From contig NZ_JAENIQ020000002.1 of the NCBI RefSeq assembly GCF_016595275.2, positions 62,001 through 126,000 on the forward strand: 64,000 bases of DNA, given 5' to 3'. Below the pieces are notes generated by a model. It was not told where the DNA came from. It was given only the letters and a program-made list of their open reading frames with translations, and did not search any database. The translations under genes and the position numbers were made by a program. Positions within the stretch are counted from its first letter, which is position 1, and each line of letters starts with the position of its first letter. Positions 1 to 64,000 of this stretch are shown here, one piece after another. This DNA comes from Corynebacterium pygosceleis (GTDB taxonomy: Bacteria > Actinomycetota > Actinomycetes > Mycobacteriales > Mycobacteriaceae).

Positions 1-932
1 TCGGTACGGGCCCGGTCGATCTGGTCGACGGTGAATCGCCGGTGCACCGAGCAGAAGCCGTGCCAGAGCAGGATCCGGGCGTCGAGAAGCTGTTCCCGGG
101 TGTTCCCACCGAGCGGCAGACCGGGGTTCCACAGGGGCATCCGCGTCAGCGGGATTCCCCGGGCACGGCCGGTGTTGCGGCCGAGATGCTGGTCGGGAAA
201 GAACAGGACACGCTGACCGCGCTCGAACGCCCACTCCAGCACCGCGTCAGCGTTGGAGGACGTGCAGACGATGCCGCCGTGCTCACCGACGAACGCCTTC
301 AACGCCGCCGAGGAGTTCATGTAGGTCACGGGGATGACCGGGGCACGACCGTCGCGGTCGGTGATCGATCCGAAGATCTCCCCCAACTGCTCCCAGCAGT
401 CGGTGACCGCATCGAGTTCGGCCATGTCGGCCATGGAGCAGCCGGCGGCGAGATTCGGGAGGATGACCTTCTGATGGGGTGCGGAGACGATGTCCGCGGT
501 CTCCGCCATGAAGTGGACACCGCAGAACACGATGGACTCCGCTGCGGGTCGGGTCCGTGCCGCGTTCGCGAGTTGAAAAGAGTCGCCGACGAAATCGGCG
601 TGCCGCACGATCTCGTCCCGCTGGTAGAAGTGTCCGAGGACGACGACCTTCTCTCCGAGTGCCGCTTTCGCCGCCCGGATTCGCCCGTGGAGTTCCTCGT
701 CCGTGGCCTTCCGGTATTCGGGCGGCAGGCTGCCCTGCCTGGGGGCATCGGATGGAATCGGATCCGACATTGATGCGCCGGGCCCGTATCCGGGGACGGC
801 GTCGAACGCCCAGGGGTCCTCGGTGAGTGAATTCGTGCAGGAGGATCCGGCGCGGGCACCCGCTGTGATCAGCTGCAACGCCCGATCCACGGAGGCTGGT
901 TCGCGCGGGCCGGTTGATTCTTGGGTGGGCAT
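1..932 (-). CDS. nadA: Quinolinate synthase A (3' end outside the window)
   Basis: De novo NAD synthesis: condenses iminoaspartate with dihydroxyacetone phosphate to quinolinate using a 4Fe-4S cluster. About 310 residues are visible. Family blocks seen are GHFYQRDEIV, DFVGDSFQLA, VFCGVHFMAETADIV (with a probable cluster cysteine), LPNLAAGCSMADMAE and PVTYMNSSAALKAFVGEHGG. The N-terminal extension ending in YGPGAS-SDPIP-APRQ resembles the C. glutamicum protein. The start is the ATG at 932 (MPTQEST), 48 bp after the ndnR stop, so the two genes are probably one operon with nadC and nadS expected beyond the window edge. The C-terminal cluster ligands lie outside the window and cannot be checked. 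Confidence 0.95.
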   Translation of the reverse strand, partial: MPTQESTGPREPASVDRALQLITAGARAGSSCTNSLTEDPWAFDAVPGYGPGASMSDPIPSDAPRQGSLPPEYRKATDEELHGRIRAAKAALGEKVVVLGHFYQRDEIVRHADFVGDSFQLANAARTRPAAESIVFCGVHFMAETADIVSAPHQKVILPNLAAGCSMADMAELDAVTDCWEQLGEIFGSITDRDGRAPVIPVTYMNSSAALKAFVGEHGGIVCTSSNADAVLEWAFERGQRVLFFPDQHLGRNTGRARGIPLTRMPLWNPGLPLGGNTREQLLDARILLWHGFCSVHRRFTVDQIDRART

Positions 933-980
933 GGTGTCTCTGTCCTCTGGTTGTGCTGTCTTCGGGTGGTCGGTGAGTTG

Positions 981-1640
981 TCACGGGCGGGCTGAACCCG
1001 GAGTGCGGTAGCTGTAGAGTTTGGGCGGCCGGTGGGGTGTGCCGGTGAGCACCTGTCCGGTGTCGACGAGATCGGGGGAGGAGGTCATGGAGCGGCGGAA
1101 GTTCGCCGGATCCAGGGGGTGTCCGAGGATGGCCTCGTGGACGTGCCGCAGCTCGGTGAGGGTGAACGTGTCGCCGAGGAATGAGCGGGCGATGGTCGAG
1201 TACTCGACCTTGGTGCGCAGGCGGTCGAGGGCGTAGTCGACGATCTCCCGGTGATCGAAGGCGAGGTCGGGGAGGTCACCGGCGGGAAACCACCGGACGT
1301 TCTCGTGTTCGCCGGCGTGCTGTGCCTCGTCGGTCCGGAGAAGGGCCCAGTAGACGACGGAGATGACCCTGCCGGTGGGGGAGCGGTCCACGTCACCGAA
1401 CGTGTAGAGCTGTTCGAGATAGCTGGGGCGGAGGCCGGTGGTCTCCGCGAGTGTGCGGGACGCGGCATCCTCCAGCCCCTCGTCGGCGGGGAGCCAACCT
1501 CCCGGCAGTGCCCATTGGCCGAGGTGCGGGTCGCGGGTGCGTCTGACGAACGGGGTCCACAGGGATGGTGTGGCCTCGGGCTCCGGGCGAAGCGCGAAGA
1601 TCACGGTGGATACAGCCAGTCGGGTGTCGGGCGCGGGCAC
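981..1640 (-). CDS. ndnR: NrtR-type Nudix transcriptional repressor of NAD synthesis
   Basis: The N-terminal half is a Nudix domain (RLAVSTVIFAL, GQWALPGGWLP, then a degenerate Nudix box around EDAASRTLAETTGL). The C-terminal half has the winged-helix pattern of NrtR regulators (SFLGDTFTLTELRHVHEAILG, then NFRRSM). The Nudix box lacks the usual REXXEE acidic pattern, as expected of a ligand-sensing rather than catalytic member. In C. glutamicum NdnR represses the ndnR-nadA-nadC-nadS operon in response to NAD; the same order here supports that role. I chose the GTG at 1640 because AGGAGG lies just upstream; a longer frame to 1793 would run through the probable operators. About 219 aa. Confidence 0.9.
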   Translation of the reverse strand: MPAPDTRLAVSTVIFALRPEPEATPSLWTPFVRRTRDPHLGQWALPGGWLPADEGLEDAASRTLAETTGLRPSYLEQLYTFGDVDRSPTGRVISVVYWALLRTDEAQHAGEHENVRWFPAGDLPDLAFDHREIVDYALDRLRTKVEYSTIARSFLGDTFTLTELRHVHEAILGHPLDPANFRRSMTSSPDLVDTGQVLTGTPHRPPKLYSYRTPGSARP

Positions 1641-1664
1641 GTTCCTCCTGTCGTCAGTCTTTTG

Positions 1665-1711
1665 GTCAGAATGACCTTTAGCGGTGTTGATTAGCTTACA
1701 GTCAAATCGAC
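1665..1711. promoter_or_regulatory. Paired operator candidates for NdnR
   Basis: Two related 11-mers, GTCAGAATGAC (1665-1675) and GTCAAATCGAC (1701-1711), lie 36 bp apart just upstream of the ndnR start. The first is a GTCA-N3-TGAC dyad; both continue into CCTWWAG. The position fits autoregulation by the downstream NrtR-type repressor. Operator function is inferred. Confidence 0.6.
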
Positions 1712-2136
1712 CTAAAGGGTGGCGGGGATCGCGGATCGATACAAAAAAGAGCATCATTGGCGGCTCGGTCCTCCGGTTCGGGGCCGGAATCATCTTTTTG
1801 ACGGGCCGCTCGTGCCGCCGGCCCAGTATGCTCGGGTCTGTGACACCGGCGACGACCCCGACACGCTCGAAGTGCAGGCATAGCCCGAAAGCTGCCTTGC
1901 CACCGCCACGCCCTCCGCGAAGCGATCACCACCCGCCTCGATCATGGACATGTCGCCTGAGACTCTCATGCACCTCGCGCCTCATCGCCGCTGAGCTTCC
2001 ATGTTCGAATTGCCTGATGTCGGGCGGCTGACGGGGTGGGGCACGAGTGGGGAGTGGAATATTTCGGTCATGTTTCCCGATATCTTGACACCATTATAAT
2101 TTATTCACCTTCTTCGGGAAGAGAAGAAAAAGAACA
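1712..2136. other. Intergenic stretch with no convincing gene
   Basis: Open frames here have poor codon character and no ribosome binding site or recognisable domain. Composition becomes AT-rich after about 2040, leading into the accessory patch. A TATAAT hexamer near the right end probably serves the next gene. A decayed gene in the 1820-2030 part cannot be excluded. Confidence 0.5.
2085..2100 (+). promoter_or_regulatory. Probable promoter of the small membrane protein
   Basis: A perfect TATAAT lies at 2095-2100, 36 bases before the start codon. TTGACA at 2085 is too close to be its -35 element, so only the -10 call is supported. Confidence 0.4.
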
Positions 2137-2373
2137 ATGCATGAATTCCTGGGCCTGGACAAAAAGCGGCCCGCAAGGGGAGCGTGGGGTGGCGGTAAAT
2201 CAAATAGAAAAGTCATCGCCTTGTCCGTGGCAACCGCCTGCGTAACTTTTTTGATTTTTTCATGGCTTTTGTCTGATATGTCGATCGGTCCCAATCTGAC
2301 AGTGCTGATAATTGCAACGTTGAGCGCGCTAAATCTGGCTCAGGTTCTCACCAATACGGGAGAAGGGCGATAA
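2137..2373 (+). CDS. Small two-helix membrane protein, unknown function
   Basis: A 78-residue frame with a basic N-terminus (KKRPARGAWGGGKSNRK) followed by two hydrophobic segments at about residues 26-48 and 52-70, separated by a short turn (SDMSIGPN). A purine-rich stretch (GAAGAGAAG) precedes the ATG and a TATAAT hexamer lies 36 bases upstream. The base composition is clearly lower in GC than the housekeeping genes, as in the adjacent toxin-antitoxin pair, which suggests an acquired segment. I do not recognise a family. It could be a small inner-membrane accessory or toxin-like peptide, but nothing in the sequence shows that. Confidence 0.5.
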   Translation: MHEFLGLDKKRPARGAWGGGKSNRKVIALSVATACVTFLIFSWLLSDMSIGPNLTVLIIATLSALNLAQVLTNTGEGR

Positions 2374-2596
2374 GACCGACCCCTGAAGGAAATTGCGGCC
2401 GCAAGCGCAGCCCGCTGCAGGTACTGACCGGGTAACCGTAGTCGGCGGTTTGTTGCTGGGGTTTCGGTGGACTGTCCGGATTGGGCACGAGAGGCAGTAG
2501 GGTGCACTAGTCGTGGGATTAGTGTCGCCGGTTGATGGGTGGAAGTGGTGCGGGCAGGCAGCTGCGGTATGCGCAGCGGGCGGTGTTGGTGAGGGT
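2374..2596. other. Non-coding gap downstream of the toxin gene
   Basis: No supported gene. Frames crossing this interval are Pro/Thr/Arg-rich and lack start signals. It may be debris of an older insertion, but I see no inverted-repeat ends. Confidence 0.3.
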
Positions 2597-3040
2597 CTAA
2601 AAGCCGGCAATCTGCTGGGGGTAGCCTCGCTCGGAAGCAATTTTCTCTGGCACTTCCTTCAGCAGCAAAGCTGTTGGCTCGAGGGATGACGTGAAGATGT
2701 CGATGCCATGGGTCAATGCATGAATCAACCCAGAGGCAGTATGCGCTGACTTTTGCGTGGGACCTTTTACACGATATGGCTGAGGGATGCCGAGCCAGTG
2801 CAGGCCGCACTCAGCGCAACGTGTTCGTTCGTCACGTCGATCCGCTCCGACCATCTGAACGATATCGTGAGTAATGATCGCATCGACACCCTGGTCTTTG
2901 GCGAGTTCGAATAGGGCGAGATCGTTAAGGTCTGGGGAAAATGGATCCTCCCATGCGGCCACGAATATGTGTTTGGTAAATACCGACTGTACAGCCTTTT
3001 GGGCTTTTTTCGGCACATTGGCATCGAAGAGGAATTTCAT
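2597..3040 (-). CDS. PIN-like toxin of a VapBC45-type pair
   Basis: 147 aa. Opens with MKFLFDANVP, the first strand and catalytic aspartate of PIN-like nucleases. Further acidic positions follow (PDLNDLALFELAKDQGVDAIITHD), matching the second acidic cluster of the fold. The C-terminal part carries a CAECG pair and a predicted helical tail. The start codon directly follows the stop of the upstream antitoxin with no spacer (TAA then ATG), so translation is probably coupled. By analogy with VapC45, the product should be a ribonuclease held inactive by its partner. The target RNA is unknown. Lower GC than the chromosome average suggests horizontal acquisition. Confidence 0.75.
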   Translation of the reverse strand: MKFLFDANVPKKAQKAVQSVFTKHIFVAAWEDPFSPDLNDLALFELAKDQGVDAIITHDIVQMVGADRRDERTRCAECGLHWLGIPQPYRVKGPTQKSAHTASGLIHALTHGIDIFTSSLEPTALLLKEVPEKIASERGYPQQIAGF

Positions 3041-3646
3041 TTAAACCGCTTCCTCCAAGTCATGCTTAAAGGACTCTGCGTTCAGGACATCCCTCATCGT
3101 CAAGAACGGATAATATTCCTTCAGGTCTTCGTCGGTGGTTACTTCCTCTGACCATCCAATCACGGTATCGAAGGGGACCCGAAGATCTCGAATTGTCGGT
3201 CGACCCCCCAAGCGATCAGGAGAGATCTTGATGCCGTTGCTAGGTTCCAACAGATGCGGAACGGTGCGCTTTCGAAAGTTGACGAACGATTCATAGATCT
3301 TCTCGAGGTTGAACAGCTCCCATTGGCCTGGGTTGTTAACGACATCCATGAATCCGTTCTCGGTCCACAGCTTCACAGACTTGCTGTCAGTGGCAAAGCG
3401 GTATTCGGATAAGTGATCAGTAAGGTCGTAGTCTTCCAATGTTTGAAGTGCGAGGCGTATCTTCTGCAGAGACACGGTCGACCGAAGTCGGGCGATCATA
3501 CGGAGAGCGACCAAATCGCGGAAGGAGTAGAGTTTCGGTCTCGATTGCTGGATTTCCGGGACGAGGATCCCTTCGCGTGCCCAGCGGTTTAACTGCGACT
3601 CCGTTGCTCCTGTGAGAAACTGAGTCATCTTCATATCGTAAGCCAC
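3041..3646 (-). CDS. MerR-like/DUF433 antitoxin of a VapBC45-type pair
   Basis: About 201 aa. The N-terminus has a helix-turn-helix of MerR style (MTQFLTGATESQLNRWAREG, then PKLYSFRDLVALRMIARLR). The C-terminus has the DUF433 signature (ISPDRLGGRPTIRDLRVPFDTVIGW), as in VapB45-type antitoxins. It should bind its own promoter and neutralise the PIN toxin encoded immediately downstream. I chose the GTG at 3646 because AAGGGGG lies eight bases upstream; the ATG at 3664 starts inside that ribosome binding site. The combined HTH plus DUF433 length of about 200 aa fits the family. Confidence 0.75.
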   Translation of the reverse strand: MAYDMKMTQFLTGATESQLNRWAREGILVPEIQQSRPKLYSFRDLVALRMIARLRSTVSLQKIRLALQTLEDYDLTDHLSEYRFATDSKSVKLWTENGFMDVVNNPGQWELFNLEKIYESFVNFRKRTVPHLLEPSNGIKISPDRLGGRPTIRDLRVPFDTVIGWSEEVTTDEDLKEYYPFLTMRDVLNAESFKHDLEEAV

Positions 3647-3692
3647 TTTGCTCACCCCCTTCATTTTTCAGCATCATCGGTCGCTAGAAATC

Positions 3693-3706
3693 AACATTGT
3701 GTTAAC
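3693..3706. promoter_or_regulatory. Candidate autoregulatory operator upstream of the antitoxin
   Basis: AACA-TTG-TGTT (3693-3703) is a perfect short dyad overlapping GTTAAC (3701-3706), about 50 bp before the antitoxin start. Its position suits promoter binding by the antitoxin HTH domain; this is inferred from location only. Confidence 0.35.
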
Positions 3707-4602
3707 TGTTTTGTCCCCAGCTTATCTAAGCGGATAGGCTTTCGGAACGAGGCGCGCCAATTTTCTCGCAGCGCATCGTCAGCACCCGGCCAATGCGGGT
3801 TGACCTGTGAGACTTTAGGTAGCTATATCAAATTGTGATCTGTCACACCCTTCACCTGTCAGAAGCGAGCGCTACGTCCCAGGGGTCCTATTGCCTAACT
3901 CACGACCCGGCCCTCAGAGCCTGTCGGTCCTGGCGCCGTCGAGAGCGTCCCAGTGTGACCTACTGAGACTTGATGTGGGGCAGTAGTCTCTACGACCGCA
4001 CGGATAGCTCTGACCACTCCGGAACGAGGAATGCGGTCCTTGCGGTGGTGCAAGGGTCCATAATCGTGGGATCGCATCGACGAAAATGTCGAGCCGATCT
4101 AGGGATCCGTGCGTTGGATTAAGGCGATTGCGGGGCCGATGCATCATTCGCTCGGGACTCGGGGTTTCGTGGAGGACGGTCCGGCCCCTGGGGGGAAGTC
4201 TGAAATGACATAATGTACATTATCGGACAATTATTGAACAGGGACGTTTCGCGGGGTCCGCTTGTTCGACCGTGACATCGTGCGGCTGTGCCGTGCCGCC
4301 GTGATGGTCCCCGGATCGGCCGCCCACGTCATTTCCCGGTGTGACGCACACACCGACTGTCGACGGAGTCCGCGTCGCCGGCATCCCTCTGGCGCGGAGG
4401 CGTCCGGACGGCCCTCTTCAGTCCGGGCGTTCCTCGTGGTGTCGGGAACGGCTGAATCTGCGGGCGCCATCCTCCGGATGCCGTTGGTGTCGGGCCGCTG
4501 TCGCCACTCTTATGCCCCCTCGGGACGGGGCCCTGCTGGTTCATCTTCCGTCACGCGTGACGAAAGTGTGGGTGTGTGCGCCCCCCTTGGCGCACGGGGA
4601 TC
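3707..4602. other. Long gene-poor stretch of the accessory patch
   Basis: About 900 bp without a frame I can defend. Overlapping short frames around 3895-4147 (minus) and 4262-4715 (plus) are Arg/Ser/Pro-rich, lack ribosome binding sites and match nothing I recognise. The only distinct signal is the perfect palindrome at 4210. The interval may hold a decayed mobile element or a regulatory or small-RNA locus. Confidence 0.4.
4210..4223. promoter_or_regulatory. Perfect 14-bp palindrome ATAATGTACATTAT
   Basis: A self-complementary AT-rich dyad in otherwise GC-rich DNA, followed by a GACAATTATTG stretch. It has the shape of a dimeric repressor operator, but no gene nearby is obviously served by it. 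Confidence 0.4.
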
Positions 4603-4836
4603 CTAGATCTTCTTTCTCTTCTCCGGACTCTTCGCCCGGGCCCCGGACGGGGCGGTCGCCTCGGCGCGGACCCTGTCCCGCGTGTTCCGGGCGCTGCGGA
4701 GCTGAAAACCACTGAGGACCAGAAGTACGACGCCGATAGCGGCGAGAACCCACATTCCCGAGTATGCGGTGTACGCGAGGAATCCGACCAGGACGAGGAT
4801 GCGGAACCACAGCATCGGGATCATACGGTGAGCCAT
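4603..4836 (-). CDS. Small two-helix membrane protein downstream of yceI
   Basis: 77 aa: a first hydrophobic helix (ILVLVGFLAYTAYSGMWVL), a second helix (AAIGVVLLVLSGFQL), then a strongly basic tail (RSARNTRDRVRAEA ... SPEKRKKI) that is probably cytoplasmic. The ATG at 4836 follows AGGAGG about ten bases upstream and lies 14 bp beyond the YceI stop, so the gene is the last member of a three-gene operon. No catalytic motif is visible and the family is not recognised; it may be an accessory of the YceI lipid-binding protein. Confidence 0.7.
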   Translation of the reverse strand: MAHRMIPMLWFRILVLVGFLAYTAYSGMWVLAAIGVVLLVLSGFQLRSARNTRDRVRAEATAPSGARAKSPEKRKKI

Positions 4837-4850
4837 GTGTCGGTTACCTC

Positions 4851-5540
4851 CTATTTCTCGAAGACGAGACGGATGTTGATCTCGCCCTCCTCGGCGATCG
4901 TGGCCGCCACGAACTCGGGTGTGTGGATGTTGTAGTCGGTTCTGTTCACGGTGAGTACACCGGCGACGATCACCCGCTCTCCGGTGCGGAGAATGTCGAG
5001 CGTCGGCGTCACATCCCGGGATGTGCCGTGGAGGGTCAGAACCCCCGGAACCTCGACACCGGTCACGGTGCCGTCGTCCGGAAGGGCGGACAGGTCGATC
5101 GGCCCCGACACGCGGAACGTCGCCGTCGGGAACTCGTCGGTGTGCAGGATGTTCCGGCGGACGTTGATGTCACGTTTTTCTATGTCCGTTCTGATGGCCG
5201 TGGTGTCCGCGACCACCTCACCGGTGGTGAGTGCACCGTCCGTCACATCGAGGAATCCCGTGACCTCATACGTGCTCCCCGAGGTGCTCTTTCGTTCTCC
5301 GGGCAGCACCTCGTTGAAGGTGAAACCGACCCCGGTCGTGTTCGCCCCCGAACCCGGGACGAGTTTCCAGTGGCCGTCGACACCGGTTGCCGCCGGAATT
5401 GCGTTCTCCGCGTTGATGCCCCCGGTCCGGATACCGGGATCGGTGATGAGCCTGTACACCAGCGGACCGACACTCGCCAGGGATATCACGATGATGGCGA
5501 CGACGGTCAGAGCCACGAATGGCTTCCTGAGGGTTTCCAT
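4851..5540 (-). CDS. YceI-family lipid-binding protein with N-terminal membrane anchor
   Basis: 229 aa. An uncleaved-looking hydrophobic segment (residues 9-31) is followed by a YceI lipocalin-like barrel: GHWKLVPGSGANTTGVGF, then the long strand FPTATFRVSGPIDL, VPGVLTLHGTSRDVT and VNRTDYNIHTPEF. YceI proteins bind polyisoprenoid or other amphiphilic ligands, and the anchor would place this one on the outer face of the membrane. An AGAGGAC ribosome binding site precedes the ATG at 5540. It lies between a short Cys-rich protein gene and a small membrane protein gene in the same orientation. The ligand is unknown. Confidence 0.85.
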   Translation of the reverse strand: METLRKPFVALTVVAIIVISLASVGPLVYRLITDPGIRTGGINAENAIPAATGVDGHWKLVPGSGANTTGVGFTFNEVLPGERKSTSGSTYEVTGFLDVTDGALTTGEVVADTTAIRTDIEKRDINVRRNILHTDEFPTATFRVSGPIDLSALPDDGTVTGVEVPGVLTLHGTSRDVTPTLDILRTGERVIVAGVLTVNRTDYNIHTPEFVAATIAEEGEINIRLVFEK

Positions 5541-5573
5541 GTGTCCTCTTCCGGTGTTCTTTGAAAAGCCGAG

Positions 5574-5912
5574 TCAGCGAAGATGTTCGGCGCGGCGCGC
5601 CAGCGTGACGAGTTCAGTGCACAGGTCCCGGATCTCGGCCGGGGGCGAGTCCTCCTCCGCGGCCGTGGCGATGTCCTCGGCGGCGCAGCGGAGCTCGAAC
5701 AACAGGTCGGTGAGTTGCTCGGCCTTCTCCGGCCGCATGATGACCGCGTCGGCGGGTATCGACGTACCGGAGACCCGGTTCCTCTGTTCATAGGCGCGCT
5801 GCCTGCACGAATGGCTGCAGTACTTGCGTGGCCGCCCGCGCCCCTGTTCGGGGACCGGGGACTGGCACCACCGGCATGTCGCCTGACGCCTGGTGTCCAC
5901 TTCCTCACTCAC
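5574..5912 (-). CDS. Short Cys-rich (zinc-binding-like) actinobacterial protein
   Basis: 112 aa. Two cysteine pairs near the N-terminus (CRWC and CSHSC, about residues 13-36), separated by a basic loop (GRGRPRKY), look like a treble-clef-type zinc site followed by RQRAYEQRNR. The C-terminal half is acidic and helical (ELRCAAEDIATAAEED). I recognise this only as a conserved small actinobacterial protein of unknown role; nucleic-acid binding is plausible from the zinc site and basic patch. The GTG at 5912 is chosen because TAAGGT lies seven bases before it, the leaderless arrangement seen at many genes in this window. It heads the operon with yceI. Confidence 0.7.
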   Translation of the reverse strand: MSEEVDTRRQATCRWCQSPVPEQGRGRPRKYCSHSCRQRAYEQRNRVSGTSIPADAVIMRPEKAEQLTDLLFELRCAAEDIATAAEEDSPPAEIRDLCTELVTLARRAEHLR

Positions 5913-5919
5913 TCCCCCA

Positions 5920-5925
5920 ACCTTA
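5920..5925 (-). promoter_or_regulatory. -10 element of a leaderless promoter
   Basis: TAAGGT on the minus strand, seven bases before the GTG at 5912, placing the transcript start at or next to the start codon. Confidence 0.45.
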
Positions 5926-6037
5926 GGGCGTCCGTGCCCACGGCATCAACAGACACCCCGGGTGGACCGTCCGTTTGGTGCCGCCTGTCCCGGGAACACG
6001 GAGGTATCCGCAGGTGGTCGTCCCGGGTGATCGGGGC

Positions 6038-6074
6038 TATAGTGGGGTGGATGAACAGGCCCGCCATCGGTTGA
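6038..6074 (+). promoter_or_regulatory. TATAGT promoter with a 7-codon leader frame upstream of rbpA
   Basis: TATAGT at 6038-6043 is followed, seven bases later, by ATG at 6051 and an in-frame stop, giving the heptapeptide MNRPAIG (6051-6074). A transcript from here would be leaderless for the peptide and give rbpA a roughly 220-base 5' region. Translation of the peptide is inferred, not shown. Confidence 0.4.
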
Positions 6075-6075
6075 C

Positions 6076-6108
6076 CCGGAATTGAGCCGGAATCGAGCAG
6101 GAATCGTC
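6076..6108. repeat. Three tandem 11-bp repeats in the rbpA upstream region
   Basis: CCGGAATTGAG, CCGGAATCGAG and CAGGAATCGTC lie head to tail with an 11-bp period, about one helical turn. CCCGGGTGAT also occurs three times around them (6022, 6108, 6119). The whole 5913-6269 interval holds no other gene. Confidence 0.6.
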
Positions 6109-6229
6109 CCGGGTGATTCCCGGGTGATGCAGTGGGATCTCGTGCGGTCGCCGATTCTGATTCGTCGATGTCGTGGATTCTCCGCCCATCCGGAACGTCG
6201 TTCCGACCGTCCGCGTCCGGCCGGACCTG

Positions 6230-6258
6230 TTGACACCAGTATTTCGCACAGTAAAGGA
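6230..6258 (+). promoter_or_regulatory. Possible proximal rbpA promoter and ribosome binding site
   Basis: TTGACA (6230-6235) has no good -10 at standard spacing. AAGGA (6254-6258) lies 11 bases before the rbpA ATG and is the likely ribosome binding site. Confidence 0.35.
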
Positions 6259-6269
6259 CTGATACTTCT

Positions 6270-6656
6270 ATGGCAGATCGTGTTCTCCGCGGTAGCCGCA
6301 TGGGCGCCGTGAGCTACGAGACCGACCGCGACCACGACCTCGCGCCGCGCCAACTGGTGAAGTACCGCACCGATGACGGGGACATCTTCGAGGTCCCCTT
6401 CGCCCATGATGCGGAGATTCCCGGCACCTGGATGTGCAAGAACGGACAGATGGGCACCCTCATGGAGGGTGAAGGCGTCGAGGCCAAGCCCACCAAACCG
6501 CCGCGCACCCACTGGGACATGCTCCGTGAGCGTCGTACCATCGAGGAACTCGATGAACTCCTCGAGGAACGCATCGAGCTGCTCCGTAAGCGACGCCGTA
6601 ACGCCGCCCGTCTGCTGAAGCAGCAGCAGGAGGAAGCGAAGAAGAACGGGGCCTGA
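6270..6656 (+). CDS. rbpA: RNA polymerase-binding protein RbpA
   Basis: 128 aa, the usual length. RbpA binds RNA polymerase and group 1/2 sigma factors and stabilises the open complex; it is essential or growth-limiting in actinobacteria. Seen here: the N-terminal tail MADRVLRGSRMGAVSYETD, the core barrel (LVKYRTDDGDIFEVPFA, then IPGTWMCKNGQMGTLMEG), the basic linker KPTKPPRTHWDMLRERR and the sigma-interacting helical C-terminus (IEELDELLEERIELLRKRRR). Near-identical to the corynebacterial protein in these blocks. The gene is monocistronic by layout, with an unusually long and repeat-bearing upstream region. Confidence 0.97.
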   Translation: MADRVLRGSRMGAVSYETDRDHDLAPRQLVKYRTDDGDIFEVPFAHDAEIPGTWMCKNGQMGTLMEGEGVEAKPTKPPRTHWDMLRERRTIEELDELLEERIELLRKRRRNAARLLKQQQEEAKKNGA

Positions 6657-6675
6657 GACTCCCCGCCCGTCACAC

Positions 6676-6730
6676 CGGAACGGACCGTCACGTCGATCGC
6701 CGCTGATCGGATCGTGGCGGTCCGTTTCCG
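6676..6730 (+). terminator. Probable rbpA transcription terminator
   Basis: CGGAACGGACCG (6676) pairs with CGGTCCGTTTCCG (6718) over about 12 positions, with an inner GATCGCCGCTGATC dyad. There is no strong T-run, so the call is moderate. Confidence 0.45.
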
Positions 6731-6758
6731 TCAGACCGTGCAGAAAGGTGCCGTCCAC

Positions 6759-7252
6759 ATGGACCTCGCCCCGACCCGTGCCCTCGTCATCGGCGGAACG
6801 GGAATGCTGCTCCCCTTTTCCCGCGGGCTGGCCGCTGCGGGCGCATCGGTGGTCGTGCCCTCGCGACATCCTGAAAGGTTGAAGCCGACGACGGGATTGA
6901 TCGGTGTCGAGACATCGTGGCATGATCCGGACATGTACGCGCACAGGTGCCGTTCCGCCCTCGGCGGAACGGTCGATCTACTCGTGATGTGGTGCCACTC
7001 CCCCTGGCGACGTGCCGTCGCCGATGCGGTCACCCCCTCCTCACGCGGGAGACCGTGATCATCGAGGTCCTCGGAAGTTCCGGGATCGTCTCATCCGATG
7101 CCGTCCGGGCCACCGCAGCATTCGACGACAGCATCCTGTGCGTCCTCGGGAGACACCCGGAGGGCCGTTGGTTGACCCACCGGGAGATCTCGGACGGAGT
7201 GTGGGAGGCGGCCCGCAGGCGTGCCGATGTGGTGGTCGGTACCGTCGGCTGA
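6759..7252 (+). pseudogene. Rossmann-fold (SDR-like) short protein with a frameshift at a C-run
   Basis: From the ATG at 6759 (MDLAPTRALVIGGTGML) the frame reads a clear nucleotide-binding start, VIGGTGMLLPFSRGLAAAG, and runs to VDLLVMWCHSPWRRAVADAV. It then stops early at 7056. The continuation (LLTRETVIIEVLGSSG ... GVWEAARRRADVVVGTVG) lies in the frame one base back. One extra C in the five-C run at 7033-7037 would join both parts into a protein of about 164 aa. The catalytic Tyr-X3-Lys of true SDRs is not seen, so it resembles short actinobacterial NAD(P)-binding proteins. A sequencing error, a real null allele or programmed slippage cannot be told apart here. Confidence 0.65.
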
Positions 7253-7271
7253 GGCCCACCCCGGTCCGGCG

Positions 7272-7302
7272 ACGCCGCCGTGCGGGGACGCGACGGCGGC
7301 GT
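7272..7302. terminator. Bidirectional hairpin between convergent genes
   Basis: ACGCCGCCGT (7272) and ACGGCGGCGT (7293) form a perfect 10-bp stem with an 11-base loop between the frameshifted Rossmann gene and ppm. There is no T-run on either side. Confidence 0.45.
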
Positions 7303-7305
7303 GAA

Positions 7306-8100
7306 TCAGCTGCGGCGGCGCTGACGCCGACGGAACTCGATCTCCTTCTTCACTTCGTCGATCACAGCGGAGAGCTGTTCCCGACGGTGCGCGATGCCCC
7401 ACGCGGTGACCTGCGCGAGGGAATCCTTGACGAAACTGCCGTCGAGCTTGGACTCGCCGATCTCACGTTCGGTGAAGGTGATCGGAACCTCGCGGACATC
7501 GAAGCCCTCGCGTACGGCACGCCACGCCAGGTCAACCTGGAAGATGTAGCCCGCGTTCGACAGCTCATCGAGATCGAGGGATTCGATGAGTTCACGGCGG
7601 TAGGCGCGGTAGCCGGCGGTCATGTCGCTGAGACCCGCTCCGAGGGCCAGGGAGATGTAGATGTTGCCGCCCTTGGAGAGCACCCACCTCTGCTTGGGCC
7701 AGTTGACGACCTTCCCGCCTTCGACGTAGCGCGACCCGATGACGAGATCAGCGCCCGCATCGACCTGTTCCAGGAGGAGATGCAGCTGTTCCGGGGCGTG
7801 GGAACCATCCGCGTCCATCTCGCACAGCACCCGGTACCCGCGATCGAGGCCCCACCGGAACCCCTCGACGTAGGCTCCGCAGAGACCTCCCTTACCGTTG
7901 CGGTGCAGGACATGGATCCGCTCGTCGTTCTCCGCGATCTCGTCGGCGAGCTCCCCGGTACCGTCCGGGCTGGCGTCATCGACGATGAGGATGTCGACCT
8001 CGGGGGTCGCGGAACGGACCCGCCCCGTGATCAGGGGGAGATTCTCCCGCTCGTTGTAGGTCGGGATGATGACCAGTGTTGCGTCGCTGGGTTTCGACAT
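7306..8100 (-). CDS. ppm: Polyprenol-phosphate mannose synthase (GT2)
   Basis: 264 aa. Transfers mannose from GDP-mannose to polyprenol phosphate, supplying mannose for lipoglycans and protein mannosylation. GT2 hallmarks: [23 protein letters not shown], then the metal-binding [13 protein letters not shown] (DXD-like) and [14 protein letters not shown]. Also [17 protein letters not shown] and the late [15 protein letters not shown]. There is no transmembrane domain. In corynebacteria the catalytic protein is separate from, but works with, the Lnt-type membrane protein encoded just upstream; the gap here is only 7 bp and the ribosome binding site GAGGAG lies inside the end of lnt. Confidence 0.92.
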
Positions 8101-8107
8101 GGGTGAG

Positions 8108-9676
8108 TCATTCTCCTCGGTGTGGCTGGGGCCTGCGTCGGGTACCGGTGGCGCGTCCGCTTCCTTCTTTTCTCGGTTTTCTTTCGCGTCGACCGGTGAC
8201 GAACCCGGCGAACAGGCATATCCACCCGATTATACCCAGGGTCAGTTCGATCCCGGAACCGTGGCGGGCGGCGAAGGTGAGCCTGTCGCGGAGCGGGAGG
8301 GTGTCGGTGAGGACGGCCGGGGTGAATATCCTCGTGCTGGAGGTGACGTGTCCGTCCGGCTGAATGATCGCCGACACCCCCGACGTGGCGGCGACCACCA
8401 CCGCGCGGTCGAGTTCGAGTGCCCGCATCCGGGACATCGCCAACTGCTGGTAGGTCATGTCGGAGAAACCGAACGTCGCGTTGTTCGTCGGGGTCGTCAG
8501 GAGTCGCGCCCCGGCCCTGACAGCTTCTCTCCCCGCAGCATCGAAGGACACCTCGTAGCAGGTCGCCACACCGACGCCGACGGTCTCTCCGGTGGCGGGG
8601 ACACGGATGTGCACCACGCCGTCGCCGTCGCCGGGCTTGTAGTCACCGGCCCGGTCGACATAGGGGGACAGGGGGCGGAGCAGATCCCGGTACGGCATCC
8701 ACTCCCCGAACGGCTGGAGATACTTCTTGTGGTGCCACTCCCCTGGCCCCGTAACCGGGTCGAACACGACGACGGTGTTTCGGTCCCCGACATCGTCCCT
8801 GGTGAGGGTGCCGACGAGGATGGGGGCACCGGCGGAGTTCACCGCCTCGTCGACGAGTGCACGGGCCGTGGGATCGGCGAAGGGGTTGACGTCGGCCGAG
8901 TTCTCGGGCCAGACGACGAGATCGACCGGTTCACCGATGGTCTCCGTGACCCGTGTGTGGTTCGCCAGGACGGCACGACGTTGGGCATTGAAGTCCAGTC
9001 CGAGCCTCGGTACGTTTCCCTGGACCGCAGCGACCGTGATACGGCCGGTGTCGGCGCTGTCCCCGGGGGCGGACGCCCACGACCCCGCCGCTGCGACGGC
9101 GGGAACCGCCACCAGCGTCAGGGCGGTGGCCCTCCGGCCACGGAGAAGGAGAGCCGCAACCCCGGCGGCGACCATGACGGTGCCGAACGTGACCGACGCC
9201 GGTCCCCCCAGCGGCGCCAGGAAACGCAGGGGCCCCTCGATCTGTCCCCAGGCGAGCCGGACCCAGGGAAAACCCCCGAAGGGCCAGGAACTGCGCAGCC
9301 ACTCCACCGCGACGGTGATGAACGCGTAGAACACCGGACCGACACGCAGCCGGGCGGCCGCGGTCACCCCGAGTCCCGTCACGACCGCGTAGAGCGACTC
9401 CGTGACGGCCAGTGCCACGTACGGGAACGTTCCGACGAGTTCACCGATCCACGGGAGCAGCAGCAGGTAGAGGGTCATCGCGTGAGCGAAGGCGAGCAGC
9501 ACCCCGGTGCGGAGTCGGGGGCCGGAATCCCGTGTCCCCCCGGACCATGGCGCGAGTGCGACATAGAGCAGCGCCATACCGAGAATCCCGGAGAACCACC
9601 ACCCGAGGGGTTCGTAGGAGGCGTAGACCAGGAGACCGCTACCCGTCGCGAGCAGGAGTCGGAGAAGGAGATTCAT
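8108..9676 (-). CDS. lnt: Apolipoprotein N-acyltransferase
   Basis: 522 aa. Adds the third acyl chain to the N-terminal cysteine of lipoproteins. The N-terminal half has about six to eight hydrophobic segments. The C-terminal half is a nitrilase-type domain with the triad in context: Glu in [13 protein letters not shown], Lys in [16 protein letters not shown] and Cys in [12 protein letters not shown] last membrane helix ([16 protein letters not shown]) ends in a basic tail. Fused to Ppm in mycobacteria, separate here as in other corynebacteria. It lies between fxsA and ppm in a tight operon (12 bp and 7 bp gaps). Confidence 0.92.
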
Positions 9677-9688
9677 GACGGGCGGGGC

Positions 9689-10261
9689 TCAGCCCCTCGG
9701 GCGTTCGCCGCCGTCGTCGCCGCCCGAAGTGTGGCCTCCCCCACCGCCGCCGAGGAAGTCCTCGGGTTTCACGTCACTGCTCCACTGCTGGATCTCCCGG
9801 TCGTCGGGTACTCCCGCCCCGGAGTCCCGGGTGGGATCGTGCTCGACGACGAAGGACCCGTAGCTCGTCTGCGGACGGTACCGGTTGGCCGCCTCGAATC
9901 CGCGGACGCCGAGATCCTCGATCTTCCGGCGCATCTTGCGCGCGAGTATCCCGCGTACGACGGCTCTCGTCGGGGAGATGATCAGCAGCAGGCCGATGAT
10001 CGTGGTGATGAACCCCGGCATCGCCACCCCGAGGGCACCGGCGGCGACGAGTCCGTAGTCGCCGGCACCGCGTCCCGCGTTGACGCGTCCCCGGGACAGC
10101 TTCAGCGCGATCCGGCGCATCTCGACGGCGGCGAGCAGCAGGCCGCCGAAGAAGAAGAGCAGGAGCAGAAGCAGCGCCCAGCCGACCCCCAGCCATCTGG
10201 CGACCAGCCAGAACGCGAGGGTCTCGGTCAGGATGTACGGGATCGCGATGAAGATAGGCAC
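9689..10261 (-). CDS. fxsA: FxsA family membrane protein
   Basis: 190 aa. The pattern is that of FxsA: four hydrophobic stretches starting with IFIAIPYILTETLAFWLVA, then WALLLLLLFFFGGLLLA, GLVAAGALGVAMPGFITTIIGLLLII and a cytoplasmic tail. Its biochemical role is unknown; in E. coli overproduction relieves phage exclusion. The C-terminal tail is Gly/Asp/Ser-rich (FLGGGGGGHTSGGDDGGE). The GTG at 10261 lies seven bases after TACACT, so the operon probably starts with a leaderless message here. Confidence 0.85.
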   Translation of the reverse strand: MPIFIAIPYILTETLAFWLVARWLGVGWALLLLLLFFFGGLLLAAVEMRRIALKLSRGRVNAGRGAGDYGLVAAGALGVAMPGFITTIIGLLLIISPTRAVVRGILARKMRRKIEDLGVRGFEAANRYRPQTSYGSFVVEHDPTRDSGAGVPDDREIQQWSSDVKPEDFLGGGGGGHTSGGDDGGERPRG

Positions 10262-10268
10262 CCGTCCG

Positions 10269-10274
10269 AGTGTA
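10269..10274 (-). promoter_or_regulatory. -10 element for the fxsA-lnt-ppm operon
   Basis: TACACT on the minus strand, seven bases before the fxsA GTG. Confidence 0.45.
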
Positions 10275-10298
10275 CCGGCTCACCCCCGTGGACGCGGG

Positions 10299-13200
10299 TC
10301 AGCGGCGATCCTCCAGTTCACCCTCGGTTTCGATGAACGTCTCCCGCAGCAGCTCCATGGCCTCGGCGGAGGGTTCCTCCCACAGGCCGCGGTCGGCTGC
10401 CTCGATGAGTCGCTCGGAGATGTCCCGGAGCGCCCAGGGATTCGACCGGCGGAAGAACTCACGGTTGACCTCGTCGCGGACGTAGGTGTCCGTCAGCGTC
10501 TCGTACATCCAGTCGTCCATCAGGTTGGTCGTGGCGTCGTAGCCGAAGAGGTAGTCCACGGTGGCGGACATCTCGAACGCCCCCTTGTAGCCGTGCTTCC
10601 GCATGGCCTCGATCCAGCGTGGGTTGACCACGCGGGCGCGGAACACGCGGCGTGACTCCTCGTGGAGCGTACGGGTGCGGACGGTCTCCTGGCGGCGGGA
10701 GTCGCCGATGTATGCCTCGGGGTCGTTGCCGGTGAGTGCCCGGACGGTCGCGACCATGCCGCCGTGGTACTGGAAGTAGTCGTCGGAGTCGGCGATGTCG
10801 TGCTCCGCTGAGTCGACGTTCTTCGCCGCCACCTGGATCCGCCGGTAGGCGGTGCGCATGTCCTCGGCCGCCTCGACGCCCTCGATGCCGCGCCCGTAGG
10901 CGTATCCGCCCCAGGAGGTGTAGACCTCCGCGAGATCGGCGTCGTCACGCCAGGCACCGGACTCGATGAGCTGCAGCAGACCGGCACCGTAGGTCCCGGG
11001 CTTGGATCCGAAGATCCGGCGGGTGTGTTCGTCGAGGGTGCCGTCGGCACGTGCGTGGGCCCGGACGTAGTTGCTCTCGTCCGGCTCGTCGAGGTTCTTG
11101 ACCATCTGCACCGCGTCATCCAGCAGCGCCAGGACGTGCGGGAACGCATCGCGGAAGAACCCGGAGATACGGACGGTCGTATCGATGCGCGGGCGGCCCA
11201 GTTCCTCCAGACCGATGACCTCGAGGTCCGTGACCCGGCGGGAGGCCTCGTCCCAGACCGGCCGGACACCGAGGAGGGCGAACACCTCGGCGATGTCGTC
11301 GCCGGAGGTGCGCATCGCGGAGGTGCCCCAGACAGACAGCCCGACGGACGTCGGGTAGGCGCCGTCGTGGTCCTCGCGGTAGCGGTCGATCAGGGAGTCG
11401 GCGAGCAGCTGGCCGGTCTCCCAGGCGAGGCGGCTGGGCAGGGACTTCGGGTCGACGGAGTAGAAGTTCCGGCCGGTGGGCAGAACGTTGATCAGGCCCC
11501 GCATCGGGGAGCCCGACGGACCGGCGTCGATGAAGCCGCCGTCGAGGGCGTGCAGGATCTGGGTGATCTCGCGCGGGGTCTGGGCGAGCCGGGGAATGAT
11601 CTCGGTGCACGCGAAACGCATGATCGCGGCGACCGTGTCCCGGTCCGCGGTCTCGGGCATCGGGGCTCCGTCGAGCACGGTTTCGACCTGTTCGACGTCC
11701 CAGTCGAGTTCATCGAGGCGGGTGAGGATCCCGTGCGCGACCTCCTCGACCGTGTCCACACGCGTCCGGGTCTCGTCGCCGGCCTCGGACAGACCGAGTG
11801 CCTCCCGCAGACCGGGGACGCTGCGCTCGCCACCCCAGAGCTGGCGGGCGCGGAGCATCGCGAGAACGAGTTCGATGCGCATCTCACCGGAGATGTCTCC
11901 GCCGAGGATGTGCAGGCCACCGCGGATCGCGACGTCCTTGATCTCGCAGAGCCAGCCGTCGATGTGCATGAGCATGTCATCGAAGACCTCCTCGTCCGGG
12001 CGCTGCTCCCAGCCGAGGTCCTGGTCCATCTTCGCGGCGGTGAGCAGGGTCCAGATCTCCTGCCGGATGGCGGGCAGCTTCGCCGGGTCCATCGCCGAGA
12101 TGTTCTGGTGTTCGTCGAGCAGCTGCTCGAGCCGGGTGATGTCGCCGTAGGATTCCGCGCGGGCCATCGGCGGGATCATGTGGTCGATGAGGGTGGCGTG
12201 GGCCCGGCGTTTCGCCTGGCTCCCCTCGCCCGGGTCGTTCACGAGGAACGGGTAGATCAGCGGCATGTCGGCGATCGCCTGGTCGGTGTAGCAGTCCGCG
12301 GACATGCCGACGGTCTTGCCGGGCAGCCACTCCATGTTGCCGTGCTTGCCCATGTGCACGATGGCGTCCGCGCCGAAGACGTGGCGGAGCCAGTGGTAGG
12401 TCCCGAGGTAGTGGTGGTTCGCCGGAAGATCCGGGTCGTGGTAGATGCCGACCGGGTTGTCACCGAAGCCACGGGGCGGCTGAACCATGACGACGACGTT
12501 GCCGAAGACGAGTCCCGCGACGTACAGCTCACCGGTGGCGGGGTTGACGTAGTGCGTTCCGGGTGCCTCGCCCCAGTGTTCGGTCATCTCCTCGCGCATG
12601 CCCTCCGGGAGGGTCGCGAAGTAGTCGAGGTAGTCCCGCCGCGACAGCTTGAGCGGATTGTTGGCGAGCACCTCCTCGGTGAGCCACTCGGGGTCGTGGC
12701 CGCCGGCGGCGATGATGGCGTGCATGAAGGCGTCGCCGTCGAGATCGTCGTATCCGGGGATCTCCGAGGTGTCGCCCAGGTCGTAGCCGGCCTCGGCCAT
12801 GGCGTGCAGCACCCTCAGGGTGGACACCGGGGTGTCCAGGCCGACCGCGTTGCCGATCCGGGCGTGCTTCGTCGGGTACGCCGACAGCATGACGACGATC
12901 TTCTTCTCCGCGTTGTCGAGGTGCCGCAGACGGGCGAAACGGCAGGCGATCCCGGCGAGCCGGGCGCAGCGCTCGTGGTCGGGGACGTAGGAGATCAGAC
13001 CGTCAGCGTCGTACTCCTTGAAGGAGAAGGGCACGGCGATGATCCGGCCGTCGAACTCCGGCACCGCGACCTGGGTGGCGACGTCCAGCGGTGAGAGCCC
13101 GTCGTCGGACTCCTCCCACCGGGCGCGCGGGTTTGTCAGCGCGAGCCCCTGGATGATGGGCACATCGAGCGCGGCGAGCGCCGCCACATCCCACGCCTCG

Positions 13201-13901
13201 TCCTGCTCCCCCGCCTGCGCGGTCGCGGGTTTCGTGCCACCGGCCGCGAGCACGGTGGTGATGAGCACGTCCATGTCCGCCAGTTCGGCGAGCAGACCCT
13301 CCGGTGCGGTGCGCAGGGATGCGGAGTAGATCGGCACCGCGCGCACGCCGAGGTTCTCGATCGCGTCGGCCAGGCCGTGGATGTAGTCCACGTTGCCGGC
13401 GAGGTGCTGCGCCCGGTAGTAGAGGATCGCCACCCGCGGTGTGTCGGCGGGCCCGGAGAACTCCGGACGGTCCAGGTGTCCCCAGAACGGCATCCTGACC
13501 GGTTCGTCGAAGCCGAGACCGGTGAGCAGCACCGTGTCGGAGAGGAAGTTGTGCAGCTGGTGCAGGTTGTCCGCTCCCCCCTCGGCGAGATAGGTGTGCG
13601 CCTGGGTGACGACGCCCGCGGGGACGGTGGACAGCTCGGTGAGTTCGGCGTCGACGGCGAGTTCACCGGACACCACGACCGCCGGAACCCCGCTGCGCAG
13701 GATGTGGTCGAGGCCGTCCTCCCACGCGCGTCTGCCGCCCAGCAGCCGCACGATCACGAGGTCCGCGTCGGCGAGGTGCCCGTCGAGCATCTCGGTGGAC
13801 AGTCCGTTCGGGTTGGCGAAGCGGTACTCCACCTCGGTGCTCTCATTCGCGGATTTCGCGGACAACAGGTCGGTGTCGGAGGTGGAGAGAAGCAGAATCA
13901 C
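10299..13901 (-). CDS. cobN: Cobaltochelatase subunit CobN
   Basis: 1200 aa, the normal CobN size. Large subunit of the ATP-dependent chelatase that inserts cobalt into hydrogenobyrinic acid a,c-diamide. Family blocks include VRLLGGRRAWEDGLDH, IVVMLSAYPTKHARIGNAVGLDTPVS, VVMVQPPRGFGDNPVGIYHDPDLP, HMGKHGNMEWLPGKTVGMS, GRNFYSVDPKSLPSRLAWETG and GVSVWGTSAMRTSGDD-like SVGLSVWGTSAMR. AAA+ partners (CobS/CobT or ChlI/ChlD type) are not in the window. A TAGGCT hexamer about 70 bases upstream may be the promoter; AAGGAC precedes the GTG start. No cobalamin riboswitch was recognised upstream. Confidence 0.96.
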   Translation of the reverse strand: MILLLSTSDTDLLSAKSANESTEVEYRFANPNGLSTEMLDGHLADADLVIVRLLGGRRAWEDGLDHILRSGVPAVVVSGELAVDAELTELSTVPAGVVTQAHTYLAEGGADNLHQLHNFLSDTVLLTGLGFDEPVRMPFWGHLDRPEFSGPADTPRVAILYYRAQHLAGNVDYIHGLADAIENLGVRAVPIYSASLRTAPEGLLAELADMDVLITTVLAAGGTKPATAQAGEQDEAWDVAALAALDVPIIQGLALTNPRARWEESDDGLSPLDVATQVAVPEFDGRIIAVPFSFKEYDADGLISYVPDHERCARLAGIACRFARLRHLDNAEKKIVVMLSAYPTKHARIGNAVGLDTPVSTLRVLHAMAEAGYDLGDTSEIPGYDDLDGDAFMHAIIAAGGHDPEWLTEEVLANNPLKLSRRDYLDYFATLPEGMREEMTEHWGEAPGTHYVNPATGELYVAGLVFGNVVVMVQPPRGFGDNPVGIYHDPDLPANHHYLGTYHWLRHVFGADAIVHMGKHGNMEWLPGKTVGMSADCYTDQAIADMPLIYPFLVNDPGEGSQAKRRAHATLIDHMIPPMARAESYGDITRLEQLLDEHQNISAMDPAKLPAIRQEIWTLLTAAKMDQDLGWEQRPDEEVFDDMLMHIDGWLCEIKDVAIRGGLHILGGDISGEMRIELVLAMLRARQLWGGERSVPGLREALGLSEAGDETRTRVDTVEEVAHGILTRLDELDWDVEQVETVLDGAPMPETADRDTVAAIMRFACTEIIPRLAQTPREITQILHALDGGFIDAGPSGSPMRGLINVLPTGRNFYSVDPKSLPSRLAWETGQLLADSLIDRYREDHDGAYPTSVGLSVWGTSAMRTSGDDIAEVFALLGVRPVWDEASRRVTDLEVIGLEELGRPRIDTTVRISGFFRDAFPHVLALLDDAVQMVKNLDEPDESNYVRAHARADGTLDEHTRRIFGSKPGTYGAGLLQLIESGAWRDDADLAEVYTSWGGYAYGRGIEGVEAAEDMRTAYRRIQVAAKNVDSAEHDIADSDDYFQYHGGMVATVRALTGNDPEAYIGDSRRQETVRTRTLHEESRRVFRARVVNPRWIEAMRKHGYKGAFEMSATVDYLFGYDATTNLMDDWMYETLTDTYVRDEVNREFFRRSNPWALRDISERLIEAADRGLWEEPSAEAMELLRETFIETEGELEDRR

Positions 13902-13980
13902 GGTCGAGAGGTCCTTGCCTGCGCCGCCTTCGGGGCAACGCGTTCGGGGGTACGTAAATCGGGCTTTGTCTCCGGTCAGC

Positions 13981-15264
13981 CTACCGCAGTGCGGCCAGCA
14001 ACCACGCGATGTTGCGGGGGAGCCGGAGGTAGTACGGGAGGAAGTGATTGAGGGTTCCGTGGCCCGGAATCTGTGGCATCATCGACTCCCGGTACGACAC
14101 CTCTCCCCCCGATCCACTCCACCTCCGGGCAACGTCACGGACCTGTCCCACCGGTATGACGTCGTCGTTCGCCGACCCCCACAACAGAACCGGACACGAG
14201 GGCACACCACCCCCGAGCAGCTGCCGACGCAGCGCACGGCGCACCACCGGCAACGATTCAGCCAGTTCGGCCAGCGACCTGCCCGACACCGTCCACCGTC
14301 TCGTCGACGCCCACGCGGAGGTGACGATGCTCCCTCCCGCACACGTCGCCGTGTTCGCCCTGATCTGCGCCCTCCCGTGCTCGTTGAACAACGGCCAGAG
14401 GGTCCTGCGCAGATCGTCCGAACTCACCATCAGACCCGCCACCGCGTACGCCAGCGCACCGGTGATCAGACCACCGTCCACGTGGCGGAGGACCGCGGCG
14501 AGGTCCGACGGCGGAGCACCGATCACCGCGGCCCCGGGGACGACGTCCGGGGCGTACCCGGGGTTCTCCACCAGCCACCCGACCGCCCCTCCCCCCTGTG
14601 AGAAACCCCACAGTCCCAACGGGGCCCGCGGTGACACACCGAGTGCGGTTGCGGCCCGCACCGCGTCGGCGAGGGCCTGTCCCCCGGCGATGTTGTCCCC
14701 GTAGTACTGCACCCCGGTCGCGGTGTCCCTGGGGTAGTCGATGAGCACGACGTGGAACCCCGAGGCGACGAGGGCGAGGAGAACCGGCAGTTCGTAGGCG
14801 ATGATGCAGTCGACCGGTGGTCTGAGAAACAGGTTCAGGCCCACCGTGCAGCTCACCGACGGATCGCAGTGTCTGGCGACACCCTGCGTCGACGGTGCGA
14901 AGGCGATCAACGGACGGGGGCCCGCATGGTCGGCGGTGAGTCTCCGGGACCGCAGGAGCACCCCCGTCGCGGGAATCGTCCGGCCGGAGGAGTCACGCGT
15001 GGCGTAACAGAACGCGGTGGCGGTGGCCGGATTCAGTCTGCTCCCCGCCCCCAGCACCCCGACTGGTTCCGCCGACAGCACCGTACCGGGCGCCGCATCC
15101 GGCACCGCCACTGTCCCGCGTTCCGGGTACCTGATCTCGGCGCGTTCACGGCTCATCCACCGCGTGATCTGACTGCGCAGCACGTCCACGGTCACGGGCA
15201 GCACCGTGCGAAGCAGCACTGATGCGACCGTGCCCGGGGTGGGAGTGTGACGGCGGGAGAACAT
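13981..15264 (-). CDS. Secretory-lipase-family alpha/beta hydrolase
   Basis: 427 aa. The nucleophile elbow is GLWGFSQGGGAVGW (GXSXG). Other lipase-family blocks are LIAFAPSTQGVARHCDPS, VVLIDYPRDTATGVQYYGDN, VLLWGSANDDVIPVGQVRD (acid region) and a late His in IPGHGTLNHF. This matches the LIP-type triacylglycerol lipases common in corynebacteria and mycobacteria. The N-terminus has a moderately hydrophobic stretch (VASVLLRTVLPVTVDVL) but no textbook cleavage site, so export is uncertain. TAAGGT six bases before the ATG indicates a leaderless transcript. It lies between two cob blocks with no obvious metabolic link to them. Confidence 0.85.
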   Translation of the reverse strand: MFSRRHTPTPGTVASVLLRTVLPVTVDVLRSQITRWMSRERAEIRYPERGTVAVPDAAPGTVLSAEPVGVLGAGSRLNPATATAFCYATRDSSGRTIPATGVLLRSRRLTADHAGPRPLIAFAPSTQGVARHCDPSVSCTVGLNLFLRPPVDCIIAYELPVLLALVASGFHVVLIDYPRDTATGVQYYGDNIAGGQALADAVRAATALGVSPRAPLGLWGFSQGGGAVGWLVENPGYAPDVVPGAAVIGAPPSDLAAVLRHVDGGLITGALAYAVAGLMVSSDDLRRTLWPLFNEHGRAQIRANTATCAGGSIVTSAWASTRRWTVSGRSLAELAESLPVVRRALRRQLLGGGVPSCPVLLWGSANDDVIPVGQVRDVARRWSGSGGEVSYRESMMPQIPGHGTLNHFLPYYLRLPRNIAWLLAALR

Positions 15265-15270
15265 GACCCC

Positions 15271-15276
15271 ACCTTA
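15271..15276 (-). promoter_or_regulatory. -10 element of the lipase gene
   Basis: TAAGGT on the minus strand, six bases before the ATG at 15264; divergent from the cobG promoter. Confidence 0.4.
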
Positions 15277-15374
15277 TCGGGGTCTCACCCGTTGTCCGGC
15301 CGGCGTCCCCCACAGCGCGCGGGGCACCGTGGAGGACGTCGTGGACCCGGATCCGGGTCCACGACCGGTGGCCC

Positions 15375-15380
15375 TAGACT
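15375..15380 (+). promoter_or_regulatory. -10 element of cobG
   Basis: TAGACT followed after seven bases by the ATG at 15388. This supports that start over the longer frame opening at 15247. Confidence 0.5.
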
Positions 15381-15387
15381 GGGGTCC

Positions 15388-16602
15388 ATGAACCTGGAAT
15401 CCAGTGAACCGTCCACGACCGGGCGCACGGAGGGCAACTCCCGGATTCTCGGCGACCGGAACCGGCCCGACGCCTGTCCCGGAGCGGTGCACATGCACCT
15501 GGCCGCGGACGGGCGGATCGGACGCATCAGGCTGCCCGGCGGGTATGCGGATCCCGGCGTCTGGGAGACACTCGCCGATCTCTCCGACACCTACGGTGAC
15601 GGTGCGATCCACCTCACGACGCGGGGAAACCTCCAGATCCGGGGCATTCCGGAGGATTCAGCCGCCGGGTTCACCGGCGCCGTCGACCGGGCGGGACTGC
15701 TCCCGAGCGTCGACCATGACCGCATCCGCAACATCATCGCCGCGCCCTTCTCCCCTGAACTCGTCCCACTGGTCGGGGAACTGGACCGACTGCTCCTCGA
15801 GGATCCCGGCACGGCGGGGCTCAGTGGCCGGACGTTGTTCGGTGTCGATGACGGAACCGGGATCATCGCGGCCCGCCGCCCCGACATCGGGGTGTTCCCG
15901 GCGGACGCGCATCACCATCTGATCCTCGGCGGCGACATCGTCGACGCCGCGGTCACCTCACCCGACGACACCGCGCGCGCCCTCGCGCGTGCGGCGGCAC
16001 TGTGGGCGGACAGACGGGGACGCTCCTGGCGGATGGAGGAACGCCCGGACGTCGTGGCGGACATCGTCGCGGAGCTGACGGGGTCCGGTCTGGCGCGGCC
16101 CCTCGCCGTCCCCTCCGGACCGGCGGAGACTCCGGCTCCACCCATCGGATGGTTCGACCGGCCCGACGGAACCGTCAGTCTCGCCGCGGGACTGAGATTC
16201 GGGGTGCTGGACACCCATCTCGCCCGGATGATCGCGACCATCGGTCGCCCCACCCAGGTGACCTGCTGGCGGTCGGTGATCATCGACGGTCTCGACGAAG
16301 CCTCCGCGGAGGTCGTCGTCAAGGTTCTCGCCCCTATGGGACTGATCTTCGACGCGTCCTCCCCGTGGCTCGACGTCTCCGCGTGCACCGGCTCCACCGG
16401 CTGCGACAAGGCCGCGTCCGATACCCGTGCCGACGCGGAGGCCGCCGTCCGTGGACGTCGTGTCCCGGATGGAGCGGAGGGACACGTGCACTTCTCCGGG
16501 TGCGAACGTCGTTGCGGGCACCCGGTCGGGGGGCCGTACACGGATTACCTGGCCGTCGGCGACGGGGAGTACGAGATCGGGCGGAGACACGACGCGAAGT
16601 GA
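15388..16602 (+). CDS. cobG: Precorrin-3B synthase
   Basis: About 404 aa. An oxygen-dependent monooxygenase of the aerobic B12 route, related to sulfite/nitrite reductases, converting precorrin-3A to precorrin-3B. Seen: RPDACPGAVHMHLAADGRIGRIRLPGG, the ferredoxin-like half-domain RGNLQIRGI, and the siroheme/4Fe-4S-type cysteines in SACTGSTGCDKAASDT and FSGCERRCGHPVGG. The presence of cobG marks the oxygen-requiring pathway rather than the anaerobic one. The start at 15388 fits a leaderless mRNA; the frame upstream reads as low-complexity Gly/Arg sequence. First gene of a plus-strand cobG-cobH-cobIJ run. Confidence 0.92.
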   Translation: MNLESSEPSTTGRTEGNSRILGDRNRPDACPGAVHMHLAADGRIGRIRLPGGYADPGVWETLADLSDTYGDGAIHLTTRGNLQIRGIPEDSAAGFTGAVDRAGLLPSVDHDRIRNIIAAPFSPELVPLVGELDRLLLEDPGTAGLSGRTLFGVDDGTGIIAARRPDIGVFPADAHHHLILGGDIVDAAVTSPDDTARALARAAALWADRRGRSWRMEERPDVVADIVAELTGSGLARPLAVPSGPAETPAPPIGWFDRPDGTVSLAAGLRFGVLDTHLARMIATIGRPTQVTCWRSVIIDGLDEASAEVVVKVLAPMGLIFDASSPWLDVSACTGSTGCDKAASDTRADAEAAVRGRRVPDGAEGHVHFSGCERRCGHPVGGPYTDYLAVGDGEYEIGRRHDAK

Positions 16603-16615
16603 ACACCCCGGGACG

Positions 16616-16621
16616 TAGGAT
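16616..16621 (+). promoter_or_regulatory. Possible -10 element between cobG and cobH
   Basis: TAGGAT lies eight bases before the cobH ATG in a 27-bp gap, so cobH-cobIJ could also be transcribed independently of cobG. Confidence 0.35.
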
Positions 16622-16629
16622 GATGCACC

Positions 16630-17274
16630 ATGCATGACTACATCACCGACGGCGCGGAGATCTACCGCCGTTCCTTCGCCACCATCCGTCACGAGGCCGA
16701 CCTCTCGGCTTTCGACCACGATCAGGCCACGGTGGCCGTACGGATGATCCACGCCGCAGGTGAGGTCGATCTCGCCGGGGACATCGAGATGTCCCCGGCG
16801 CTCGTTCCCGCCGTCCGGCACGCACTGCGGTCCGGTGCCCCGGTCCTCACCGACGTGAGGATGGTCGCCTCGGGTGTGACCGCGCGGCGCCTGCCCGCAG
16901 ACAATGAGGTGATGTGTCTTCTCGGGGACGGTCGTGTCGTCGATCTCGCCCGGGATCTCGGAACCACCCGCACCGCCGCTGCCGTGGAGCTGTGGCGACC
17001 GATGCTCGATGGCGCGGTGGTCGCGATCGGCAACGCCCCGACCGCACTGTTCCATCTGCTCAACCTGCTCGCCGCTGAACCGGAACTCCCCCGGCCGGCC
17101 GCCGTACTCGGTGTCCCCGTCGGATTCATCGGTGCCGCGGAATCCAAGCGCGCCCTCGCCGCGGAGGCCGCCGACCTGGGAACGGAGTACCTCACCGTGC
17201 ACGGTAGACGTGGTGGTTCCGCGATCACCTGTGCCGCCGTCAACGCACTCGCCGATCCCCGGGAGATCATGTAG
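16630..17274 (+). CDS. cobH: Precorrin-8X methylmutase
   Basis: 214 aa. Moves the C-11 methyl group of precorrin-8X to C-12, giving hydrogenobyrinic acid. Conserved blocks: ITDGAEIYRRSFATIR, VRMIHAAGEVDLAGDI (with the catalytic His), GAPVLTDVRMVASGVT, AVVAIGNAPTALFHLL and GVPVGFIGAAESKRAL. Length is typical. The gene ends TAG directly followed by the ATG of cobIJ (no spacer), so the two are translationally coupled. Confidence 0.95.
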   Translation: MHDYITDGAEIYRRSFATIRHEADLSAFDHDQATVAVRMIHAAGEVDLAGDIEMSPALVPAVRHALRSGAPVLTDVRMVASGVTARRLPADNEVMCLLGDGRVVDLARDLGTTRTAAAVELWRPMLDGAVVAIGNAPTALFHLLNLLAAEPELPRPAAVLGVPVGFIGAAESKRALAAEAADLGTEYLTVHGRRGGSAITCAAVNALADPREIM

Positions 17275-18816
17275 ATGTCCGCGAACGGAGGCACCCTCAC
17301 CGGCGTCGGGGTCGGCCCCGGGGACCCCGACCTGCTGACGATCGCGGCGGCCCGGGCGATCGCCGGAGCCGACGTCGTCGCGTATCACGCCAAAGCGGGT
17401 GGGGAATCCGCCGCGTGCGCCGTCGCCGCCGGGCACCTGCGGGAAGGGCAGATCCATGAGCTGCTCACCTACCCCGTGACCACCGGTGACACCACCCATC
17501 CCGGCGGTTACGCCGGGGCCCTCGGTGACTTCTACGCGGAGGCGGCGCACCGTCTCGCGGTTCATCTCGACGCGGGGCGGGATGTCGTCGTCCTGGCTCT
17601 CGGTGATCCGATGCTCTACAGCTCCTACCAGCATCTCCACCGGCTCCTGGCGGATCATCCCGGGACGCGTGAGGCCCGGATCATCCCGGGTGTCACCTCG
17701 ATCACCGCAGCCGCCGACGTCCTGGCCCGGCCGCTGGCCGAGGACGACGAGGTCCTCACGGTTCTCCCCGGGACACTCGACGGCCGGGAACTCGCCCGCA
17801 GGCTCCGCGACACCGACACCGCCGTGGTGATGAAACTCGGCAGGACCTGGCCCAAGGTTCGTCGGGCCCTCGATGAAGCCGGGGTACTGGACCGCGCCTA
17901 CGTCGTCTCGCGGGTCGGCATGGACGGGGAGGAGACACGACCGGCCGGTGAGGTGGGCGGCGGCGATGTCCCGTATTTCGCGGTGGCTGTCGTCCCGTCA
18001 CTGCGTGAGGGGGTGTGCGCCGCCTCCCCGGGGTCGTCGTCCCCGGGCGCCGCCGAACCGGTGGCGCCGTCGCCCGCCGGTGAGGTCGTCGTTCTCGGAC
18101 TCGGCCCGGGTGACTCCGCATGGACAACACCCGAAGTCTCCCGTGAGCTGGAGCTCGCGGAGGACCTCGTCGGCTACTCGACCTACATCAACCGTGTCCC
18201 GGAGCGTGCCGGGCAGCGGCGTCATCTCTCCGACAACAGGGTCGAGGCGGAACGGGCCGCCATGGCTCTCGATCTCGCGGCCGCAGGCAGACGCGTCGCC
18301 GTCGTGAGTTCCGGAGACCCCGGTGTGTTCGCGATGGCGGCGGCCGTACTCGAGACCGCCGACGACGACGCCTGGCGGGACGTCACCGTCAGGGTGGTTC
18401 CCGGAATGACCGCGGCGCAGGCCGTCGCCTCCCGTGTCGGTGCCCCGCTCGGTCACGACTTCGGGATGATCTCACTGTCCGACCGGTTGAAGCCGTGGGA
18501 GGTCATCGCCCGTCGGGTGCACGCCCTCGCCGGTGCGGACATGGCCTTCGCCGTGTACAACCCGGCATCCGGGACCAGACGACGTCAGGTGGCGCAGTTG
18601 CGCGACATCGTGCTGGAGCATCAGGATCCGGACACCCCGGTGATCGTCGCCCGGGCGGTCGGTTCCGACAGTGAGTGCGTCACGGTGACCACTCTCGCCG
18701 ACTTCGATCCGGAGGTGGTCGACATGCGGACGATGCTCATCGTCGGTGCCTCGACGACACGGGTCTACCGGGGGCCGGACGGGCCCCGGGTGTTCACCTC
18801 GCGTCGTTACGGTTAA
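17275..18816 (+). CDS. cobIJ: Fused precorrin-2 C20- and precorrin-3B C17-methyltransferase
   Basis: 513 aa, two SAM-dependent tetrapyrrole methylases in one chain. The first (CobI, about residues 5-235) has LTGVGVGPGDPDLLTIAAARAI, VVLALGDPMLYSSYQHL and IIPGVTSITAAADVLARPL. A Ser/Pro/Ala-rich linker (SPGSSSPGAAEPVAPSPAG) leads to the second (CobJ, about 255-513) with VVLGLGPGDSAWTTPE, DLVGYSTYINRV, VAVVSSGDPGVFAMAAAV and DFGMISLSDRLKPWEVI. The fusion is known from actinobacteria. Last gene of the plus-strand cob run. Confidence 0.95.
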   Translation: MSANGGTLTGVGVGPGDPDLLTIAAARAIAGADVVAYHAKAGGESAACAVAAGHLREGQIHELLTYPVTTGDTTHPGGYAGALGDFYAEAAHRLAVHLDAGRDVVVLALGDPMLYSSYQHLHRLLADHPGTREARIIPGVTSITAAADVLARPLAEDDEVLTVLPGTLDGRELARRLRDTDTAVVMKLGRTWPKVRRALDEAGVLDRAYVVSRVGMDGEETRPAGEVGGGDVPYFAVAVVPSLREGVCAASPGSSSPGAAEPVAPSPAGEVVVLGLGPGDSAWTTPEVSRELELAEDLVGYSTYINRVPERAGQRRHLSDNRVEAERAAMALDLAAAGRRVAVVSSGDPGVFAMAAAVLETADDDAWRDVTVRVVPGMTAAQAVASRVGAPLGHDFGMISLSDRLKPWEVIARRVHALAGADMAFAVYNPASGTRRRQVAQLRDIVLEHQDPDTPVIVARAVGSDSECVTVTTLADFDPEVVDMRTMLIVGASTTRVYRGPDGPRVFTSRRYG

Positions 18817-18920
18817 GATGTCATGAACCTTCGGTCACGATGCGGCGTCGCACCCGGTTTTCGTCCGTGCGAACACCGTTGCAGAGGACCGGTTTCCCCG
18901 GAACTAGGAGACTCACCCTG

Positions 18921-19280
18921 ATGCGGAACCCCACACACCGACTTCGTCGTGCGGCACTCTCCGGTGCTCTCGCCCTCACCCTGGCGGCCGGCGCGGTCGC
19001 CCCCGCCGTCGCGGATGACCGGACCGGTGCACCCGCCGATGCCGTGCAGGCCGTCGAGGTGGCGAAGAAGACCGGTACGGGGTCCTCGGATCTCGGATCC
19101 GTGTCGGACAACGACTTCTCGTCACGTGCCGGTGCCGATGGTGCGCAGAAGTGGTTCGACGGATCACCCGGGTGGGCCCGCGCGCTGATCTCCTTCGCCG
19201 TGGTTGCGGTGGCCCTCGACGTCCTGGGGGTCCTCGCCGGGCCGGTGCGCTCGATGCTGTTCAACCTTCTCCCCCGGTAG
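18921..19280 (+). CDS. Small secreted protein with C-terminal membrane segment
   Basis: 119 aa from the ATG at 18921, preceded by AGGAG ten bases upstream. The N-terminus is a standard Sec signal (RRAALSGALALTLAAGAV, cleavage near AVA-DD). A polar central part (VAKKTGTGSSDLGSVSDNDFSSR) leads to a C-terminal hydrophobic helix (ISFAVVAVALDVLGVLAG) and a short basic end. The plan, signal plus short stalk plus tail helix, resembles a miniature of the HtaA-protein C-termini farther along, but I see no sequence match. Function unknown. Confidence 0.65.
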   Translation: MRNPTHRLRRAALSGALALTLAAGAVAPAVADDRTGAPADAVQAVEVAKKTGTGSSDLGSVSDNDFSSRAGADGAQKWFDGSPGWARALISFAVVAVALDVLGVLAGPVRSMLFNLLPR

Positions 19281-19305
19281 GGGATGGACCGGACACCGTG
19301 ACTCT

Positions 19306-19345
19306 CCGGCCCCACCGCGCTCCGCGCACGGTGGGGCCGGTTTTC
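19306..19345 (+). terminator. Rho-independent terminator
   Basis: CCGGCCCCACCG (19306) and CGGTGGGGCCGG (19329) form a perfect 12-bp stem followed by TTTTCT. Confidence 0.85.
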
Positions 19346-19461
19346 TCATGGTCGGGTGGGGTGTCCGCCGTTCGTCCGTGGTACGGCCCGGCGCCGGTTG
19401 TGGTGCCGGTGTTCGTGCCTCATGCGGGAGGAACACGGTGCAGGCACGGAAGTGCCCTTGA

Positions 19462-19482
19462 CTAGATAGAAAAATTATCTAG
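19462..19482. promoter_or_regulatory. Perfect inverted repeat, likely PadR operator
   Basis: CTAGATA-N7-TATCTAG overlaps the 3' edge of a TTGACT hexamer (19459) and lies 48 bp before the membrane-protein/padR operon. Autoregulation by the PadR protein is the natural reading but is inferred. Confidence 0.55.
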
Positions 19483-19530
19483 CATGATCGGTGACCGTCC
19501 AGATATCCGACGAACCGAGGAGAACCACCG

Positions 19531-20529
19531 ATGCGTGACGATCTCACCGCGGCGCAGTCCGACTGGATCGCGGCGTACCGTTTCCGTCTCGTCGTGAGCG
19601 GCAGGCTCGACCGGGATGCCCTCGACCGGGAGACCGACACCATGCGGAACGCCATGACCGGTGCCGCCGTCGACCCGGACGACGAGGCGTGGTCCTCACC
19701 TCAGGACGCCGCGCGGGAGACCGTCGCCACCTACCCGTACGCGCCCGAAACCGCGGCACTGACGTGGCGGAACCTGCTGTCGGGCGTGACCATGCAGGCC
19801 GGACTCCTCGTCCTGCTCGCCTCCCTCTGGCTGTTCACCGTGGGATGGTCCTTCACGCTGACCACGAAGACGATCGTGCTCGCGATCGGATTCACGGTCA
19901 GTCTCACGGCACTCCACCTCGCCATGCTCAGCCACGGCAGCGGCCGTACCACGGGCTTCTGGGCCGGGGCTCTCGGCACCGTCGCCGGCGTCATCGGCAC
20001 CGGCGTGATGACGGTCTCGACGGATCCGGTACCGGTCATCGATGTCCCTTCCGCCGTCTTCCTTGCTGTCGGCCTCGGCCTGGTCGCCCTCAGCTGGTGG
20101 ATCACCCCGGACGACGGCGTTCTCCCCGACCACGAGAGGGACACCTGCGACGATCCCGAGCAATGGGTGTCCCGCTACGGTGCGCTGCTGCGCAGCAACT
20201 ACGGCTACAGCCCCTCCCGTGCCCGGCAGGAGGCCCGCCAGCTCGCCGACCACTCACTGTCCCGGGGAGAAACACCCCAGGAGGAGTTCGGCTCACCCGC
20301 CATTGCCGCGGCCCGTACCGGAGGAGAAGCCAGATCGCTGCGGAGCCGCAGCCGGTGGCGGCTGCTCCAGTACGCGTTCATCACCCTGGTGGCCGTCAGA
20401 GTGATGCGGAGCGGAGAGACGTTCCCTATGGTGATGGGAGTGATTCTCTTCGCCGGCCTCGCCCTGACGATCCCGAAACTCTGGGTGGACGCGGGTCTGC
20501 CCACGCTCCGGGGAGGAGACGATGGGTGA
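19531..20529 (+). CDS. Multi-pass membrane protein co-transcribed with padR
   Basis: 332 aa. The N-terminal 85 residues are soluble and helical (DDLTAAQSDWIAAYRFRLVVSGRLD), resembling the HAAS-type helical domain that accompanies PadR regulators. Four to five hydrophobic segments follow from about residue 88 (SGVTMQAGLLVLLASLWLF, IVLAIGFTVSLTALHLAML, FWAGALGTVAGVIGTGVMT, AVFLAVGLGLVALSWWI). A polar loop and two more helices near the C-terminus follow. GAGGAG precedes the ATG. The end overlaps padR by 8 bp, so the pair is translationally coupled, as in PadR-regulated membrane-stress modules. The substrate or signal is unknown. Confidence 0.75.
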   Translation: MRDDLTAAQSDWIAAYRFRLVVSGRLDRDALDRETDTMRNAMTGAAVDPDDEAWSSPQDAARETVATYPYAPETAALTWRNLLSGVTMQAGLLVLLASLWLFTVGWSFTLTTKTIVLAIGFTVSLTALHLAMLSHGSGRTTGFWAGALGTVAGVIGTGVMTVSTDPVPVIDVPSAVFLAVGLGLVALSWWITPDDGVLPDHERDTCDDPEQWVSRYGALLRSNYGYSPSRARQEARQLADHSLSRGETPQEEFGSPAIAAARTGGEARSLRSRSRWRLLQYAFITLVAVRVMRSGETFPMVMGVILFAGLALTIPKLWVDAGLPTLRGGDDG

Positions 20530-20866
20530 CCGTTCCGACCGGGAATTCGCCGCCTGGCAGCGTGTGACGCTGCCCCTGCTGCTGCTCGGTGAGATGGAGG
20601 TCGCGCCCGGGCACGGCTACGGACTGGCCGAGCGACTCGTGCAACGGGGACTGAACCCGGTCAAGGGTGCGGCCCTCTATCCGGTCCTCAACCGGCTCGA
20701 GGACGACGGCCTGGCCACGTCAACGTGGGAGCCCGGCGAGAGCGGCCCCGGCAGGAAGGTCTACCATCTCTCCCCCGCCGGCGCCGTGCAGCTGGCGGAG
20801 TCCCGCCGCCGGTTCGCCGAGTTCGCGGCGATCGTGGGCGGCTACGGACAGCTCACCGCACCCTAG
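20522..20866 (+). CDS. PadR-family transcriptional regulator
   Basis: 114 aa. Winged-helix PadR pattern: VTLPLLLLGEMEVAPGHGYGLAERL, KGAALYPVLNRLEDDGLATSTWE (recognition helix and wing) and GPGRKVYHLSPAGAVQLAESRRRF. Short form without the C-terminal dimerisation extension of PadR-s2 proteins. It likely represses its own two-gene operon through the inverted repeat at 19462. Its TAG stop overlaps the stop codon of the convergent cobK by two bases, leaving no intergenic DNA. Confidence 0.88.
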   Translation: MGDRSDREFAAWQRVTLPLLLLGEMEVAPGHGYGLAERLVQRGLNPVKGAALYPVLNRLEDDGLATSTWEPGESGPGRKVYHLSPAGAVQLAESRRRFAEFAAIVGGYGQLTAP

Positions 20867-21600
20867 AGCTCCATCGCGGCGTTGAAGGCGGCCTCCGCGG
20901 TGTGCACCACGGTGATCCGCCCGCCGCCGGGCAACTCCGGGCGGCGCACCATCACGACGTCGATACCCAGTTCGCGTGCGGCGTCGAGCTTCGGCCGCGT
21001 GTGCTTGCCACCGGAGTTCTTGGTGACGACACAGTCGATCTGGTTGTCCCGCATGAGCTTCTTCTCCCCGGCCACGGTGAACGGCCCCCGGTCGAGGATC
21101 ACCCGGTGCCGGGCGGGAAGCGGGGCATCGGGTCTGTCCACGCAGCGGACGACGTAGAGGTTGAGATCGTCGTGGGCGAAGGGGGCGAGCTGCTGCCGGC
21201 CGATGGTGAGCAGGATGTGGTGGTAGTCGCGCTCCGTGATCCGAGCGGCCTCCTCCATCGTGTCGACCATCCGCCACTTGTCCCGTGCGACCGGCTCCCA
21301 CGCCGGTCGGTGCAGCGCGATCAGGGGCACGCCGGTGGCCCGGGTGGCCTCCGCCGCGGAGATCGATATCCGTTCGGCGAAGGGATGGGTGGCATCGACG
21401 ACGACCTCCACACCCTGGTCGATCAGCCAGCGGGCGAGGCCGGCGGGCCCACCGAACCCCCCGATGCGCACCTCCCCCACCGGCAGCCTCGGGCTGGCGA
21501 CCCGGCCCGCTAGTGAACTGGTCACGAGCCATCCGCGGGCGGACATCAGGGCGGCGAGTTCCCGTCCCTCAGCGGTCCCGCCGAGAATCAGTGCACGCAC
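20863..21600 (-). CDS. cobK: Precorrin-6A reductase
   Basis: 245 aa. NADPH-dependent reduction of precorrin-6A to precorrin-6B. Blocks: VRALILGGTAEGRELAALM, SLAGRVASPRLPVGEVRIGGFGG, VVVDATHPFAERISISAAEA, ILLTIGRQQLAPFA and VVTKNSGGKHTRPKLDAARELGI. The GTG at 21600 overlaps the end of cobM by 13 bp, making cobL-cobM-cobK one coupled operon. Confidence 0.94.
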   Translation of the reverse strand: MRALILGGTAEGRELAALMSARGWLVTSSLAGRVASPRLPVGEVRIGGFGGPAGLARWLIDQGVEVVVDATHPFAERISISAAEATRATGVPLIALHRPAWEPVARDKWRMVDTMEEAARITERDYHHILLTIGRQQLAPFAHDDLNLYVVRCVDRPDAPLPARHRVILDRGPFTVAGEKKLMRDNQIDCVVTKNSGGKHTRPKLDAARELGIDVVMVRRPELPGGGRITVVHTAEAAFNAAMEL

Positions 21601-22361
21601 GGTATCGTCCGTCCCTCCGCGTCGCGTGGCCGGTCGTCGGAGTAGAGGTAGCTGTCGGGAAACCCCTCCGCCCCGAGGACCTCGCCGACGATGATCACGG
21701 CGGTCCGGCTGATCCCCGCCTCCTTCACCGCCCCGGCGATGTCGCCCAGCCTGCCACGCACGATCCGCTCCTCCGGGCGGCTGGCGTAGGCGACGACCGC
21801 GACGGGGCAGTCCACCCCGTAGTTCGGGGTGAGTTCGTCGACGACGCGGTCGATGTCGTGTGCCGCGAGATGGATGCACAGCGTGGCGTGCGAGGCACCC
21901 AGGGTGGTGAGGTCCTCGCCCTCGGGCATCGCGGAGGCACGGCCGCTGACCCGGGTGAGGATCACGGTCTGGCCGACGGTCGGCACGGTGAGCTCGTGGC
22001 CGAGTGCGGCGGCGGCCGCCGCGAAAGACGGCACGCCGGGGACGATCTCGTAGTCGATTCCGGCGTCGGTCAGGCGGCGGGCCTGTTCGGCCAGCGCCGA
22101 GTACACCGACGGATCCCCGGAGTGGAGCCGGGCGACGTCGAGACCGCTCGCGTCGGCCCGCCGGATCACGGACATGATCTCGTCCAGCGGCATCCGGGCC
22201 GTGTTGATCACCTCGGCGCCGTCGGGGCAGTGCTTGAGGACCTCCTCGGGGACGATGCTGCCCGCGTAGAGACAGACACCGCACGAGCGGATGAGCCGGT
22301 CGGCGCGAAGGGTGAGGAGATCGGCGGCTCCGGGGCCGGCTCCGATGAAGTATACGGTCAT
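21588..22361 (-). CDS. cobM: Precorrin-4 C11-methyltransferase
   Basis: 257 aa. SAM-dependent tetrapyrrole methylase: TVYFIGAGPGAADLLTLRAD, CGVCLYAGSIVPEEVL, DVARLHSGDPSVYSALAEQ, GIDYEIVPGVPSFAAAAAAL and ILTRVSGRASAMPEGEDL. Its ATG overlaps the TGA of cobL (ATGA), and its own end overlaps cobK. Confidence 0.95.
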   Translation of the reverse strand: MTVYFIGAGPGAADLLTLRADRLIRSCGVCLYAGSIVPEEVLKHCPDGAEVINTARMPLDEIMSVIRRADASGLDVARLHSGDPSVYSALAEQARRLTDAGIDYEIVPGVPSFAAAAAALGHELTVPTVGQTVILTRVSGRASAMPEGEDLTTLGASHATLCIHLAAHDIDRVVDELTPNYGVDCPVAVVAYASRPEERIVRGRLGDIAGAVKEAGISRTAVIIVGEVLGAEGFPDSYLYSDDRPRDAEGRTIPCVH

Positions 22362-23656
22362 GGTGTGTGCTTCTCCCCTTGTTCTGTAGATTCGGGCACC
22401 CGCTTCGTGACCCTCCACTGCGTCACCGGTAGTGCGGGACGCAGCGCGGTGTATCCGCCGATCGATGTCTCCGAGTCGACCTGGATACGGGTGATCCGGC
22501 CACCGAGGCGGTCGCGGAGACGCCAGAGCACCCGTTCGGACTCGACGGTCACGGCATTGGCCACGAGTCTCCCGCCCGGTTTCAGGCGCGACCACGCGGC
22601 TTCCACGAGACCGGGCGCGGTGAGGCCGCCGCCGATGAAGAGGACGTCGGGATCGGTGTCGGCCTCCCCGAAGGACTCCGGTGCCTCGCCGAGCACCTCG
22701 AGGTGCTCCACGCCGAGGTTCCGGGCGTTGTCCGCGATGGTCGCCCGGCGGTGATCGGCCCGCTCGAAGACGGCGGCCGTGGTACCGGGGGTACTGCGCA
22801 ACCACTCGATGGCCACCGACCCGGCACCGCCGCCGATGTCCCACAGATGTTCACCCGGGCGCGGCGCGAGTGCACAGACCGTCCAGGCGCGGACGTCCGC
22901 CTTCGTGAGCTGCCCCTCATCGGTGTCGTAGGAGTCGTCCGGCAGGCCCGGGAGCAGGCTTCTTCCGTGGTTTCCGGCGGGCACCACGGCGATCACGTTC
23001 AGTGCGCTCCGCGGAGGTTCCGCGGCGGCTGCGCGGTAGCTCTGGGTGTGGGCGTCCGGTCCCCCCAGGTCACTCAGGACGTGGACCCGCGCCCCACCGT
23101 GCCCCCGGGCGGTGAGCAGTGAGGAAACCTCACCCGGCGTGGTCTCGTCGCGGCCGAGGACGAGGAACCTTCCGCCCTGATCCAGCGGCGGGAGGATGGC
23201 GGAGACCGGGCGGGTCACCAGACTGACCACGGGGGTGTCGTTCAGCGGCCAACCCAGGTGGGCGCAGGCCAGCGACACCGACGATGCGAGAGGAAGCACC
23301 TCGATGTTTGCGGCACCGAAGATCCTGGACAGTGTCGTTCCGATCCCGTGGAACATCGGGTCCCCCGACCCGAGGACCACGATGCGGCGGCCCGAAAACT
23401 CCTCGAACAGCGGCTCTATCGAAGGCAGCAGCGGGGACGGCCAGGGGCGGCGTTCCGCGGGAATCTCCCCGTCGATGAGGTTGAGCTGACGCCAGGAACC
23501 GATCACCACGTCGGCCGCCCGCAGCCGTTCGAGGGATGTGGCGGGCAGGTCGCCCATTCCGGCGGCGCTGATACCGACCACGCTCGCGAGGAACGCTGCC
23601 GGGTGCGAGGCACCGCTGTCGGTCGCGGCCCGGTCACCGGTGGCGGAGTTGCTCAT
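22358..23656 (-). CDS. cobL: Precorrin-6Y C5,15-methyltransferase (decarboxylating)
   Basis: 432 aa with the two CobL halves. The CbiE-like methylase is N-terminal (VVGISAAGMGDLPATS, IVVLGSGDPMFHGIGTTL, VLPLASSVSLACAHLGWP). The CbiT-like part is C-terminal (LTKADVRAWTVCALAPRPGEHLWDIGGGAGSVAIEW, then DVLFIGGGLTAPGLVEAAW). It methylates C5 and C15 and decarboxylates the ring C acetate of precorrin-6B. TAGGAT lies eight bases before the ATG, so the cobL-cobM-cobK message appears leaderless. Confidence 0.95.
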   Translation of the reverse strand: MSNSATGDRAATDSGASHPAAFLASVVGISAAGMGDLPATSLERLRAADVVIGSWRQLNLIDGEIPAERRPWPSPLLPSIEPLFEEFSGRRIVVLGSGDPMFHGIGTTLSRIFGAANIEVLPLASSVSLACAHLGWPLNDTPVVSLVTRPVSAILPPLDQGGRFLVLGRDETTPGEVSSLLTARGHGGARVHVLSDLGGPDAHTQSYRAAAAEPPRSALNVIAVVPAGNHGRSLLPGLPDDSYDTDEGQLTKADVRAWTVCALAPRPGEHLWDIGGGAGSVAIEWLRSTPGTTAAVFERADHRRATIADNARNLGVEHLEVLGEAPESFGEADTDPDVLFIGGGLTAPGLVEAAWSRLKPGGRLVANAVTVESERVLWRLRDRLGGRITRIQVDSETSIGGYTALRPALPVTQWRVTKRVPESTEQGEKHTP

Positions 23657-23664
23657 GTGGCGTC

Positions 23665-23670
23665 ATCCTA
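23665..23670 (-). promoter_or_regulatory. -10 element of the cobL-cobM-cobK operon
   Basis: TAGGAT on the minus strand, eight bases before the cobL ATG. Confidence 0.45.
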
Positions 23671-23679
23671 CCGCGTCGG

Positions 23680-24453
23680 TCACCGGGGTATCCGGCGCCA
23701 CACCGGGCGGGGAACGAGCCGCATCACCCGGGCGAGAGCCTTCAGTCGGCGCGGGATCCACAGGGTCGTGCAGCGGACCCTCCCCCGCCTTTCCTGCGAG
23801 TGAATCTCCCCGACGATCGCGTCGGCGACCTCCGCCGAGGTCACCGACAGCGGTGCGGGATCCATGCCCTCTGTCATCCGCCCGATGACGAAACCGGGGC
23901 GGGCGGTGATCAGCCGGACCGGACCTCCGTGGAGCCGGTCGGCCAGACCCTGGCAGAAGGCGTCGAGGCCGGCCTTCGTCGATCCGTAGACGTAATTGGC
24001 CCGTCGGGCGCGCCAACCGGCCACCGAGGAGAAGGCGACGACGGTCGCCGGGTGGTTCATCGTCGCGGTCCGGGGCAGCAGATCAGCCAGTACGGTCAAC
24101 ACCGACACCTGGGCGGTGTAGTCCACCGTCGCGATGTGCACGGCGTGGGCCTCGTCGTGCTCCGCACGGCACTGATCACCGAGGACACCGAACGCGACGA
24201 TCACGTGGGCGGGAGGTCCGGCGAGATCCATCGCCCGTGCGACGACCTCCCGGTGCCGTTCCGTGTCGACGGCATCGAAGGCGATCCGGTGGACGGCGGT
24301 GGCGCCGGCCTCCCGGAGCCTCCGCTCGACGTCGTCGAGGGAGTCGGTGTCGCGCGCGGCGAGGACCGCCTCACGCCCGGATACGAGACGGGCGGCCAGC
24401 TCACCGCCGATGTCGCTGCGGCCGCCCAGCAGGAGAACGGATCCCGGACTCAC
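23680..24453 (-). CDS. Short-chain dehydrogenase/reductase
   Basis: 257 aa. Nucleotide-binding loop LLLGGRSDIGGELAARL, catalytic SSVAGWRARRANYVYGSTKAGLD (Ser, then Tyr-X3-Lys) and a basic C-terminus (VMRLVPRPVWRRIPR). The overall pattern resembles DprE2-like reductases of cell-wall arabinan synthesis, but the distance to that family cannot be judged here. The GTG start overlaps the stop of the upstream pepQ (GTGA), so the two are coupled although functionally unrelated. Confidence 0.8.
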   Translation of the reverse strand: MSPGSVLLLGGRSDIGGELAARLVSGREAVLAARDTDSLDDVERRLREAGATAVHRIAFDAVDTERHREVVARAMDLAGPPAHVIVAFGVLGDQCRAEHDEAHAVHIATVDYTAQVSVLTVLADLLPRTATMNHPATVVAFSSVAGWRARRANYVYGSTKAGLDAFCQGLADRLHGGPVRLITARPGFVIGRMTEGMDPAPLSVTSAEVADAIVGEIHSQERRGRVRCTTLWIPRRLKALARVMRLVPRPVWRRIPR

Positions 24454-25619
24454 CAGAACAGGCTCCGCGGCCGGTTGTTGAGGGGACGGACGCCGTCGTC
24501 CGTCACGACGACGATGTCCTCGATGCGTGCGCCGACCTCATCGGTGATGTAGATGCCGGGTTCGACGGAGAACGCCATACCCGGTTCGAGGACCGTCCCG
24601 GAGTCCGCCGAGATGGACGGTGCCTCGTGGGTGGTCAGGCCGATCCCGTGTCCGGTCCGGTGGATGAACTGCTCACCGTATCCGGCGGCGCTGATCGCCT
24701 CGCGGGCGATCCGGTCGATCTCACCGGCGGTGACCCCCGGGCGGACGGCCTTCACCGCGGCGGCCTGCGCCTTCTCGAGCACACGGTACATGTCCAGCAC
24801 ACGTTCGGTCATCACCTGGGGGTCGGTGTCGGCGACGAGGTAGGTGCGGGTGCAGTCGGAGCGGTACCCGCTGGGCAGCGCTCCCCCGATGTCGACGACC
24901 ACGAGTTCACCGGTCCGCAGTTTCCGGTCGGAGAAACTGTGATGGGGATCCGCACCGTTCGGTCCCGATCCGACGATCACGAAATCCACGGACGTGTGAC
25001 CCTCCTCGAGGATCATCCCGGTGATCTCCTCCGCGATCTCCGCTTCGGTACGTCCCGGCTGCAGGAGCTCCGGAACCCTCGCGTGCACCCTGTCGATGGC
25101 GGCGCCGGCCGCGGCCAGTTCCTCGATCTCGTACCCGGTCTTCACCATCCGCAGCCTGTCGATGACCGGACCGGCGAGGACACAACCGTAGTTGATCCGG
25201 GAGAGCCCGTCCTGGATGTTCAGGACATGGTCGGCGGTGAGTGCGGCACCCAACGCGACACCGGGGACCCGGCCGGCCTCGTCACCTGAATCCGGTAGCG
25301 CCAGGTTACGGAGGATGAGTTCGTACGGTGAGTCACCGTCACGCCACGGCATCAGGGTGATTCCCGTCTCGGTGGCCGTCGTGCGGACCGCCCTACCTGC
25401 GTCGACCGCCGGAACGACGAGGAAGTCCTCACCGTCGGTCTGGATGACCAGGGCGGTCAGACGTTCGTGGGAGCTGATCCTCAGCCCGGTGAAGAACTCG
25501 AGATCCGGGCCTGTACCGAGGATCATGGCCGACACGCCCGCCTCCCGCATGTGATCCAGGACAGCGGCGCAGCGATCGCGGTACATGGTGCCGGTGGATG
25601 CGGTTTCAGTCGAAGTCAT
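24450..25619 (-). CDS. pepQ: M24-family Xaa-Pro dipeptidase
   Basis: 389 aa. The N-terminal creatinase-like domain (FFTGLRISSHERLTALVI) is followed by the pita-bread metallopeptidase domain with metal ligands in VVVDIGGALPSGYRSDCTRTY (two Asp), HRTGHGIGLTTHE (His), EPGMAFSVEPGIYI (Glu) and GARIEDIVVVTDDG (Glu). Cleaves the Xaa-Pro bond of dipeptides in the cytoplasm. The ATG at 25619 is preferred because TATGAT lies six bases before it; the frame extends farther upstream only through promoter-like sequence. Confidence 0.85.
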   Translation of the reverse strand: MTSTETASTGTMYRDRCAAVLDHMREAGVSAMILGTGPDLEFFTGLRISSHERLTALVIQTDGEDFLVVPAVDAGRAVRTTATETGITLMPWRDGDSPYELILRNLALPDSGDEAGRVPGVALGAALTADHVLNIQDGLSRINYGCVLAGPVIDRLRMVKTGYEIEELAAAGAAIDRVHARVPELLQPGRTEAEIAEEITGMILEEGHTSVDFVIVGSGPNGADPHHSFSDRKLRTGELVVVDIGGALPSGYRSDCTRTYLVADTDPQVMTERVLDMYRVLEKAQAAAVKAVRPGVTAGEIDRIAREAISAAGYGEQFIHRTGHGIGLTTHEAPSISADSGTVLEPGMAFSVEPGIYITDEVGARIEDIVVVTDDGVRPLNNRPRSLFW

Positions 25620-25625
25620 GGGCCC

Positions 25626-25631
25626 ATCATA
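25626..25631 (-). promoter_or_regulatory. -10 element of pepQ
   Basis: TATGAT, six bases before the ATG at 25619, reading on the minus strand; divergent from the protease promoter. Confidence 0.5.
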
Positions 25632-25697
25632 GGTACCTGGACACCGCCGCACGGTGACCGGGGTTGACGGCACGGCCGCCGTGCACACCGTGCGCCG

Positions 25698-25703
25698 TAG
25701 AAT
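25698..25703 (+). promoter_or_regulatory. -10 element of the trypsin-like protease gene
   Basis: TAGAAT followed after seven bases by the GTG at 25711. Confidence 0.5.
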
Positions 25704-25710
25704 CGTCACC

Positions 25711-26418
25711 GTGATCTCCCCGACACCGAAACCTCCTGTTCCGGGCGGCCCGACACCGGACCCCGACGGTGCGGTCGTCCGTCTGAGTCGGGACGGACGC
25801 TACTGCTCGGGTTTCCTCAGCTCCCCCGGGGCCGTCGCAGCCGCGATCGACGGAGACCGTGGCGTGACGTCGGGACCGACGTCCACGGATTTCGTCCTGA
25901 CCGCCGCCCATTTCCTCCGCGCCGGTGACGACCCGTCGGGAATCCGCGTCTCCGGTGCCGGGATACGCACCACGGTCGGGGACGCCCGGGTCATCGTCGG
26001 CACCGACATCGCCGTCGTGCGGCTTGTCGACGCCGTACCCGCCGCCGCACTGCCGGCTCTCGCCCCGGAGGTTCCTCCGCTGTTCTCGACGACCGTCACG
26101 CACGGTTTCGGTGGTACCCGGCCGGGGGAACCCGCGCAGGCACGTCGTGGTCTGCTTCTCGCCAAGGTGCCGTTCGCGGTCTCACTGAACCTGCGTACCC
26201 GCGTGCGGCACGCGGCCGTGTGTGTTCCGACGGAGCGGAACCAGGTCGTCTACGGTGACTCCGGCGGCCCCGTGTCCGTCGCAGGCGGGGTGATCGGTGT
26301 CCAGTCTCTCCTGGTCGGGTACCGGCACCGCGAACTCGTCAACATCGCCACGGTGGCGGTCCTCGCACCGCATCTGACGGCGGTCCGGCGGGCCATGGGG
26401 ATCATGTCCGGGAGGTGA
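25711..26418 (+). CDS. Trypsin-like serine protease without visible signal peptide
   Basis: 235 aa from the GTG at 25711. The chymotrypsin-fold triad is complete: His in DFVLTAAHFL, Asp in VGTDIAVVRLVD, Ser in VVYGDSGGPVSV. A Cys in RYCSGFLSS and another in AVCVPTERN could form a disulfide. The N-terminus (ISPTPKPPVPGGPTPDPDG) is Pro-rich and lacks any hydrophobic export signal, which is unusual for this family. An earlier start at 25654 adds only polar sequence. Either the protein is cytoplasmic, exported by another route, or a small upstream exon-like start was lost. Substrate unknown. Confidence 0.8.
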   Translation: MISPTPKPPVPGGPTPDPDGAVVRLSRDGRYCSGFLSSPGAVAAAIDGDRGVTSGPTSTDFVLTAAHFLRAGDDPSGIRVSGAGIRTTVGDARVIVGTDIAVVRLVDAVPAAALPALAPEVPPLFSTTVTHGFGGTRPGEPAQARRGLLLAKVPFAVSLNLRTRVRHAAVCVPTERNQVVYGDSGGPVSVAGGVIGVQSLLVGYRHRELVNIATVAVLAPHLTAVRRAMGIMSGR

Positions 26419-26441
26419 CGGGGAACGGTCCACTCTCACGC

Positions 26442-29261
26442 TCACGATCCGAGCGCGACCACCCCACGCCGGATCGCGTCGATCGCGGCGCGGGCGTTGT
26501 GCCTCACACCGGTCGTGTACCCCGTCTTCGCCACCTGTTCGAGGAGATCGACGACCTGGCGGCACCAGCGGACGAAGTCACCCGGGGTGAGCTCCGCGCC
26601 TGATTCCGCGGCCGCGGCCATGCAGTAGCCCATCGGTGCGCCCGCCGTCCACTGGTGGATCGCCAGGGCGAAACCGGCCTCCGGTTCCCGGGTCACGGGA
26701 AGGTTGTGCCGCTGCTCGTCGAAGACCAGCTCGCCGTGGATACGCATCGTGGCGTTCATGGCGGTGGCCATACGGTCCGTCGCCCCGTCCGGGGAACCGC
26801 CCCGGACCTCCCGTCGGTTCTGGAAGGTGCACATGCTCACGACACCGGCGAGCTCCGCGGGATCGAGATCGTTCCAGACACCCCGACGCAGACACTGCGC
26901 GACGAGGAGATCGGACTCGTTGTGGATCTGCGCCAGCCGTTCCCCCTCCTCGGTGATGACCGGTGTGGGCTCCGCGCCGTCCTCCCCGGAGACGAACTCG
27001 AGGTAGTCCATCTCCGCGAGCAGATCCACGATCCGGTCGAAGGTCCGGCCGAGGGTGTCCGTGGCGGCCGACACCCGGGAGGTGAGACGGTCGAGATCGC
27101 GCTGTCTGCGCACGAGTTTTTCCGCCGTGCGGGCGAGCGTCTCCCGGTCGGCCCAGCCGTGGGCGGGGTGCGCCCTGAGCTCGGCGCGGAGTTCTCTGAC
27201 CTCGGCCGTGTCCCGGACCCTGGTCTCGTGACGCAGTCGCTTCGGTCGTGGGTAGTCCCCCCGCCGGAACTGCTGGACCACGATTCGGGCGTTCTTCCTC
27301 GGTTTGCGCTGCACATCCTTTCCCAGCGACATGTGACCGACGATCTGGGGGGCGACGGCGAAGGATTCCGCATTCACCCGGCCCGACCACCCCGTCTCGG
27401 TGATGATCCACGGGCGTGGATTCTTCGAGTCGGGTGCGGGGGTGACGACGACCGCGAGCATCGGTCGTTTCTTCGTCGGTAGCGCGATGACGTCGCCGAT
27501 CTGGAGTTTGCGGAGGGCCACGACCGTCTCGGTGTGGCGGTCCTCGAGGTGGTGACGACGGGCCTTCTTCTCCTGTTTCGACAGGTCGGAGCGGATCCTT
27601 ATGTAGTCGAGGAACTCCCCGACCGGATCACCGTCCACCGATGGCGGATTCGCCGCGGACACCGCGCGTTCCAGATGATCCCGCAGCTCCGCGACCCTGC
27701 GTTCCGCACGCTCGATCTCACGGACCTCGTCGACGACCGATCCATCGGCCTGGAACTGAGCGAACGACTTCTCCAGGAGCCGGTGGGCCGGACCGTAGCC
27801 GATGGTCCGGATCAGATTGACACTCATGTTGTACCCCGGTTGGAACGTCGAGATCAGGGGGTACGTCCGGGTCGAGGCGAGGCCGGCGACCGCACGCGGG
27901 TCAACCGCCGGTGAGTACTGGACGACAGCGTTTCCCATCGTGTCGATGCCCCTGCGGCCCGCGCGGCCGGTCAACTGCGTGTACTCACCGGGGGTGAGGT
28001 CGACGTGCGCCTCACCGTTGTACTTCACCAGCTTCTCGAGGACGACGGACCTGGCGGGCATGTTGATGCCGAGCGCCAGGGTCTCCGTGGCGAACACCGC
28101 GCGTACCAGACCCCGGGTGAACAGCTCCTCCACGATGTGCCGGAACGCCGGCAGCATCCCCGCGTGGTGCGCCGCGAACCCCCGGGTCAGGGCGGCGCGC
28201 CACTGACGGAAGCGCAGGACCTCCAGATCAACCTCGGGGATCTCCGCGACACCGGCGTCGATGATCCGGCCGATCTCGGAGGCCTCCTCCTCCGAGGTGA
28301 GAGTCAAGCGGGAACCGAGACACTGGTGCAGTGCCCCGTCACAACCGGCGCGGGAGAAGATGAAGGTGATGGCGGGAAGCATGTTGTTCCCCTGGAGCAC
28401 CCGGAGAACCTCCGGCCGACCCATCGGCCGCTGCGCACCACCTTCCCGGGGGTGCCCCGAACGTCGACCACCGTGGCGACGGTCCGCACGGTCGTCCCCT
28501 CCGCCCCCGCTGCGTGACCGGAAACCTCCCCCTCCTGAATAGGCGGAGGCACCGCGTTCGATTTCCGCGGAGTTCAGACGCTGCACGTGCTTCTCCAGCT
28601 CCCGGTTGACGTCACCGCCGGTCCCAGGTTCGAACAACGGATACAGTTTCCTGCCGAGCAGCATCCACTGGTCCAGTGGAACCGGGCGGTGCTCCGAGAC
28701 GATGACCTCGACGTCGCCGCGGACGGTCCGCAACCATGCCCCGAACTCCTCTGAGTTGGACACCGTGGCCGACAGACCGATGATCCGGACGGATTCATCC
28801 AGGTTGAGGATCACCTCCTCCCACACCGGTCCCCGGGACCTGTCCGCCAGGAAGTGCACCTCGTCCATCACCACGTGGCTGAGACGGTCCAGCGCTGGAG
28901 AACCCGCGTAGATCATGTTCCGGAGAACCTCCGTCGTCATGACGACGATCTCCGCCGTGGCGTTCACCGAGACATCTCCGGTGAGGAGTCCGACGGAATC
29001 CTCACCGTGGACCTCGACGAGATCATGGAACTTCTGGTTCGACAGAGCCTTGATCGGGGTGGTGTAGAAACACTTGGTTCCCCGGGACAGGGCCAGGGAC
29101 ACCGCGAACTCACCCACGATCGTCTTGCCCGCGCCGGTGGGGGCACAGACGAGGACCCCTCTGTCCGCCTCGACGGCTCGGCACCCCCTGACCTGGAATT
29201 CATCGAGGGGAAAATCCAGTCGTGCGGTGAACTCGTCGAGGTGCGTGGCGGTGTCCGTCAT
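26442..29261 (-). CDS. helY: DEAD/DEAH-box (Ski2-like) RNA helicase HelY
   Basis: About 939 aa. Superfamily 2 motifs: DEFQVRGCRAVEADRGVLVCAPTGAGKT (Q-motif and Walker A), TTPIKALSNQKF (Ia), LLTGDVSVN, DEVHFLADRSRG (motif II), GLSATVSNSEEFG (III), ATETLALGINMPARSVVLEKL (V) and YTQLTGRAGRRGIDTMG (VI). A DUF1998/DSHCT-type C-terminal region follows. A Gly/Arg/Ser-rich insert near residues 235-270 (GGGGFRSRSGGGGDD) is an RGG-like linker. Related mycobacterial proteins act in RNA or DNA processing; the role is not settled. TAGCGT lies seven bases before the ATG at 29261. Confidence 0.9.
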   Translation of the reverse strand: MTDTATHLDEFTARLDFPLDEFQVRGCRAVEADRGVLVCAPTGAGKTIVGEFAVSLALSRGTKCFYTTPIKALSNQKFHDLVEVHGEDSVGLLTGDVSVNATAEIVVMTTEVLRNMIYAGSPALDRLSHVVMDEVHFLADRSRGPVWEEVILNLDESVRIIGLSATVSNSEEFGAWLRTVRGDVEVIVSEHRPVPLDQWMLLGRKLYPLFEPGTGGDVNRELEKHVQRLNSAEIERGASAYSGGGGFRSRSGGGGDDRADRRHGGRRSGHPREGGAQRPMGRPEVLRVLQGNNMLPAITFIFSRAGCDGALHQCLGSRLTLTSEEEASEIGRIIDAGVAEIPEVDLEVLRFRQWRAALTRGFAAHHAGMLPAFRHIVEELFTRGLVRAVFATETLALGINMPARSVVLEKLVKYNGEAHVDLTPGEYTQLTGRAGRRGIDTMGNAVVQYSPAVDPRAVAGLASTRTYPLISTFQPGYNMSVNLIRTIGYGPAHRLLEKSFAQFQADGSVVDEVREIERAERRVAELRDHLERAVSAANPPSVDGDPVGEFLDYIRIRSDLSKQEKKARRHHLEDRHTETVVALRKLQIGDVIALPTKKRPMLAVVVTPAPDSKNPRPWIITETGWSGRVNAESFAVAPQIVGHMSLGKDVQRKPRKNARIVVQQFRRGDYPRPKRLRHETRVRDTAEVRELRAELRAHPAHGWADRETLARTAEKLVRRQRDLDRLTSRVSAATDTLGRTFDRIVDLLAEMDYLEFVSGEDGAEPTPVITEEGERLAQIHNESDLLVAQCLRRGVWNDLDPAELAGVVSMCTFQNRREVRGGSPDGATDRMATAMNATMRIHGELVFDEQRHNLPVTREPEAGFALAIHQWTAGAPMGYCMAAAAESGAELTPGDFVRWCRQVVDLLEQVAKTGYTTGVRHNARAAIDAIRRGVVALGS

Positions 29262-29268
29262 GGACACC

Positions 29269-29274
29269 ACGCTA
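29269..29274 (-). promoter_or_regulatory. -10 element of helY
   Basis: TAGCGT on the minus strand, seven bases before the ATG at 29261. Confidence 0.4.
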
Positions 29275-29297
29275 CCCGGGTTTCGTCGTACCGGGAG

Positions 29298-30329
29298 TCA
29301 GGGAACGTCGTCGAAACCGCTACCGTCGGGAGTGTCGAAACCGGGCCGTCGGTACGGCTGCCCGGACGGCGTGTGCAGCGGACCGGAGGACGTCACCGGA
29401 CCGGAGGGACGGACCGGGCCGCCGGGTCCGGGGGCCGTTCCCGGTGTGTGCAGGGGGGAAGCCTCGTCGTCGCCCAGGTCCGCCCACTCGGGACGGTCCC
29501 GGTCGCGTCTGCGGTCGTTGAACCGGCAGAACTGGATGGACATCTCGACGAGGAGGGTCAGTGCGATCGCGAGTGCCACCATGCTCATCGGATCCTGGCC
29601 CGGTGTGATCACCGCCGCGAAACAGAAGACCCCGAAGATGATGATGCGCCGTTTGTCCCTGAGCTGTTCATAGCTCACCACACCGATGACGTTCAGCATC
29701 CCGATGATGAGCGGCACCTCGAAACTCACCCCGAAGATGAGGAGCAGTCCGATCAGGAAGCTGAAGTAGAGTTTGCCGTTCAGCGCGGTCGTCGAGGACT
29801 CGCTGGCGATCGTCAGCAGAAACTCCAGGGCGAAGGTGATGACCCAGTACGCGAGGAGCGCACCGAGCACGAAGAGGAGGACCGCCACCGTCACGAAGAT
29901 CGCGGTCGAACGGCGCTCGTTCTTGTGCAGGCCGGGCGTGATGAACAACCACAGCTGGCTCAGCCACACCGGTGACGCGAAGACGAGACCGGCCAGGCCA
30001 CCGACCTTGAAGCGGAGCCCGAACATCTCGAAGGGCCCGGTCGCGAGCAATCGACAGCTGCCGTCCGCGGAGAAGTCGGCACGAACATCGGCGGGGAGAC
30101 TGCAGTAGGGCTCCCGGAGGAGGAAACCGAGGGTCGGGAGGCCGAACAACGAGTGCTCGAACCAGATGACCCCCAGAATCGTCCCGACACCGAGTGCCAG
30201 CAGGGAGATGATCAGTCGGCGACGGAGCTCCTTGATGTGCTCGACCAGCGTCATCGTACCGTCAGGGGATGTCGGGGCTTTACGGTGAAGACGGGGAAGG
30301 AGTCGTTTCTTCGGGATGGAGGTGCTCAT
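29298..30329 (-). CDS. tatC: Twin-arginine translocase subunit TatC
   Basis: 343 aa. Six predicted helices with family motifs TMTLVEHIKELRRRLIISLL (N-terminal glutamate-containing motif), FKVGGLAGLVFASPVWLSQLWLFITPGLHKNERR, FSFLIGLLLIFGVSFEVP and FAAVITPGQDPMSMVALAIAL. A long polar C-terminal tail (Gly/Pro/Ser/Asp-rich, about 75 residues) faces the cytoplasm and is longer than in E. coli. With TatA it forms the pathway for folded proteins. The start at 30329 (MSTSIPKKRLLPRL) is preferred over a longer basic leader. Confidence 0.94.
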   Translation of the reverse strand: MSTSIPKKRLLPRLHRKAPTSPDGTMTLVEHIKELRRRLIISLLALGVGTILGVIWFEHSLFGLPTLGFLLREPYCSLPADVRADFSADGSCRLLATGPFEMFGLRFKVGGLAGLVFASPVWLSQLWLFITPGLHKNERRSTAIFVTVAVLLFVLGALLAYWVITFALEFLLTIASESSTTALNGKLYFSFLIGLLLIFGVSFEVPLIIGMLNVIGVVSYEQLRDKRRIIIFGVFCFAAVITPGQDPMSMVALAIALTLLVEMSIQFCRFNDRRRDRDRPEWADLGDDEASPLHTPGTAPGPGGPVRPSGPVTSSGPLHTPSGQPYRRPGFDTPDGSGFDDVP

Positions 30330-30427
30330 GGAGATTGGTGTTCCGCTCCGTGGTCGACGCACCCGGGATCCGGGTGCACCTGGCCGGTCAGGCGGGCGGG
30401 TGCGCCCGCATGTTCACTCGGTGTCTT

Positions 30428-30856
30428 CTACTGCTGGCGAGGGTCATTCGGGTTCGGCTGCTGGTACCCGGGGTGGGGCTGTCCGTAACCGGGGGGCATG
30501 GGCTGCTGATACCCCTGGGGGGTCTGGTATCCCTGCGGCTGCTGGTAGCCCGGTGCCGGGTTGGGGGGCTGATGGAGATTCGCCTGCGGATTCGGGACAC
30601 CGTAACCCTGCTGGGGATACTGCGGCGCCTGGGGGTTCTGGGTCAGTTCGCGGGGTTCGGGTACGACGTGACCGGCGTGCGGATCGGTGGAGGGGTTCTC
30701 CGCGGACTGGTCGTCGTTCTTCATTTCCTTGACCTCGGACTTGAAGATACGCATCGATCGCCCGACCGAACGTGCCGCGTCGGGAAGTTTCTTCCACCCG
30801 AACAGCAGTAGTACGACAACGGCGAGGACGGCTAGTTCAAGGGGACCTGGAGTCAT
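30428..30856 (-). CDS. tatA: Sec-independent translocase pore subunit TatA
   Basis: 142 aa. One N-terminal helix ([21 protein letters not shown]), the conserved FGXXKLP-type hinge and the amphipathic helix ([19 protein letters not shown]). The C-terminal 80 residues are an unusual Gln/Pro/Tyr/Gly-rich low-complexity tail ([17 protein letters not shown]). GAAAGG precedes the ATG. It is separated from tatC by 98 bp and from pafC by 51 bp. Confidence 0.93.
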
Positions 30857-30907
30857 GGAGACGGCCTTTCATGCAAACGGGTACAGAAGTCGGGTGACGC
30901 TCCCTGC

Positions 30908-31897
30908 CTAATGATGATACGCCGAGAGCCCTGCCCGGGCGCGTTCCGACACCTGCTCCGCCAGTTCCGGAGGACCGTCGACGATGACGCGGCCGCCCTG
31001 TCCCAGAATGAAGCGGATGAACCACTCCCGGGAGGACACCGGCATCCGGGCCCGGTAGAAACCGCCCGACGGCACCGCTTCCGCAGGTAACTCGAGAGGT
31101 ACGTAATCCGCCAGCCAGATCGCCTCCTCACTGATCCGGACCTCGGCGTGACAGGACACCGTCGTGAACGAGAACGGATCTTCGGAATCGAAGTGCAGCT
31201 CGTTCAGATGCGGGTCCCCCGATTCGCCGGTCCTGCGCAGGTCATGCATCCGGTCCGTCCGGAACGTCCGGTGGGTACCGGCCTCCCGGTCCCAGGCGGA
31301 GACGTACGTGTGGCCTTCGCGGGTGAAGACACGCGCGGGTACCGCCGACCGTCGCGTGGTGGTGTCACTCGCGGCACTGTAGTACCCGAAATCCAGGACC
31401 TCCCTCCCGTCCAGTGCGTCCCGGATGATCTCGAGAACCGTGGACGTGGAGGAACGGAACTCATCGGACACGACCGAATCCACGACGGCGACGGTGTCGT
31501 CCGGCACGATGCGCCGGAGCTTCGCGGCCGCACTGACCACGGATTCCAGGTCAGTGAGTCCACCGACGTTCTCGAGCGACTCGAGCGCCAGGAGAAGTGC
31601 CCCCGCTTCTGTCGGGGTGAGCCGGAGAGCCCGATCCATTCCCTGACTGTTCGTCACCCGTACCGAGGGATAGGAGTGATCGAGATCGACGAGGTCCCCG
31701 GGACCGAGTCCCGGCAGCCCGCAGCACCACAGTCGGTTGAGATCGTCCATGATCTGTTGCGGCCGGTAACCGAGGTCGCTGGCGGCCTCCATGATCGAAC
31801 GTCCCGGATGCGTCTCGAAGTAGGGCAGCAGATTCAGCATCCGCACAAGATCAACGAGACGATCCGAACCCCCGGATCGTTTCCCTCCCCGGCTCAC
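30908..31897 (-). CDS. pafC: WYL-domain regulator PafC
   Basis: 329 aa. An N-terminal winged helix (DRLVDLVRMLNLLPYFETHPGRS, then EAASDLGYRPQQIMDDLNRLW) is followed by the WYL domain (VLDFGYYSAASDTTTRRSAVPARVFTREGHTYVSAWDREAGTHRTFRTDRM). PafB and PafC together activate DNA-damage genes in mycobacteria, independently of LexA/RecA. The GTG start overlaps the pafB stop (GTGA), consistent with equimolar synthesis of a heterodimer. Confidence 0.92.
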   Translation of the reverse strand: MSRGGKRSGGSDRLVDLVRMLNLLPYFETHPGRSIMEAASDLGYRPQQIMDDLNRLWCCGLPGLGPGDLVDLDHSYPSVRVTNSQGMDRALRLTPTEAGALLLALESLENVGGLTDLESVVSAAAKLRRIVPDDTVAVVDSVVSDEFRSSTSTVLEIIRDALDGREVLDFGYYSAASDTTTRRSAVPARVFTREGHTYVSAWDREAGTHRTFRTDRMHDLRRTGESGDPHLNELHFDSEDPFSFTTVSCHAEVRISEEAIWLADYVPLELPAEAVPSGGFYRARMPVSSREWFIRFILGQGGRVIVDGPPELAEQVSERARAGLSAYHH

Positions 31898-32898
31898 GGC
31901 GTCTCCTCCCCCGGAAGGACCGCCCCGGCACCGTGACAGGACGCGGACGCGGACAGGGTCTCGATGACCGACCGGCGGATGTCGTCCGGTTCGGTGACGA
32001 TGACCTGGGGGGCGTGTGCGGCGGCGGTCCGGACGAACCAGTCCCTGTCGACGTTCCGCAGCAGATGAGAGTGATTCCCCAGGTACTCCGCGGCCCCGGT
32101 CAGTTCCCCGGCGGATCCCGGAGGTGCGGTGAAACGGACGTCGACGAGTTCACGGCCGCGTCTCAGTGCCTCCGCGACGAGGAGCTGGAGGTCGGCGTCG
32201 ACCGGTCGGACCACGGAGGCCGGCCCCGCCGCGACGATGTCGCGAACCCGGGTTATGCGGAAGCACCGCACGGCATCACGGTCGGTGTCATGACCGACGA
32301 TGTAGAGGCGGTCACGGTGGTTGACCAGTCCCCACACGTCCATCTGGCGGGTGGACACCTGGCCGACGGGACCCCGGGAGTAGGAGAATCTGATGCGTCG
32401 GCCCAGTCGGCAGGCGGTGAGGAGGGTGTCCAGTGTCTGTGGCGCCAGATGGGCTGTGTCGTTGACCATGCTGACCACCGGGACCGTACCCAACTCCCGG
32501 GAGGCTCCGGCTGCGGCGAGTTTCGTCCACCCGGAGCGGGCGAAGGCCGCGAGCTGTCGTCCGAGCCCCATGTCGCCCGCGAGGGCGAGGACGGTGGCCT
32601 CCCCGGGGGTGAAACTCAGCTCCGGCAGGGAGTATTCCTCGGACTGCAACCTGTATCCGGTCTGTCCGGAGTCCTCGGGGTTCGCGACGATCTCGATCGG
32701 TACGCCGGCGGCACGCAGAACACCGATGTCCCGCCTGAACATCTTCCGGGATGCCTCCTCACCGCGGTCGGAGTATCCGGCGACGTTGTCGCGCACCCAT
32801 GACGGGGTGAGCAACCTGCGGCCACCATTCTGTTCCGCGTCGAGAAACGCGAACGTCAGGTTGGTCAACCTCTCGAGGGGTTCATCCTTCACCGTCAT
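31894..32898 (-). CDS. pafB: WYL-domain regulator PafB
   Basis: 334 aa, the partner of PafC. HTH region ERLTNLTFAFLDAEQNGGRRLLTPSWVRDNVAGY and RKMFRRDIGVLRAAGVPIEIV. WYL region RRIRFSYSRGPVGQVSTRQMDVWGLVNHRDRLYIVGHDTDRDAVRCFRITRV. Its ATG overlaps the pafA stop (ATGA), so pup-pafA-pafB-pafC reads as one coupled operon. Confidence 0.92.
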   Translation of the reverse strand: MTVKDEPLERLTNLTFAFLDAEQNGGRRLLTPSWVRDNVAGYSDRGEEASRKMFRRDIGVLRAAGVPIEIVANPEDSGQTGYRLQSEEYSLPELSFTPGEATVLALAGDMGLGRQLAAFARSGWTKLAAAGASRELGTVPVVSMVNDTAHLAPQTLDTLLTACRLGRRIRFSYSRGPVGQVSTRQMDVWGLVNHRDRLYIVGHDTDRDAVRCFRITRVRDIVAAGPASVVRPVDADLQLLVAEALRRGRELVDVRFTAPPGSAGELTGAAEYLGNHSHLLRNVDRDWFVRTAAAHAPQVIVTEPDDIRRSVIETLSASASCHGAGAVLPGEETP

Positions 32899-34364
32899 GA
32901 CGGTGTCCCGTAGTCGGTGGCGTGGGCGTCCATGTAGGAGATGAGTTCATCGACCCGCGGGTCGTCAGCCGTGAAGGGGTCCCCGAGCTGCAGCACCTGG
33001 GGCTCCGGACGGTTGACCCGCAGACGCATCCAGTCGACGGTCACCGGTGCACCCAGTGCCCGCGCATGATCGAGGAACCGTCCGCGGAGCGCGGCGCGGG
33101 TGTCGTGGGGCGGGGTGTGGACCGCCGTTTCAATGGCCTCGTCCGTGGTCCACCTGGCGATCATTCCCCGGTTCACCAGGGTGGAGTACAGGCCCCTGCC
33201 CGGTCGGACATCATGGTAGGCGAGATCGATCTGCGCGAGCTTCGGATGACCCAGATCGACCCCCAGACGCTCCCGGTAACGGTTCAACAGCTTCCTCTTG
33301 ATGACCCAGTCGATCTCGGTGTCCACCGTGGAGAAGTCCCCCGTGTCCAGGGCGGTGACCGTCCTCCGCCAGAGATCGACGATACGGGCGAACTCCTCCG
33401 GAGGGGTGCCACCCCGCGACGGAGGACGGACGTCCAGCCACCTCTCCGCCGCTGAGCAGTACCGGTCCTGGAGCTCAAGTGCGGTGACGGTTCCCTCTCC
33501 GGTGAGCGGGAGGACGGTGCGTCCACGGGGATCACGGGCGATGTCACGGATCGCCGCCGCATCGTTGGCGAGTTCCACCTCCGGCATGGGGAAGCCCGCC
33601 TCGATCATCTCGAGCACGAGCAGTGCCGAACCGATCTTCAGTGCGAAAGTGGGTTCGGCCATGGACGAGTCCCCGACGATGACGTGCAGACGCCGGAAGC
33701 GCTCGGAGTCGGCGTGCGGTTCGTCCCGGGTGTTGATCATGGGTCGTGACCGGGTCGTCGCCGAGGACACCCCCTCCCACACGTGGTCAGCGCGCTGAGA
33801 GACACAGAAACCGGTGCCGTACCGCTCGCTCGGGCTGCCCGGGAAAGGACGGTAGATCTTACCCGCCCCGGCGATCAGCTGGCGGGTGATGAGGAAGGGC
33901 ACCAGTGCGAGGCCGAGCTTCTTCAGGGACAACCCGCGTCGTACGAGATAGTTCTCGTGGCACCCGTAGGAGTTACCGATCGAGTCCACGTTGTTCTTGA
34001 ACACGTAGACACGGGCGCCCTCCCCGAGCTCCTGTTCCACACGCCCGGCCAGACCGTCGACGACGACGTCCCCCGCCCTCTCGTGGTTGAGGAGCTGGGT
34101 GATCGACCGGCACTCCGCGGTCGCCCATTCCGGGTGTGAACCGACGTCGAGGTAGAGACGTGCGGCCGAGGACGTGAAGATGTTGGAGCTCGCGTATTTC
34201 TCCACCACGGGTCGGAACATCAGGCGTGCGAGCTCGTCCGGGATCATCCGACCCCCGTCCGCCGTCGTACAGGCGATCCCGTACTCCGTCTCGACACCCA
34301 TGATCCGGGTGGTCAGTGCCCCAGCGGGCTCCGCCGTCGTCGCTGCCGCGCCCGAGTCGGTCAT
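32895..34364 (-). CDS. pafA: Pup-protein ligase PafA
   Basis: 489 aa. ATP-dependent ligation of the C-terminal glutamate of Pup to substrate lysines. Carboxylate-amine ligase fold: RIMGVETEYGIACTT (metal and nucleotide-binding glutamate), RLYLDVGSHPEWATAECRS (catalytic Asp), VYVFKNNVDSIGNSYGCHENYLV, NTRDEPHADSERFRRLHVIVGDSSMAEP and LDLGH-like DLGHPKLAQIDLAYHDV. The start lies 5 bp after the pup stop. It lacks the extra Dop loop, which separates it from the paralogous dop. Confidence 0.96.
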   Translation of the reverse strand: MTDSGAAATTAEPAGALTTRIMGVETEYGIACTTADGGRMIPDELARLMFRPVVEKYASSNIFTSSAARLYLDVGSHPEWATAECRSITQLLNHERAGDVVVDGLAGRVEQELGEGARVYVFKNNVDSIGNSYGCHENYLVRRGLSLKKLGLALVPFLITRQLIAGAGKIYRPFPGSPSERYGTGFCVSQRADHVWEGVSSATTRSRPMINTRDEPHADSERFRRLHVIVGDSSMAEPTFALKIGSALLVLEMIEAGFPMPEVELANDAAAIRDIARDPRGRTVLPLTGEGTVTALELQDRYCSAAERWLDVRPPSRGGTPPEEFARIVDLWRRTVTALDTGDFSTVDTEIDWVIKRKLLNRYRERLGVDLGHPKLAQIDLAYHDVRPGRGLYSTLVNRGMIARWTTDEAIETAVHTPPHDTRAALRGRFLDHARALGAPVTVDWMRLRVNRPEPQVLQLGDPFTADDPRVDELISYMDAHATDYGTPS

Positions 34365-34369
34365 GGTGG

Positions 34370-34561
34370 CTACTGCCCGCCCTTCTGCACGTACGAGCGG
34401 ACGAACTCCTCCGCGTTCGACTCGAGGAGCCCGTCGATCTCGTCCAGGAGATCGTCGGTTCCGTGGGTGTCGATCAGGGACTGTCCCACGCCCTGGTCCA
34501 CCGTGTCGTCGTCACCGTGGTCGCGACCGCCACCGGCGTGAATCGTCGGGTTGCTTCCCAT
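34370..34561 (-). CDS. pup: Prokaryotic ubiquitin-like protein Pup (GGQ form)
   Basis: 63 aa. The N-terminal half is polar and disordered (GGGRDHGDDDTVDQGVG). The C-terminal coil LLDEIDGLLESNAEEFVRSYVQKGGQ is the Mpa/ARC-binding helix and ligation tail. It ends in Gly-Gly-Gln, so the side chain must be deamidated by Dop before PafA can use it; the C. glutamicum protein, as I recall it, ends in Glu. The ATG at 34561 follows GGAAGGG. First gene of the pup-pafA-pafB-pafC operon. Confidence 0.97.
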   Translation of the reverse strand: MGSNPTIHAGGGRDHGDDDTVDQGVGQSLIDTHGTDDLLDEIDGLLESNAEEFVRSYVQKGGQ

Positions 34562-35054
34562 GTGTCTCTTCCCTTCCTTGGAGATTCCCCGGGGATGTGC
34601 GGGACACCGGCCTCTCGACGTGTCCGGGCCGGGGTGGCCCGACCGCCCCGCGGTTCCGTTCAACCCAACTGTAGCGGCCGGTGACGGTGACCGTTCCGGA
34701 GACACGCTACCCGGAGCGGGACGAGAAGTGACCGCAGCCGGCGGATGCCCGACACCCCGGTGAAAGCTGAATGAAACCTGTGTTGAAGATGGGTTTAGAC
34801 CTTCATCTAATGCTGAGCTGCTTAGCCTAATCTATGTTAGATTGAGTGCTGGTAAGTGCCACCTAACCCGCCGTGGTTGGTTGGAGACCTTGTCGGTGTC
34901 AATTCCGACGAAAGAAATGTGCAGGTAAACAACCCTGTCGGCCGCAAGTGCAAGTACGTCGGTCGATGTCGGGGTTGGTTGCGGGTAAATCCCCACGGGG
35001 TGCACCGAACTTCATCCTCCACAAATACGTGAAGCAAACATAAGGAAAATCTGA
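34562..35054. other. Divergent intergenic region between pup and the first HtaA gene
   Basis: About 490 bp with no gene. It carries the pup promoter side on the left and a DtxR-like and palindromic cluster on the right, followed by about 200 bases of untranslated leader before the HtaA gene. Lower GC than the flanking coding sequence. Confidence 0.6.
34817..34843 (+). promoter_or_regulatory. DtxR-like box overlapping a perfect inverted repeat
   Basis: GCTGCTTAGCCTAATCTAT (34817-34835) matches the DtxR consensus at about 13 of 19 positions, mostly in the right half. It overlaps AATCTA-TGT-TAGATT (34829-34843), a perfect 6-bp dyad. TATGTT or TAGATT inside the cluster could be the -10, so binding would block transcription. 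Iron control is inferred. Confidence 0.5.
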
Positions 35055-38000
35055 ATGGCTCAATCAAGTCGCCGCATGTCCCGAGCAGGAGTCGCAGCGA
35101 TCGCCTGCCTCTCCCTCACCCTCTCCCCCCTCAGTCCGGTCGGCGTCGCGCTCGCCGACGCCACCTACACCAAGGGTGTGGAAGCCACCGACGGTGCCGA
35201 GCAGGTCTACGCCGCTGACACGGACGCCCTCCACTGGGGCGTCAACGAGATGTTCCGCGGTAAGGCGACCTCCTTCGAGGCCGCCGACGGTGCCCGCTAC
35301 GACGTCGAAGCGAAGCAGTTCGTCTTCCCCTACGTCTCCAAGGATGACGGGGCGAAGACCGTCAGCTACACCGGATCCGTCACGATCCTCGGCGAGTGCG
35401 AGGACGCCACGGATCCCTCGCGCGGCACCTGCAAGGTCGACGTGACCCTCACCGACCCGGTCGTCACCGTTGACGCCGACGGCACGAGCTCCGTCTCCGC
35501 CACCGTCCACTCCACCAGGGACGGCGCCGAGTGGTTCGGTCCCGAGACCGTCGAACTCGCCACCCTCGACTTCTCCGGTGCCAGGTTCAACAACAGCGAC
35601 ACCGACACCACCTGGGTCGACGTCGCCGCCACCGCCACCGACGCCGCGGCCGACAACGCCTTCCTCGGCACCGGCGCACTGGAGAACGTCGAGTTCACCT
35701 ATCCCGGAAAAACCGAGGAGAAGCAGAGCACCGAGCTCAAGCTCGAGAAGTACTCCACCGCGGAGACCGATCTGAAAATCGACGACCCCATGAGCATGAT
35801 CCAGTTCGATGACGGATCCGTGCTCCAGGTCACCGACCACTACGGCACCGCGAACGGTGCACTGTTCAATCCGGAACATTCGGAAGTCGTCGCCGTGAAC
35901 GGACTCGGTGTCCACATCGTGGCCGACACCGCCACCAGGACCCTGTACTGGGTCGACGAGAACAACGCCGTTCAGTCAGGTGTTCTCGGTGCTGACGGAA
36001 CCATCACCGCCATGACCAAGGTCGCCGATCTCGGGGACACCGGTCACGTGACCGGATTCGCCCGGCAGGCGGACGGCACTCTGGGCGCCGTCCTCATACC
36101 GACGTACCAGTCGGAACCCACCTACGCACGCATCGTCGAGGTCACTCCGGCCGGGGAAAAGACGGTCACGGAGCTCCCCTCCGCAAAGACCCTCCACCCC
36201 GAGATCGACGACTCAACCGGCTACTACACGGATGAAGCCTACGGTCTGTCATTCGGAGTCCACGACGGGCTCGCGGCGCTGCCCGACGGTACCTGGGTGT
36301 TCAACTACGATTACGAGATCTCGGGAAAGGGTGCCACCCCGATCCACATCACCCCGAAAGAGGACGTGAAGGCCTCTCTGTTCACCGGTGCCGAGAGCCT
36401 CTTCTCCGAGTACCAGGTTGTCAGGGGCGTCTACACCAACGGCGACATCGTCGCGTTCTACAACGGCCGTAGGGAGTCCGACGAGAAGAAGCACACGGTC
36501 GTCGGCTTCTACCGTTACGCCGACGGTGAACTGACCCCGATCTACACCAACACCGCCGCCGCAGACTTCGAGGTCGTCTCCGGTGTGGCCGCCGATGCCG
36601 ATTCCCTCTATGTTCTGAGCTCCGCGAACAAGACTCTGAACCGCCTGAGCATCGCTGACGGAACCGTCCAGGACAGTGTCGTCCTCGACGAGTCCACCGA
36701 GCTCTACAAGTACGGCAGCAGCAACTTCAACAACCTCATCTCAGCGGGCAACAAGCTGATCGTCACGGTCCCCAAGGACGGCGACGGATGGGGCGACAAC
36801 CACACCAGACTCGCGACCGTCACCCCGGCGATGTCCGGGATGACGGCTGATCCGAGCGTCGAGCGCGTCACCGTCGGTGACTACGACGACGAGACCAGCT
36901 ACGAGCCCATGGCCGACGCCACGGCCGTCGAAGCCACCGTCGGTACCGCCGCTGTCGCGCCTGCACCGACCTTCGACATGGTCGCCACCGACGCCACCGA
37001 GACCGATGCCGCACCATCGGGAGCAACCTTCTCGATCCCGGAGGCTGTCGAGGGGGCGACCGTCGGCGATGACGGCGCCGTGACGCTCACCGCCGTCGAC
37101 GCCCAGGCCGGCACCGATGTTCCGGTCACCGTCCTGGTCACCTACGCCGACCAGACCACCGACGAATACACCGTCACGTTCAAGGTCACCGCCGCGGCAG
37201 ATCCCACCGCCGACACCGGCAAGGTGTTCTACGGCAGGGACGCCCTCACCGTCACCGCCGGTGAAACCGGAACCGCCACACCGACCTTCGTCACCGATGA
37301 CGGAAACAAGGACGTCCCCACCGCCACCTTCGTCTTCGAGGGTGATGTTCCGGCGGGGGCGACGATCAACGAGAACACCGGCGTCGTCACCTACGCCCCG
37401 ACCGAGGCGACCGATGAGGTCGAGAACGTCAAGATCCGCGTCACCTTCGAGGACACGAGCACCCAGCTCACCGGTGTCTCGCTCAAGGCGGAAGCGGCCA
37501 CCCCGACCTACACCGAGCAGGTCTGGTACCCGGATTCCGTCACGGTCGCCCCCGGCGAGACGGCGACGAGCACGCCGAAGCTCGGCGGAATCGAGGCCGG
37601 TTCCGAGAAGAAGGACATCCCCGCGGACTTCAGCTTCGAACTCATCGAGGACATCGCCGGGGTCAGCATCGACGCCACCACGGGAACCATCACCTACGTG
37701 GCTCCCGCCGACGCCGCCGAGCAGACCATCTACCCGCGGGTGAAGGTCACCTTCCCCAGTGGCAAGACCCAGCAGACCGCCCCGGTCATCACCGTCAAGA
37801 AGGACGAGCCCGCCCAGAGCGACATCTACGTCTACTACGGCGGGACCGTGACCGTGGATCCCGGTCAGGAGGCGGTGGCGACCCCAGAAGCCGCTATCCC
37901 CACCCCCACCTACACCGTCGTCGACATGCCCGCTGGCACGACCTTCAAATTCGTCGACAACGACGACGAGGCACGTCCGGCAGGCATGACCCTGGACGAG

Positions 38001-38990
38001 AACACCGGCGTCGTCACCTTCACCCCCACCGAGGACCAGGCAGGACAGAGCTACTTCTTCTACGTCCAGGCCACCTACGGTGACGGAACCACCGCCCCCC
38101 GGCCCGCCGTCGGCCTGATCAAGGTCAACGAGGCAGCCACCCCGGATCCGGACGACAGCTCCATGTACAACCTGTTCTACCCGAACACGGATGTCACCGC
38201 CGGTGAGAGTGCCACCTCCGCGCCCTTCGCCGACATGGCCGGCACCGACGACATCGAGAACGGCGACATCCCGGCCGGGACGGTCTTCGAGCTCCCCTCC
38301 GCGGGCAACCCCGAGGGTGCCGTGATCGATTCCGGGACCGGTGTCATCACCTACACGCCGTCCGCCGACATGGAGACCGAGAACGTCGCGTTCTCCGTCA
38401 ACGCAACTTACGCTGACGGCTCAACCGACACCGCGATCGCGGTGTTCGTCGTCTCCGCCGCCGCACAGGAGATCGACGACAACGCGAAGTACACCCCGGT
38501 GTACGCCAACGGTGAGGTCAAGGCCGGTGGATCCGCTGCGGTCACACCGACCTTCGACATGTCCGACACCGACACCGTCGAAACCGGCACCGCACCGGAC
38601 GGCACGACCTTCGCGTTCGCCGGAACCCCGGATGACGGTTTCTCCATCGATTCCGTCACCGGTGAGGTCACCTACGAAGCAGCCGAAGACGCGGAGGACG
38701 CGACCGTCCAGGCCATGGTCACCGTGACCTACGCGGATGGAACCGGGGATGACGCCACCGTCACCTTCGCCGTGAAGGGTGCCGAGGACAAGACCCCGGC
38801 CCCGGGATCCTCGTCGATCGTCGACACATTCACCGGCAGTGCCGCCGGAGGATCGGCCGCGACCGGAATCATGGGTCTGCTTTCGGTCGGTGCCCTGTTC
38901 GGTGTCATCGCCGCGATCGTGCACTTCCTGAAGACGCAGATGCCCGGTGGTTTCCACCTCCCGCCCTTCCCCGGCCTGCCCCGGAACTAG
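35055..38990 (+). CDS. Large HtaA-domain surface protein with propeller-like region and six repeats
   Basis: 1311 aa. A Sec signal (AGVAAIACLSLTLSPLSPVGVALAD) leads to an HtaA domain (about residues 57-222): LHWGVNEMFRGKATSF, FVFPYVSKDD, VSYTGSVTILGEC, GTCKVDVTLTDPVVTVD, ELATLDFSGARFNN and a closing FTYPGKTE. HtaA domains bind heme in corynebacterial heme uptake. Residues about 235-610 have the spacing of a beta-propeller (HVTGFARQADGTLGAVLI, DGLAALPDGTWVFNYD, GVAADADSLYVLSS). Six Ig/Rib-like repeats of about 100 residues follow, then a tail helix (LLSVGALFGVIAAIVHFL). AAGGA precedes the ATG. Heme binding is by family; the propeller call is my reading of the pattern. Confidence 0.8.
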   Translation: MAQSSRRMSRAGVAAIACLSLTLSPLSPVGVALADATYTKGVEATDGAEQVYAADTDALHWGVNEMFRGKATSFEAADGARYDVEAKQFVFPYVSKDDGAKTVSYTGSVTILGECEDATDPSRGTCKVDVTLTDPVVTVDADGTSSVSATVHSTRDGAEWFGPETVELATLDFSGARFNNSDTDTTWVDVAATATDAAADNAFLGTGALENVEFTYPGKTEEKQSTELKLEKYSTAETDLKIDDPMSMIQFDDGSVLQVTDHYGTANGALFNPEHSEVVAVNGLGVHIVADTATRTLYWVDENNAVQSGVLGADGTITAMTKVADLGDTGHVTGFARQADGTLGAVLIPTYQSEPTYARIVEVTPAGEKTVTELPSAKTLHPEIDDSTGYYTDEAYGLSFGVHDGLAALPDGTWVFNYDYEISGKGATPIHITPKEDVKASLFTGAESLFSEYQVVRGVYTNGDIVAFYNGRRESDEKKHTVVGFYRYADGELTPIYTNTAAADFEVVSGVAADADSLYVLSSANKTLNRLSIADGTVQDSVVLDESTELYKYGSSNFNNLISAGNKLIVTVPKDGDGWGDNHTRLATVTPAMSGMTADPSVERVTVGDYDDETSYEPMADATAVEATVGTAAVAPAPTFDMVATDATETDAAPSGATFSIPEAVEGATVGDDGAVTLTAVDAQAGTDVPVTVLVTYADQTTDEYTVTFKVTAAADPTADTGKVFYGRDALTVTAGETGTATPTFVTDDGNKDVPTATFVFEGDVPAGATINENTGVVTYAPTEATDEVENVKIRVTFEDTSTQLTGVSLKAEAATPTYTEQVWYPDSVTVAPGETATSTPKLGGIEAGSEKKDIPADFSFELIEDIAGVSIDATTGTITYVAPADAAEQTIYPRVKVTFPSGKTQQTAPVITVKKDEPAQSDIYVYYGGTVTVDPGQEAVATPEAAIPTPTYTVVDMPAGTTFKFVDNDDEARPAGMTLDENTGVVTFTPTEDQAGQSYFFYVQATYGDGTTAPRPAVGLIKVNEAATPDPDDSSMYNLFYPNTDVTAGESATSAPFADMAGTDDIENGDIPAGTVFELPSAGNPEGAVIDSGTGVITYTPSADMETENVAFSVNATYADGSTDTAIAVFVVSAAAQEIDDNAKYTPVYANGEVKAGGSAAVTPTFDMSDTDTVETGTAPDGTTFAFAGTPDDGFSIDSVTGEVTYEAAEDAEDATVQAMVTVTYADGTGDDATVTFAVKGAEDKTPAPGSSSIVDTFTGSAAGGSAATGIMGLLSVGALFGVIAAIVHFLKTQMPGGFHLPPFPGLPRN
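36897..38790 (+). repeat. Six degenerate ~315-bp coding repeats (Ig/Rib-like)
   Basis: Each unit encodes about 100 residues with a recurrent core: VTAGETGTATPTF or a variant, an IPAG-T-F-F-L strand, a D-NTGVVTY-P strand and a late V-VTYADGTTD strand. The units have diverged in sequence, so the array is old or has been remodelled. Confidence 0.75.
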
Positions 38991-39035
38991 AAGTGGCATT
39001 CCGGCCCACAGAGTGGCCGGACGCTGATTGAACGG

Positions 39036-39083
39036 AACCGGCCCCGCCCCCCACTCACCAGTGGAGGCGCGGGGCCGGTTTTT
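39036..39083 (+). terminator. Rho-independent terminator of the first HtaA gene
   Basis: AACCGGCCCCGC (39036) pairs with GCGGGGCCGGTT (39069), followed by TTT. The loop includes a smaller CCACT/AGTGG hairpin. Confidence 0.85.
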
Positions 39084-39475
39084 CGCGTATCAACATCGCA
39101 CTCAGATCGGACGGACAAGGCGTGACACGGGGCGGGTGCCCCCGCACCGCGGAAAGTTGTGGGGCTGTCGGACGAACGCACCGGTCAGGCCGAACCCTGA
39201 TGGAAAATGAACCGGGAAAATCAATCCTTCGGTGGAGGGATACCTCCGTACTCTGACGCGATCGTCACGACGGTGGATTCCGACGATATTCGACGAAGTA
39301 GGTTCCTGGCGTCATCTGACGCTTCAACAGTCTTTAGTCAGCTGCAAAAATGATGGTGAGGTCTGGCTAACCTCTGTTACTGTTACCTGCATTCACCGGT
39401 GCAGGCACCCCGCACAGGCGGGGACCATGAACACCGGTGTTCACTTTCGAACATCAGATCCTTAAGGACATATCA
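39084..39475. other. Intergenic region between the two HtaA genes
   Basis: About 390 bp with no gene. Contains a DtxR-like box and a small CCCCGC-ACAG-GCGGGG-type hairpin (about 39409-39424) in the likely leader. AAGGA (39464-39468) lies seven bases before the GTG of the next gene. Confidence 0.55.
39357..39375 (+). promoter_or_regulatory. DtxR-like box upstream of the second HtaA gene
   Basis: TGAGGTCTGGCTAACCTCT matches the 19-bp DtxR consensus at about 13-14 positions and contains a GAGGT-N7-ACCTC dyad. The position about 100 bp before the start codon suits iron-dependent repression, which is inferred. Confidence 0.6.
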
Positions 39476-41887
39476 GTGCCCAGAACCTCTTCCCGCCGAA
39501 TCTCCCGAATCGGTCTCGCCGCCGTCACCGCGCTCACCCTGAGCCTCGGTGTCTCGGCCCCCGCCTTCGCCGGTGTCAGTGACACCATCGGCATCACCCC
39601 CAGGGACGGAGTCGCCCAGGAAGTCGCTGACTCGACCTCGGCTCTCGCCTGGGAGATCCGCGACTCCTTCAACAGTTACACCGGTGGGGCGACACACGTC
39701 CTCGACGGTGCGAAGCTCGTCGACGGTACCTTCCTGTGGCCCTACGAATCCACCGAGACCGACGCCGACGGCAACACCGTCGTGCAGTACAGCGGCACCG
39801 TCAACTACATGAAGTACTGCGAGGGAGATGAGCCGGTCCGTGGCGGTTGCCAGCTGGACCTGACCGTCGCCGACCCGAAGATCGTGTTCAACGCCGCGGA
39901 GGGTACCGGGACGCTCTACGCGACGGTCAACTCACGTGTCTACCTGACCGGCGCATGGTTGGGTGTCGAGGAGGTTCCGTTCGCGACCCTCGACTTCAAG
40001 GCCGGGCGCTACAACAACCAGGCTGACACCACCACCTGGACGAGCGTGGCGGGATCCCTGCTCCCGAAGGGGCAGGAGGCGTTCTCCAACTTCTACACCG
40101 GAAATCCCTACATCAGTTCCCTTTCCTTCTCCTACCCCGGGAAAACCGAGCTGAACTCCTCGGACGCTGAAGGCTACTCCCTCGCGGAGAGCATCCAGCT
40201 CCCGGTCAAGGCGGGTGGCTCCGAGCGTCTCTACGGTCTGTCCGACGGGTCGGTCCTGTACGTGACCAACTCCTACGGTGCGGGCAAGGGCGTCGTCGTC
40301 TCCCACGATCTCGGGACAGTCTCCGAGTCCTTCGATTTCGTGACCAACGGCGCCACCGACACCGCCTTCGACACCGCCACCGACACGCTCTACTGGGTGG
40401 AACCGAAGCAGGAACCGGCGATGGGTGTCATCCACAGCGCGCACGTGACCGCCTCCGGGATCGGCGCCGCCACAGAGGTCGCCACCGTTGAGGGCACCGT
40501 CACGGGATTCTCCCGGAATCCCTCCGACGGGACGCTCGGTGTCCTGCACCTGCTGCCCAAGGCCGAGGACTCGGTCGACGATTATCCCGCCCGTTTCACG
40601 ACGATCGCCGCCGACGGAGGCACGAGCACCGTGGAACTCCCCGAGGCCACCGAACTGTACCCCGACGTGGACGCCGAGGAGCACTACAACGAGGTGTACG
40701 GCTCCCCCTACGTGTTCAGCTCCACCTCGGGTCTCCGCGCACTCAACGACGGAACCTACATCTACGTCTACGACCACGGCGTACCCCGCACCGACGGAAC
40801 CACCCCGGGTGCGCTGCCCGTTCACATCAACCCCGCAGCCGCCGGTGTGAAGGCCACGTTGGTCGAGGCCTTCGCCCCCGCAGTCGAGGACCACAGCCAC
40901 AGCTTCCGTGGCGTCGCCACCGACGGTACGCACATCGGGATCTACAACGACTACAGCAACTCCAACGTCGCGTTCCTTAAGTACGAGAACGGCACGTTCA
41001 CCATGCCGTACCATGCCGCGCAGCCGGAAAAGCTCGTCTCCATCGCGGGCATGACCTTCAACTCGCAGGGCCAGGCGCTGGTCTCGTCCGCGAACAACCA
41101 CTTCATGGTCGTCGACCCGTCCACGGGCGCCGTCCTCCAGGACGCGTCACTCTCCGGCAACATGAAGGGGACCGAGAAGAACCAGCCGCTCGCCACCATT
41201 CTGGTCGGTGACGACGTGTTCATCGTCGACCGTCGTGAGATCAACTACACCGACTACGCGGGCATCCAGCGGCTCGAGCTCCCCGGGGCTGAAGGCCAGT
41301 ACAATCCCGCGATCGATGCGGTGACGATGGGCCACACCCCGGACAAGACGGATTCGAAGACCACCGCGGATTCCGTGGACGCCTACCTCGAGGAGAACAC
41401 CCTCGAGGTGACCGCCGGCGAGTCCGTCACCTCCGGCAAGGTCGTCTTCGATGAGACGACGACCACCGACAAGGAAGCTGCGGCGGCACCTGAGGGCACC
41501 GTGTTCAGCCTCGTCGCGGACGTCGACGGCGCATCGGTCGACGAGAAGACCGGCGGTGTCACCTACGTCGCTGCCGAGGATGCACCGACCGCCGAGGTCA
41601 CCGTTTCGGTGAAGGCCATGTTCAAGGACGGCAGCGAGGACATCGTCGAGCTGAAGGTGAAGGTCACTGAGGCCGCACCGACGCCGACCTCGACCTCCAC
41701 TCCGACCCCGACGTCCACGCCGACGCCGACCTCGACCCCGGCACCGGGTAGCAGCGGCAAGGACATCTTCTCCGGTCTCTCCGGAGGGAAGAACACCAGC
41801 CTGCTGGCCATCCTGTCCGTCGGTGGCGTCCTCGCGCTCATCGCCGGTCTGATCCACTTCATCAACACCACCCTGCTCCACCGCTAG
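39476..41887 (+). CDS. HtaA-domain surface protein with propeller-like region and one repeat
   Basis: 803 aa from the GTG at 39476 (AAGGA seven bases upstream). A Sec signal (RIGLAAVTALTLSLGVSAPAFAG) leads to an HtaA domain (ALAWEIRDSFNSYTGGATHVLDGAKL, FLWPYEST, VQYSGTVNYMKYCEG, GGCQLDLTVADPKIVF, FATLDFKAGRYNN, SFSYPGKTE). Next is a propeller-like region as in the upstream paralogue (SSTSGLRALNDGTYIYVYDHG, FRGVATDGTHIGIYND). One Ig/Rib-like repeat, a Pro/Thr/Ser stalk (41676-41745) and a C-terminal helix (LLAILSVGGVLALIAGLIHFI) follow. A paralogue of the preceding gene with five fewer repeats. Probably anchored by the tail helix, with no LPXTG motif. Confidence 0.8.
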   Translation: MPRTSSRRISRIGLAAVTALTLSLGVSAPAFAGVSDTIGITPRDGVAQEVADSTSALAWEIRDSFNSYTGGATHVLDGAKLVDGTFLWPYESTETDADGNTVVQYSGTVNYMKYCEGDEPVRGGCQLDLTVADPKIVFNAAEGTGTLYATVNSRVYLTGAWLGVEEVPFATLDFKAGRYNNQADTTTWTSVAGSLLPKGQEAFSNFYTGNPYISSLSFSYPGKTELNSSDAEGYSLAESIQLPVKAGGSERLYGLSDGSVLYVTNSYGAGKGVVVSHDLGTVSESFDFVTNGATDTAFDTATDTLYWVEPKQEPAMGVIHSAHVTASGIGAATEVATVEGTVTGFSRNPSDGTLGVLHLLPKAEDSVDDYPARFTTIAADGGTSTVELPEATELYPDVDAEEHYNEVYGSPYVFSSTSGLRALNDGTYIYVYDHGVPRTDGTTPGALPVHINPAAAGVKATLVEAFAPAVEDHSHSFRGVATDGTHIGIYNDYSNSNVAFLKYENGTFTMPYHAAQPEKLVSIAGMTFNSQGQALVSSANNHFMVVDPSTGAVLQDASLSGNMKGTEKNQPLATILVGDDVFIVDRREINYTDYAGIQRLELPGAEGQYNPAIDAVTMGHTPDKTDSKTTADSVDAYLEENTLEVTAGESVTSGKVVFDETTTTDKEAAAAPEGTVFSLVADVDGASVDEKTGGVTYVAAEDAPTAEVTVSVKAMFKDGSEDIVELKVKVTEAAPTPTSTSTPTPTSTPTPTSTPAPGSSGKDIFSGLSGGKNTSLLAILSVGGVLALIAGLIHFINTTLLHR
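41676..41745 (+). repeat. Pro/Thr/Ser-rich stalk-coding repeat
   Basis: Repeated CCGACGCCGACCTC-type units encode TPTSTSTPTPTSTPTPTSTP, a cell-wall-spanning stalk likely to be O-mannosylated; glycosylation is inferred. Confidence 0.7.
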
Positions 41888-41899
41888 TCCGGGAACATG

Positions 41900-41934
41900 A
41901 AGACCCCGCCGGGACAACGTCCCGGCGGGGTCTT
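41900..41934. terminator. Bidirectional terminator between the HtaA gene and dop
   Basis: AAGACCCCGCCGGGAC-AAC-GTCCCGGCGGGGTCTT is a perfect 16-bp stem with a 3-base loop between convergent genes. Confidence 0.9.
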
Positions 41935-41946
41935 CCCGTGTCCGCC

Positions 41947-43494
41947 TCAGCGACCGGGACCACCGATCAGATCGACTGTCGCGAGTCCGCGGTCATCGAC
42001 GAGCCGGAGAAGTTCCGCGGCGTCGGAGGCCCGGTCAAAGAGATCGCCGCACCTTTCACGGGTCAGACAATCGAGCTCGGGCATTCTCAACCTGTGGTGT
42101 CCGGTCACCCGATCACCGGACACCACCACCGTGTCCCAGCTCGCCGCGAGGACCTGGTCCGGCCAACGCCGCATGATCTCCCCACGGAAGAAGGCACGGG
42201 TGTCGGTGGGGGGTGTGAGCGCCGCCGTGTCAATCACCGTCGGATCGACGAAGGTCCGCATGCTGCCCCTCCGGACCAGTGCATGATGGAGACCGCGATC
42301 CGGATCGATGTCCGCGTACTGGAGGTCGACCAGTGCGATCTTGGGATGACCGATGTCGAGTCCCCGGTCCGTGAAGCGGCGGATGAGGGACCACTTGGCG
42401 GTCCAGTCGAGTCGGTCAGCGGTGCGTAGCGGATCGACGTCGAGATCGTCGAGAAGCTCCTCCGCCGTCCTCAGCACCAGCTCATCCGTGTCGCTGACGG
42501 CACTGCACCGGGAGAGGTATTCCCGCAGAATCGCGGTGGCCCGCAGTTCACGTCCGTCCGCCAACCGCAGGGAACTCCGGCAGTCGAGATCCCTGGACAC
42601 CTGTTTCACCGCGGCCACGGGGTCGGCGAGTCCGAGATCCGAGAACTCCTCCCCCGCCTCGATCGCGTCGAGAACCAGGGAGGTCAGACCGAACTTGAGC
42701 AGGTTCGACGTCTGGGACATGTTGGCGTCACCGATGATGACGTGCAGACGGCCCCAGCGGTCGGCGTCGGCGTGCGGTTCATCCCGGGTGTTCACGATTC
42801 CCCTGTTCAGGGTCGTCTCCAGGGACACCGGCTGTTCGATGTAGTCGGCCCGCTGGCTGATCTGGAACCCCGGTGACTCACCCCGTTCCCCCAGCCCGAC
42901 GCGTCCGGCACCGATCAGCACCTGTCGGGTGACGAAGAACGGGATGATGGCCCGGGTCAGGACATCGAAATCGGTGGAGCGGCTCCAGCGGTAGTTCTCG
43001 TGGCTGCCGTAGCTCGCACCCTTGCCGTCGACGTTGTTCTTGTACACCTTGAGCGCCGGACAGGGCGGCTGGCCCTCGATCACGCTCTCACCCCGGTCCG
43101 TGTACTGGTGAACCGCATCGACCGCCCTATTCATCACGAGGTCACCCGCGGCGTCGTAGATCACCGCCTGCATGGCGTCCGTCGTCTCCGGCGCGGAGTA
43201 CTCGGGGTGCGCGTGATCGACGTAGAACCGGGCTCCGGAGGACGTGATCACGTTGGCGACACCGACGGTGTTGGGGTCGATGACCGGTGCGGTGCGGAAC
43301 CTCCGGAGATCGAAACCCCGGGCGTCCCGGAGGGGCGACTCCTCGCCGAAGTTCCACCGGGTGCGCCGGAGGGATGCTCCGGTGGCGACGGCGTAGGCGA
43401 GCACGGCGTGGGTTGAGGTGATGATCGGGCTCGCCGTCGGGTCAGCCGGTGTCGCGATACCGTATTCGGTCTCTGAACCGATGAAACGGGGCAT
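41947..43494 (-). CDS. dop: Pup deamidase/depupylase Dop
   Basis: 515 aa. Converts the C-terminal Gln of Pup to Glu and removes Pup from substrates. Same fold as PafA: PRFIGSETEYGIATP, RFYVDHAHPEYSAPE (catalytic Asp), VYKNNVDGKGASYGSHENY, NTRDEPHADADRWGRLHVIIGDANMSQ and DIGHPKIALVDLQYADI. The Dop-specific loop is present (SPLRDARGFDLRRFR, then PVIDPNTVGVANVITSSG). Needed here because Pup ends in Gln. The neighbour arc starts 42 bp upstream of it on the same strand. ATG at 43494, preceded by a purine-rich AGAAAGAAG. Confidence 0.96.
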   Translation of the reverse strand: MPRFIGSETEYGIATPADPTASPIITSTHAVLAYAVATGASLRRTRWNFGEESPLRDARGFDLRRFRTAPVIDPNTVGVANVITSSGARFYVDHAHPEYSAPETTDAMQAVIYDAAGDLVMNRAVDAVHQYTDRGESVIEGQPPCPALKVYKNNVDGKGASYGSHENYRWSRSTDFDVLTRAIIPFFVTRQVLIGAGRVGLGERGESPGFQISQRADYIEQPVSLETTLNRGIVNTRDEPHADADRWGRLHVIIGDANMSQTSNLLKFGLTSLVLDAIEAGEEFSDLGLADPVAAVKQVSRDLDCRSSLRLADGRELRATAILREYLSRCSAVSDTDELVLRTAEELLDDLDVDPLRTADRLDWTAKWSLIRRFTDRGLDIGHPKIALVDLQYADIDPDRGLHHALVRRGSMRTFVDPTVIDTAALTPPTDTRAFFRGEIMRRWPDQVLAASWDTVVVSGDRVTGHHRLRMPELDCLTRERCGDLFDRASDAAELLRLVDDRGLATVDLIGGPGR

Positions 43495-43535
43495 GGGGGC
43501 TTCTTTCTGGCGGTGTGTACCGACCTGGTCGTGTG

Positions 43536-45158
43536 TCAGACGGCGGTGTCGAGCACCCGGACACCGGTGACCCGGGCGCCGGGGCGTCCGGTGATCCGGG
43601 ACCAGGCGTCCGGGTTGGAGGTGTTCGGGAGATCCTCGTTCTCCGCGTTCTCGGCGTCGATGGCCCGGGCCAGGTGTTCGTCGGTGATCCCGTCGGTCCG
43701 GCCCGCGAGGTGGTCCTTGATGGCCTCCTTCTTCGCCCGGTCGACGATGTTCGCGATCATCGCCCCGGAGACGAAGTCGTGGTAGTGGAACACCTGGGTG
43801 CCACCGTCGAGGTAGGTCAGTTCCACGAACGGGCGTGGCCGGAACAGGTACTCCGCCGCATTGTCGATCAGTGTCGCGGGATCTCCGGCGACGGGCACGT
43901 TGTCGTGCAGAAGACGGTGGAAGATCTCCCGTGCACCGGTCCGGTCGGGGCGCTGCACGCGGATCTTGACGTCGAGGCGACCCGGACGGAGGATCGCCGG
44001 GTCGATGAGTTCCTCACGGTTCGTCGCCCCGATGACGATGACGTTGGACAGGCTCTCGACGCCGTCGAGTTCGGCCAACAGCTGCGGGACGACGGTGGTC
44101 TCCATGTCGGAGGACACCCCCGTGCCCCGGGTCCGGAAGATCGACTCCATCTCGTCGAAGAAGACGATGACGGGCCGCCCCTCACCCGCGAGTTCCCGGG
44201 CACGTTCGAAGATGAGCCGGATCTGCCGCTCCGATTCGCCGACGTACTTGTTCAGCAGCTCGGGGCCCTTGACGTTGATGAAGTAGGAGCGGGAGCCGTC
44301 CCCGATCCGTTCCGACAGTGAGTTGGCGACGGCCTTGGCGATCAGCGTTTTACCGCAGCCGGGAGGACCGTAGAGCAGGACACCCTTCGGTGCCCGGAGA
44401 TTGTAGGTGCGGTACAGCTCCGGGTGGGTGAAGGGCAGCTCCACGGCGTCCCGGATCCGCGTGATCTGGTCGTCCAGTCCCCCGATGTCCGCCCAGGTGA
44501 CGTCCGGGACCTCTTCGAGCGCGAGTTTCGCGACCTCGGTTTTCGGGATGATCTCGAAGGCGTAGCCCGCACGGGTGTCCACGAGGAGGGTGTCCCCGGG
44601 GCGGGGCGGTTTCCCGCCCGTGAGCAGAGGGCCGGCGAGTCGGACGAGACGTTCTTCCCCGGTGGTGTCCACGACGAGTGCACGATGGTCCTCCAGAACC
44701 TCGGTGACACCGGCCATCTCGCCGGAGTCGTCGAAGCCGCACACCTCGACGACCTGGGCTCCCTCACCGAGACGGACCCGGGCACCGGGGACTAGCTCGG
44801 AGCGCTCGATCAGGGGGCTCACGGCCAGCCGCATGCGCCTGTTGGAGGTGAACACCTCGGCGCAGGTCTCCTCCAGCCCGGGAGTCGGTTCGAGGTAGGT
44901 CCCGTAGGTCGACGGTGGGGCGGCCAGCTGTTCGAGCTGTTCGTTCAGCGTCGCGAGTTTCCGCCGGGAGGCGGTGAGAAGCTCCACCAGTTTCGTGTTG
45001 CGGGTGGCCAGCTCACGGTTGTCCCGACGGGCACGCCGGAGTTCCGCCGCCGTGTCCCCGGATCTTGTGGCGGTGACCTCGGGTGCGGGAATGGGCCCGG
45101 GTCCGGTGGCGGGCGGCGCGTGGCGGTCCGGTTCGGGGGTGTTGGCGGAGGCACTCAT
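43536..45158 (-). CDS. arc: AAA ATPase ARC/Mpa, Pup-dependent unfoldase
   Basis: 540 aa. An N-terminal coiled coil binds Pup ([44 protein letters not shown]), then come tandem OB domains ([33 protein letters not shown]). The AAA domain has Walker A GPPGCGKT, Walker [12 protein letters not shown], sensor [19 protein letters not shown]. The C-terminus is VRVLDTAV and lacks the GQYL tail that docks mycobacterial Mpa on the 20S proteasome; no prcB/prcA is beside it. It probably unfolds pupylated proteins on its own, as proposed for ferritin in C. glutamicum. TAGATT lies eight bases before the ATG at 45158. Confidence 0.95.
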
Positions 45159-45166
45159 GGAACTCC

Positions 45167-45172
45167 AATCTA
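45167..45172 (-). promoter_or_regulatory. -10 element of arc
   Basis: TAGATT on the minus strand, eight bases before the arc ATG at 45158, so arc-dop can be transcribed from its own promoter. Confidence 0.4.
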
Positions 45173-45241
45173 GCCCACCGTGGCGGGGCGGGTCCGAGGT
45201 GAGGCTCGTGCGACCCGGCGCGCGGGCAGCAGCGGGCTCTG

Positions 45242-46078
45242 TTATTTCCGGGCGCGACGCTGCGGACGGGGTGCGACCGTACCGTCCGCGAGGCGTCGTG
45301 CCCAGACGAGGAAGGCGGTGTGTGCGTTCATCCGGTGTTCCGGTCGTGTGGCGAGCCCCTCGACCTTCCATTCGCGGACGAGGGACTCCCAGGCACGGGG
45401 TTCCGTGAAGCACCCCTGTTTACGTATCCCCTCCATGACCTTCATCAGCTGCGGGACGGTGGCGACGTAGGTCATGAACACGCCGCCGGGGAGCAGGAGC
45501 CCACGGACCGCGTCGAGGCACTCCCACGGCTCGAGCATGTCGAGGATGATGCGGTCGACCGGTCCCCCGATATCGTCCACCGTGACCTCCCTGAGGTCAC
45601 CCAGACGGGGGGACCACGTCGGGGGCCGCCCGCCGAAGAACTCGTCGACGTTCGACTCGGCGTAGTCGAGGTGGTCCTGCCGGATCTCGTAGGAGATGAG
45701 TTCGCCGGACTCACCGATCGCCCGCAGCAGGGTCATCGACAGGGCGCCTGAACCGGCACCGGCCTCCAGCACCCGGGCCCCGGGGAAGATGTCACCCTCT
45801 ATGAGGATCTGCGCGGAGTCCTTCGGGTAGATGACGGCCGCACCCCGGGGCATCGACAGAACGTGGTCGACCATGAGATGGCGGAAACAGAGGTAGAGCC
45901 CGCCCTGGGAGGATTCCACCACCGTCCCCTCGTGCCGTCCGATGATGTCGTCGTGCGCGATGCCCCCCTTGTGCGTGAAGAAGCTCTCCCCTTCCCTGAG
46001 CACGATCGTGAAATGGCGACGCTTCGCGTCGGTGAGCTGGACGCGGTCGCCAGCCTGGAAAGGTCCGGAATAGGCCAT
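45242..46078 (-). CDS. trmI: tRNA (adenine-58-N1)-methyltransferase TrmI
   Basis: 278 aa. SAM-dependent methylation of A58 in the T-loop. N-terminal beta-rich domain [23 protein letters not shown], then [10 protein letters not shown], the SAM motif [19 protein letters not shown] and catalytic [26 protein letters not shown]. The ATG at 46078 gives the normal length; an upstream extension to 46279 is a low-quality frame. It precedes arc-dop on the same strand, in the order I recall for C. glutamicum. Confidence 0.93.
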
Positions 46079-46118
46079 GGATGTCTCTCGTTCTTCCGTG
46101 TCTGTGGTTGATCCGCTG

Positions 46119-47381
46119 TCAGGCGCCGGCGTAGTAGGCGCCGAGGATCCGGGTGAAGGTGTCGATGTCTCGGACGGCCGCCATCTCCCTGGCGGAGTGC
46201 ATCGAGAGGATGGGCACACCGACGTCGAGTGTGGTGATGCCCAGGCGCGTGGCGGTGATGGGCCCGATGGTCGTTCCACAGGGTACGTGGTTGGCGGAGA
46301 CGAACACCTGGTTGGGTGCCCCGGCCGCGGAACATGCCCGGTGCCACAGGACAGCGGACTCGGCGTCGGTCGCGTACCGCTGCTTCGCGTTCACCTTGAG
46401 CGCCGGGCCGAGGCCCGCGAGCGGGCCGTTGACGGGATCGTGGCGTTCGGCGAAGTTCGGGTGCACGGAGTGTGCGGCGTCGGCGGAGATGCACGAGGAA
46501 CGCGCGTACATCCTCGTCCTGGCGTCGATTCCGGTGGCACCGAGTGCGTCGGCGGTACGCTCGAGGACGTTGTGCAGGATGGGTCCGGCCGCGCCGGTCA
46601 CCGCGCCGGAACCGACCTCCTCGTAGTCGAACGCCGCCAGGACGAGGACATCCGCCTGTCCGTCGGCTCCGCCGTTCCGGACGGCCGTGGTCAGTGCGTC
46701 GGTCGCGGGCCAGACACTCGACAGGTTGTCCAGACGCGGTGCGGACAGGAGATCCCGTTCGGCACCGAACAACTCCGGGGCCTGCGTGTCGCAGGTGACC
46801 AGATCATGGGCGATGATCTCACCGTCGATGTCCGCCAGCCGGGCGACGGTCTCGAGAACGGTTTCCCGGGGTTCACCGGTGCCGAGGACGGGACAGAGGT
46901 GGCGCTGCGGGTCGTACTCGAAGCCCTTGTTGACCTTCGGGTCGAGGTGGATGGCGAGGTTCGGGACACGGAGCAACGGGCCCGTGTCCACGAGGTGGCG
47001 GTTCCCGTCCGCGGTGAATACGCGCCCGGCGAGCCGGAGTTCGCGGTCGAGCAGGCTCGACAGGACCGGGCCGCCGTAGACCTCGCAGGCGGCCTGCCGC
47101 CAGCCCGCGGTTCCGGTATCCGGAACCGACTTGAGTTTCAGCCCGGGGGAATCGGTGTGCGCCCCCACGATGCGGAACCCCGAGTCGGGACCCGCCCCCT
47201 CGGGGACGTACCACGCCATGACGGCGCCGCCACGGACCATGACATGGCCTCCCGGCGAGGCGTCCCACGGATCCGCCTCATCCTGCTCGGTGAACCCTAC
47301 GGCGGTGAGAGCCAGGCGGACCTGATCCGCCGCGTGGTACGAACTCGGCGAAGCGTGGATGAAATCACTGAAGCTGATCAT
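46119..47381 (-). CDS. M18-family aminopeptidase
   Basis: 420 aa. Zinc aminopeptidase of the aspartyl-aminopeptidase family. Metal ligands are in context: His/Asp in FRIVGAHTDSPGLKLK, Asp in RLDNLSSVW, Glu pair in AAFDYEEVGSGAVTGAAG, Asp in SCISADAAHSVHPNF and His in VPILSMHSAREMA. Cytoplasmic, likely peptide turnover. The ATG at 47381 (MISFSDFIHASPSSYHA) is preferred over an alternative TTG at 47393; neither has a good ribosome binding site. Confidence 0.92.
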   Translation of the reverse strand: MISFSDFIHASPSSYHAADQVRLALTAVGFTEQDEADPWDASPGGHVMVRGGAVMAWYVPEGAGPDSGFRIVGAHTDSPGLKLKSVPDTGTAGWRQAACEVYGGPVLSSLLDRELRLAGRVFTADGNRHLVDTGPLLRVPNLAIHLDPKVNKGFEYDPQRHLCPVLGTGEPRETVLETVARLADIDGEIIAHDLVTCDTQAPELFGAERDLLSAPRLDNLSSVWPATDALTTAVRNGGADGQADVLVLAAFDYEEVGSGAVTGAAGPILHNVLERTADALGATGIDARTRMYARSSCISADAAHSVHPNFAERHDPVNGPLAGLGPALKVNAKQRYATDAESAVLWHRACSAAGAPNQVFVSANHVPCGTTIGPITATRLGITTLDVGVPILSMHSAREMAAVRDIDTFTRILGAYYAGA

Positions 47382-47396
47382 GCCTCCATCCAACCA

Positions 47397-49390
47397 TCAC
47401 AGGGGGACGAGCCTGCCACACACCCCGTCGCGGCAGATCTGCACGTGTGGACCGTCGTCACACGGTTGGCCGTCGACCCGGATCCCGGAGACACCCGCAC
47501 CGAGCACCACCGCCGCCGAATCGAGTTGCCCCCGGAGTCGACCGAGCGCCTTCCGGTTCGGCGCGCTCACCACCGCGCGGGTGAGGCCGCGTGCCGCGAC
47601 TTCACCGAGACTGAGCCAGCCACCCGACTGGAGGGGACGGGTCCGCGCGACCTCCCCGTGCACGGCGAGGATCCCTCCGGCGGCCTCCTCCCACCGCTTC
47701 GCGGTGTCGGGGTCACCGGTGGCGGAGATCACGGTCGCAGCCGTGAGGAACGCCTCACCGGCAACCGCCACCCCCGAGGGGACCGCCGTGTCGAACGGAT
47801 CGCGGGTCCGCAACCCGAGTACCGGAACGGCGGCACCACCGTCGAAATAGGTTCCCGGGTTGTCCGGGTCGGTGTGGGAATCCAGGATCTGTCCCAGGGA
47901 GTCCCGCACGATCCGGAGACAGGCGGTGACCGTTTCACCGTCACCGACGCAGGACCCGGACGCCGCTGCGCGTGAGGCACCGAGTGCGAGCCACGCCAGA
48001 TCGGAGAGGGTCGCGGCGCCACCGCCACGGTGCCGGAGAAACGTCCCGTCCGGCGCACGGTGGACACGTCCGATCCCCAGGATCGCCTCCACGGCGGCAG
48101 CGTGGAGCTGCCGCGCTGAACCGTCGGGAAGCAGATCCGCCGTCTCGATCAGTGCTGTCGCCGCCATCGCCGTACCCGCCGTGGTCGCGGTCTCGTCGCG
48201 TCCGGGTTGCGGGTCCCGTGCGCGGGCGGCGGCGAGGCGACGTCGGACACGGAGGAACCGCGCGGTGTCCTCGGGTTCACGGTGCAGCGTGGGCACGGCC
48301 CCGCCTCCGGTGACCTCGGTGTCGTCCACACCGAGCAGGGCACAGATCCAGTCGGTGTCCCGGGCGGAATCCGGGCCGAGAGCCGCGGCGATCCGCTGTC
48401 GCGTGTACAGGTAGGTCGCTCCCTCGACCCCGTCGGTGTCCGCGTCCAGGGAGGTCGCGAACAGTCCGTCGTCACGGCGGAGATACGCGAGGAGGAACTC
48501 CGCCGTCTGGAGCGCCGCCCGGGCCGCCAACGGATCCCCCGTGGCGTGGCGTGCGCCGACAGGGCCCTGAGCAGGAGCGCGTTGTCGTCGAGCATCTTCT
48601 CGAAGTGGGGTGTCCGCCACGCCGCATCCACGGTGTAACGGGCGAACCCACCGGCGATCTGGTCGAAGATTCCACCCCGGAGCATCGCCTCGATGGTCCG
48701 GCCGACCAGCGCGTGGGTACTCCCGTCACCGGTGCGTTCCGCCCGCCGGGTCAAACCCAGGAGTGTCGCCGACGGAGGAAACTTCGGGGCTCCACCGAAA
48801 CCACCGTTGCGCAGGTCCTCGGCATCGGCGAGCGCTGACACGATCCGGTCGAGGACCCCGGTGTCCGACGGGACGGGCCGTACCGGCGCAGTGTGCAGCT
48901 CCATCATCGCCCGGACCTTCGCACCCATGTCCGCGACCTCACCGCGGCGACTGCGCCACGTCTCGGCCACCGCCCGGATCAGGCGTGGCATTCCGGGGCG
49001 TCCCTGCCGGTCAGCGGGAGGAACATAGGTGTCCGCGTGGAACGGTCTCCCCTCCGGATCGGTGAAGACGGTCATCGGCCACCCACCGTGGCCGGACAAC
49101 GCGATCGTCGCCTGCATGTAGAGGGCGTCAATGTCGGGGTGCTGTTCCCGGTCGACCTTCACGCACACGAGGTGCCGGTTCATCAGGTCCGCGATCTCCG
49201 GGTCGGAGAACGACTCCCTCGCCATGACATGACACCAGTGGCACGCGGCGTAGCCGATTGAAACCAGGACCGGCACGTCCCTCCTCCCGGCCTCCGCGAA
49301 GGCCTCCGGGCAGAACGGCCACCAGTCGACAGGATCACCGGCGTGCTGGAGCAGGTAGGTGCTGTCGCTGTCAGAGAGTCTGTTGACCAT
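47397..49390 (-). pseudogene. YyaL/DUF255 thioredoxin-domain protein disrupted by a 5-bp duplication
   Basis: The 5' part (from the ATG at 49390, [16 protein letters not shown]) encodes the DUF255 thioredoxin-like domain with [18 protein letters not shown], then [16 protein letters not shown] and [17 protein letters not shown]. It should continue into the six-hairpin toroid domain, but after [11 protein letters not shown] the frame is lost. The continuation ([39 protein letters not shown] ... to the end) is intact in another frame. The junction holds two copies of GTGGC (48541-48550); removing one restores the frame exactly. The joined product would be about 660 aa, the family length. No other disruption is seen, so the lesion is recent, a phase-type switch or an assembly error. 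Confidence 0.85.
48541..48550. repeat. Tandem GTGGC duplication at the frameshift
   Basis: Two adjacent GTGGC units inside the DUF255 gene; deleting one copy rejoins the two reading frames without residue loss in the conserved region. Confidence 0.85.
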
Positions 49391-49496
49391 GACCCCATTG
49401 TGCCCGGCGGTCGAGAGGTGTGGATGCGTCCTCCGCGATTTCCGTCCATCCACACCGCACCGTCCGGGCCGGCGTGGGGATGTCCGGTCCGGGAGG

Positions 49497-49502
49497 TAAC
49501 GT
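49497..49502 (+). promoter_or_regulatory. -10 element of the RecB-like nuclease gene
   Basis: TAACGT followed after eight bases by the ATG at 49511. Confidence 0.4.
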
Positions 49503-49510
49503 GATGAGCC

Positions 49511-50371
49511 ATGACATCACCGGCAACGACCAGCCCGTCCACCCGGCCCCGTCCCCTCGCACTGTCACCGTCCCGCGCGGGTGACTACCAGCAGTGCCCG
49601 CTGCTCTACCGGTTGCGCGCCATCGACCGTCTCCCGGAACCGAAGACCGTCGCGCAGGTCAAGGGGACACTCGTCCACGATGTGCTCGAGCAGATGCACA
49701 AATGGGAGCCGGAACAGCGCACCTACCCGGCGGCCGTCAAACGCCTCAGACCCACCTGGGCGGCGATGTGCGCGGCGGACGACGAGCTCGACGAACTCGT
49801 TCCCGAGGCGGCCCGCCACGACTTCCTCGTCGAGTGCCGTTCCCTGCTGCGCGGGTACTTCGAGATGGAGAACCCCCGGGGTTTCACCGCGAAGGCGTGC
49901 GAGATGTACGTCGAATCGATCCTCCCCAACGGGGTTCCCGTCCGGGGTTTCATCGACCGGGTGGACGAGGCGCCGGACGGACGCATCAGGGTCGTCGACT
50001 ACAAGACCGGAAAGAAACCGATCCCCCGGTTCAGCCAGCAGGCCATGTTCCAGATGCGGTTCTACGCACTGGTCTACTGGCGGCTGCACAAGGTCCTGCC
50101 CGCGCAACTCCGGCTGATGTACCTCAAGGTGACCGATTCGATGTTCCTCACCCCCTCCGTCGAGGAGCTGGAGTACTTCGAACGCGATCTCGGCGAGCTG
50201 TGGGCGAAGATCGAGGCCGACGGCCGTAGCGGGAATTTCCGCCCCAAGACCTCCAAGCTCTGCGGCTGGTGTTCCCACCAGGCACTGTGCCCCGCCTTCG
50301 GTGGTACCCCTCCCGAGTACCCGGGATGGCCCGGCAGCACCGCCGACGGCGCGGCCGTGGGCGACTTCTGA
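49511..50371 (+). CDS. RecB-like PD-(D/E)XK nuclease with Fe-S cysteines
   Basis: 286 aa. Small stand-alone member of the RecB/AddB nuclease fold. The core reads [27 protein letters not shown], giving the Asp of motif II and the D-X-K of motif III; an earlier [11 protein letters not shown] supplies the upstream His. Four cysteines, one in [14 protein letters not shown] and three in [15 protein letters not shown], match the 4Fe-4S site of AddB- and Cas4-type nucleases. The neighbourhood has no cas genes, so a DNA repair role is more likely than CRISPR adaptation. TAACGT eight bases before the ATG supports the start. Confidence 0.85.
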
Positions 50372-50536
50372 TCAGCTGTCGACCAGTCCCGACCGGAACG
50401 CCCGGATCATGAGTTGGACCCGCCCCCGCGCACATGTCTTGGACATGGCGCCGATACGGTCATTCCACGTACTTGCCCGGGCGGCTGATGGAGAGGATGC
50501 ATCCGTTTGGGTCCGCTGCCCGGGACCGGTACGGGG

Positions 50537-51847
50537 TCAGAGGATGACTGAACCGAAGAGGAATCCCAGCGCCACCGACAGTGCGATGCAGAGGGTGCCC
50601 GGGACGAGGAACGGGTGGTTGAAGACGTACTTCCCGATCCTGGTCGAGCCGGTGTCGTCCATCTCGACAGCTGCGAGCAGCGTCGGGTAGGTCGGCAGGA
50701 CGAACAGCGCACTGACGGCCGCGAAGGACGCGACCGCGGTGAGCGGGGGAACGCCGATGGCGAGTGCCGCGGGCATGAGCGCCTTGGTCGTCGCGGCCTG
50801 GGAATAGAGCAGTGCGGCGGCGAAGAAGAGGACAACGGCGAGCAGCCAGGGGGTGCGGGAGAGGACGTCGCCGGAGGCCCGCTGGATGCCGTCCAGGTGG
50901 GCGTTGATCAGTGTCGTGCCCAGCCATGCGACGCCCATGACACACACGCAGGCCGACATACCCGCCCGGAACACCTGCGTGCCGGGGATCTCGTCGGCCG
51001 GTATCCGGCACAGCACGACGATCGCCGTGGCGCAGGCGAGCATGATGGACATGATCGCCTCATTCCTGGGCAGGGTGGGATCGGCGATGAGCCCCACCTG
51101 GTCGGAGATCGCGGTCGCGTAGGTGACGACCAGAATGATGGCTGCGAGGAAGAGCCAGACCGAGCGTTTCGCCGCCGCGGGAGCTTTCTTCATCGCCTTC
51201 GCTTCAGGTGTCCTGATGAGTCCCTTCTCCAGGCGCTCACGGTAGATGGGGTCCTTCTCCAGATCGACGCCGAGCCGGTTGGCGACGAACGCGGTCGGGA
51301 AGACGGCGAGGAATGTGGACGGGATCACCACCGCGAGCAGCTGCAGGTAGCCGATACCGTGGGGCTCGAGAATCGAGGCGAAGAACACCACGGCCGCCGA
51401 GATCGGTGACGCCGTGATCGCCATCTGGGAGGCCACGACGGCGACCGACAGCGGGCGCGAGGGGCGGACCCCGCCCTCTTTAGCGACTTCCGCGATGACC
51501 GGGAGTGTCGAGAAGGCGGTGTGCCCGGTGCCCGCCAGAAGCGTCATGGTGTAGGTGACGACGGGGGCGAGGTAGGTGACGTGCCTCGGGTTCTTTCGGA
51601 GCAGCTTCTCGGCGAGATCGACGAGCCAGTCCATTCCCCCGGCCCTCTGCATGGCCGCGATGGTGGCGATCACCGACATGATGATGCCGATGACGTCGAA
51701 GGGGATGTCGGCGAAGGCGACCTCGGTGCCGGTCAGCCCGAGCAGCAGTACGCCGAGACCGCCCGCCAGACCAATCCCTATTGAGCCGAGTCGTGCCCCC
51801 AGCACGATAGCGGCGATGACGATGATGACCTGCAGTGCGAGAATCAC
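50537..51847 (-). CDS. Anaerobic C4-dicarboxylate transporter (Dcu family)
   Basis: 436 aa with about 11-12 hydrophobic segments. Dcu blocks: VIIVIAAIVLGARLGSIGIGLAGGLGVLLLG, APVVTYTMTLLAGTGHTAFSTLPVIAEVAKE, VAVVASQMAITASPISAAVVFF and FVLPTYPTLLAAVEMDDTGSTRIGKYV. Exchanges fumarate, aspartate or succinate. GTG at 51847 is preceded by AGGAG eight bases upstream. Lies downstream of aspA on the same strand, a classic pairing: aspartate in, fumarate made by AspA, succinate out. DcuA versus DcuB cannot be decided. Confidence 0.92.
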   Translation of the reverse strand: MILALQVIIVIAAIVLGARLGSIGIGLAGGLGVLLLGLTGTEVAFADIPFDVIGIIMSVIATIAAMQRAGGMDWLVDLAEKLLRKNPRHVTYLAPVVTYTMTLLAGTGHTAFSTLPVIAEVAKEGGVRPSRPLSVAVVASQMAITASPISAAVVFFASILEPHGIGYLQLLAVVIPSTFLAVFPTAFVANRLGVDLEKDPIYRERLEKGLIRTPEAKAMKKAPAAAKRSVWLFLAAIILVVTYATAISDQVGLIADPTLPRNEAIMSIMLACATAIVVLCRIPADEIPGTQVFRAGMSACVCVMGVAWLGTTLINAHLDGIQRASGDVLSRTPWLLAVVLFFAAALLYSQAATTKALMPAALAIGVPPLTAVASFAAVSALFVLPTYPTLLAAVEMDDTGSTRIGKYVFNHPFLVPGTLCIALSVALGFLFGSVIL

Positions 51848-51969
51848 GGCCTGTGCTCCTGGTCGATTGTCGCGGTTTTGCCCGTGCTGGGCGGCTGACA
51901 ATTCAATTAAACGTACCATTCGCGCAGGGGGCAAACCGGGACACACCGACCTGCGTCGGTGCATGGGAG

Positions 51970-51994
51970 CGCCCCCGTCGAGATGGCGGGGGCG
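51970..51994 (-). terminator. Probable aspA terminator
   Basis: CGCCCCCG (51970) and CGGGGGCG (51987) form an 8-bp perfect stem between aspA and dcu. No strong T-run on the minus strand. Confidence 0.5.
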
Positions 51995-52018
51995 GTCGCC
52001 GGAAAACGGCTTGGAATC

Positions 52019-53584
52019 TCAACGATCCAGGTGAAGCTGCCCGCGGAAGACCGGATGCATGAGGTTCTCCTTGCTCAGCACCTGATCCAGGGTCTCGGCG
52101 TCCATGAGCCCCTTCTCGAGAACGAGCTCGCGAACGGTCTTACCGGTCTCCGCAGCTTCCTTACCAATGAGATCACCATTGTGGTGGCCGATGAACGGGT
52201 TGAGGTAGGTGACGATGCCGATCGAATTGTCCACGTATGCCCGACAGACGTCCTCGTTCGCGGTGATTCCCTCCACACACTTGGTGCGGAGCGTCTCGAC
52301 GGCGTTCCGGAGGATCCGGATCGACTGGAACAGTGACTCCCCGATCACCGGCTCCATGACGTTGAGCTGGAGCTGCCCGGCCTCGGCGGCCATGGTGACG
52401 GTGATGTCGTTGCCGAACACCTTGAAACAGACCTGGTTGCAGACCTCCGGGATGACCGGATTGACCTTGGCGGGCATGATCGACGAACCGGCCTGCCGGG
52501 CGGGCAGGTTGATCTCGTTCAATCCGGCCCTCGGCCCGGAGGACAACAGGCGCAGGTCGTTGCAGATCTTCGACAGCTTCATGGCGGCCCGTTTCACCGC
52601 ACCGTGCGCGTGGACGTAGGCGCCGCAGTCGCTCGTGGCCTCGATGAGATCCTTCGCGGACTTCATCTCCAGGCCCGTGACCTCGGAGAGTGACGCCGTC
52701 ACCTGGTGACGGTATCCGGCGGGGGTGTTGACCCCCGTGCCGATCGCCGTCGCACCGAGGTTGATCTCCAGGAGCCGTTCAGAGGCGTCACGCAGGACGA
52801 CCCTCTCCTCCGAGAGGTTGTGGGCGAAAGCGGCGAATTCCTCGCCGAGGGTCATCGGTACGGCATCCTGGAGCTGGGTCCGCCCCATCTTCAGGATGTC
52901 CATGAACTCGTGCCCCTTCGCCGCGAACGCCCCCTGGAGCGCGTCGAGCTCCTCGATCAGGTCATTCAGGGCGTAGTGGACCCCGAGGCGGAATCCGGTC
53001 GGGTACGCGTCGTTCGTGGACTGGCTCATGTTGACGTCATCATTCGGGTTGATGATGTCGTAGGAGCCCTTCGGCTCCCCCAGGTACTCCAGCGCGAGGT
53101 TCGCGATGACCTCGTTGGTGTTCATGTTCAGACTCGTCCCGGCACCGCCCTGGAACACATCGAGCGGGAACTGGTCCATGCACCGGCCCTCGACGAGGAT
53201 CTGGTCGCAGGCCCAGACGATCGCCTCACACTTGTCCGCCGGCAACGTGTGCAGCCGTCTGTTCGCGAGTGCGCACGCCTTCTTCACCTGCACCATGCCC
53301 CGGATGAACTCGGGCACCTCGTTGATGGTGATCCTGGATATGCGGAAGTTGTCCATGGCACGGAGGGTGTGGACACCGTAGTAGGCGTCGTCCGGCACCT
53401 CCATCGCACCGAGCAGATCCACCTCGGTGCGGGTCCCCGTGGTACCGGAGCCGTCCGTTCCCTTCACCGGACGGGTGTGTGTCCCGTCCACCGACCCCGC
53501 GTTCTCCACGGAGACGTCGGCGCCGTCGCCGTCCCTGTTCACCGCTTTCGGTGTCCCGGACTTGCGTTTCGATGACTTCGCCAT
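52019..53584 (-). CDS. aspA: Aspartate ammonia-lyase
   Basis: About 521 aa. Interconverts aspartate with fumarate plus ammonia. Superfamily signature [15 protein letters not shown] (the SS loop), plus [39 protein letters not shown] and [10 protein letters not shown]. The N-terminal 50-60 residues are an extra polar segment (Ser/Gly/Thr/Asp-rich) before [18 protein letters not shown]. glutamicum AspA also carries one. The second of two consecutive ATGs (53584) gives better spacing from AGGTGG; 53587 is equally possible. Confidence 0.95.
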
Positions 53585-53725
53585 CATCGTTCCACCTCTC
53601 TGTTCGACCTCTACCGGTTCGGCGGGAACCGCTCTCGCCCCCAGCATAACGGCGTTTCCCGCGACACGGACCGGTGTCGGACGACACCGGTGGCCTGATT
53701 CCGCTCCGGATCCGGGTAAAGAGGA

Positions 53726-53757
53726 GACCCCGTTCCCGGTTCGTCGGGGACGGGGTC
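53726..53757 (-). terminator. Probable hisG operon terminator
   Basis: GACCCCGTTCCC (53726) pairs with GGGGACGGGGTC (53746) with one mismatch; on the minus strand it is followed by TCTCCTCTTT. Confidence 0.6.
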
Positions 53758-53772
53758 GGTGAGCGGACCGGA

Positions 53773-54618
53773 TCAGAGTCTGGCGATGCGGATCTCGGAG
53801 GCGAGGATCGCCTGAGCCCCCAGCTCCGAGAGCTCATCCATCACATCGTTCGCGCTCCTGCGCGGGATCATGGCGCGCACCGCCACCCAGTCCTCCAGTG
53901 CGAGCGGGGACACCGTCGGACCTGAGATCCCCGGGGTGACGGCCGTTGAAGCATCCAGCAGAGACCGTGGGACGTTGTAGTCCAGCATCAGATAATTCTG
54001 TGCGTGCAGGATGCCCTCGATACGCCGCAGCAGCACCCGCTGCTCGGCGGTGACCTCGACACCCGCGCGACCGACGATCACCGCCTCCGATGTGACCAGT
54101 GGATCACCGAACGGTTCGAGCCCCTGCTTGCGGAGGGTCCGCCCGGTGGACACGACGTCAGCGATGACGTCGGCGACGCCGAGCCGGATCGAGATCTCCA
54201 CCGCACCGTCGAGACGGATGACCTCCGCCGACTGACCTCGCGACGCGAGATCCTCCCGGACGAGATTCGGGTAGGAGGTCGCGATACGTCTGCCGTCCAG
54301 ATCGTCGACGCTCCACTTCTCCCCCGCAGGTGCCGCGTAACGGAACGTCGACGTACCGAAGCCGAGGGAGAGAACCTCCCGGACGTCCGCGAGGGAGTCA
54401 CCCGCCAGGTCCCGGCCGGTGATCCCGAGATCGAGCTGGCCGTTGGCCACGTAGATCGCTATGTCCTTGGGGCGGAGAAAGAAGAACTCGACGTTGTTCG
54501 CCTTGTCGGTGACGGTCAGTGCCTTGCTGTCCCCGCGGCCGGTGTAACCGGCCTCGGAGAGAATCTCGACAGCGGATTCGGACAGGGAACCCTTGTTCGG
54601 TACGGCGACTTTGAGCAT
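53773..54618 (-). CDS. hisG: ATP phosphoribosyltransferase
   Basis: 281 aa, the long form with a C-terminal ACT-like regulatory domain. First step of histidine synthesis, feedback-inhibited by histidine. Seen: [72 protein letters not shown] and the regulatory tail [22 protein letters not shown]. 54 bp downstream of hisE in the same orientation. Confidence 0.96.
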
Positions 54619-54672
54619 GATTTCCCGGGGATCCTTCAGGGGTACGTGGTGGATGGTGGTGGCGGTGCTGGG

Positions 54673-54945
54673 TCAGAGATGCTTGTAGACGTCCTCGGGC
54701 TTCAGGCGCCTGGCGACCATGACGACCTGGGTCCAGTACAACAGCTGGGAGATTTCCTCGGCGAGTTCCTCGTCGGACTGGTACTCCGCGGCCATCCACA
54801 CTTCCGCGGCCTCCTCGACGATCTTCTTGCCCTGGGCGTGGATACCCGCGTCGAGGGCGGCCACGGTACCCGAGCCTTCGGGGCGTTCGGCGGCACGGGA
54901 GAGCAGTTGCGCGTAGAGCGAGTCAAAGTCTTTCACGCCGATCAT
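54673..54945 (-). CDS. hisE: Phosphoribosyl-ATP pyrophosphatase
   Basis: 90 aa, all-alpha NTP pyrophosphohydrolase: [54 protein letters not shown] with the EEXXE-type metal site. Second step of histidine synthesis, immediately upstream of hisG. The ATG at 54945 has no clear ribosome binding site. Confidence 0.95.
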
Positions 54946-54971
54946 TGTTGCACACACGGACGGTTCGACGG

Positions 54972-55709
54972 TCAGGGTGTGGGGGTGACGGACATGAACA
55001 ATCTCCCGACGGTGTCGACGTCGACGCCACGGAAATCGGCGCCGGTCAGCTCCGGCCGGTCGGTGAGCTCGCCGAGTGTCCGCACACCGGTGGGCCGGTC
55101 CGCGGCGGGATCGCCGGGAAGACCGACCACCCGGCACCCGGCGTCCCGGGCCGCGGCCATACCGGTCGGGGAATCCTCGAACACCAGGCAGTCCCCCGGG
55201 GCGAGGTCCGCCCGGCGGGCCACCTCACGGTAGATGTCCGGGGCGGGCTTCCCGCGGGGTACCTCGTCACCGCACACCGTGTCGACGAAGTAGGACCGGC
55301 CGACCGCACCGATGGCGAGGTCGGCGATCTCACGTGGTGTGTTGGTTGCGACGTACATCGCTGTACCCCGATCCAGGAGCGCGTCGAGGAGCTCGCGGAC
55401 ACCCGGATTGAGCGTGAGACGCTCCGCGAACAGCTCGGAGACCCGGTCGAACAGGACCCTCCGGTATCTGTCGCGTGCGGCGTCGTCCGGGGTCACCCCC
55501 GCGTGCTCGGCGCAGACCCGGAAGGTGTTGTCGAAGGTGCCGCCCATGGTCTTCGCGTGTTTCTCGACCGTCAACCGCCGTCCCATGCGTTCACTCATCT
55601 CGTAGGTGGCGATCGCCCAGAGTGGTTCGGTGTCGGTGAGGGTTCCGTCCATGTCCCAGATCACCGCGGAGGGGAAGACTGCGGGTGTGTCCGGATGCCG
55701 GTCTGCCAC
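54972..55709 (-). CDS. HAD-superfamily phosphatase
   Basis: 245 aa from the GTG at 55709 (AGGAAGGAC upstream). HAD motifs: [54 protein letters not shown] and [29 protein letters not shown] helical cap of the beta-phosphoglucomutase type lies between motifs I and II. Substrate not evident. The gap to hisE is 26 bp; a histidinol-phosphatase role is possible from the neighbourhood but is not supported by sequence. Confidence 0.85.
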
Positions 55710-55725
55710 GGTCTGGATGTCCTTC

Positions 55726-56166
55726 CTACTCGAACCTGGGGAGCGCGTCGTCGTCCCCGGAAACCTGTGCGTCCTCCGCGTTCCCGGAGGCGTCGTCCTC
55801 GTCGTGCGTCGGGGTGAAGCCGGTGGCGTCCACGGCACGGGTGATGAGTGTGTTCAGCTCCTCGAACTCCTCCGGTTCGATGACGGCGTCGGCGTGGCGG
55901 GCGTTGAAGGTTTCCACCGCAGTGATGAACCTGGTCAGGACGACGGTGAGGGCCTCCCGGCCCGGGGTTTCGGGCAGGTCGTCGAGTTCGGCGAGGAAGC
56001 CGTCGATGATCTCCCGGAGTTCCGGGAGGACCGCCGGGTTGAAGGGTTGTTCCCAGAACTCCTTGTCGTCCTCGTTGAGGTAGGAGCCGGTGGAGAACGT
56101 GGTCAGGTCGTCGATGAACTCATCGACGAAGGGGCGGAACCGCTGACTGATACGAGTGGAGGTCAT
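55726..56166 (-). CDS. Conserved actinobacterial protein, acidic, unknown function
   Basis: 146 aa, predicted helical and strongly acidic (FVDEFIDDLTTFSTGSYLNEDDKEFW, EPEEFEELNTLITRAVDATGF). The last 30 residues are an acidic low-complexity tail (HDEDDASGNAEDAQVSGDDD). No catalytic motif. It lies between mshC and the HAD gene on the same strand with 18-bp and 16-bp gaps, so it belongs to the same transcription unit. I do not recognise a function. Confidence 0.75.
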   Translation of the reverse strand: MTSTRISQRFRPFVDEFIDDLTTFSTGSYLNEDDKEFWEQPFNPAVLPELREIIDGFLAELDDLPETPGREALTVVLTRFITAVETFNARHADAVIEPEEFEELNTLITRAVDATGFTPTHDEDDASGNAEDAQVSGDDDALPRFE

Positions 56167-56184
56167 GGCTCCATTGTGTACCAG

Positions 56185-57483
56185 TCACCGGCGTCCTGTG
56201 GGGCGACCCCCGGGAGTCCCCTGGTCCCGGGGCAGCAGCGGAACACCCATCAGGGCGTCGAGCGCACGGGAAACCAGCCTTCCGGCCTCCGTCGCCGATC
56301 GGCCTTCACCGGGGGTGCCGTCGACGGATGTCGCCCAGGCGTCGACCGCCGCCAGCGCCCCCGGAGTATCGAGATCGTCGGCCAACGCCGCGCGCACCCG
56401 CTGAACCAGCTCGGTGGCGGCACCGGTGTCCGACGCGGTCTCCGCTGCGCGGCGCCACAGTGCGAGCCGTCGTTCCGCTTCCGCGAGGACCTTTTCCGAC
56501 CAGTCCCGGTCGTCACGGTAGCCGCTCGCGAAGACACCGAGACGAATCGCCTCCGGCTCGTGGCCCGCAGCGGTGAGTTTGTGCACGAAGACGAGATTGC
56601 CGAGGGACTTACTCATCTTCGTTCCGTCGAGACCGATCATTCCGCTGTGGACGTAGTGTCCCGCCATCCTGGGTGAACCGGTGGCCGCCTCGACGTGTGC
56701 GGCGCTGTACTCGTGGTGCGGGAAGATCAGGTCGGTGCCGCCACCCTGGACGGCGAATCCGGCGCCGAGCCGGTTGACCGCGATCGCCGCACACTCGATG
56801 TGCCAGCCGGGACGCCCCGAACCGAACGGAGCCTCCCAGGTCGGTTCCCCGGGGCGCGCGGCGCGCCACACCAGTGCGTCGAGGGGGTCACGTTTGCCGG
56901 GACGGTCCGGGTCACCGCCGCGTTCGGCGAAGAACCGCATCATCGTCTGACGGTCGTAGTTCGACTCATACCCGAACACGGGTGTCGCATCCAGGGAGGC
57001 GTAGATGTCCGGATACCCGTCATCCACGATGTAGGCGCTCCCGTTGTCGAGCAGCACGGAGACGAGATCGATGACCTCGTCGACGATGTCGGTGACGGCG
57101 ATGAAATCCGTGGGCGGCAGGACCCGGAGCGCGGTCATGTCGGAGCGGAACAGATCCGTCTGGTCCCGGCCGAGTTCACGCCAGTCGACGTTGTCACGGG
57201 TCGCCCGCTCGAAGAGCGGGTCGTCGACGTCGGTGACGTTCTGCACGTACCGGACGGTGTACCCGTTGTCCCGGAGCTGACGGTTGATCAGGTCGAAGGT
57301 GAGGTAGGTCGCCGCGTGACCGAGATGGGTGGAGTCGTAGGGGGTGATACCGCAGACATACATCCCCGCGGTACCGCCGCTGACGGTGACCGGTCGGACC
57401 GTGCCGTCGGCGGTGTCGAAGAGGGTCAACGGTACTGGGGGTCCGTCGATGACGGGGACCTCGGGGTGGGGCCAGGAATGCAT
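56185..57483 (-). CDS. mshC: Mycothiol ligase (Cys:GlcN-Ins ligase)
   Basis: 432 aa. ATP-dependent ligation of cysteine to glucosaminyl-inositol in mycothiol synthesis. A class I aminoacyl-tRNA-synthetase fold: [22 protein letters not shown] with the zinc-binding Cys and HIGH-like [18 protein letters not shown] and the KMSKS motif in [15 protein letters not shown]. It lacks the C-terminal anticodon domain of CysS. The ATG at 57483 lies seven bases after TAGAGT, supporting a leaderless start; a frame extending to 58032 is spurious. Confidence 0.95.
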
Positions 57484-57490
57484 GGGGACA

Positions 57491-57496
57491 ACTCTA
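57491..57496 (-). promoter_or_regulatory. -10 element of mshC
   Basis: TAGAGT on the minus strand, seven bases before the mshC ATG. Confidence 0.5.
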
Positions 57497-57551
57497 GCGC
57501 GGTCCCCGGACCGTCGCGGACGCACCCCGCCACCACCGGTGACCGACCCGG

Positions 57552-58505
57552 TCAGGGCTGGAGAACCCCTGCCGCGAGCAGCCCCATCACCGCGAGTCCC
57601 ACGGGTATCCGGTACGCGGCGAACCAGGAGAAGGAATGCGTGGAGACGAACCTCAGCAGCCACGCGATGGAGGCGTAACCGACGACGAAGGCGATTCCCG
57701 TTCCCACCGCGAGCTGAGCCGCCGAGGCCGCCTGCCCCGCATCCGGGGCGAAGGCGTCGGGCAGGGAGAACAACCCGGAGGCGAGGACCGCCGGGATGGC
57801 GAGCAGGAAGGAGAACCGTGCCGCGACCTCCCTGTCGAGGCCGAGGAACAACCCGGCGGAGATCGTGCCACCGGAACGGGACACGCCGGGGATCAGCGCG
57901 AGACACTGCGCCAGGCCCATCAGCACGGCATCCCGCATGGTGAGCTCGTCGAAGGATCGCTTCTTGTTCCCCCACTTCTCGGCGGCGATGAAGACGAAAC
58001 TGAAGAGCACCAGCATGGCGGCCGTGATCCACAGGTTGCGCAGATTATCGCGGATCAGGTCCTTGCCGAGGTAACCGATGATCCCGACCGGAATCGTGCC
58101 GATGATGACCATCCACCCCATCCGGTAGTCGAGGCCACGCTTCGACCTGTCGACGATCCCCCGGAACCAGCCGCGGGCGATACGCAGGATGTCCCGCGCG
58201 AAATACACCAGCACCGCCGCCTCCGTCCCGAGCTGGACGACGGCGGTGAACGACGCCCCCGCATCCTGCCCGAACAGCAGCGAACTCACGATCCGGAGGT
58301 GACCGGAGGAACTCACCGGCAGAAACTCGGTGAGGCCCTGGACCACCGAGAGAACCACGGTCTGCGCCCAACTCATCTGGTCGGGGACGGTGTCGGTGCC
58401 ACCTGCCGCATGAACCGCCCGCAGGGTCGACGACGGGTCGGCGGCGGACAGGGACACCTGGGGACGACCGGGCACCAGGCCGGTAAGAAAACTCATCAGA
58501 CTCAC
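57552..58505 (-). CDS. uppP: Undecaprenyl-diphosphatase UppP
   Basis: 317 aa, membrane enzyme recycling undecaprenyl pyrophosphate. Active-site signatures [18 protein letters not shown] (Glu and the SSSGH loop) and [19 protein letters not shown] (PGXSRS), plus seven to eight helices. The GTG at 58505 is chosen because TACGGT lies seven bases before it. This adds about 45 residues ahead of [10 protein letters not shown]; the C. glutamicum protein also starts with an extra segment of similar character. Confidence 0.92.
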
Positions 58506-58512
58506 GAACCAC

Positions 58513-58548
58513 ACCGTACCCCGTGCGGCGACCCGGGTGGTTTAGGGT
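58513..58548. promoter_or_regulatory. Back-to-back leaderless promoters of uppP and the aldo-keto reductase
   Basis: Minus strand TACGGT (58513-58518) before GTG 58505 and plus strand TAGGGT (58543-58548) before GTG 58556, each with a 7-base gap. Only 50 bp separate the two start codons. Confidence 0.5.
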
Positions 58549-58555
58549 GGTTTCC

Positions 58556-59494
58556 GTGAGAGAGAACACGGCGGGTAAGAGTGGGTTGCGGGTCTCCGAG
58601 CTGGGGTTGGGGGTGTCGACCTGGGGGGAGTCGACCCCCGCGGAGGAGACCGGGGCGATCCTCCGGGCGTTCCTCGACGCGGGAGGCACCCTGATCGACA
58701 CCTCTCCGGCGTACGCCGACGGTGCCGCGGAGAACCTGCTCGGTGATCTCATCCGGCGGCGCACCGTCGAACGCGGTCGGCTCGTGTTGTCCTCGTCGTC
58801 CGGTGTCGATCCGACTCTCCCGCTGGGACGCAGGGTCGACTGCTCCAGGCGTTCCCTCATGGCCCAGCTCGACAGGAGTCTCACGGCTCTCGGGACCGAC
58901 CACCTCGATGTGTGGAGCGTCGGTTTCTGGGATCCGCGAACCCCTCCGGAAGAGGTCGCCGACACACTCAACTGGGCGGTGCGGACCGGACGCACCAGGT
59001 ACGCCGGTGTCCGCGGATACTCGGGATGGCAGCTCGCGGTCACCCACGCGGCGGACCAGAGCCGTCGCATAGTGGCGGCGCAGAGCGGATACAGTCTGCT
59101 CGACAGGAGGGCGGAGGAGGAGCTGCTCCCCGCAGCCGAACATCTCGGGGTCGGTTTCCTCGCCGCGGCGCCTCTCGCGCAGGGTGTGCTCACGGGTAAG
59201 TACCGCCAGTGCATTCCGGCCGACTCCCGGGGAGCGTCACCGAGACACGACGCGGAGGTCCAGGGTCTCCTCGTTCCCCGCAGCGCGACCGTCGTCGAGG
59301 CACTGTGCACGGCGGCGGAGGGGCTCGACATCCCTCCGGTGGCGGCGGCGATCGCGTGGTTGAGGCAGCGTACCGGTGTGACCTCGGCGGTGGTCGGGGT
59401 GCGTACCGTCGCGCAGCTGGAACAGGCGATGGAGGGGCTGACCGCGGGGCTGCCGAAGGCGATCCGTGCGGCACTCGATGAGGTCTCCCTCTGA
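58556..59494 (+). CDS. Aldo-keto reductase family protein
   Basis: 312 aa. NAD(P)-dependent (alpha/beta)8 oxidoreductase: GLRVSELGLGVSTWGEST, AGGTLIDTSPAYADGAAE (catalytic Asp/Tyr region), LVLSSSSG (the usual catalytic Lys position), HLDVWSVGFWD, then QSGYSLLDRRAEEELLPAAEHLGVGFLAAAPLAQGVLTGKY. The Lys of the tetrad is replaced by Ser in VLSSSSG, so classic chemistry is doubtful. Short TANNNT-to-GTG spacing supports the start at 58556. Substrate unknown. Confidence 0.85.
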   Translation: MRENTAGKSGLRVSELGLGVSTWGESTPAEETGAILRAFLDAGGTLIDTSPAYADGAAENLLGDLIRRRTVERGRLVLSSSSGVDPTLPLGRRVDCSRRSLMAQLDRSLTALGTDHLDVWSVGFWDPRTPPEEVADTLNWAVRTGRTRYAGVRGYSGWQLAVTHAADQSRRIVAAQSGYSLLDRRAEEELLPAAEHLGVGFLAAAPLAQGVLTGKYRQCIPADSRGASPRHDAEVQGLLVPRSATVVEALCTAAEGLDIPPVAAAIAWLRQRTGVTSAVVGVRTVAQLEQAMEGLTAGLPKAIRAALDEVSL

Positions 59495-59574
59495 ACGGAA
59501 AACGGTGGAGTCCGGTCCTGAACCGGTGCCTCGACGTCAGTCCACGGGCCCGGTGCCGGTGCCGGGTGCTCTGG

Positions 59575-59580
59575 TAACGT
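59575..59580 (+). promoter_or_regulatory. -10 element of the lipoprotein gene
   Basis: TAACGT followed after seven bases by the GTG at 59588. Confidence 0.5.
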
Positions 59581-59587
59581 CCCCGGT

Positions 59588-60703
59588 GTGTCTACACCAC
59601 GTTCTGCCCTGCTCGCGGCACTGACCGTGACGGCCCTGACGGTCGCCGGTTGCAACAGTGCGCCGTCCCCCGTCGATGAGTCCTCGCTTCCGCAGCTCAC
59701 CGACGCCACCGTCGCAGACTCCCCGCCCGCGGCGGCGCCGGACGGGCGAGTTCTCCGGCTGTCCGGCCCGCTGGAGGGCGGGGAACTGACGGATCTCGCC
59801 GTCGCCGACGGTGGTGACATCCTCGCGGTGCGCGCCGGAGCACATCTCGGGATCGGCACGGTGGAGCAGTTCACGTCCGGCGGGTACACGGACATCGAGG
59901 TCTCCCCCGACTGCGGTCCACTGTCATCGCGGGACTCGACCTTCGTGCTCGCCTGCCCCGACGGCGGGGGCGGGGGTGTCGTCCGGGTGATCGACGCCGG
60001 TTCCCCCGACACACCCCGTTCGCTCCGGGTTCCGTCACCGGTCACCTCCGCGGCGATCACCGGTGACGGCAGAATCCTGGCCGGTACCTCGGGGCAAGGT
60101 GATGTCCTGGTGCTGGGTACCTCGTCCGGTGAGGTCGGCGACGGGGACACCACGACCGAGGCGACGATAGACATCAAGGACTCCGTCGACCAGCTCATCA
60201 CCGTTCCCGTCACCGGTGAAGCCGATCGTGCGGTCGTCATCGACCGGGGCAACACCGTCATCAGCGGTGTCGACTGGACGAACGCCAAACCCGGAGCGGC
60301 GTTGCGTGCGGGGCTCGGGGTCGGACGCGTCGCCGTGGGTGAACCCGGGACCGGTGTGATCTTCGCCTCGGACACGCGCGGCGGTCAGCTGCTGGTCTAC
60401 ACGGTGAATCCGGTCATCATGCTGCACCAGATGGCGACGGCGGGAGACAGCCCCTGGGCGGTGGCCTGGGACGGTGGGAACCGGGTCGTCTGGGTGTCGG
60501 ATACGGCGGACAATCTGGTCACCGCGTATTCCGTCGCCGAGGGTGTACCCGTGGCCGTCGGTTCACTCCGTTCCGGCGCGAATGTCCGTGGAATGGCCGT
60601 CACCGGCGCCGGTGATCTCGTCACCGTCGGTTCAGACGGTCTCCAGGTCATTGACGCCGACACCCGTGCCGGAGCCCTGGAGCATGCCGCCCCGGCCCCC
60701 TGA
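59588..60703 (+). CDS. Propeller-like lipoprotein
   Basis: 371 aa. Lipobox TVAGC at about residue 22 after a hydrophobic signal (ALLAALTVTALTVAG), so anchored by a lipid on Cys and likely modified by Lgt, LspA and the Lnt in this window. The mature part has recurring strands with the spacing of a beta-propeller (DLAVADGGDILAVRAG, AAITGDGRILAGTSGQGDVLVLG, VAWDGGNRVVWVSDTADNLVTAYSVAEG, GMAVTGAGDLVTVGSDGLQVID). No catalytic motif. Lies 134 bp upstream of pyrD; the association may be only positional. Confidence 0.8.
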   Translation: MSTPRSALLAALTVTALTVAGCNSAPSPVDESSLPQLTDATVADSPPAAAPDGRVLRLSGPLEGGELTDLAVADGGDILAVRAGAHLGIGTVEQFTSGGYTDIEVSPDCGPLSSRDSTFVLACPDGGGGGVVRVIDAGSPDTPRSLRVPSPVTSAAITGDGRILAGTSGQGDVLVLGTSSGEVGDGDTTTEATIDIKDSVDQLITVPVTGEADRAVVIDRGNTVISGVDWTNAKPGAALRAGLGVGRVAVGEPGTGVIFASDTRGGQLLVYTVNPVIMLHQMATAGDSPWAVAWDGGNRVVWVSDTADNLVTAYSVAEGVPVAVGSLRSGANVRGMAVTGAGDLVTVGSDGLQVIDADTRAGALEHAAPAP

Positions 60704-60837
60704 CGGAACCGCCGGCGGGTAACGGCCCCGTCCCGTCGTAGGATGTTCCCCGGGGCGGTCCGCACGGTCGTGCCCGTGCCCCTCCCCCGCCAGCTCCGCA
60801 ACCTTCCCCGACTCCCCGAGCTACCTGAGGATCAACC

Positions 60838-61941
60838 ATGCCCGACCAGCCGTCACGACCCCTCTACAACCTCGCCCTGAGGGCGATGTTCACGCTCCCC
60901 CCCGAGCGCATCCACAACTACATCATGAACGGGCTTCAGGTCCTCCACGGTATGGGGCGCCCCAACCGTGTCCTCGGTCGTGTCCTCGGCGTATCTGATC
61001 CGGTGCTGCGCCAGGAGGTGTTCGGTGTCGAGTTCCCCCAGCCTCTCGGCCTCGCGGCGGGCTTCGACAAGAACGCCACCTGCGCGGATGCCTGGGGCGC
61101 GCTCGGCTTCGGTTACGCCGAACTCGGTACGGTCACCGCCTCCCCGCAGTCGGGGAACCCCCAACCCCGCCTGTTCCGGCTCCGGGAGGACCGTGCGATC
61201 CTCAACAGGATGGGCTTCAACAACCACGGTGCCGCCGCGGTCGCCCGCAATCTGCACCGGCGCAAACTGGATGACGTCATCGGCATCAACATCGGGAAGA
61301 CGAAGGTCGTGCCGTCCGATGAAGCGGTGGAGGATTACCGGACCTCGGCGAAGATGCTCGGACATCTCGCGGACTATCTCGTGGTCAACGTCTCCTCCCC
61401 CAATACCCCGGGGCTCCGGGATCTCCAGGCGGTTGAGTCGCTGCGTCCGATCCTGCGTGCCGTGACGGAGGTGGCGGACACGCCCGTGCTGGTGAAGATC
61501 GCCCCGGATCTCAGTGACGCGGACGTCGACGCGGTCGCGGATCTCGCGGTCGAGCTCGGACTCGCGGGAATAGTGGCGACGAACACGACGGTGTCGAGGG
61601 AGGGTCTGGTCACCGACGCGGCGAAGGTCGAGGCGATGGGCGCGGGAGGTTTCTCCGGCCCGCCGGTGGCCGCGAGATCCCTGGAGGTCCTGCGGCGTCT
61701 GCACGACCGGGTCGGCGGAAAACTCGTGCTCGTCAGTGCCGGAGGAATCGAGACACCGCAGCAGGCGTGGGAGCGGATCACCTCCGGCGCCAGCCTGCTC
61801 CAGGGGTACACCGGCTTCATCTACGGTGGCCCCTGGTGGATCCGGGACATCCACAAGGGTGTCGCCGCCCAGGTACGGGCACACGGTCTGAGTGGCGTCT
61901 CCGAGGCCGTGGGCAGCGGACTCCCCTGGATCGATGACTAA
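60838..61941 (+). CDS. pyrD: Dihydroorotate dehydrogenase (quinone)
   Basis: 367 aa, class 2 enzyme of pyrimidine synthesis, membrane-associated through its N-terminal helices ([30 protein letters not shown]). FMN-site and catalytic blocks: [51 protein letters not shown] (Ser base of class 2), APDLSD and [20 protein letters not shown] precedes the ATG at 60838; TAGGAT near 60738 may be the promoter. Its TAA overlaps the stop of the convergent gene. Confidence 0.97.
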
Positions 61942-62348
61942 CTGACCGGCATCATCTGTCGTTTGATGATCAGTCCGGCGAGCAGGGAGACGATGGCGTA
62001 GGACGGCAGCCAGTACTGCCCCATCACCATGAAGATGTGGTTGGGCAGTACCCGGCTCAGCATCAGGAGAACGAGGGCGACACCGAGGATGACGATCCTG
62101 CCCATCGTCACGTACTGTGTCCGGCCGGAGGTCGCCGAAGCGCCGATGATGATCGCCGCGACACAGATGAGCAGGAACCGTGTGGTGACGTAGAACGGCG
62201 CCATCCAGCCGTTCATGACGACCTCGAGGAATGTCCACAATGCGAGGACGAGGGCCAGTGCGATGAACGCACCACCCGCCCGCATCGCCGGGGGAACCGC
62301 TTTCACCGGCTGCGGTTCAGTGTTGTCGCCGGAATCTTTTTTCGTCAT
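61938..62348 (-). CDS. Four-helix membrane protein, unknown function
   Basis: 136 aa from the ATG at 62348 (GGAGG upstream). A polar N-terminus ([25 protein letters not shown]) is followed by four hydrophobic segments: [61 protein letters not shown] and [17 protein letters not shown]. No motif recognised. Its TAG overlaps the pyrD stop, with no intergenic terminator between the two. Confidence 0.7.
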
Positions 62349-62413
62349 AACAACCTCCGACTCTAGCCGGTGCGCTGGTGTTCGACTCAACCGGTGTCCG
62401 TCCGGTCCGGACG

Positions 62414-62953
62414 TCAGCTGTTCTCGTGCCAGCCCCAGAGGACCGTCCGGGCGATACTGTGGAAGTAGAGGTTGAAACCGAGGACCGTGGGTGAGGCATC
62501 GGCGGGAACGTCGAGCTTCTCCACATCGACCGCGTGCACAGCGAAGAGGTACCGGTGTGGTCCGTGTCCTTCCGGAGGCTGCGGACCGAAGTAGCCACGG
62601 GTACCGCTGTCCCCGACCAGACTGAGTGCACCGTCGACACCGTCGAGGGTCTCGCCGCCGGCACCGGTGGCGAGCTCGGTGACGTCAGCCGGGATGTTGA
62701 GGACGGCCCAGTGCCAGAACCCCGCTCCGGTGGGGGCATCCGGGTCGAGGCATGTCACCGCGATCGACCTGGTCCCCTCGGGGAGTCCGGACCACGCGAG
62801 GTGCGGTGAGACGTCATTACCGCCGAGATGCCTGTCGGCGAAGGTCCCGCCGTTGTCGAGATCATCGGAACGGAGCTCGAAGGACGGCAGGTCCTTCAGC
62901 GGGGCGTAGGGGTCGGGGCCGGGGAACCGGGGATCGTCTGCGTAGGAAGTCAT
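62414..62953 (-). CDS. YbhB/YbcL (PEBP-like) protein
   Basis: 179 aa. Phosphatidylethanolamine-binding-protein fold: [38 protein letters not shown], the ligand site [26 protein letters not shown], and [22 protein letters not shown]. Cytoplasmic by appearance. TAGAAA lies about six bases before the ATG, in line with a leaderless start. Role in bacteria is unsettled. Confidence 0.88.
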
Positions 62954-63001
62954 GGTTCTTTTCTAACAGAACACACGTGTCCGTGTTGTGGGGCGGGCCA
63001 C

Positions 63002-64000
63002 TCAGCCGTCGTCCCGTGAACCACTCCACCTGGCGTAGAGGTCGGCGTACCGTCCCCGGGCCGAGAGCAGTTCCCGGTGGGATCCGTCCTCGAACACCGC
63101 ACCGTGGTCCATGAGGATGATCCGGTCCGCGGTGACCGCCTGATCCAGACGGTGTGCGACGACCAGTGACGTCCGCCCCCGGGCAACCTCCTGTGCCGCG
63201 AGCTCGAGACTGCGTGCGTTGTCCGATCCGGCCTCACTCGTCGCTTCATCCATGATGAGGACCGGAGGATCGATGAGGATCATCCGTGCGAGTGATATCT
63301 GCTGCTCCACCTCCGGTGCGAGATCGTCGTGCCCCGCCCCGATCAGTGTGTCCAGTCCCCCGGGCAGCCACCGCTGCCAGCCGGGACTGTCCGGCCCGAG
63401 ACCGACTCTGGTCAGTGCACCGATGAGCGTGGCGTCATCCGCCTCCGGTGAGGCCATGCGGAGATCGTCCCGCAGCGTCCCGGAGAACAGGTGGACCTCC
63501 TGGCTGATGAGGGACACCTGTCGAGCCGTCCAGGTGTCCGGGACGGTCGAGGTGTCGGTCCCCCCGATGGAGATCGTCCCGGACGAGGGGCGTTGCAGGC
63601 CCGCGATCAGTCCGGCGAGTGTCGATTTCCCGGCACCGGAGGCCCCGACCAGAGCGGTCATGGTCCCTGGTTCGAGGGTCAGCGAGAGATCGTCGATGAT
63701 CGCGGCACCTCCCGGATACCGGAAGCCGAGGTTCTCGATCCGGACCTCGGGAGATTCCGTACAGTCCGCGGGAGCCGGCGCGTCGATCGCGTTGTCCGAG
63801 AGCATCGCGAGGGACACCGCCCGACCGAGGGCGGTGAGTGCGTTCTGGATCTCCCCCGTGAAGATCAGGACGTTGAACACGTGGATCTCCAACCGCACCA
63901 CCAGGACGATCGCGGCAGCGGCCTGTCCGGTGGTGAGCACCCCGTCGGCGACCAACCAGGTCGACATCGCGATCGCCCCGGACAGCAGTACCCCGTAGGC
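63002..64000 (-). CDS. ABC exporter half-transporter with degenerate signature motif (5' end outside window)
   Basis: About 333 residues visible, the end of a permease domain and a full nucleotide-binding domain. Walker A LVGASGAGKSTLAGLIAGL, Q-loop VSLISQEVHLFSGTLRDDL, Walker B PPVLIMDEATSE and H-loop SLVVAHRLDQAVTADRIILMDHG. The signature is LAPEVEQQISLARMI instead of LSGGQ, and the D-loop aspartate is not in place. Such a degenerate half is typical of heteromeric actinobacterial exporters where the partner supplies the good site; the partner is probably beyond the edge. The substrate is unknown. Confidence 0.88.
   Translation of the reverse strand, partial: AYGVLLSGAIAMSTWLVADGVLTTGQAAAAIVLVVRLEIHVFNVLIFTGEIQNALTALGRAVSLAMLSDNAIDAPAPADCTESPEVRIENLGFRYPGGAAIIDDLSLTLEPGTMTALVGASGAGKSTLAGLIAGLQRPSSGTISIGGTDTSTVPDTWTARQVSLISQEVHLFSGTLRDDLRMASPEADDATLIGALTRVGLGPDSPGWQRWLPGGLDTLIGAGHDDLAPEVEQQISLARMILIDPPVLIMDEATSEAGSDNARSLELAAQEVARGRTSLVVAHRLDQAVTADRIILMDHGAVFEDGSHRELLSARGRYADLYARWSGSRDDG

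Follow-up and report, generated by a model that had tools for sequence, protein, structure and literature searches.

The described systems closest to the genes reported here are the ChtA and ChtC proteins of Corynebacterium diphtheriae and the HtaA and HtaB proteins of the hmu heme-uptake cluster. In the part of the text that we draw on, a 2025 paper (PMC12494546) states that ChtA and ChtC occur only in pathogenic species, of which three are named. HtaA and HtaB are linked to hmuTUV and carry the Pfam domain PF04213, which is also found in htaA1 and htaA2. A third point of reference is the Pup-ARC cluster of the C. glutamicum type, which has no proteasome core.

HtaA-domain genes between pup and dop

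Within the window, the 64-kb stretch of DNA analysed as a whole, two large HtaA-domain genes on the plus strand, htaA1 and htaA2, separate pup-pafA-pafB-pafC from dop-arc, both on the minus strand (Table 1). This is the arrangement proposed in the initial annotation, whose coordinates fell within a few hundred bases of ours. Pup, PafA, Dop and Arc all exceed their NCBIfam cut-offs, and identity to the three sister species is 86-90% for pup and 92-93% for dop. The distance from pup to dop is 7.4 kb, hence the two genes are non-adjacent. No prcBA lies between pup and pafA, and no match to the proteasome core (PF00227) was found in the whole genome of the species, which does hold a ferritin-family gene.

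Table 1 Features of the locus (positions within the window)
Feature	Position	Strand	Evidence or remark
pafC	30908..31897	-	gene order
pafB	31894..32898	-	gene order
pafA (Pup ligase), directly after pup	32895..34364	-	TIGR03686 667 bits
pup, 63 aa, C-terminus GGQ	34370..34561	-	TIGR03687 71.3 bits, PF05639 63.5 bits
likely pup -10 region	34666..34675	-	alignment; block GCTACAGTTG identical in all four sister species
DtxR-like site upstream of htaA1, weak, third-best of window	34817..34835		11.7 bits
htaA1, 1311 aa	35055..38990	+	
htaA1 CR (HtaA) domain	35226..35654	+	PF04213 54.3 bits (cut-off 24)
htaA1 axial position, Lys70 and not Tyr	35262..35264	+	residue tables
htaA1 predicted beta-propeller, residues 223-596	35721..36842	+	seven blades inferred from its matches
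htaA1 RibLong/YPDG repeats, six stretches, outer limits approximate	37194..38777	+	PF18957 230.9 bits, NF038186 215.6 bits
terminator-like hairpin after htaA1, then TTTTTC	39036..39080	+	-37.5 kcal/mol, z -5.0, 0/200 shuffles as good
DtxR-like site upstream of htaA2, TGAGGTCTGGCTAACCTCT	39357..39375		14.2 bits; 14/19 consensus letters
htaA2, 803 aa	39476..41887	+	longer frame opens at 39437
htaA2 CR domain	39641..40129	+	PF04213 107.4 bits (cut-off 24)
htaA2 predicted beta-propeller, residues 230-606 of 803	40163..41293	+	seven blades inferred from its matches
terminator-like hairpin between converging htaA2 and dop	41900..41934		-38.7 kcal/mol, z -7.0, 0/200 shuffles; part also in pattern scan
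dop (depupylase)	41947..43494	-	TIGR03688 697 bits
arc (proteasome-type AAA ATPase)	43536..45248	-	TIGR03689 754 bits (longer frame 43539..45413 scanned)

The hairpin after htaA1 rests on its folding energy against shuffles and is unlisted by the pattern scan. A scan of 34300-42100 returned no sigma-70-like promoters. The idea that the long leader of htaA1 contains an RNA of a known family was considered and dropped: the window gave no Rfam match at gathering level, nor did the pup-htaA1 gap give one with E up to 1, and positions 34815-34900 fold no better than shuffles (z -0.87).

The compact pup/dop order, given in the initial annotation for C. glutamicum, turned out to be the rule of the genus. 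Our census covered 242 Corynebacterium genomes, 240 of which have dop and pafA on one contig and were counted: 228 are compact, 11 carry HtaA genes in the pup-dop gap (HtaA+), and one carries another gene there. Gap sizes were taken by eye from printed tables, part of them about 0.1 kb too long, as measured to a Dop-model match inside PafA. G189 was omitted because it has no dop match and G157 because dop and pafA are on separate contigs; G109, G168, G204, G212 and G236, where dop or pafA is in pieces, were scored compact because neighbouring pieces adjoin. Open frames of 1033-1102 aa had hinted at a Dop-Pup-PafA fusion, which was rejected since dop, pup and pafA have separate frames in the four regions concerned (L137-L140). 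In G113, the pup-dop gap holds an aminotransferase-like frame (named by eye); in G046, dop and arc are about 2 kb apart.

In all 11 HtaA+ genomes the HtaA genes diverge from pup and converge with dop. Gene order among relatives was compared as the initial annotation had suggested. Three sister species have the same pair, 76-81% identical, at this position, so that four species including that of the window have two intact genes, and the seven others, which are farther away, have a single one whose protein is 31-38% identical to htaA2. Apart from the genes clustered with the two-CR gene, six of these seven have no HtaA-domain gene but this one. C. meridianum bears a third, htaA1-like copy with a frameshift, and in C. 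marambiense a remnant of it survives. In a literature search, no report of HtaA genes at this site turned up.

The insertion could have been a recent horizontal island in the species of the window, given the island-like look of large surface genes inside a conserved cluster and the IS elements that flank chtA-chtB in C. diphtheriae, as reported in the part of PMC6701010 consulted. We regard this as very improbable: the homologues at the same site in ten other species refute the word recent, and the 64-kb window contains no tRNA gene. On the species tree, built from 71 of the 240 loci (the 60 compact or other ones hand-picked), HtaA state changes three times, and with 68 loci, after dropping three long rows, and a mixture model, four times; in both cases 0 of 500 label shuffles were as low. 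A single clade of HtaA+ species plus G165 is not rejected (p-AU 0.121), while a clade of the 11 HtaA+ species alone is (p-AU 2e-5), therefore at least one loss or a second gain is required. G165, nested among the HtaA+ species, lacks the pup-dop gene and retains only the cluster around its two-CR gene.

A tree of 39 HtaA proteins from 30 genomes (the best loci of a genome search that scored the best four or fewer candidates per genome, plus the window's own, one short fragment dropped and the sisters' other copies excluded) groups the 15 pup-dop proteins on a single branch (support 100/100), together with six proteins from other sites, of which four are from the window's genome and two from G113. 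The pup-dop genes do not form a group of their own (5 changes; such a group appears in 0% of bootstrap trees). Genes located elsewhere are interspersed with them, so relocation between sites or more than one capture is possible. The grouping of all 15 site proteins on this strongly supported branch makes an old insertion, passed on vertically, the most likely origin. HtaA genes in the pup-dop gap are real, old and conserved.

CR domains with and without heme contacts

htaA2 comprises a signal peptide (by eye), a ChtA-type CR domain, a predicted beta-propeller, one RibLong repeat and a C-terminal membrane helix (predicted helix 777-800). The solved structure nearest to its CR domain is that of ChtA (PDB 9o0k; E 7e-24, 35% identity), on which the model superposes with a TM of 0.83 over 173 columns. 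The Ser, the axial Tyr (codon 39677-39679), the Lys-Tyr-Cys...Cys loop and the propionate Tyr are all present. Ser, axial Tyr and propionate Tyr are retained in 32 of the 39 HtaA proteins, including 11/11 htaA2 or single-gene proteins, and the helper-Tyr loop in 31 of 39, including proteins of C. marambiense and C. meridianum. This suggests that ChtA-type hemophores may extend beyond the diphtheria group.

htaA1 has a signal peptide (by eye), a CR domain, a predicted beta-propeller, six RibLong/YPDG repeats and a C-terminal membrane helix (by eye); its structure model is modest (pLDDT 77, pTM 0.55). In 4/4 orthologues the heme contacts are lost, the axial Tyr being replaced by Lys and the Ser by Met or Val. 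The propionate-Tyr column is Phe in 4/4, although this column is less sure and a Leu may be the counterpart. The axial Lys recurs in all eight htaA1 proteins found in a large protein set (among 7991 candidates sharing most words), that of the window included. The loop Cys pair is present in 39/39 HtaA rows, htaA1 included. Hence the heme capture that the initial annotation ascribed to the pair is predicted for htaA2, which keeps the ChtA residues, and is not supported for htaA1, where axial Tyr and its Ser are gone in 8/8 proteins.

Such losses, together with the broken htaA1-like third copies, would be expected if htaA1 were a decaying hemophore whose CR domain is now functionless. The conservation pattern makes this quite improbable: between htaA1 and seven relatives the CR domain is 78-96% identical and the propeller 38-72%, so that no other part compared is as conserved as the CR domain. 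It is kept in 7/7 relatives found, two of them proteins 49% and 59% identical, and its omega of 0.13-0.22 indicates purifying selection, under which both CR domains lie. Because the heme contacts are lost yet the CR domain is far more conserved than the propeller, the htaA1 CR domain was likely repurposed for another, conserved role.

Predicted iron control and a possible link to pupylation

A DtxR consensus, TWAGGTWAGSCTWACCTWA, matched no site in the 64-kb window within 3 mismatches, and we therefore applied a weight matrix. It was built from 22 published C. diphtheriae sites, footprinted and predicted mixed, with the tox operator omitted; these sites score 11.2-23.7 bits on it. The window's genome also has a two-CR HtaA gene that, with its neighbours, we take as the hmu cluster (HmuT named by eye), and the best match of this presumed locus lies just upstream of the two-CR gene (19.2 bits), which served as a positive control. 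Other HtaA loci of this genome have sites of 19.7 and 15.5 bits at two and only 8.3 at a third.

The htaA2 site is the top 19-mer of the window, with 0/300 shuffles of that stretch reaching 14.2 bits, and is conserved as TGAGG....CTAACCTCT in 3/3 sisters; htaA2 is probably under DtxR (iron) control. The second-best 19-mer, at 35025, is AT-rich and beside the htaA1 start codon (12.3 bits; score reached by 1/300 shuffles), and like the third it falls within the pup-htaA1 gap. The block corresponding to 34817 is strong in one sister, G008 (21.8 bits), and scores 10.8 and 11.9 in the other two. One sister's best score in this gap is reached by 18/300 shuffles, and two single-gene species have poor sites, their scores being reached by 30/300 and 23/300. 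The DtxR boxes initially placed before both genes thus hold for htaA2, while the htaA1 candidates are weaker.

These sites bear on a functional coupling that would make the gap an iron node, with DtxR acting between pup and the HtaA gene to raise surface heme capture and pupylation (iron release from ferritin) at low iron. According to a review (PMC8223512), C. glutamicum depends on pupylation to grow when iron is limiting, and ferritin is a pupylation target there; the ferritin-family gene (Ftn, named by eye) and missing core match of the window's genome would fit. Within 200 bp of pup, a DtxR-like site of at least 10 bits is present in all five species of clade B. In G055, G196 and G025, sites (12.1-16.5 bits or nearby) recur at -180, at -140 or -135, and at -59 to -57 from the pup start codon; in the compact genomes G139, G148 and G225, a site of 15.6-16.9 bits begins 68-73 bp ahead of pup. 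On the other hand, none of the four species of the window's clade has a site scoring at least 0 bits within 200 bp of pup, the DtxR-like site there lying some 140 bp past the likely pup promoter, and the -180 and -135 sites may serve the HtaA gene alone. Sites of at least 10 bits near pup occur in 5/11 HtaA+ against 8/60 compact loci, a non-significant difference (Mann-Whitney p 0.10), which leaves DtxR control of pup as a general rule unsupported. Neither pup nor dop appears in the main text of a C. diphtheriae DtxR regulon paper (PMC13001254) or of a C. pseudotuberculosis iron-limitation transcriptome (PMC6701010), as far as the portions consulted go. Moreover, pupylation runs without HtaA at the locus in 228/240 species, and the opposite orientation and own hairpins of the HtaA genes argue against co-transcription. 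Coupling therefore appears unlikely.

We rather lean towards the gap being a tolerated landing site that received one old insertion without link to pupylation; vertical inheritance of such an insertion accounts for the gene order with no functional link. The clustering of the HtaA+ state on the species tree, its absence from the nested G165, the other gene in G113 and the spacing of dop and arc in G046 are consistent with this. The single-gene species retain the gene at the exact site across large divergence, which could speak against this reading, but plain inheritance predicts the same.

Proposed roles and comparison with known systems

Our preferred explanation, which we hold to be likely, is that htaA2 captures heme, probably under DtxR, and that htaA1, its heme contacts lost, has a different conserved role, both genes being in the pup-dop gap. 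An ancestor of the HtaA+ species would have acquired one ChtA-type gene there, which its descendants inherited vertically, with at least one loss. Within the window's clade, copies of it may have arisen both in place, giving two genes and the third that is now disrupted in C. meridianum, and at other genomic locations. The insertion would leave the pupylation genes in two transcription units, one with pup-pafA-pafB-pafC and one with arc-dop. htaA2 is predicted to act like C. diphtheriae ChtA: the CR domain, held out from the membrane by the propeller and Rib part, would bind ferric heme via a tyrosinate and hand it on towards hmu uptake. Lacking the iron ligand, htaA1 would instead use its CR domain to bind a partner protein or some other ligand.

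A bolder version, which we put forward only tentatively, makes htaA1 a new CR class that gave up heme (Tyr to Lys) and kept a near-identical CR to serve a new ligand or partner as the propeller went on changing; with htaA2 and pup, it would form an iron node joining heme capture to ferritin release by pupylation. If the htaA1 CR domain does bind a non-heme ligand, the locus would offer a natural experiment: a hemophore converted to bind something else, next to a paralogue still competent for heme that can serve as control. The HtaA+ species also form a set that allows the suggested connection of pupylation with iron, drawn to date from C. glutamicum ferritin, to be tested against compact-cluster relatives.

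Compared with ChtA and ChtC, the htaA2 CR domain has the same axial Tyr, the Ser four residues earlier and the propionate Tyr, as well as the same Lys-Tyr-Cys loop, with the helper Tyr after Lys, and the second Cys, a disulfide being assumed from ChtA. htaA2 would likewise share the C-terminal membrane helix, which is predicted, and it has a DtxR-like site; it sits in the pup-dop gap instead of a chtA-chtB locus. htaA2 also carries a predicted propeller and a Rib repeat, which may set it apart from ChtA; a literature search found no paper describing a propeller in HtaA proteins. HtaA of the hmu cluster has two CR domains and a helper His where htaA2 has Tyr, according to the part of PMC12494546 cited above, the main text of which, so far as consulted, does not use the word propeller, whereas htaA1 and htaA2 have predicted propellers. 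Unlike HtaA and HtaB, neither gene is linked to hmuTUV. As in the C. glutamicum-type Pup-ARC cluster, the window has intact pup, pafA, pafB, pafC, dop and arc; here, and in 11/240 genomes altogether, this cluster is split by opposite-strand HtaA genes.

HtaA genes in the pup-dop gap

In the window, pafC, pafB, pafA and pup on the minus strand are followed by htaA1 and htaA2 on the opposite strand, then by dop and arc, again on minus. Gene order and domain content bear out the HtaA-domain pair that the initial annotation had placed between pup-pafA-pafB-pafC and dop-arc. Since htaA1 diverges from pup at its 5' end and the 3' end of htaA2 converges with dop, the HtaA genes and the pupylation genes cannot be transcribed in a common sense. 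An AAGGA stretch precedes the htaA2 start.

Features of the locus (window coordinates)
Feature	Position	Strand	Description
pafA	32895-34364	-	
pup	34370-34561	-	
pup -10 block (likely)	34666-34675		
htaA1	35055-38990	+	1311 aa; signal peptide (by eye), HtaA/CR domain, long middle part, six RibLong/YPDG repeats, C-terminal hydrophobic helix
Strong hairpin	39036-39080		3' of htaA1; z -5.0
htaA2	39476-41887	+	803 aa; signal peptide (by eye), HtaA/CR domain, long middle part, one RibLong/YPDG repeat, C-terminal hydrophobic helix
Strong hairpin	41900-41934		between htaA2 and dop; z -7.0
dop	41947-43494	-	
arc	43536-45248	-	

Among 242 Corynebacterium genomes, 241 contain dop and 240 carry dop and pafA on one contig. 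Gap sizes, taken from the positions of the dop and pafA matches and compared by eye, showed that the compact order of the C. glutamicum type is the usual one, with 236-639 bp separating the matches in 228/240 genomes. The gap is enlarged to 2.6-10.9 kb in 11 (G000, which is the window's genome, G008, G011, G012, G025, G041, G055, G103, G114, G190 and G196), and HtaA genes fill it in all of them; the pup-HtaA-dop order is therefore found in ten species besides that of the window. The remaining genome, G113, has a 1.8 kb gap holding a 410-aa frame, aminotransferase-like by eye (L136:5671-6903). Hence, the gap accepts genes other than HtaA. The pupylation cluster is also broken in G046, where about 2 kb separates dop from arc (L157, about 6273-8322). 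In G109 (C1:1313227-1315930) and G236 (C1:1298099-1300732), dop or pafA matches are split into several pieces, possibly through gene decay or assembly errors.

The htaA1-htaA2 pair is common to C. marambiense (G103), C. meridianum (G114) and G008, with 78% identity for htaA1 and 76-81% for htaA2. Between the two genes, C. meridianum has a third, htaA1-like gene, frameshifted (L121:7050-9369); in C. marambiense a short remnant of such a gene is left (L122:7563-7760), and a search for this copy in the window and G008 gave no match. The other seven species, among them G055, which a 99.9% identical protein assigns to C. freiburgense, have one gene each, 31-38% identical to htaA2 and, in 7/7, transcribed away from pup and towards dop. 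In six of these it is the sole HtaA-domain gene outside the presumed hmu cluster, assigned as that around the two-CR HtaA gene; G012 has one extra. The window genome has ten HtaA-domain matches: four in the presumed hmu cluster, two at pup-dop and another four, all in genes of the propeller type, spread over three further loci. Two tandem single-CR genes of this genome (C1:199833-200336 and 201043-201546) score equally (121.9 bits), as does a like pair in C. meridianum (both 114.3 bits), which suggests recent duplication or gene conversion.

Probable history of the insertion

On a Dop, PafA and Arc tree of 71 loci, species with the HtaA gene fall into two adjoining groups and require three changes of state, a number as low being reached in 0/500 shuffles; under a mixture model with 68 loci, four changes are needed. 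Constraining the 11 species to one group was rejected (p-AU 2e-5). G165, without the gene, pairs with G011, and the 11 species plus G165 as one group were not rejected (p-AU 0.121), so that one gain and one loss are allowed, though not shown.

In an HtaA-protein tree of 39 rows, in which the three sister species are represented by their pup-dop copies alone, the 15 pup-dop proteins lie within one 100/100 branch. Six more proteins share this branch, four of them paralogues from the window genome and two from G113, whereas the remaining 18, all from other Corynebacterium genomes, fall outside it. Genes from other sites nest among the 15 (5 label changes; a single change in 0/200 bootstrap trees), which leads us to infer that the pup-dop gene may be the founder, copied later to other sites in the window's clade. 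The arrangement is real and old, and its most likely history is an ordinary one.

A possible link between iron and pupylation

In C. glutamicum, pupylation mutants are reported to grow poorly when iron is limiting, and ferritin is pupylated (PMC8223512). Functional coupling of pupylation to iron through the HtaA neighbourhood nonetheless appears unlikely to us. The ingredients are present: the window genome has a ferritin-family gene (Ftn-like by eye) and intact pup, pafA, dop and arc, and a search of it for a proteasome core gave no match. In addition, a second group (G041, G055, G190, G196 and G025) has DtxR-like sites of 13-18 bits, scored on a matrix from 22 published C. diphtheriae sites, less than 200 bp from pup. 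Counted from the pup start codon, sites recur at nearly the same distances, about -180, -140 or -135, and -59 to -57, in G055, G196 and G025 (L126, L127, L129); in G041, one of 11.7 bits lies at -39. In the window's clade, however, no site of at least 0 bits occurs within 200 bp of pup, the likely -10 block lying about 140 bp from the htaA1 DtxR-like site. Nor is the difference between HtaA-containing (5/11) and compact (8/60) loci with a site near pup significant (p 0.10), and the main text of two diphtheria-group expression papers does not mention pup or dop (PMC13001254, PMC6701010). Three related compact genomes (G139, G225, G148; L137, L155, L181) carry 15.6-16.9-bit sites 68-73 bp upstream of pup; in these, pup could be under an iron control that does not depend on HtaA. 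The locus raises one testable question, whether iron controls pup in species where an HtaA gene adjoins it.

Two CR domains compared with ChtA

The CR fold of htaA1 is recognisable (PF04213, 54 bits; 9o0k, TM 0.68, rmsd 4.3). Relative to ChtA, the axial Tyr is replaced by Lys, the Ser by Met or Val and the helper pair by Gly-Glu, and the propionate Tyr is absent, in 4/4 orthologues. A large protein search at E 1e-10 or better retrieved eight htaA1 proteins, the window's and seven relatives, and in each of them the axial residue is Lys. Heme capture, proposed initially for both genes, is thus not upheld for htaA1. A decayed domain is at odds with its conservation: CR domains of the seven relatives are 78-96% identical to the window's, versus 38-72% for the propellers, and comparison of the four sister orthologues gives this domain an omega of 0.13-0.22 (htaA2 CR, 0.04-0.12; dop, 0.055-0.068). 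A repurposed domain is the likeliest reading of these sequences. This conserved CR domain without heme contacts is the new point of the locus. Two adjoining propeller-type HtaA genes elsewhere in the window genome (C2; L134:5164-7398 and 7977-10430), the first preceded by a 15.5-bit DtxR-like site, have Val and Ile for the axial Tyr and add to the examples of lost heme contacts in the family.

On the other hand, the closest solved structure to the htaA2 CR domain by sequence is the ChtA CR domain (9o0k, E 7e-24), also its top fold match (TM 0.83, rmsd 2.6). A 14.2-bit DtxR-like site lies upstream of htaA2 (sister counterparts: 12.3, 11.9 and 9.1). As a positive control, the best match in the presumed hmu locus of the window genome lies just upstream of the HtaA gene (19.2 bits); sites at its three other HtaA loci score 19.7, 15.5 and a weak 8.3 bits. 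Heme contacts described for ChtA are a Ser, the axial Tyr, a Lys-Tyr helper, a Cys pair and the propionate Tyr (PMC12494546), and all are present in htaA2. Ser, axial Tyr and propionate Tyr occur together in 32/39 family rows and 11/11 htaA2 or single-gene proteins. From these residues, the ChtA match and the DtxR-like site, the predicted role of htaA2 is heme capture, as initially proposed, by a protein that is held at the surface and repressed by iron. ChtA and ChtC are said to appear only in pathogenic species (PMC12494546); against this statement, the HtaA alignment (39 rows, 30 genomes) has the ChtA-type helper Tyr in 31/39 rows and the Cys pair in 39/39.
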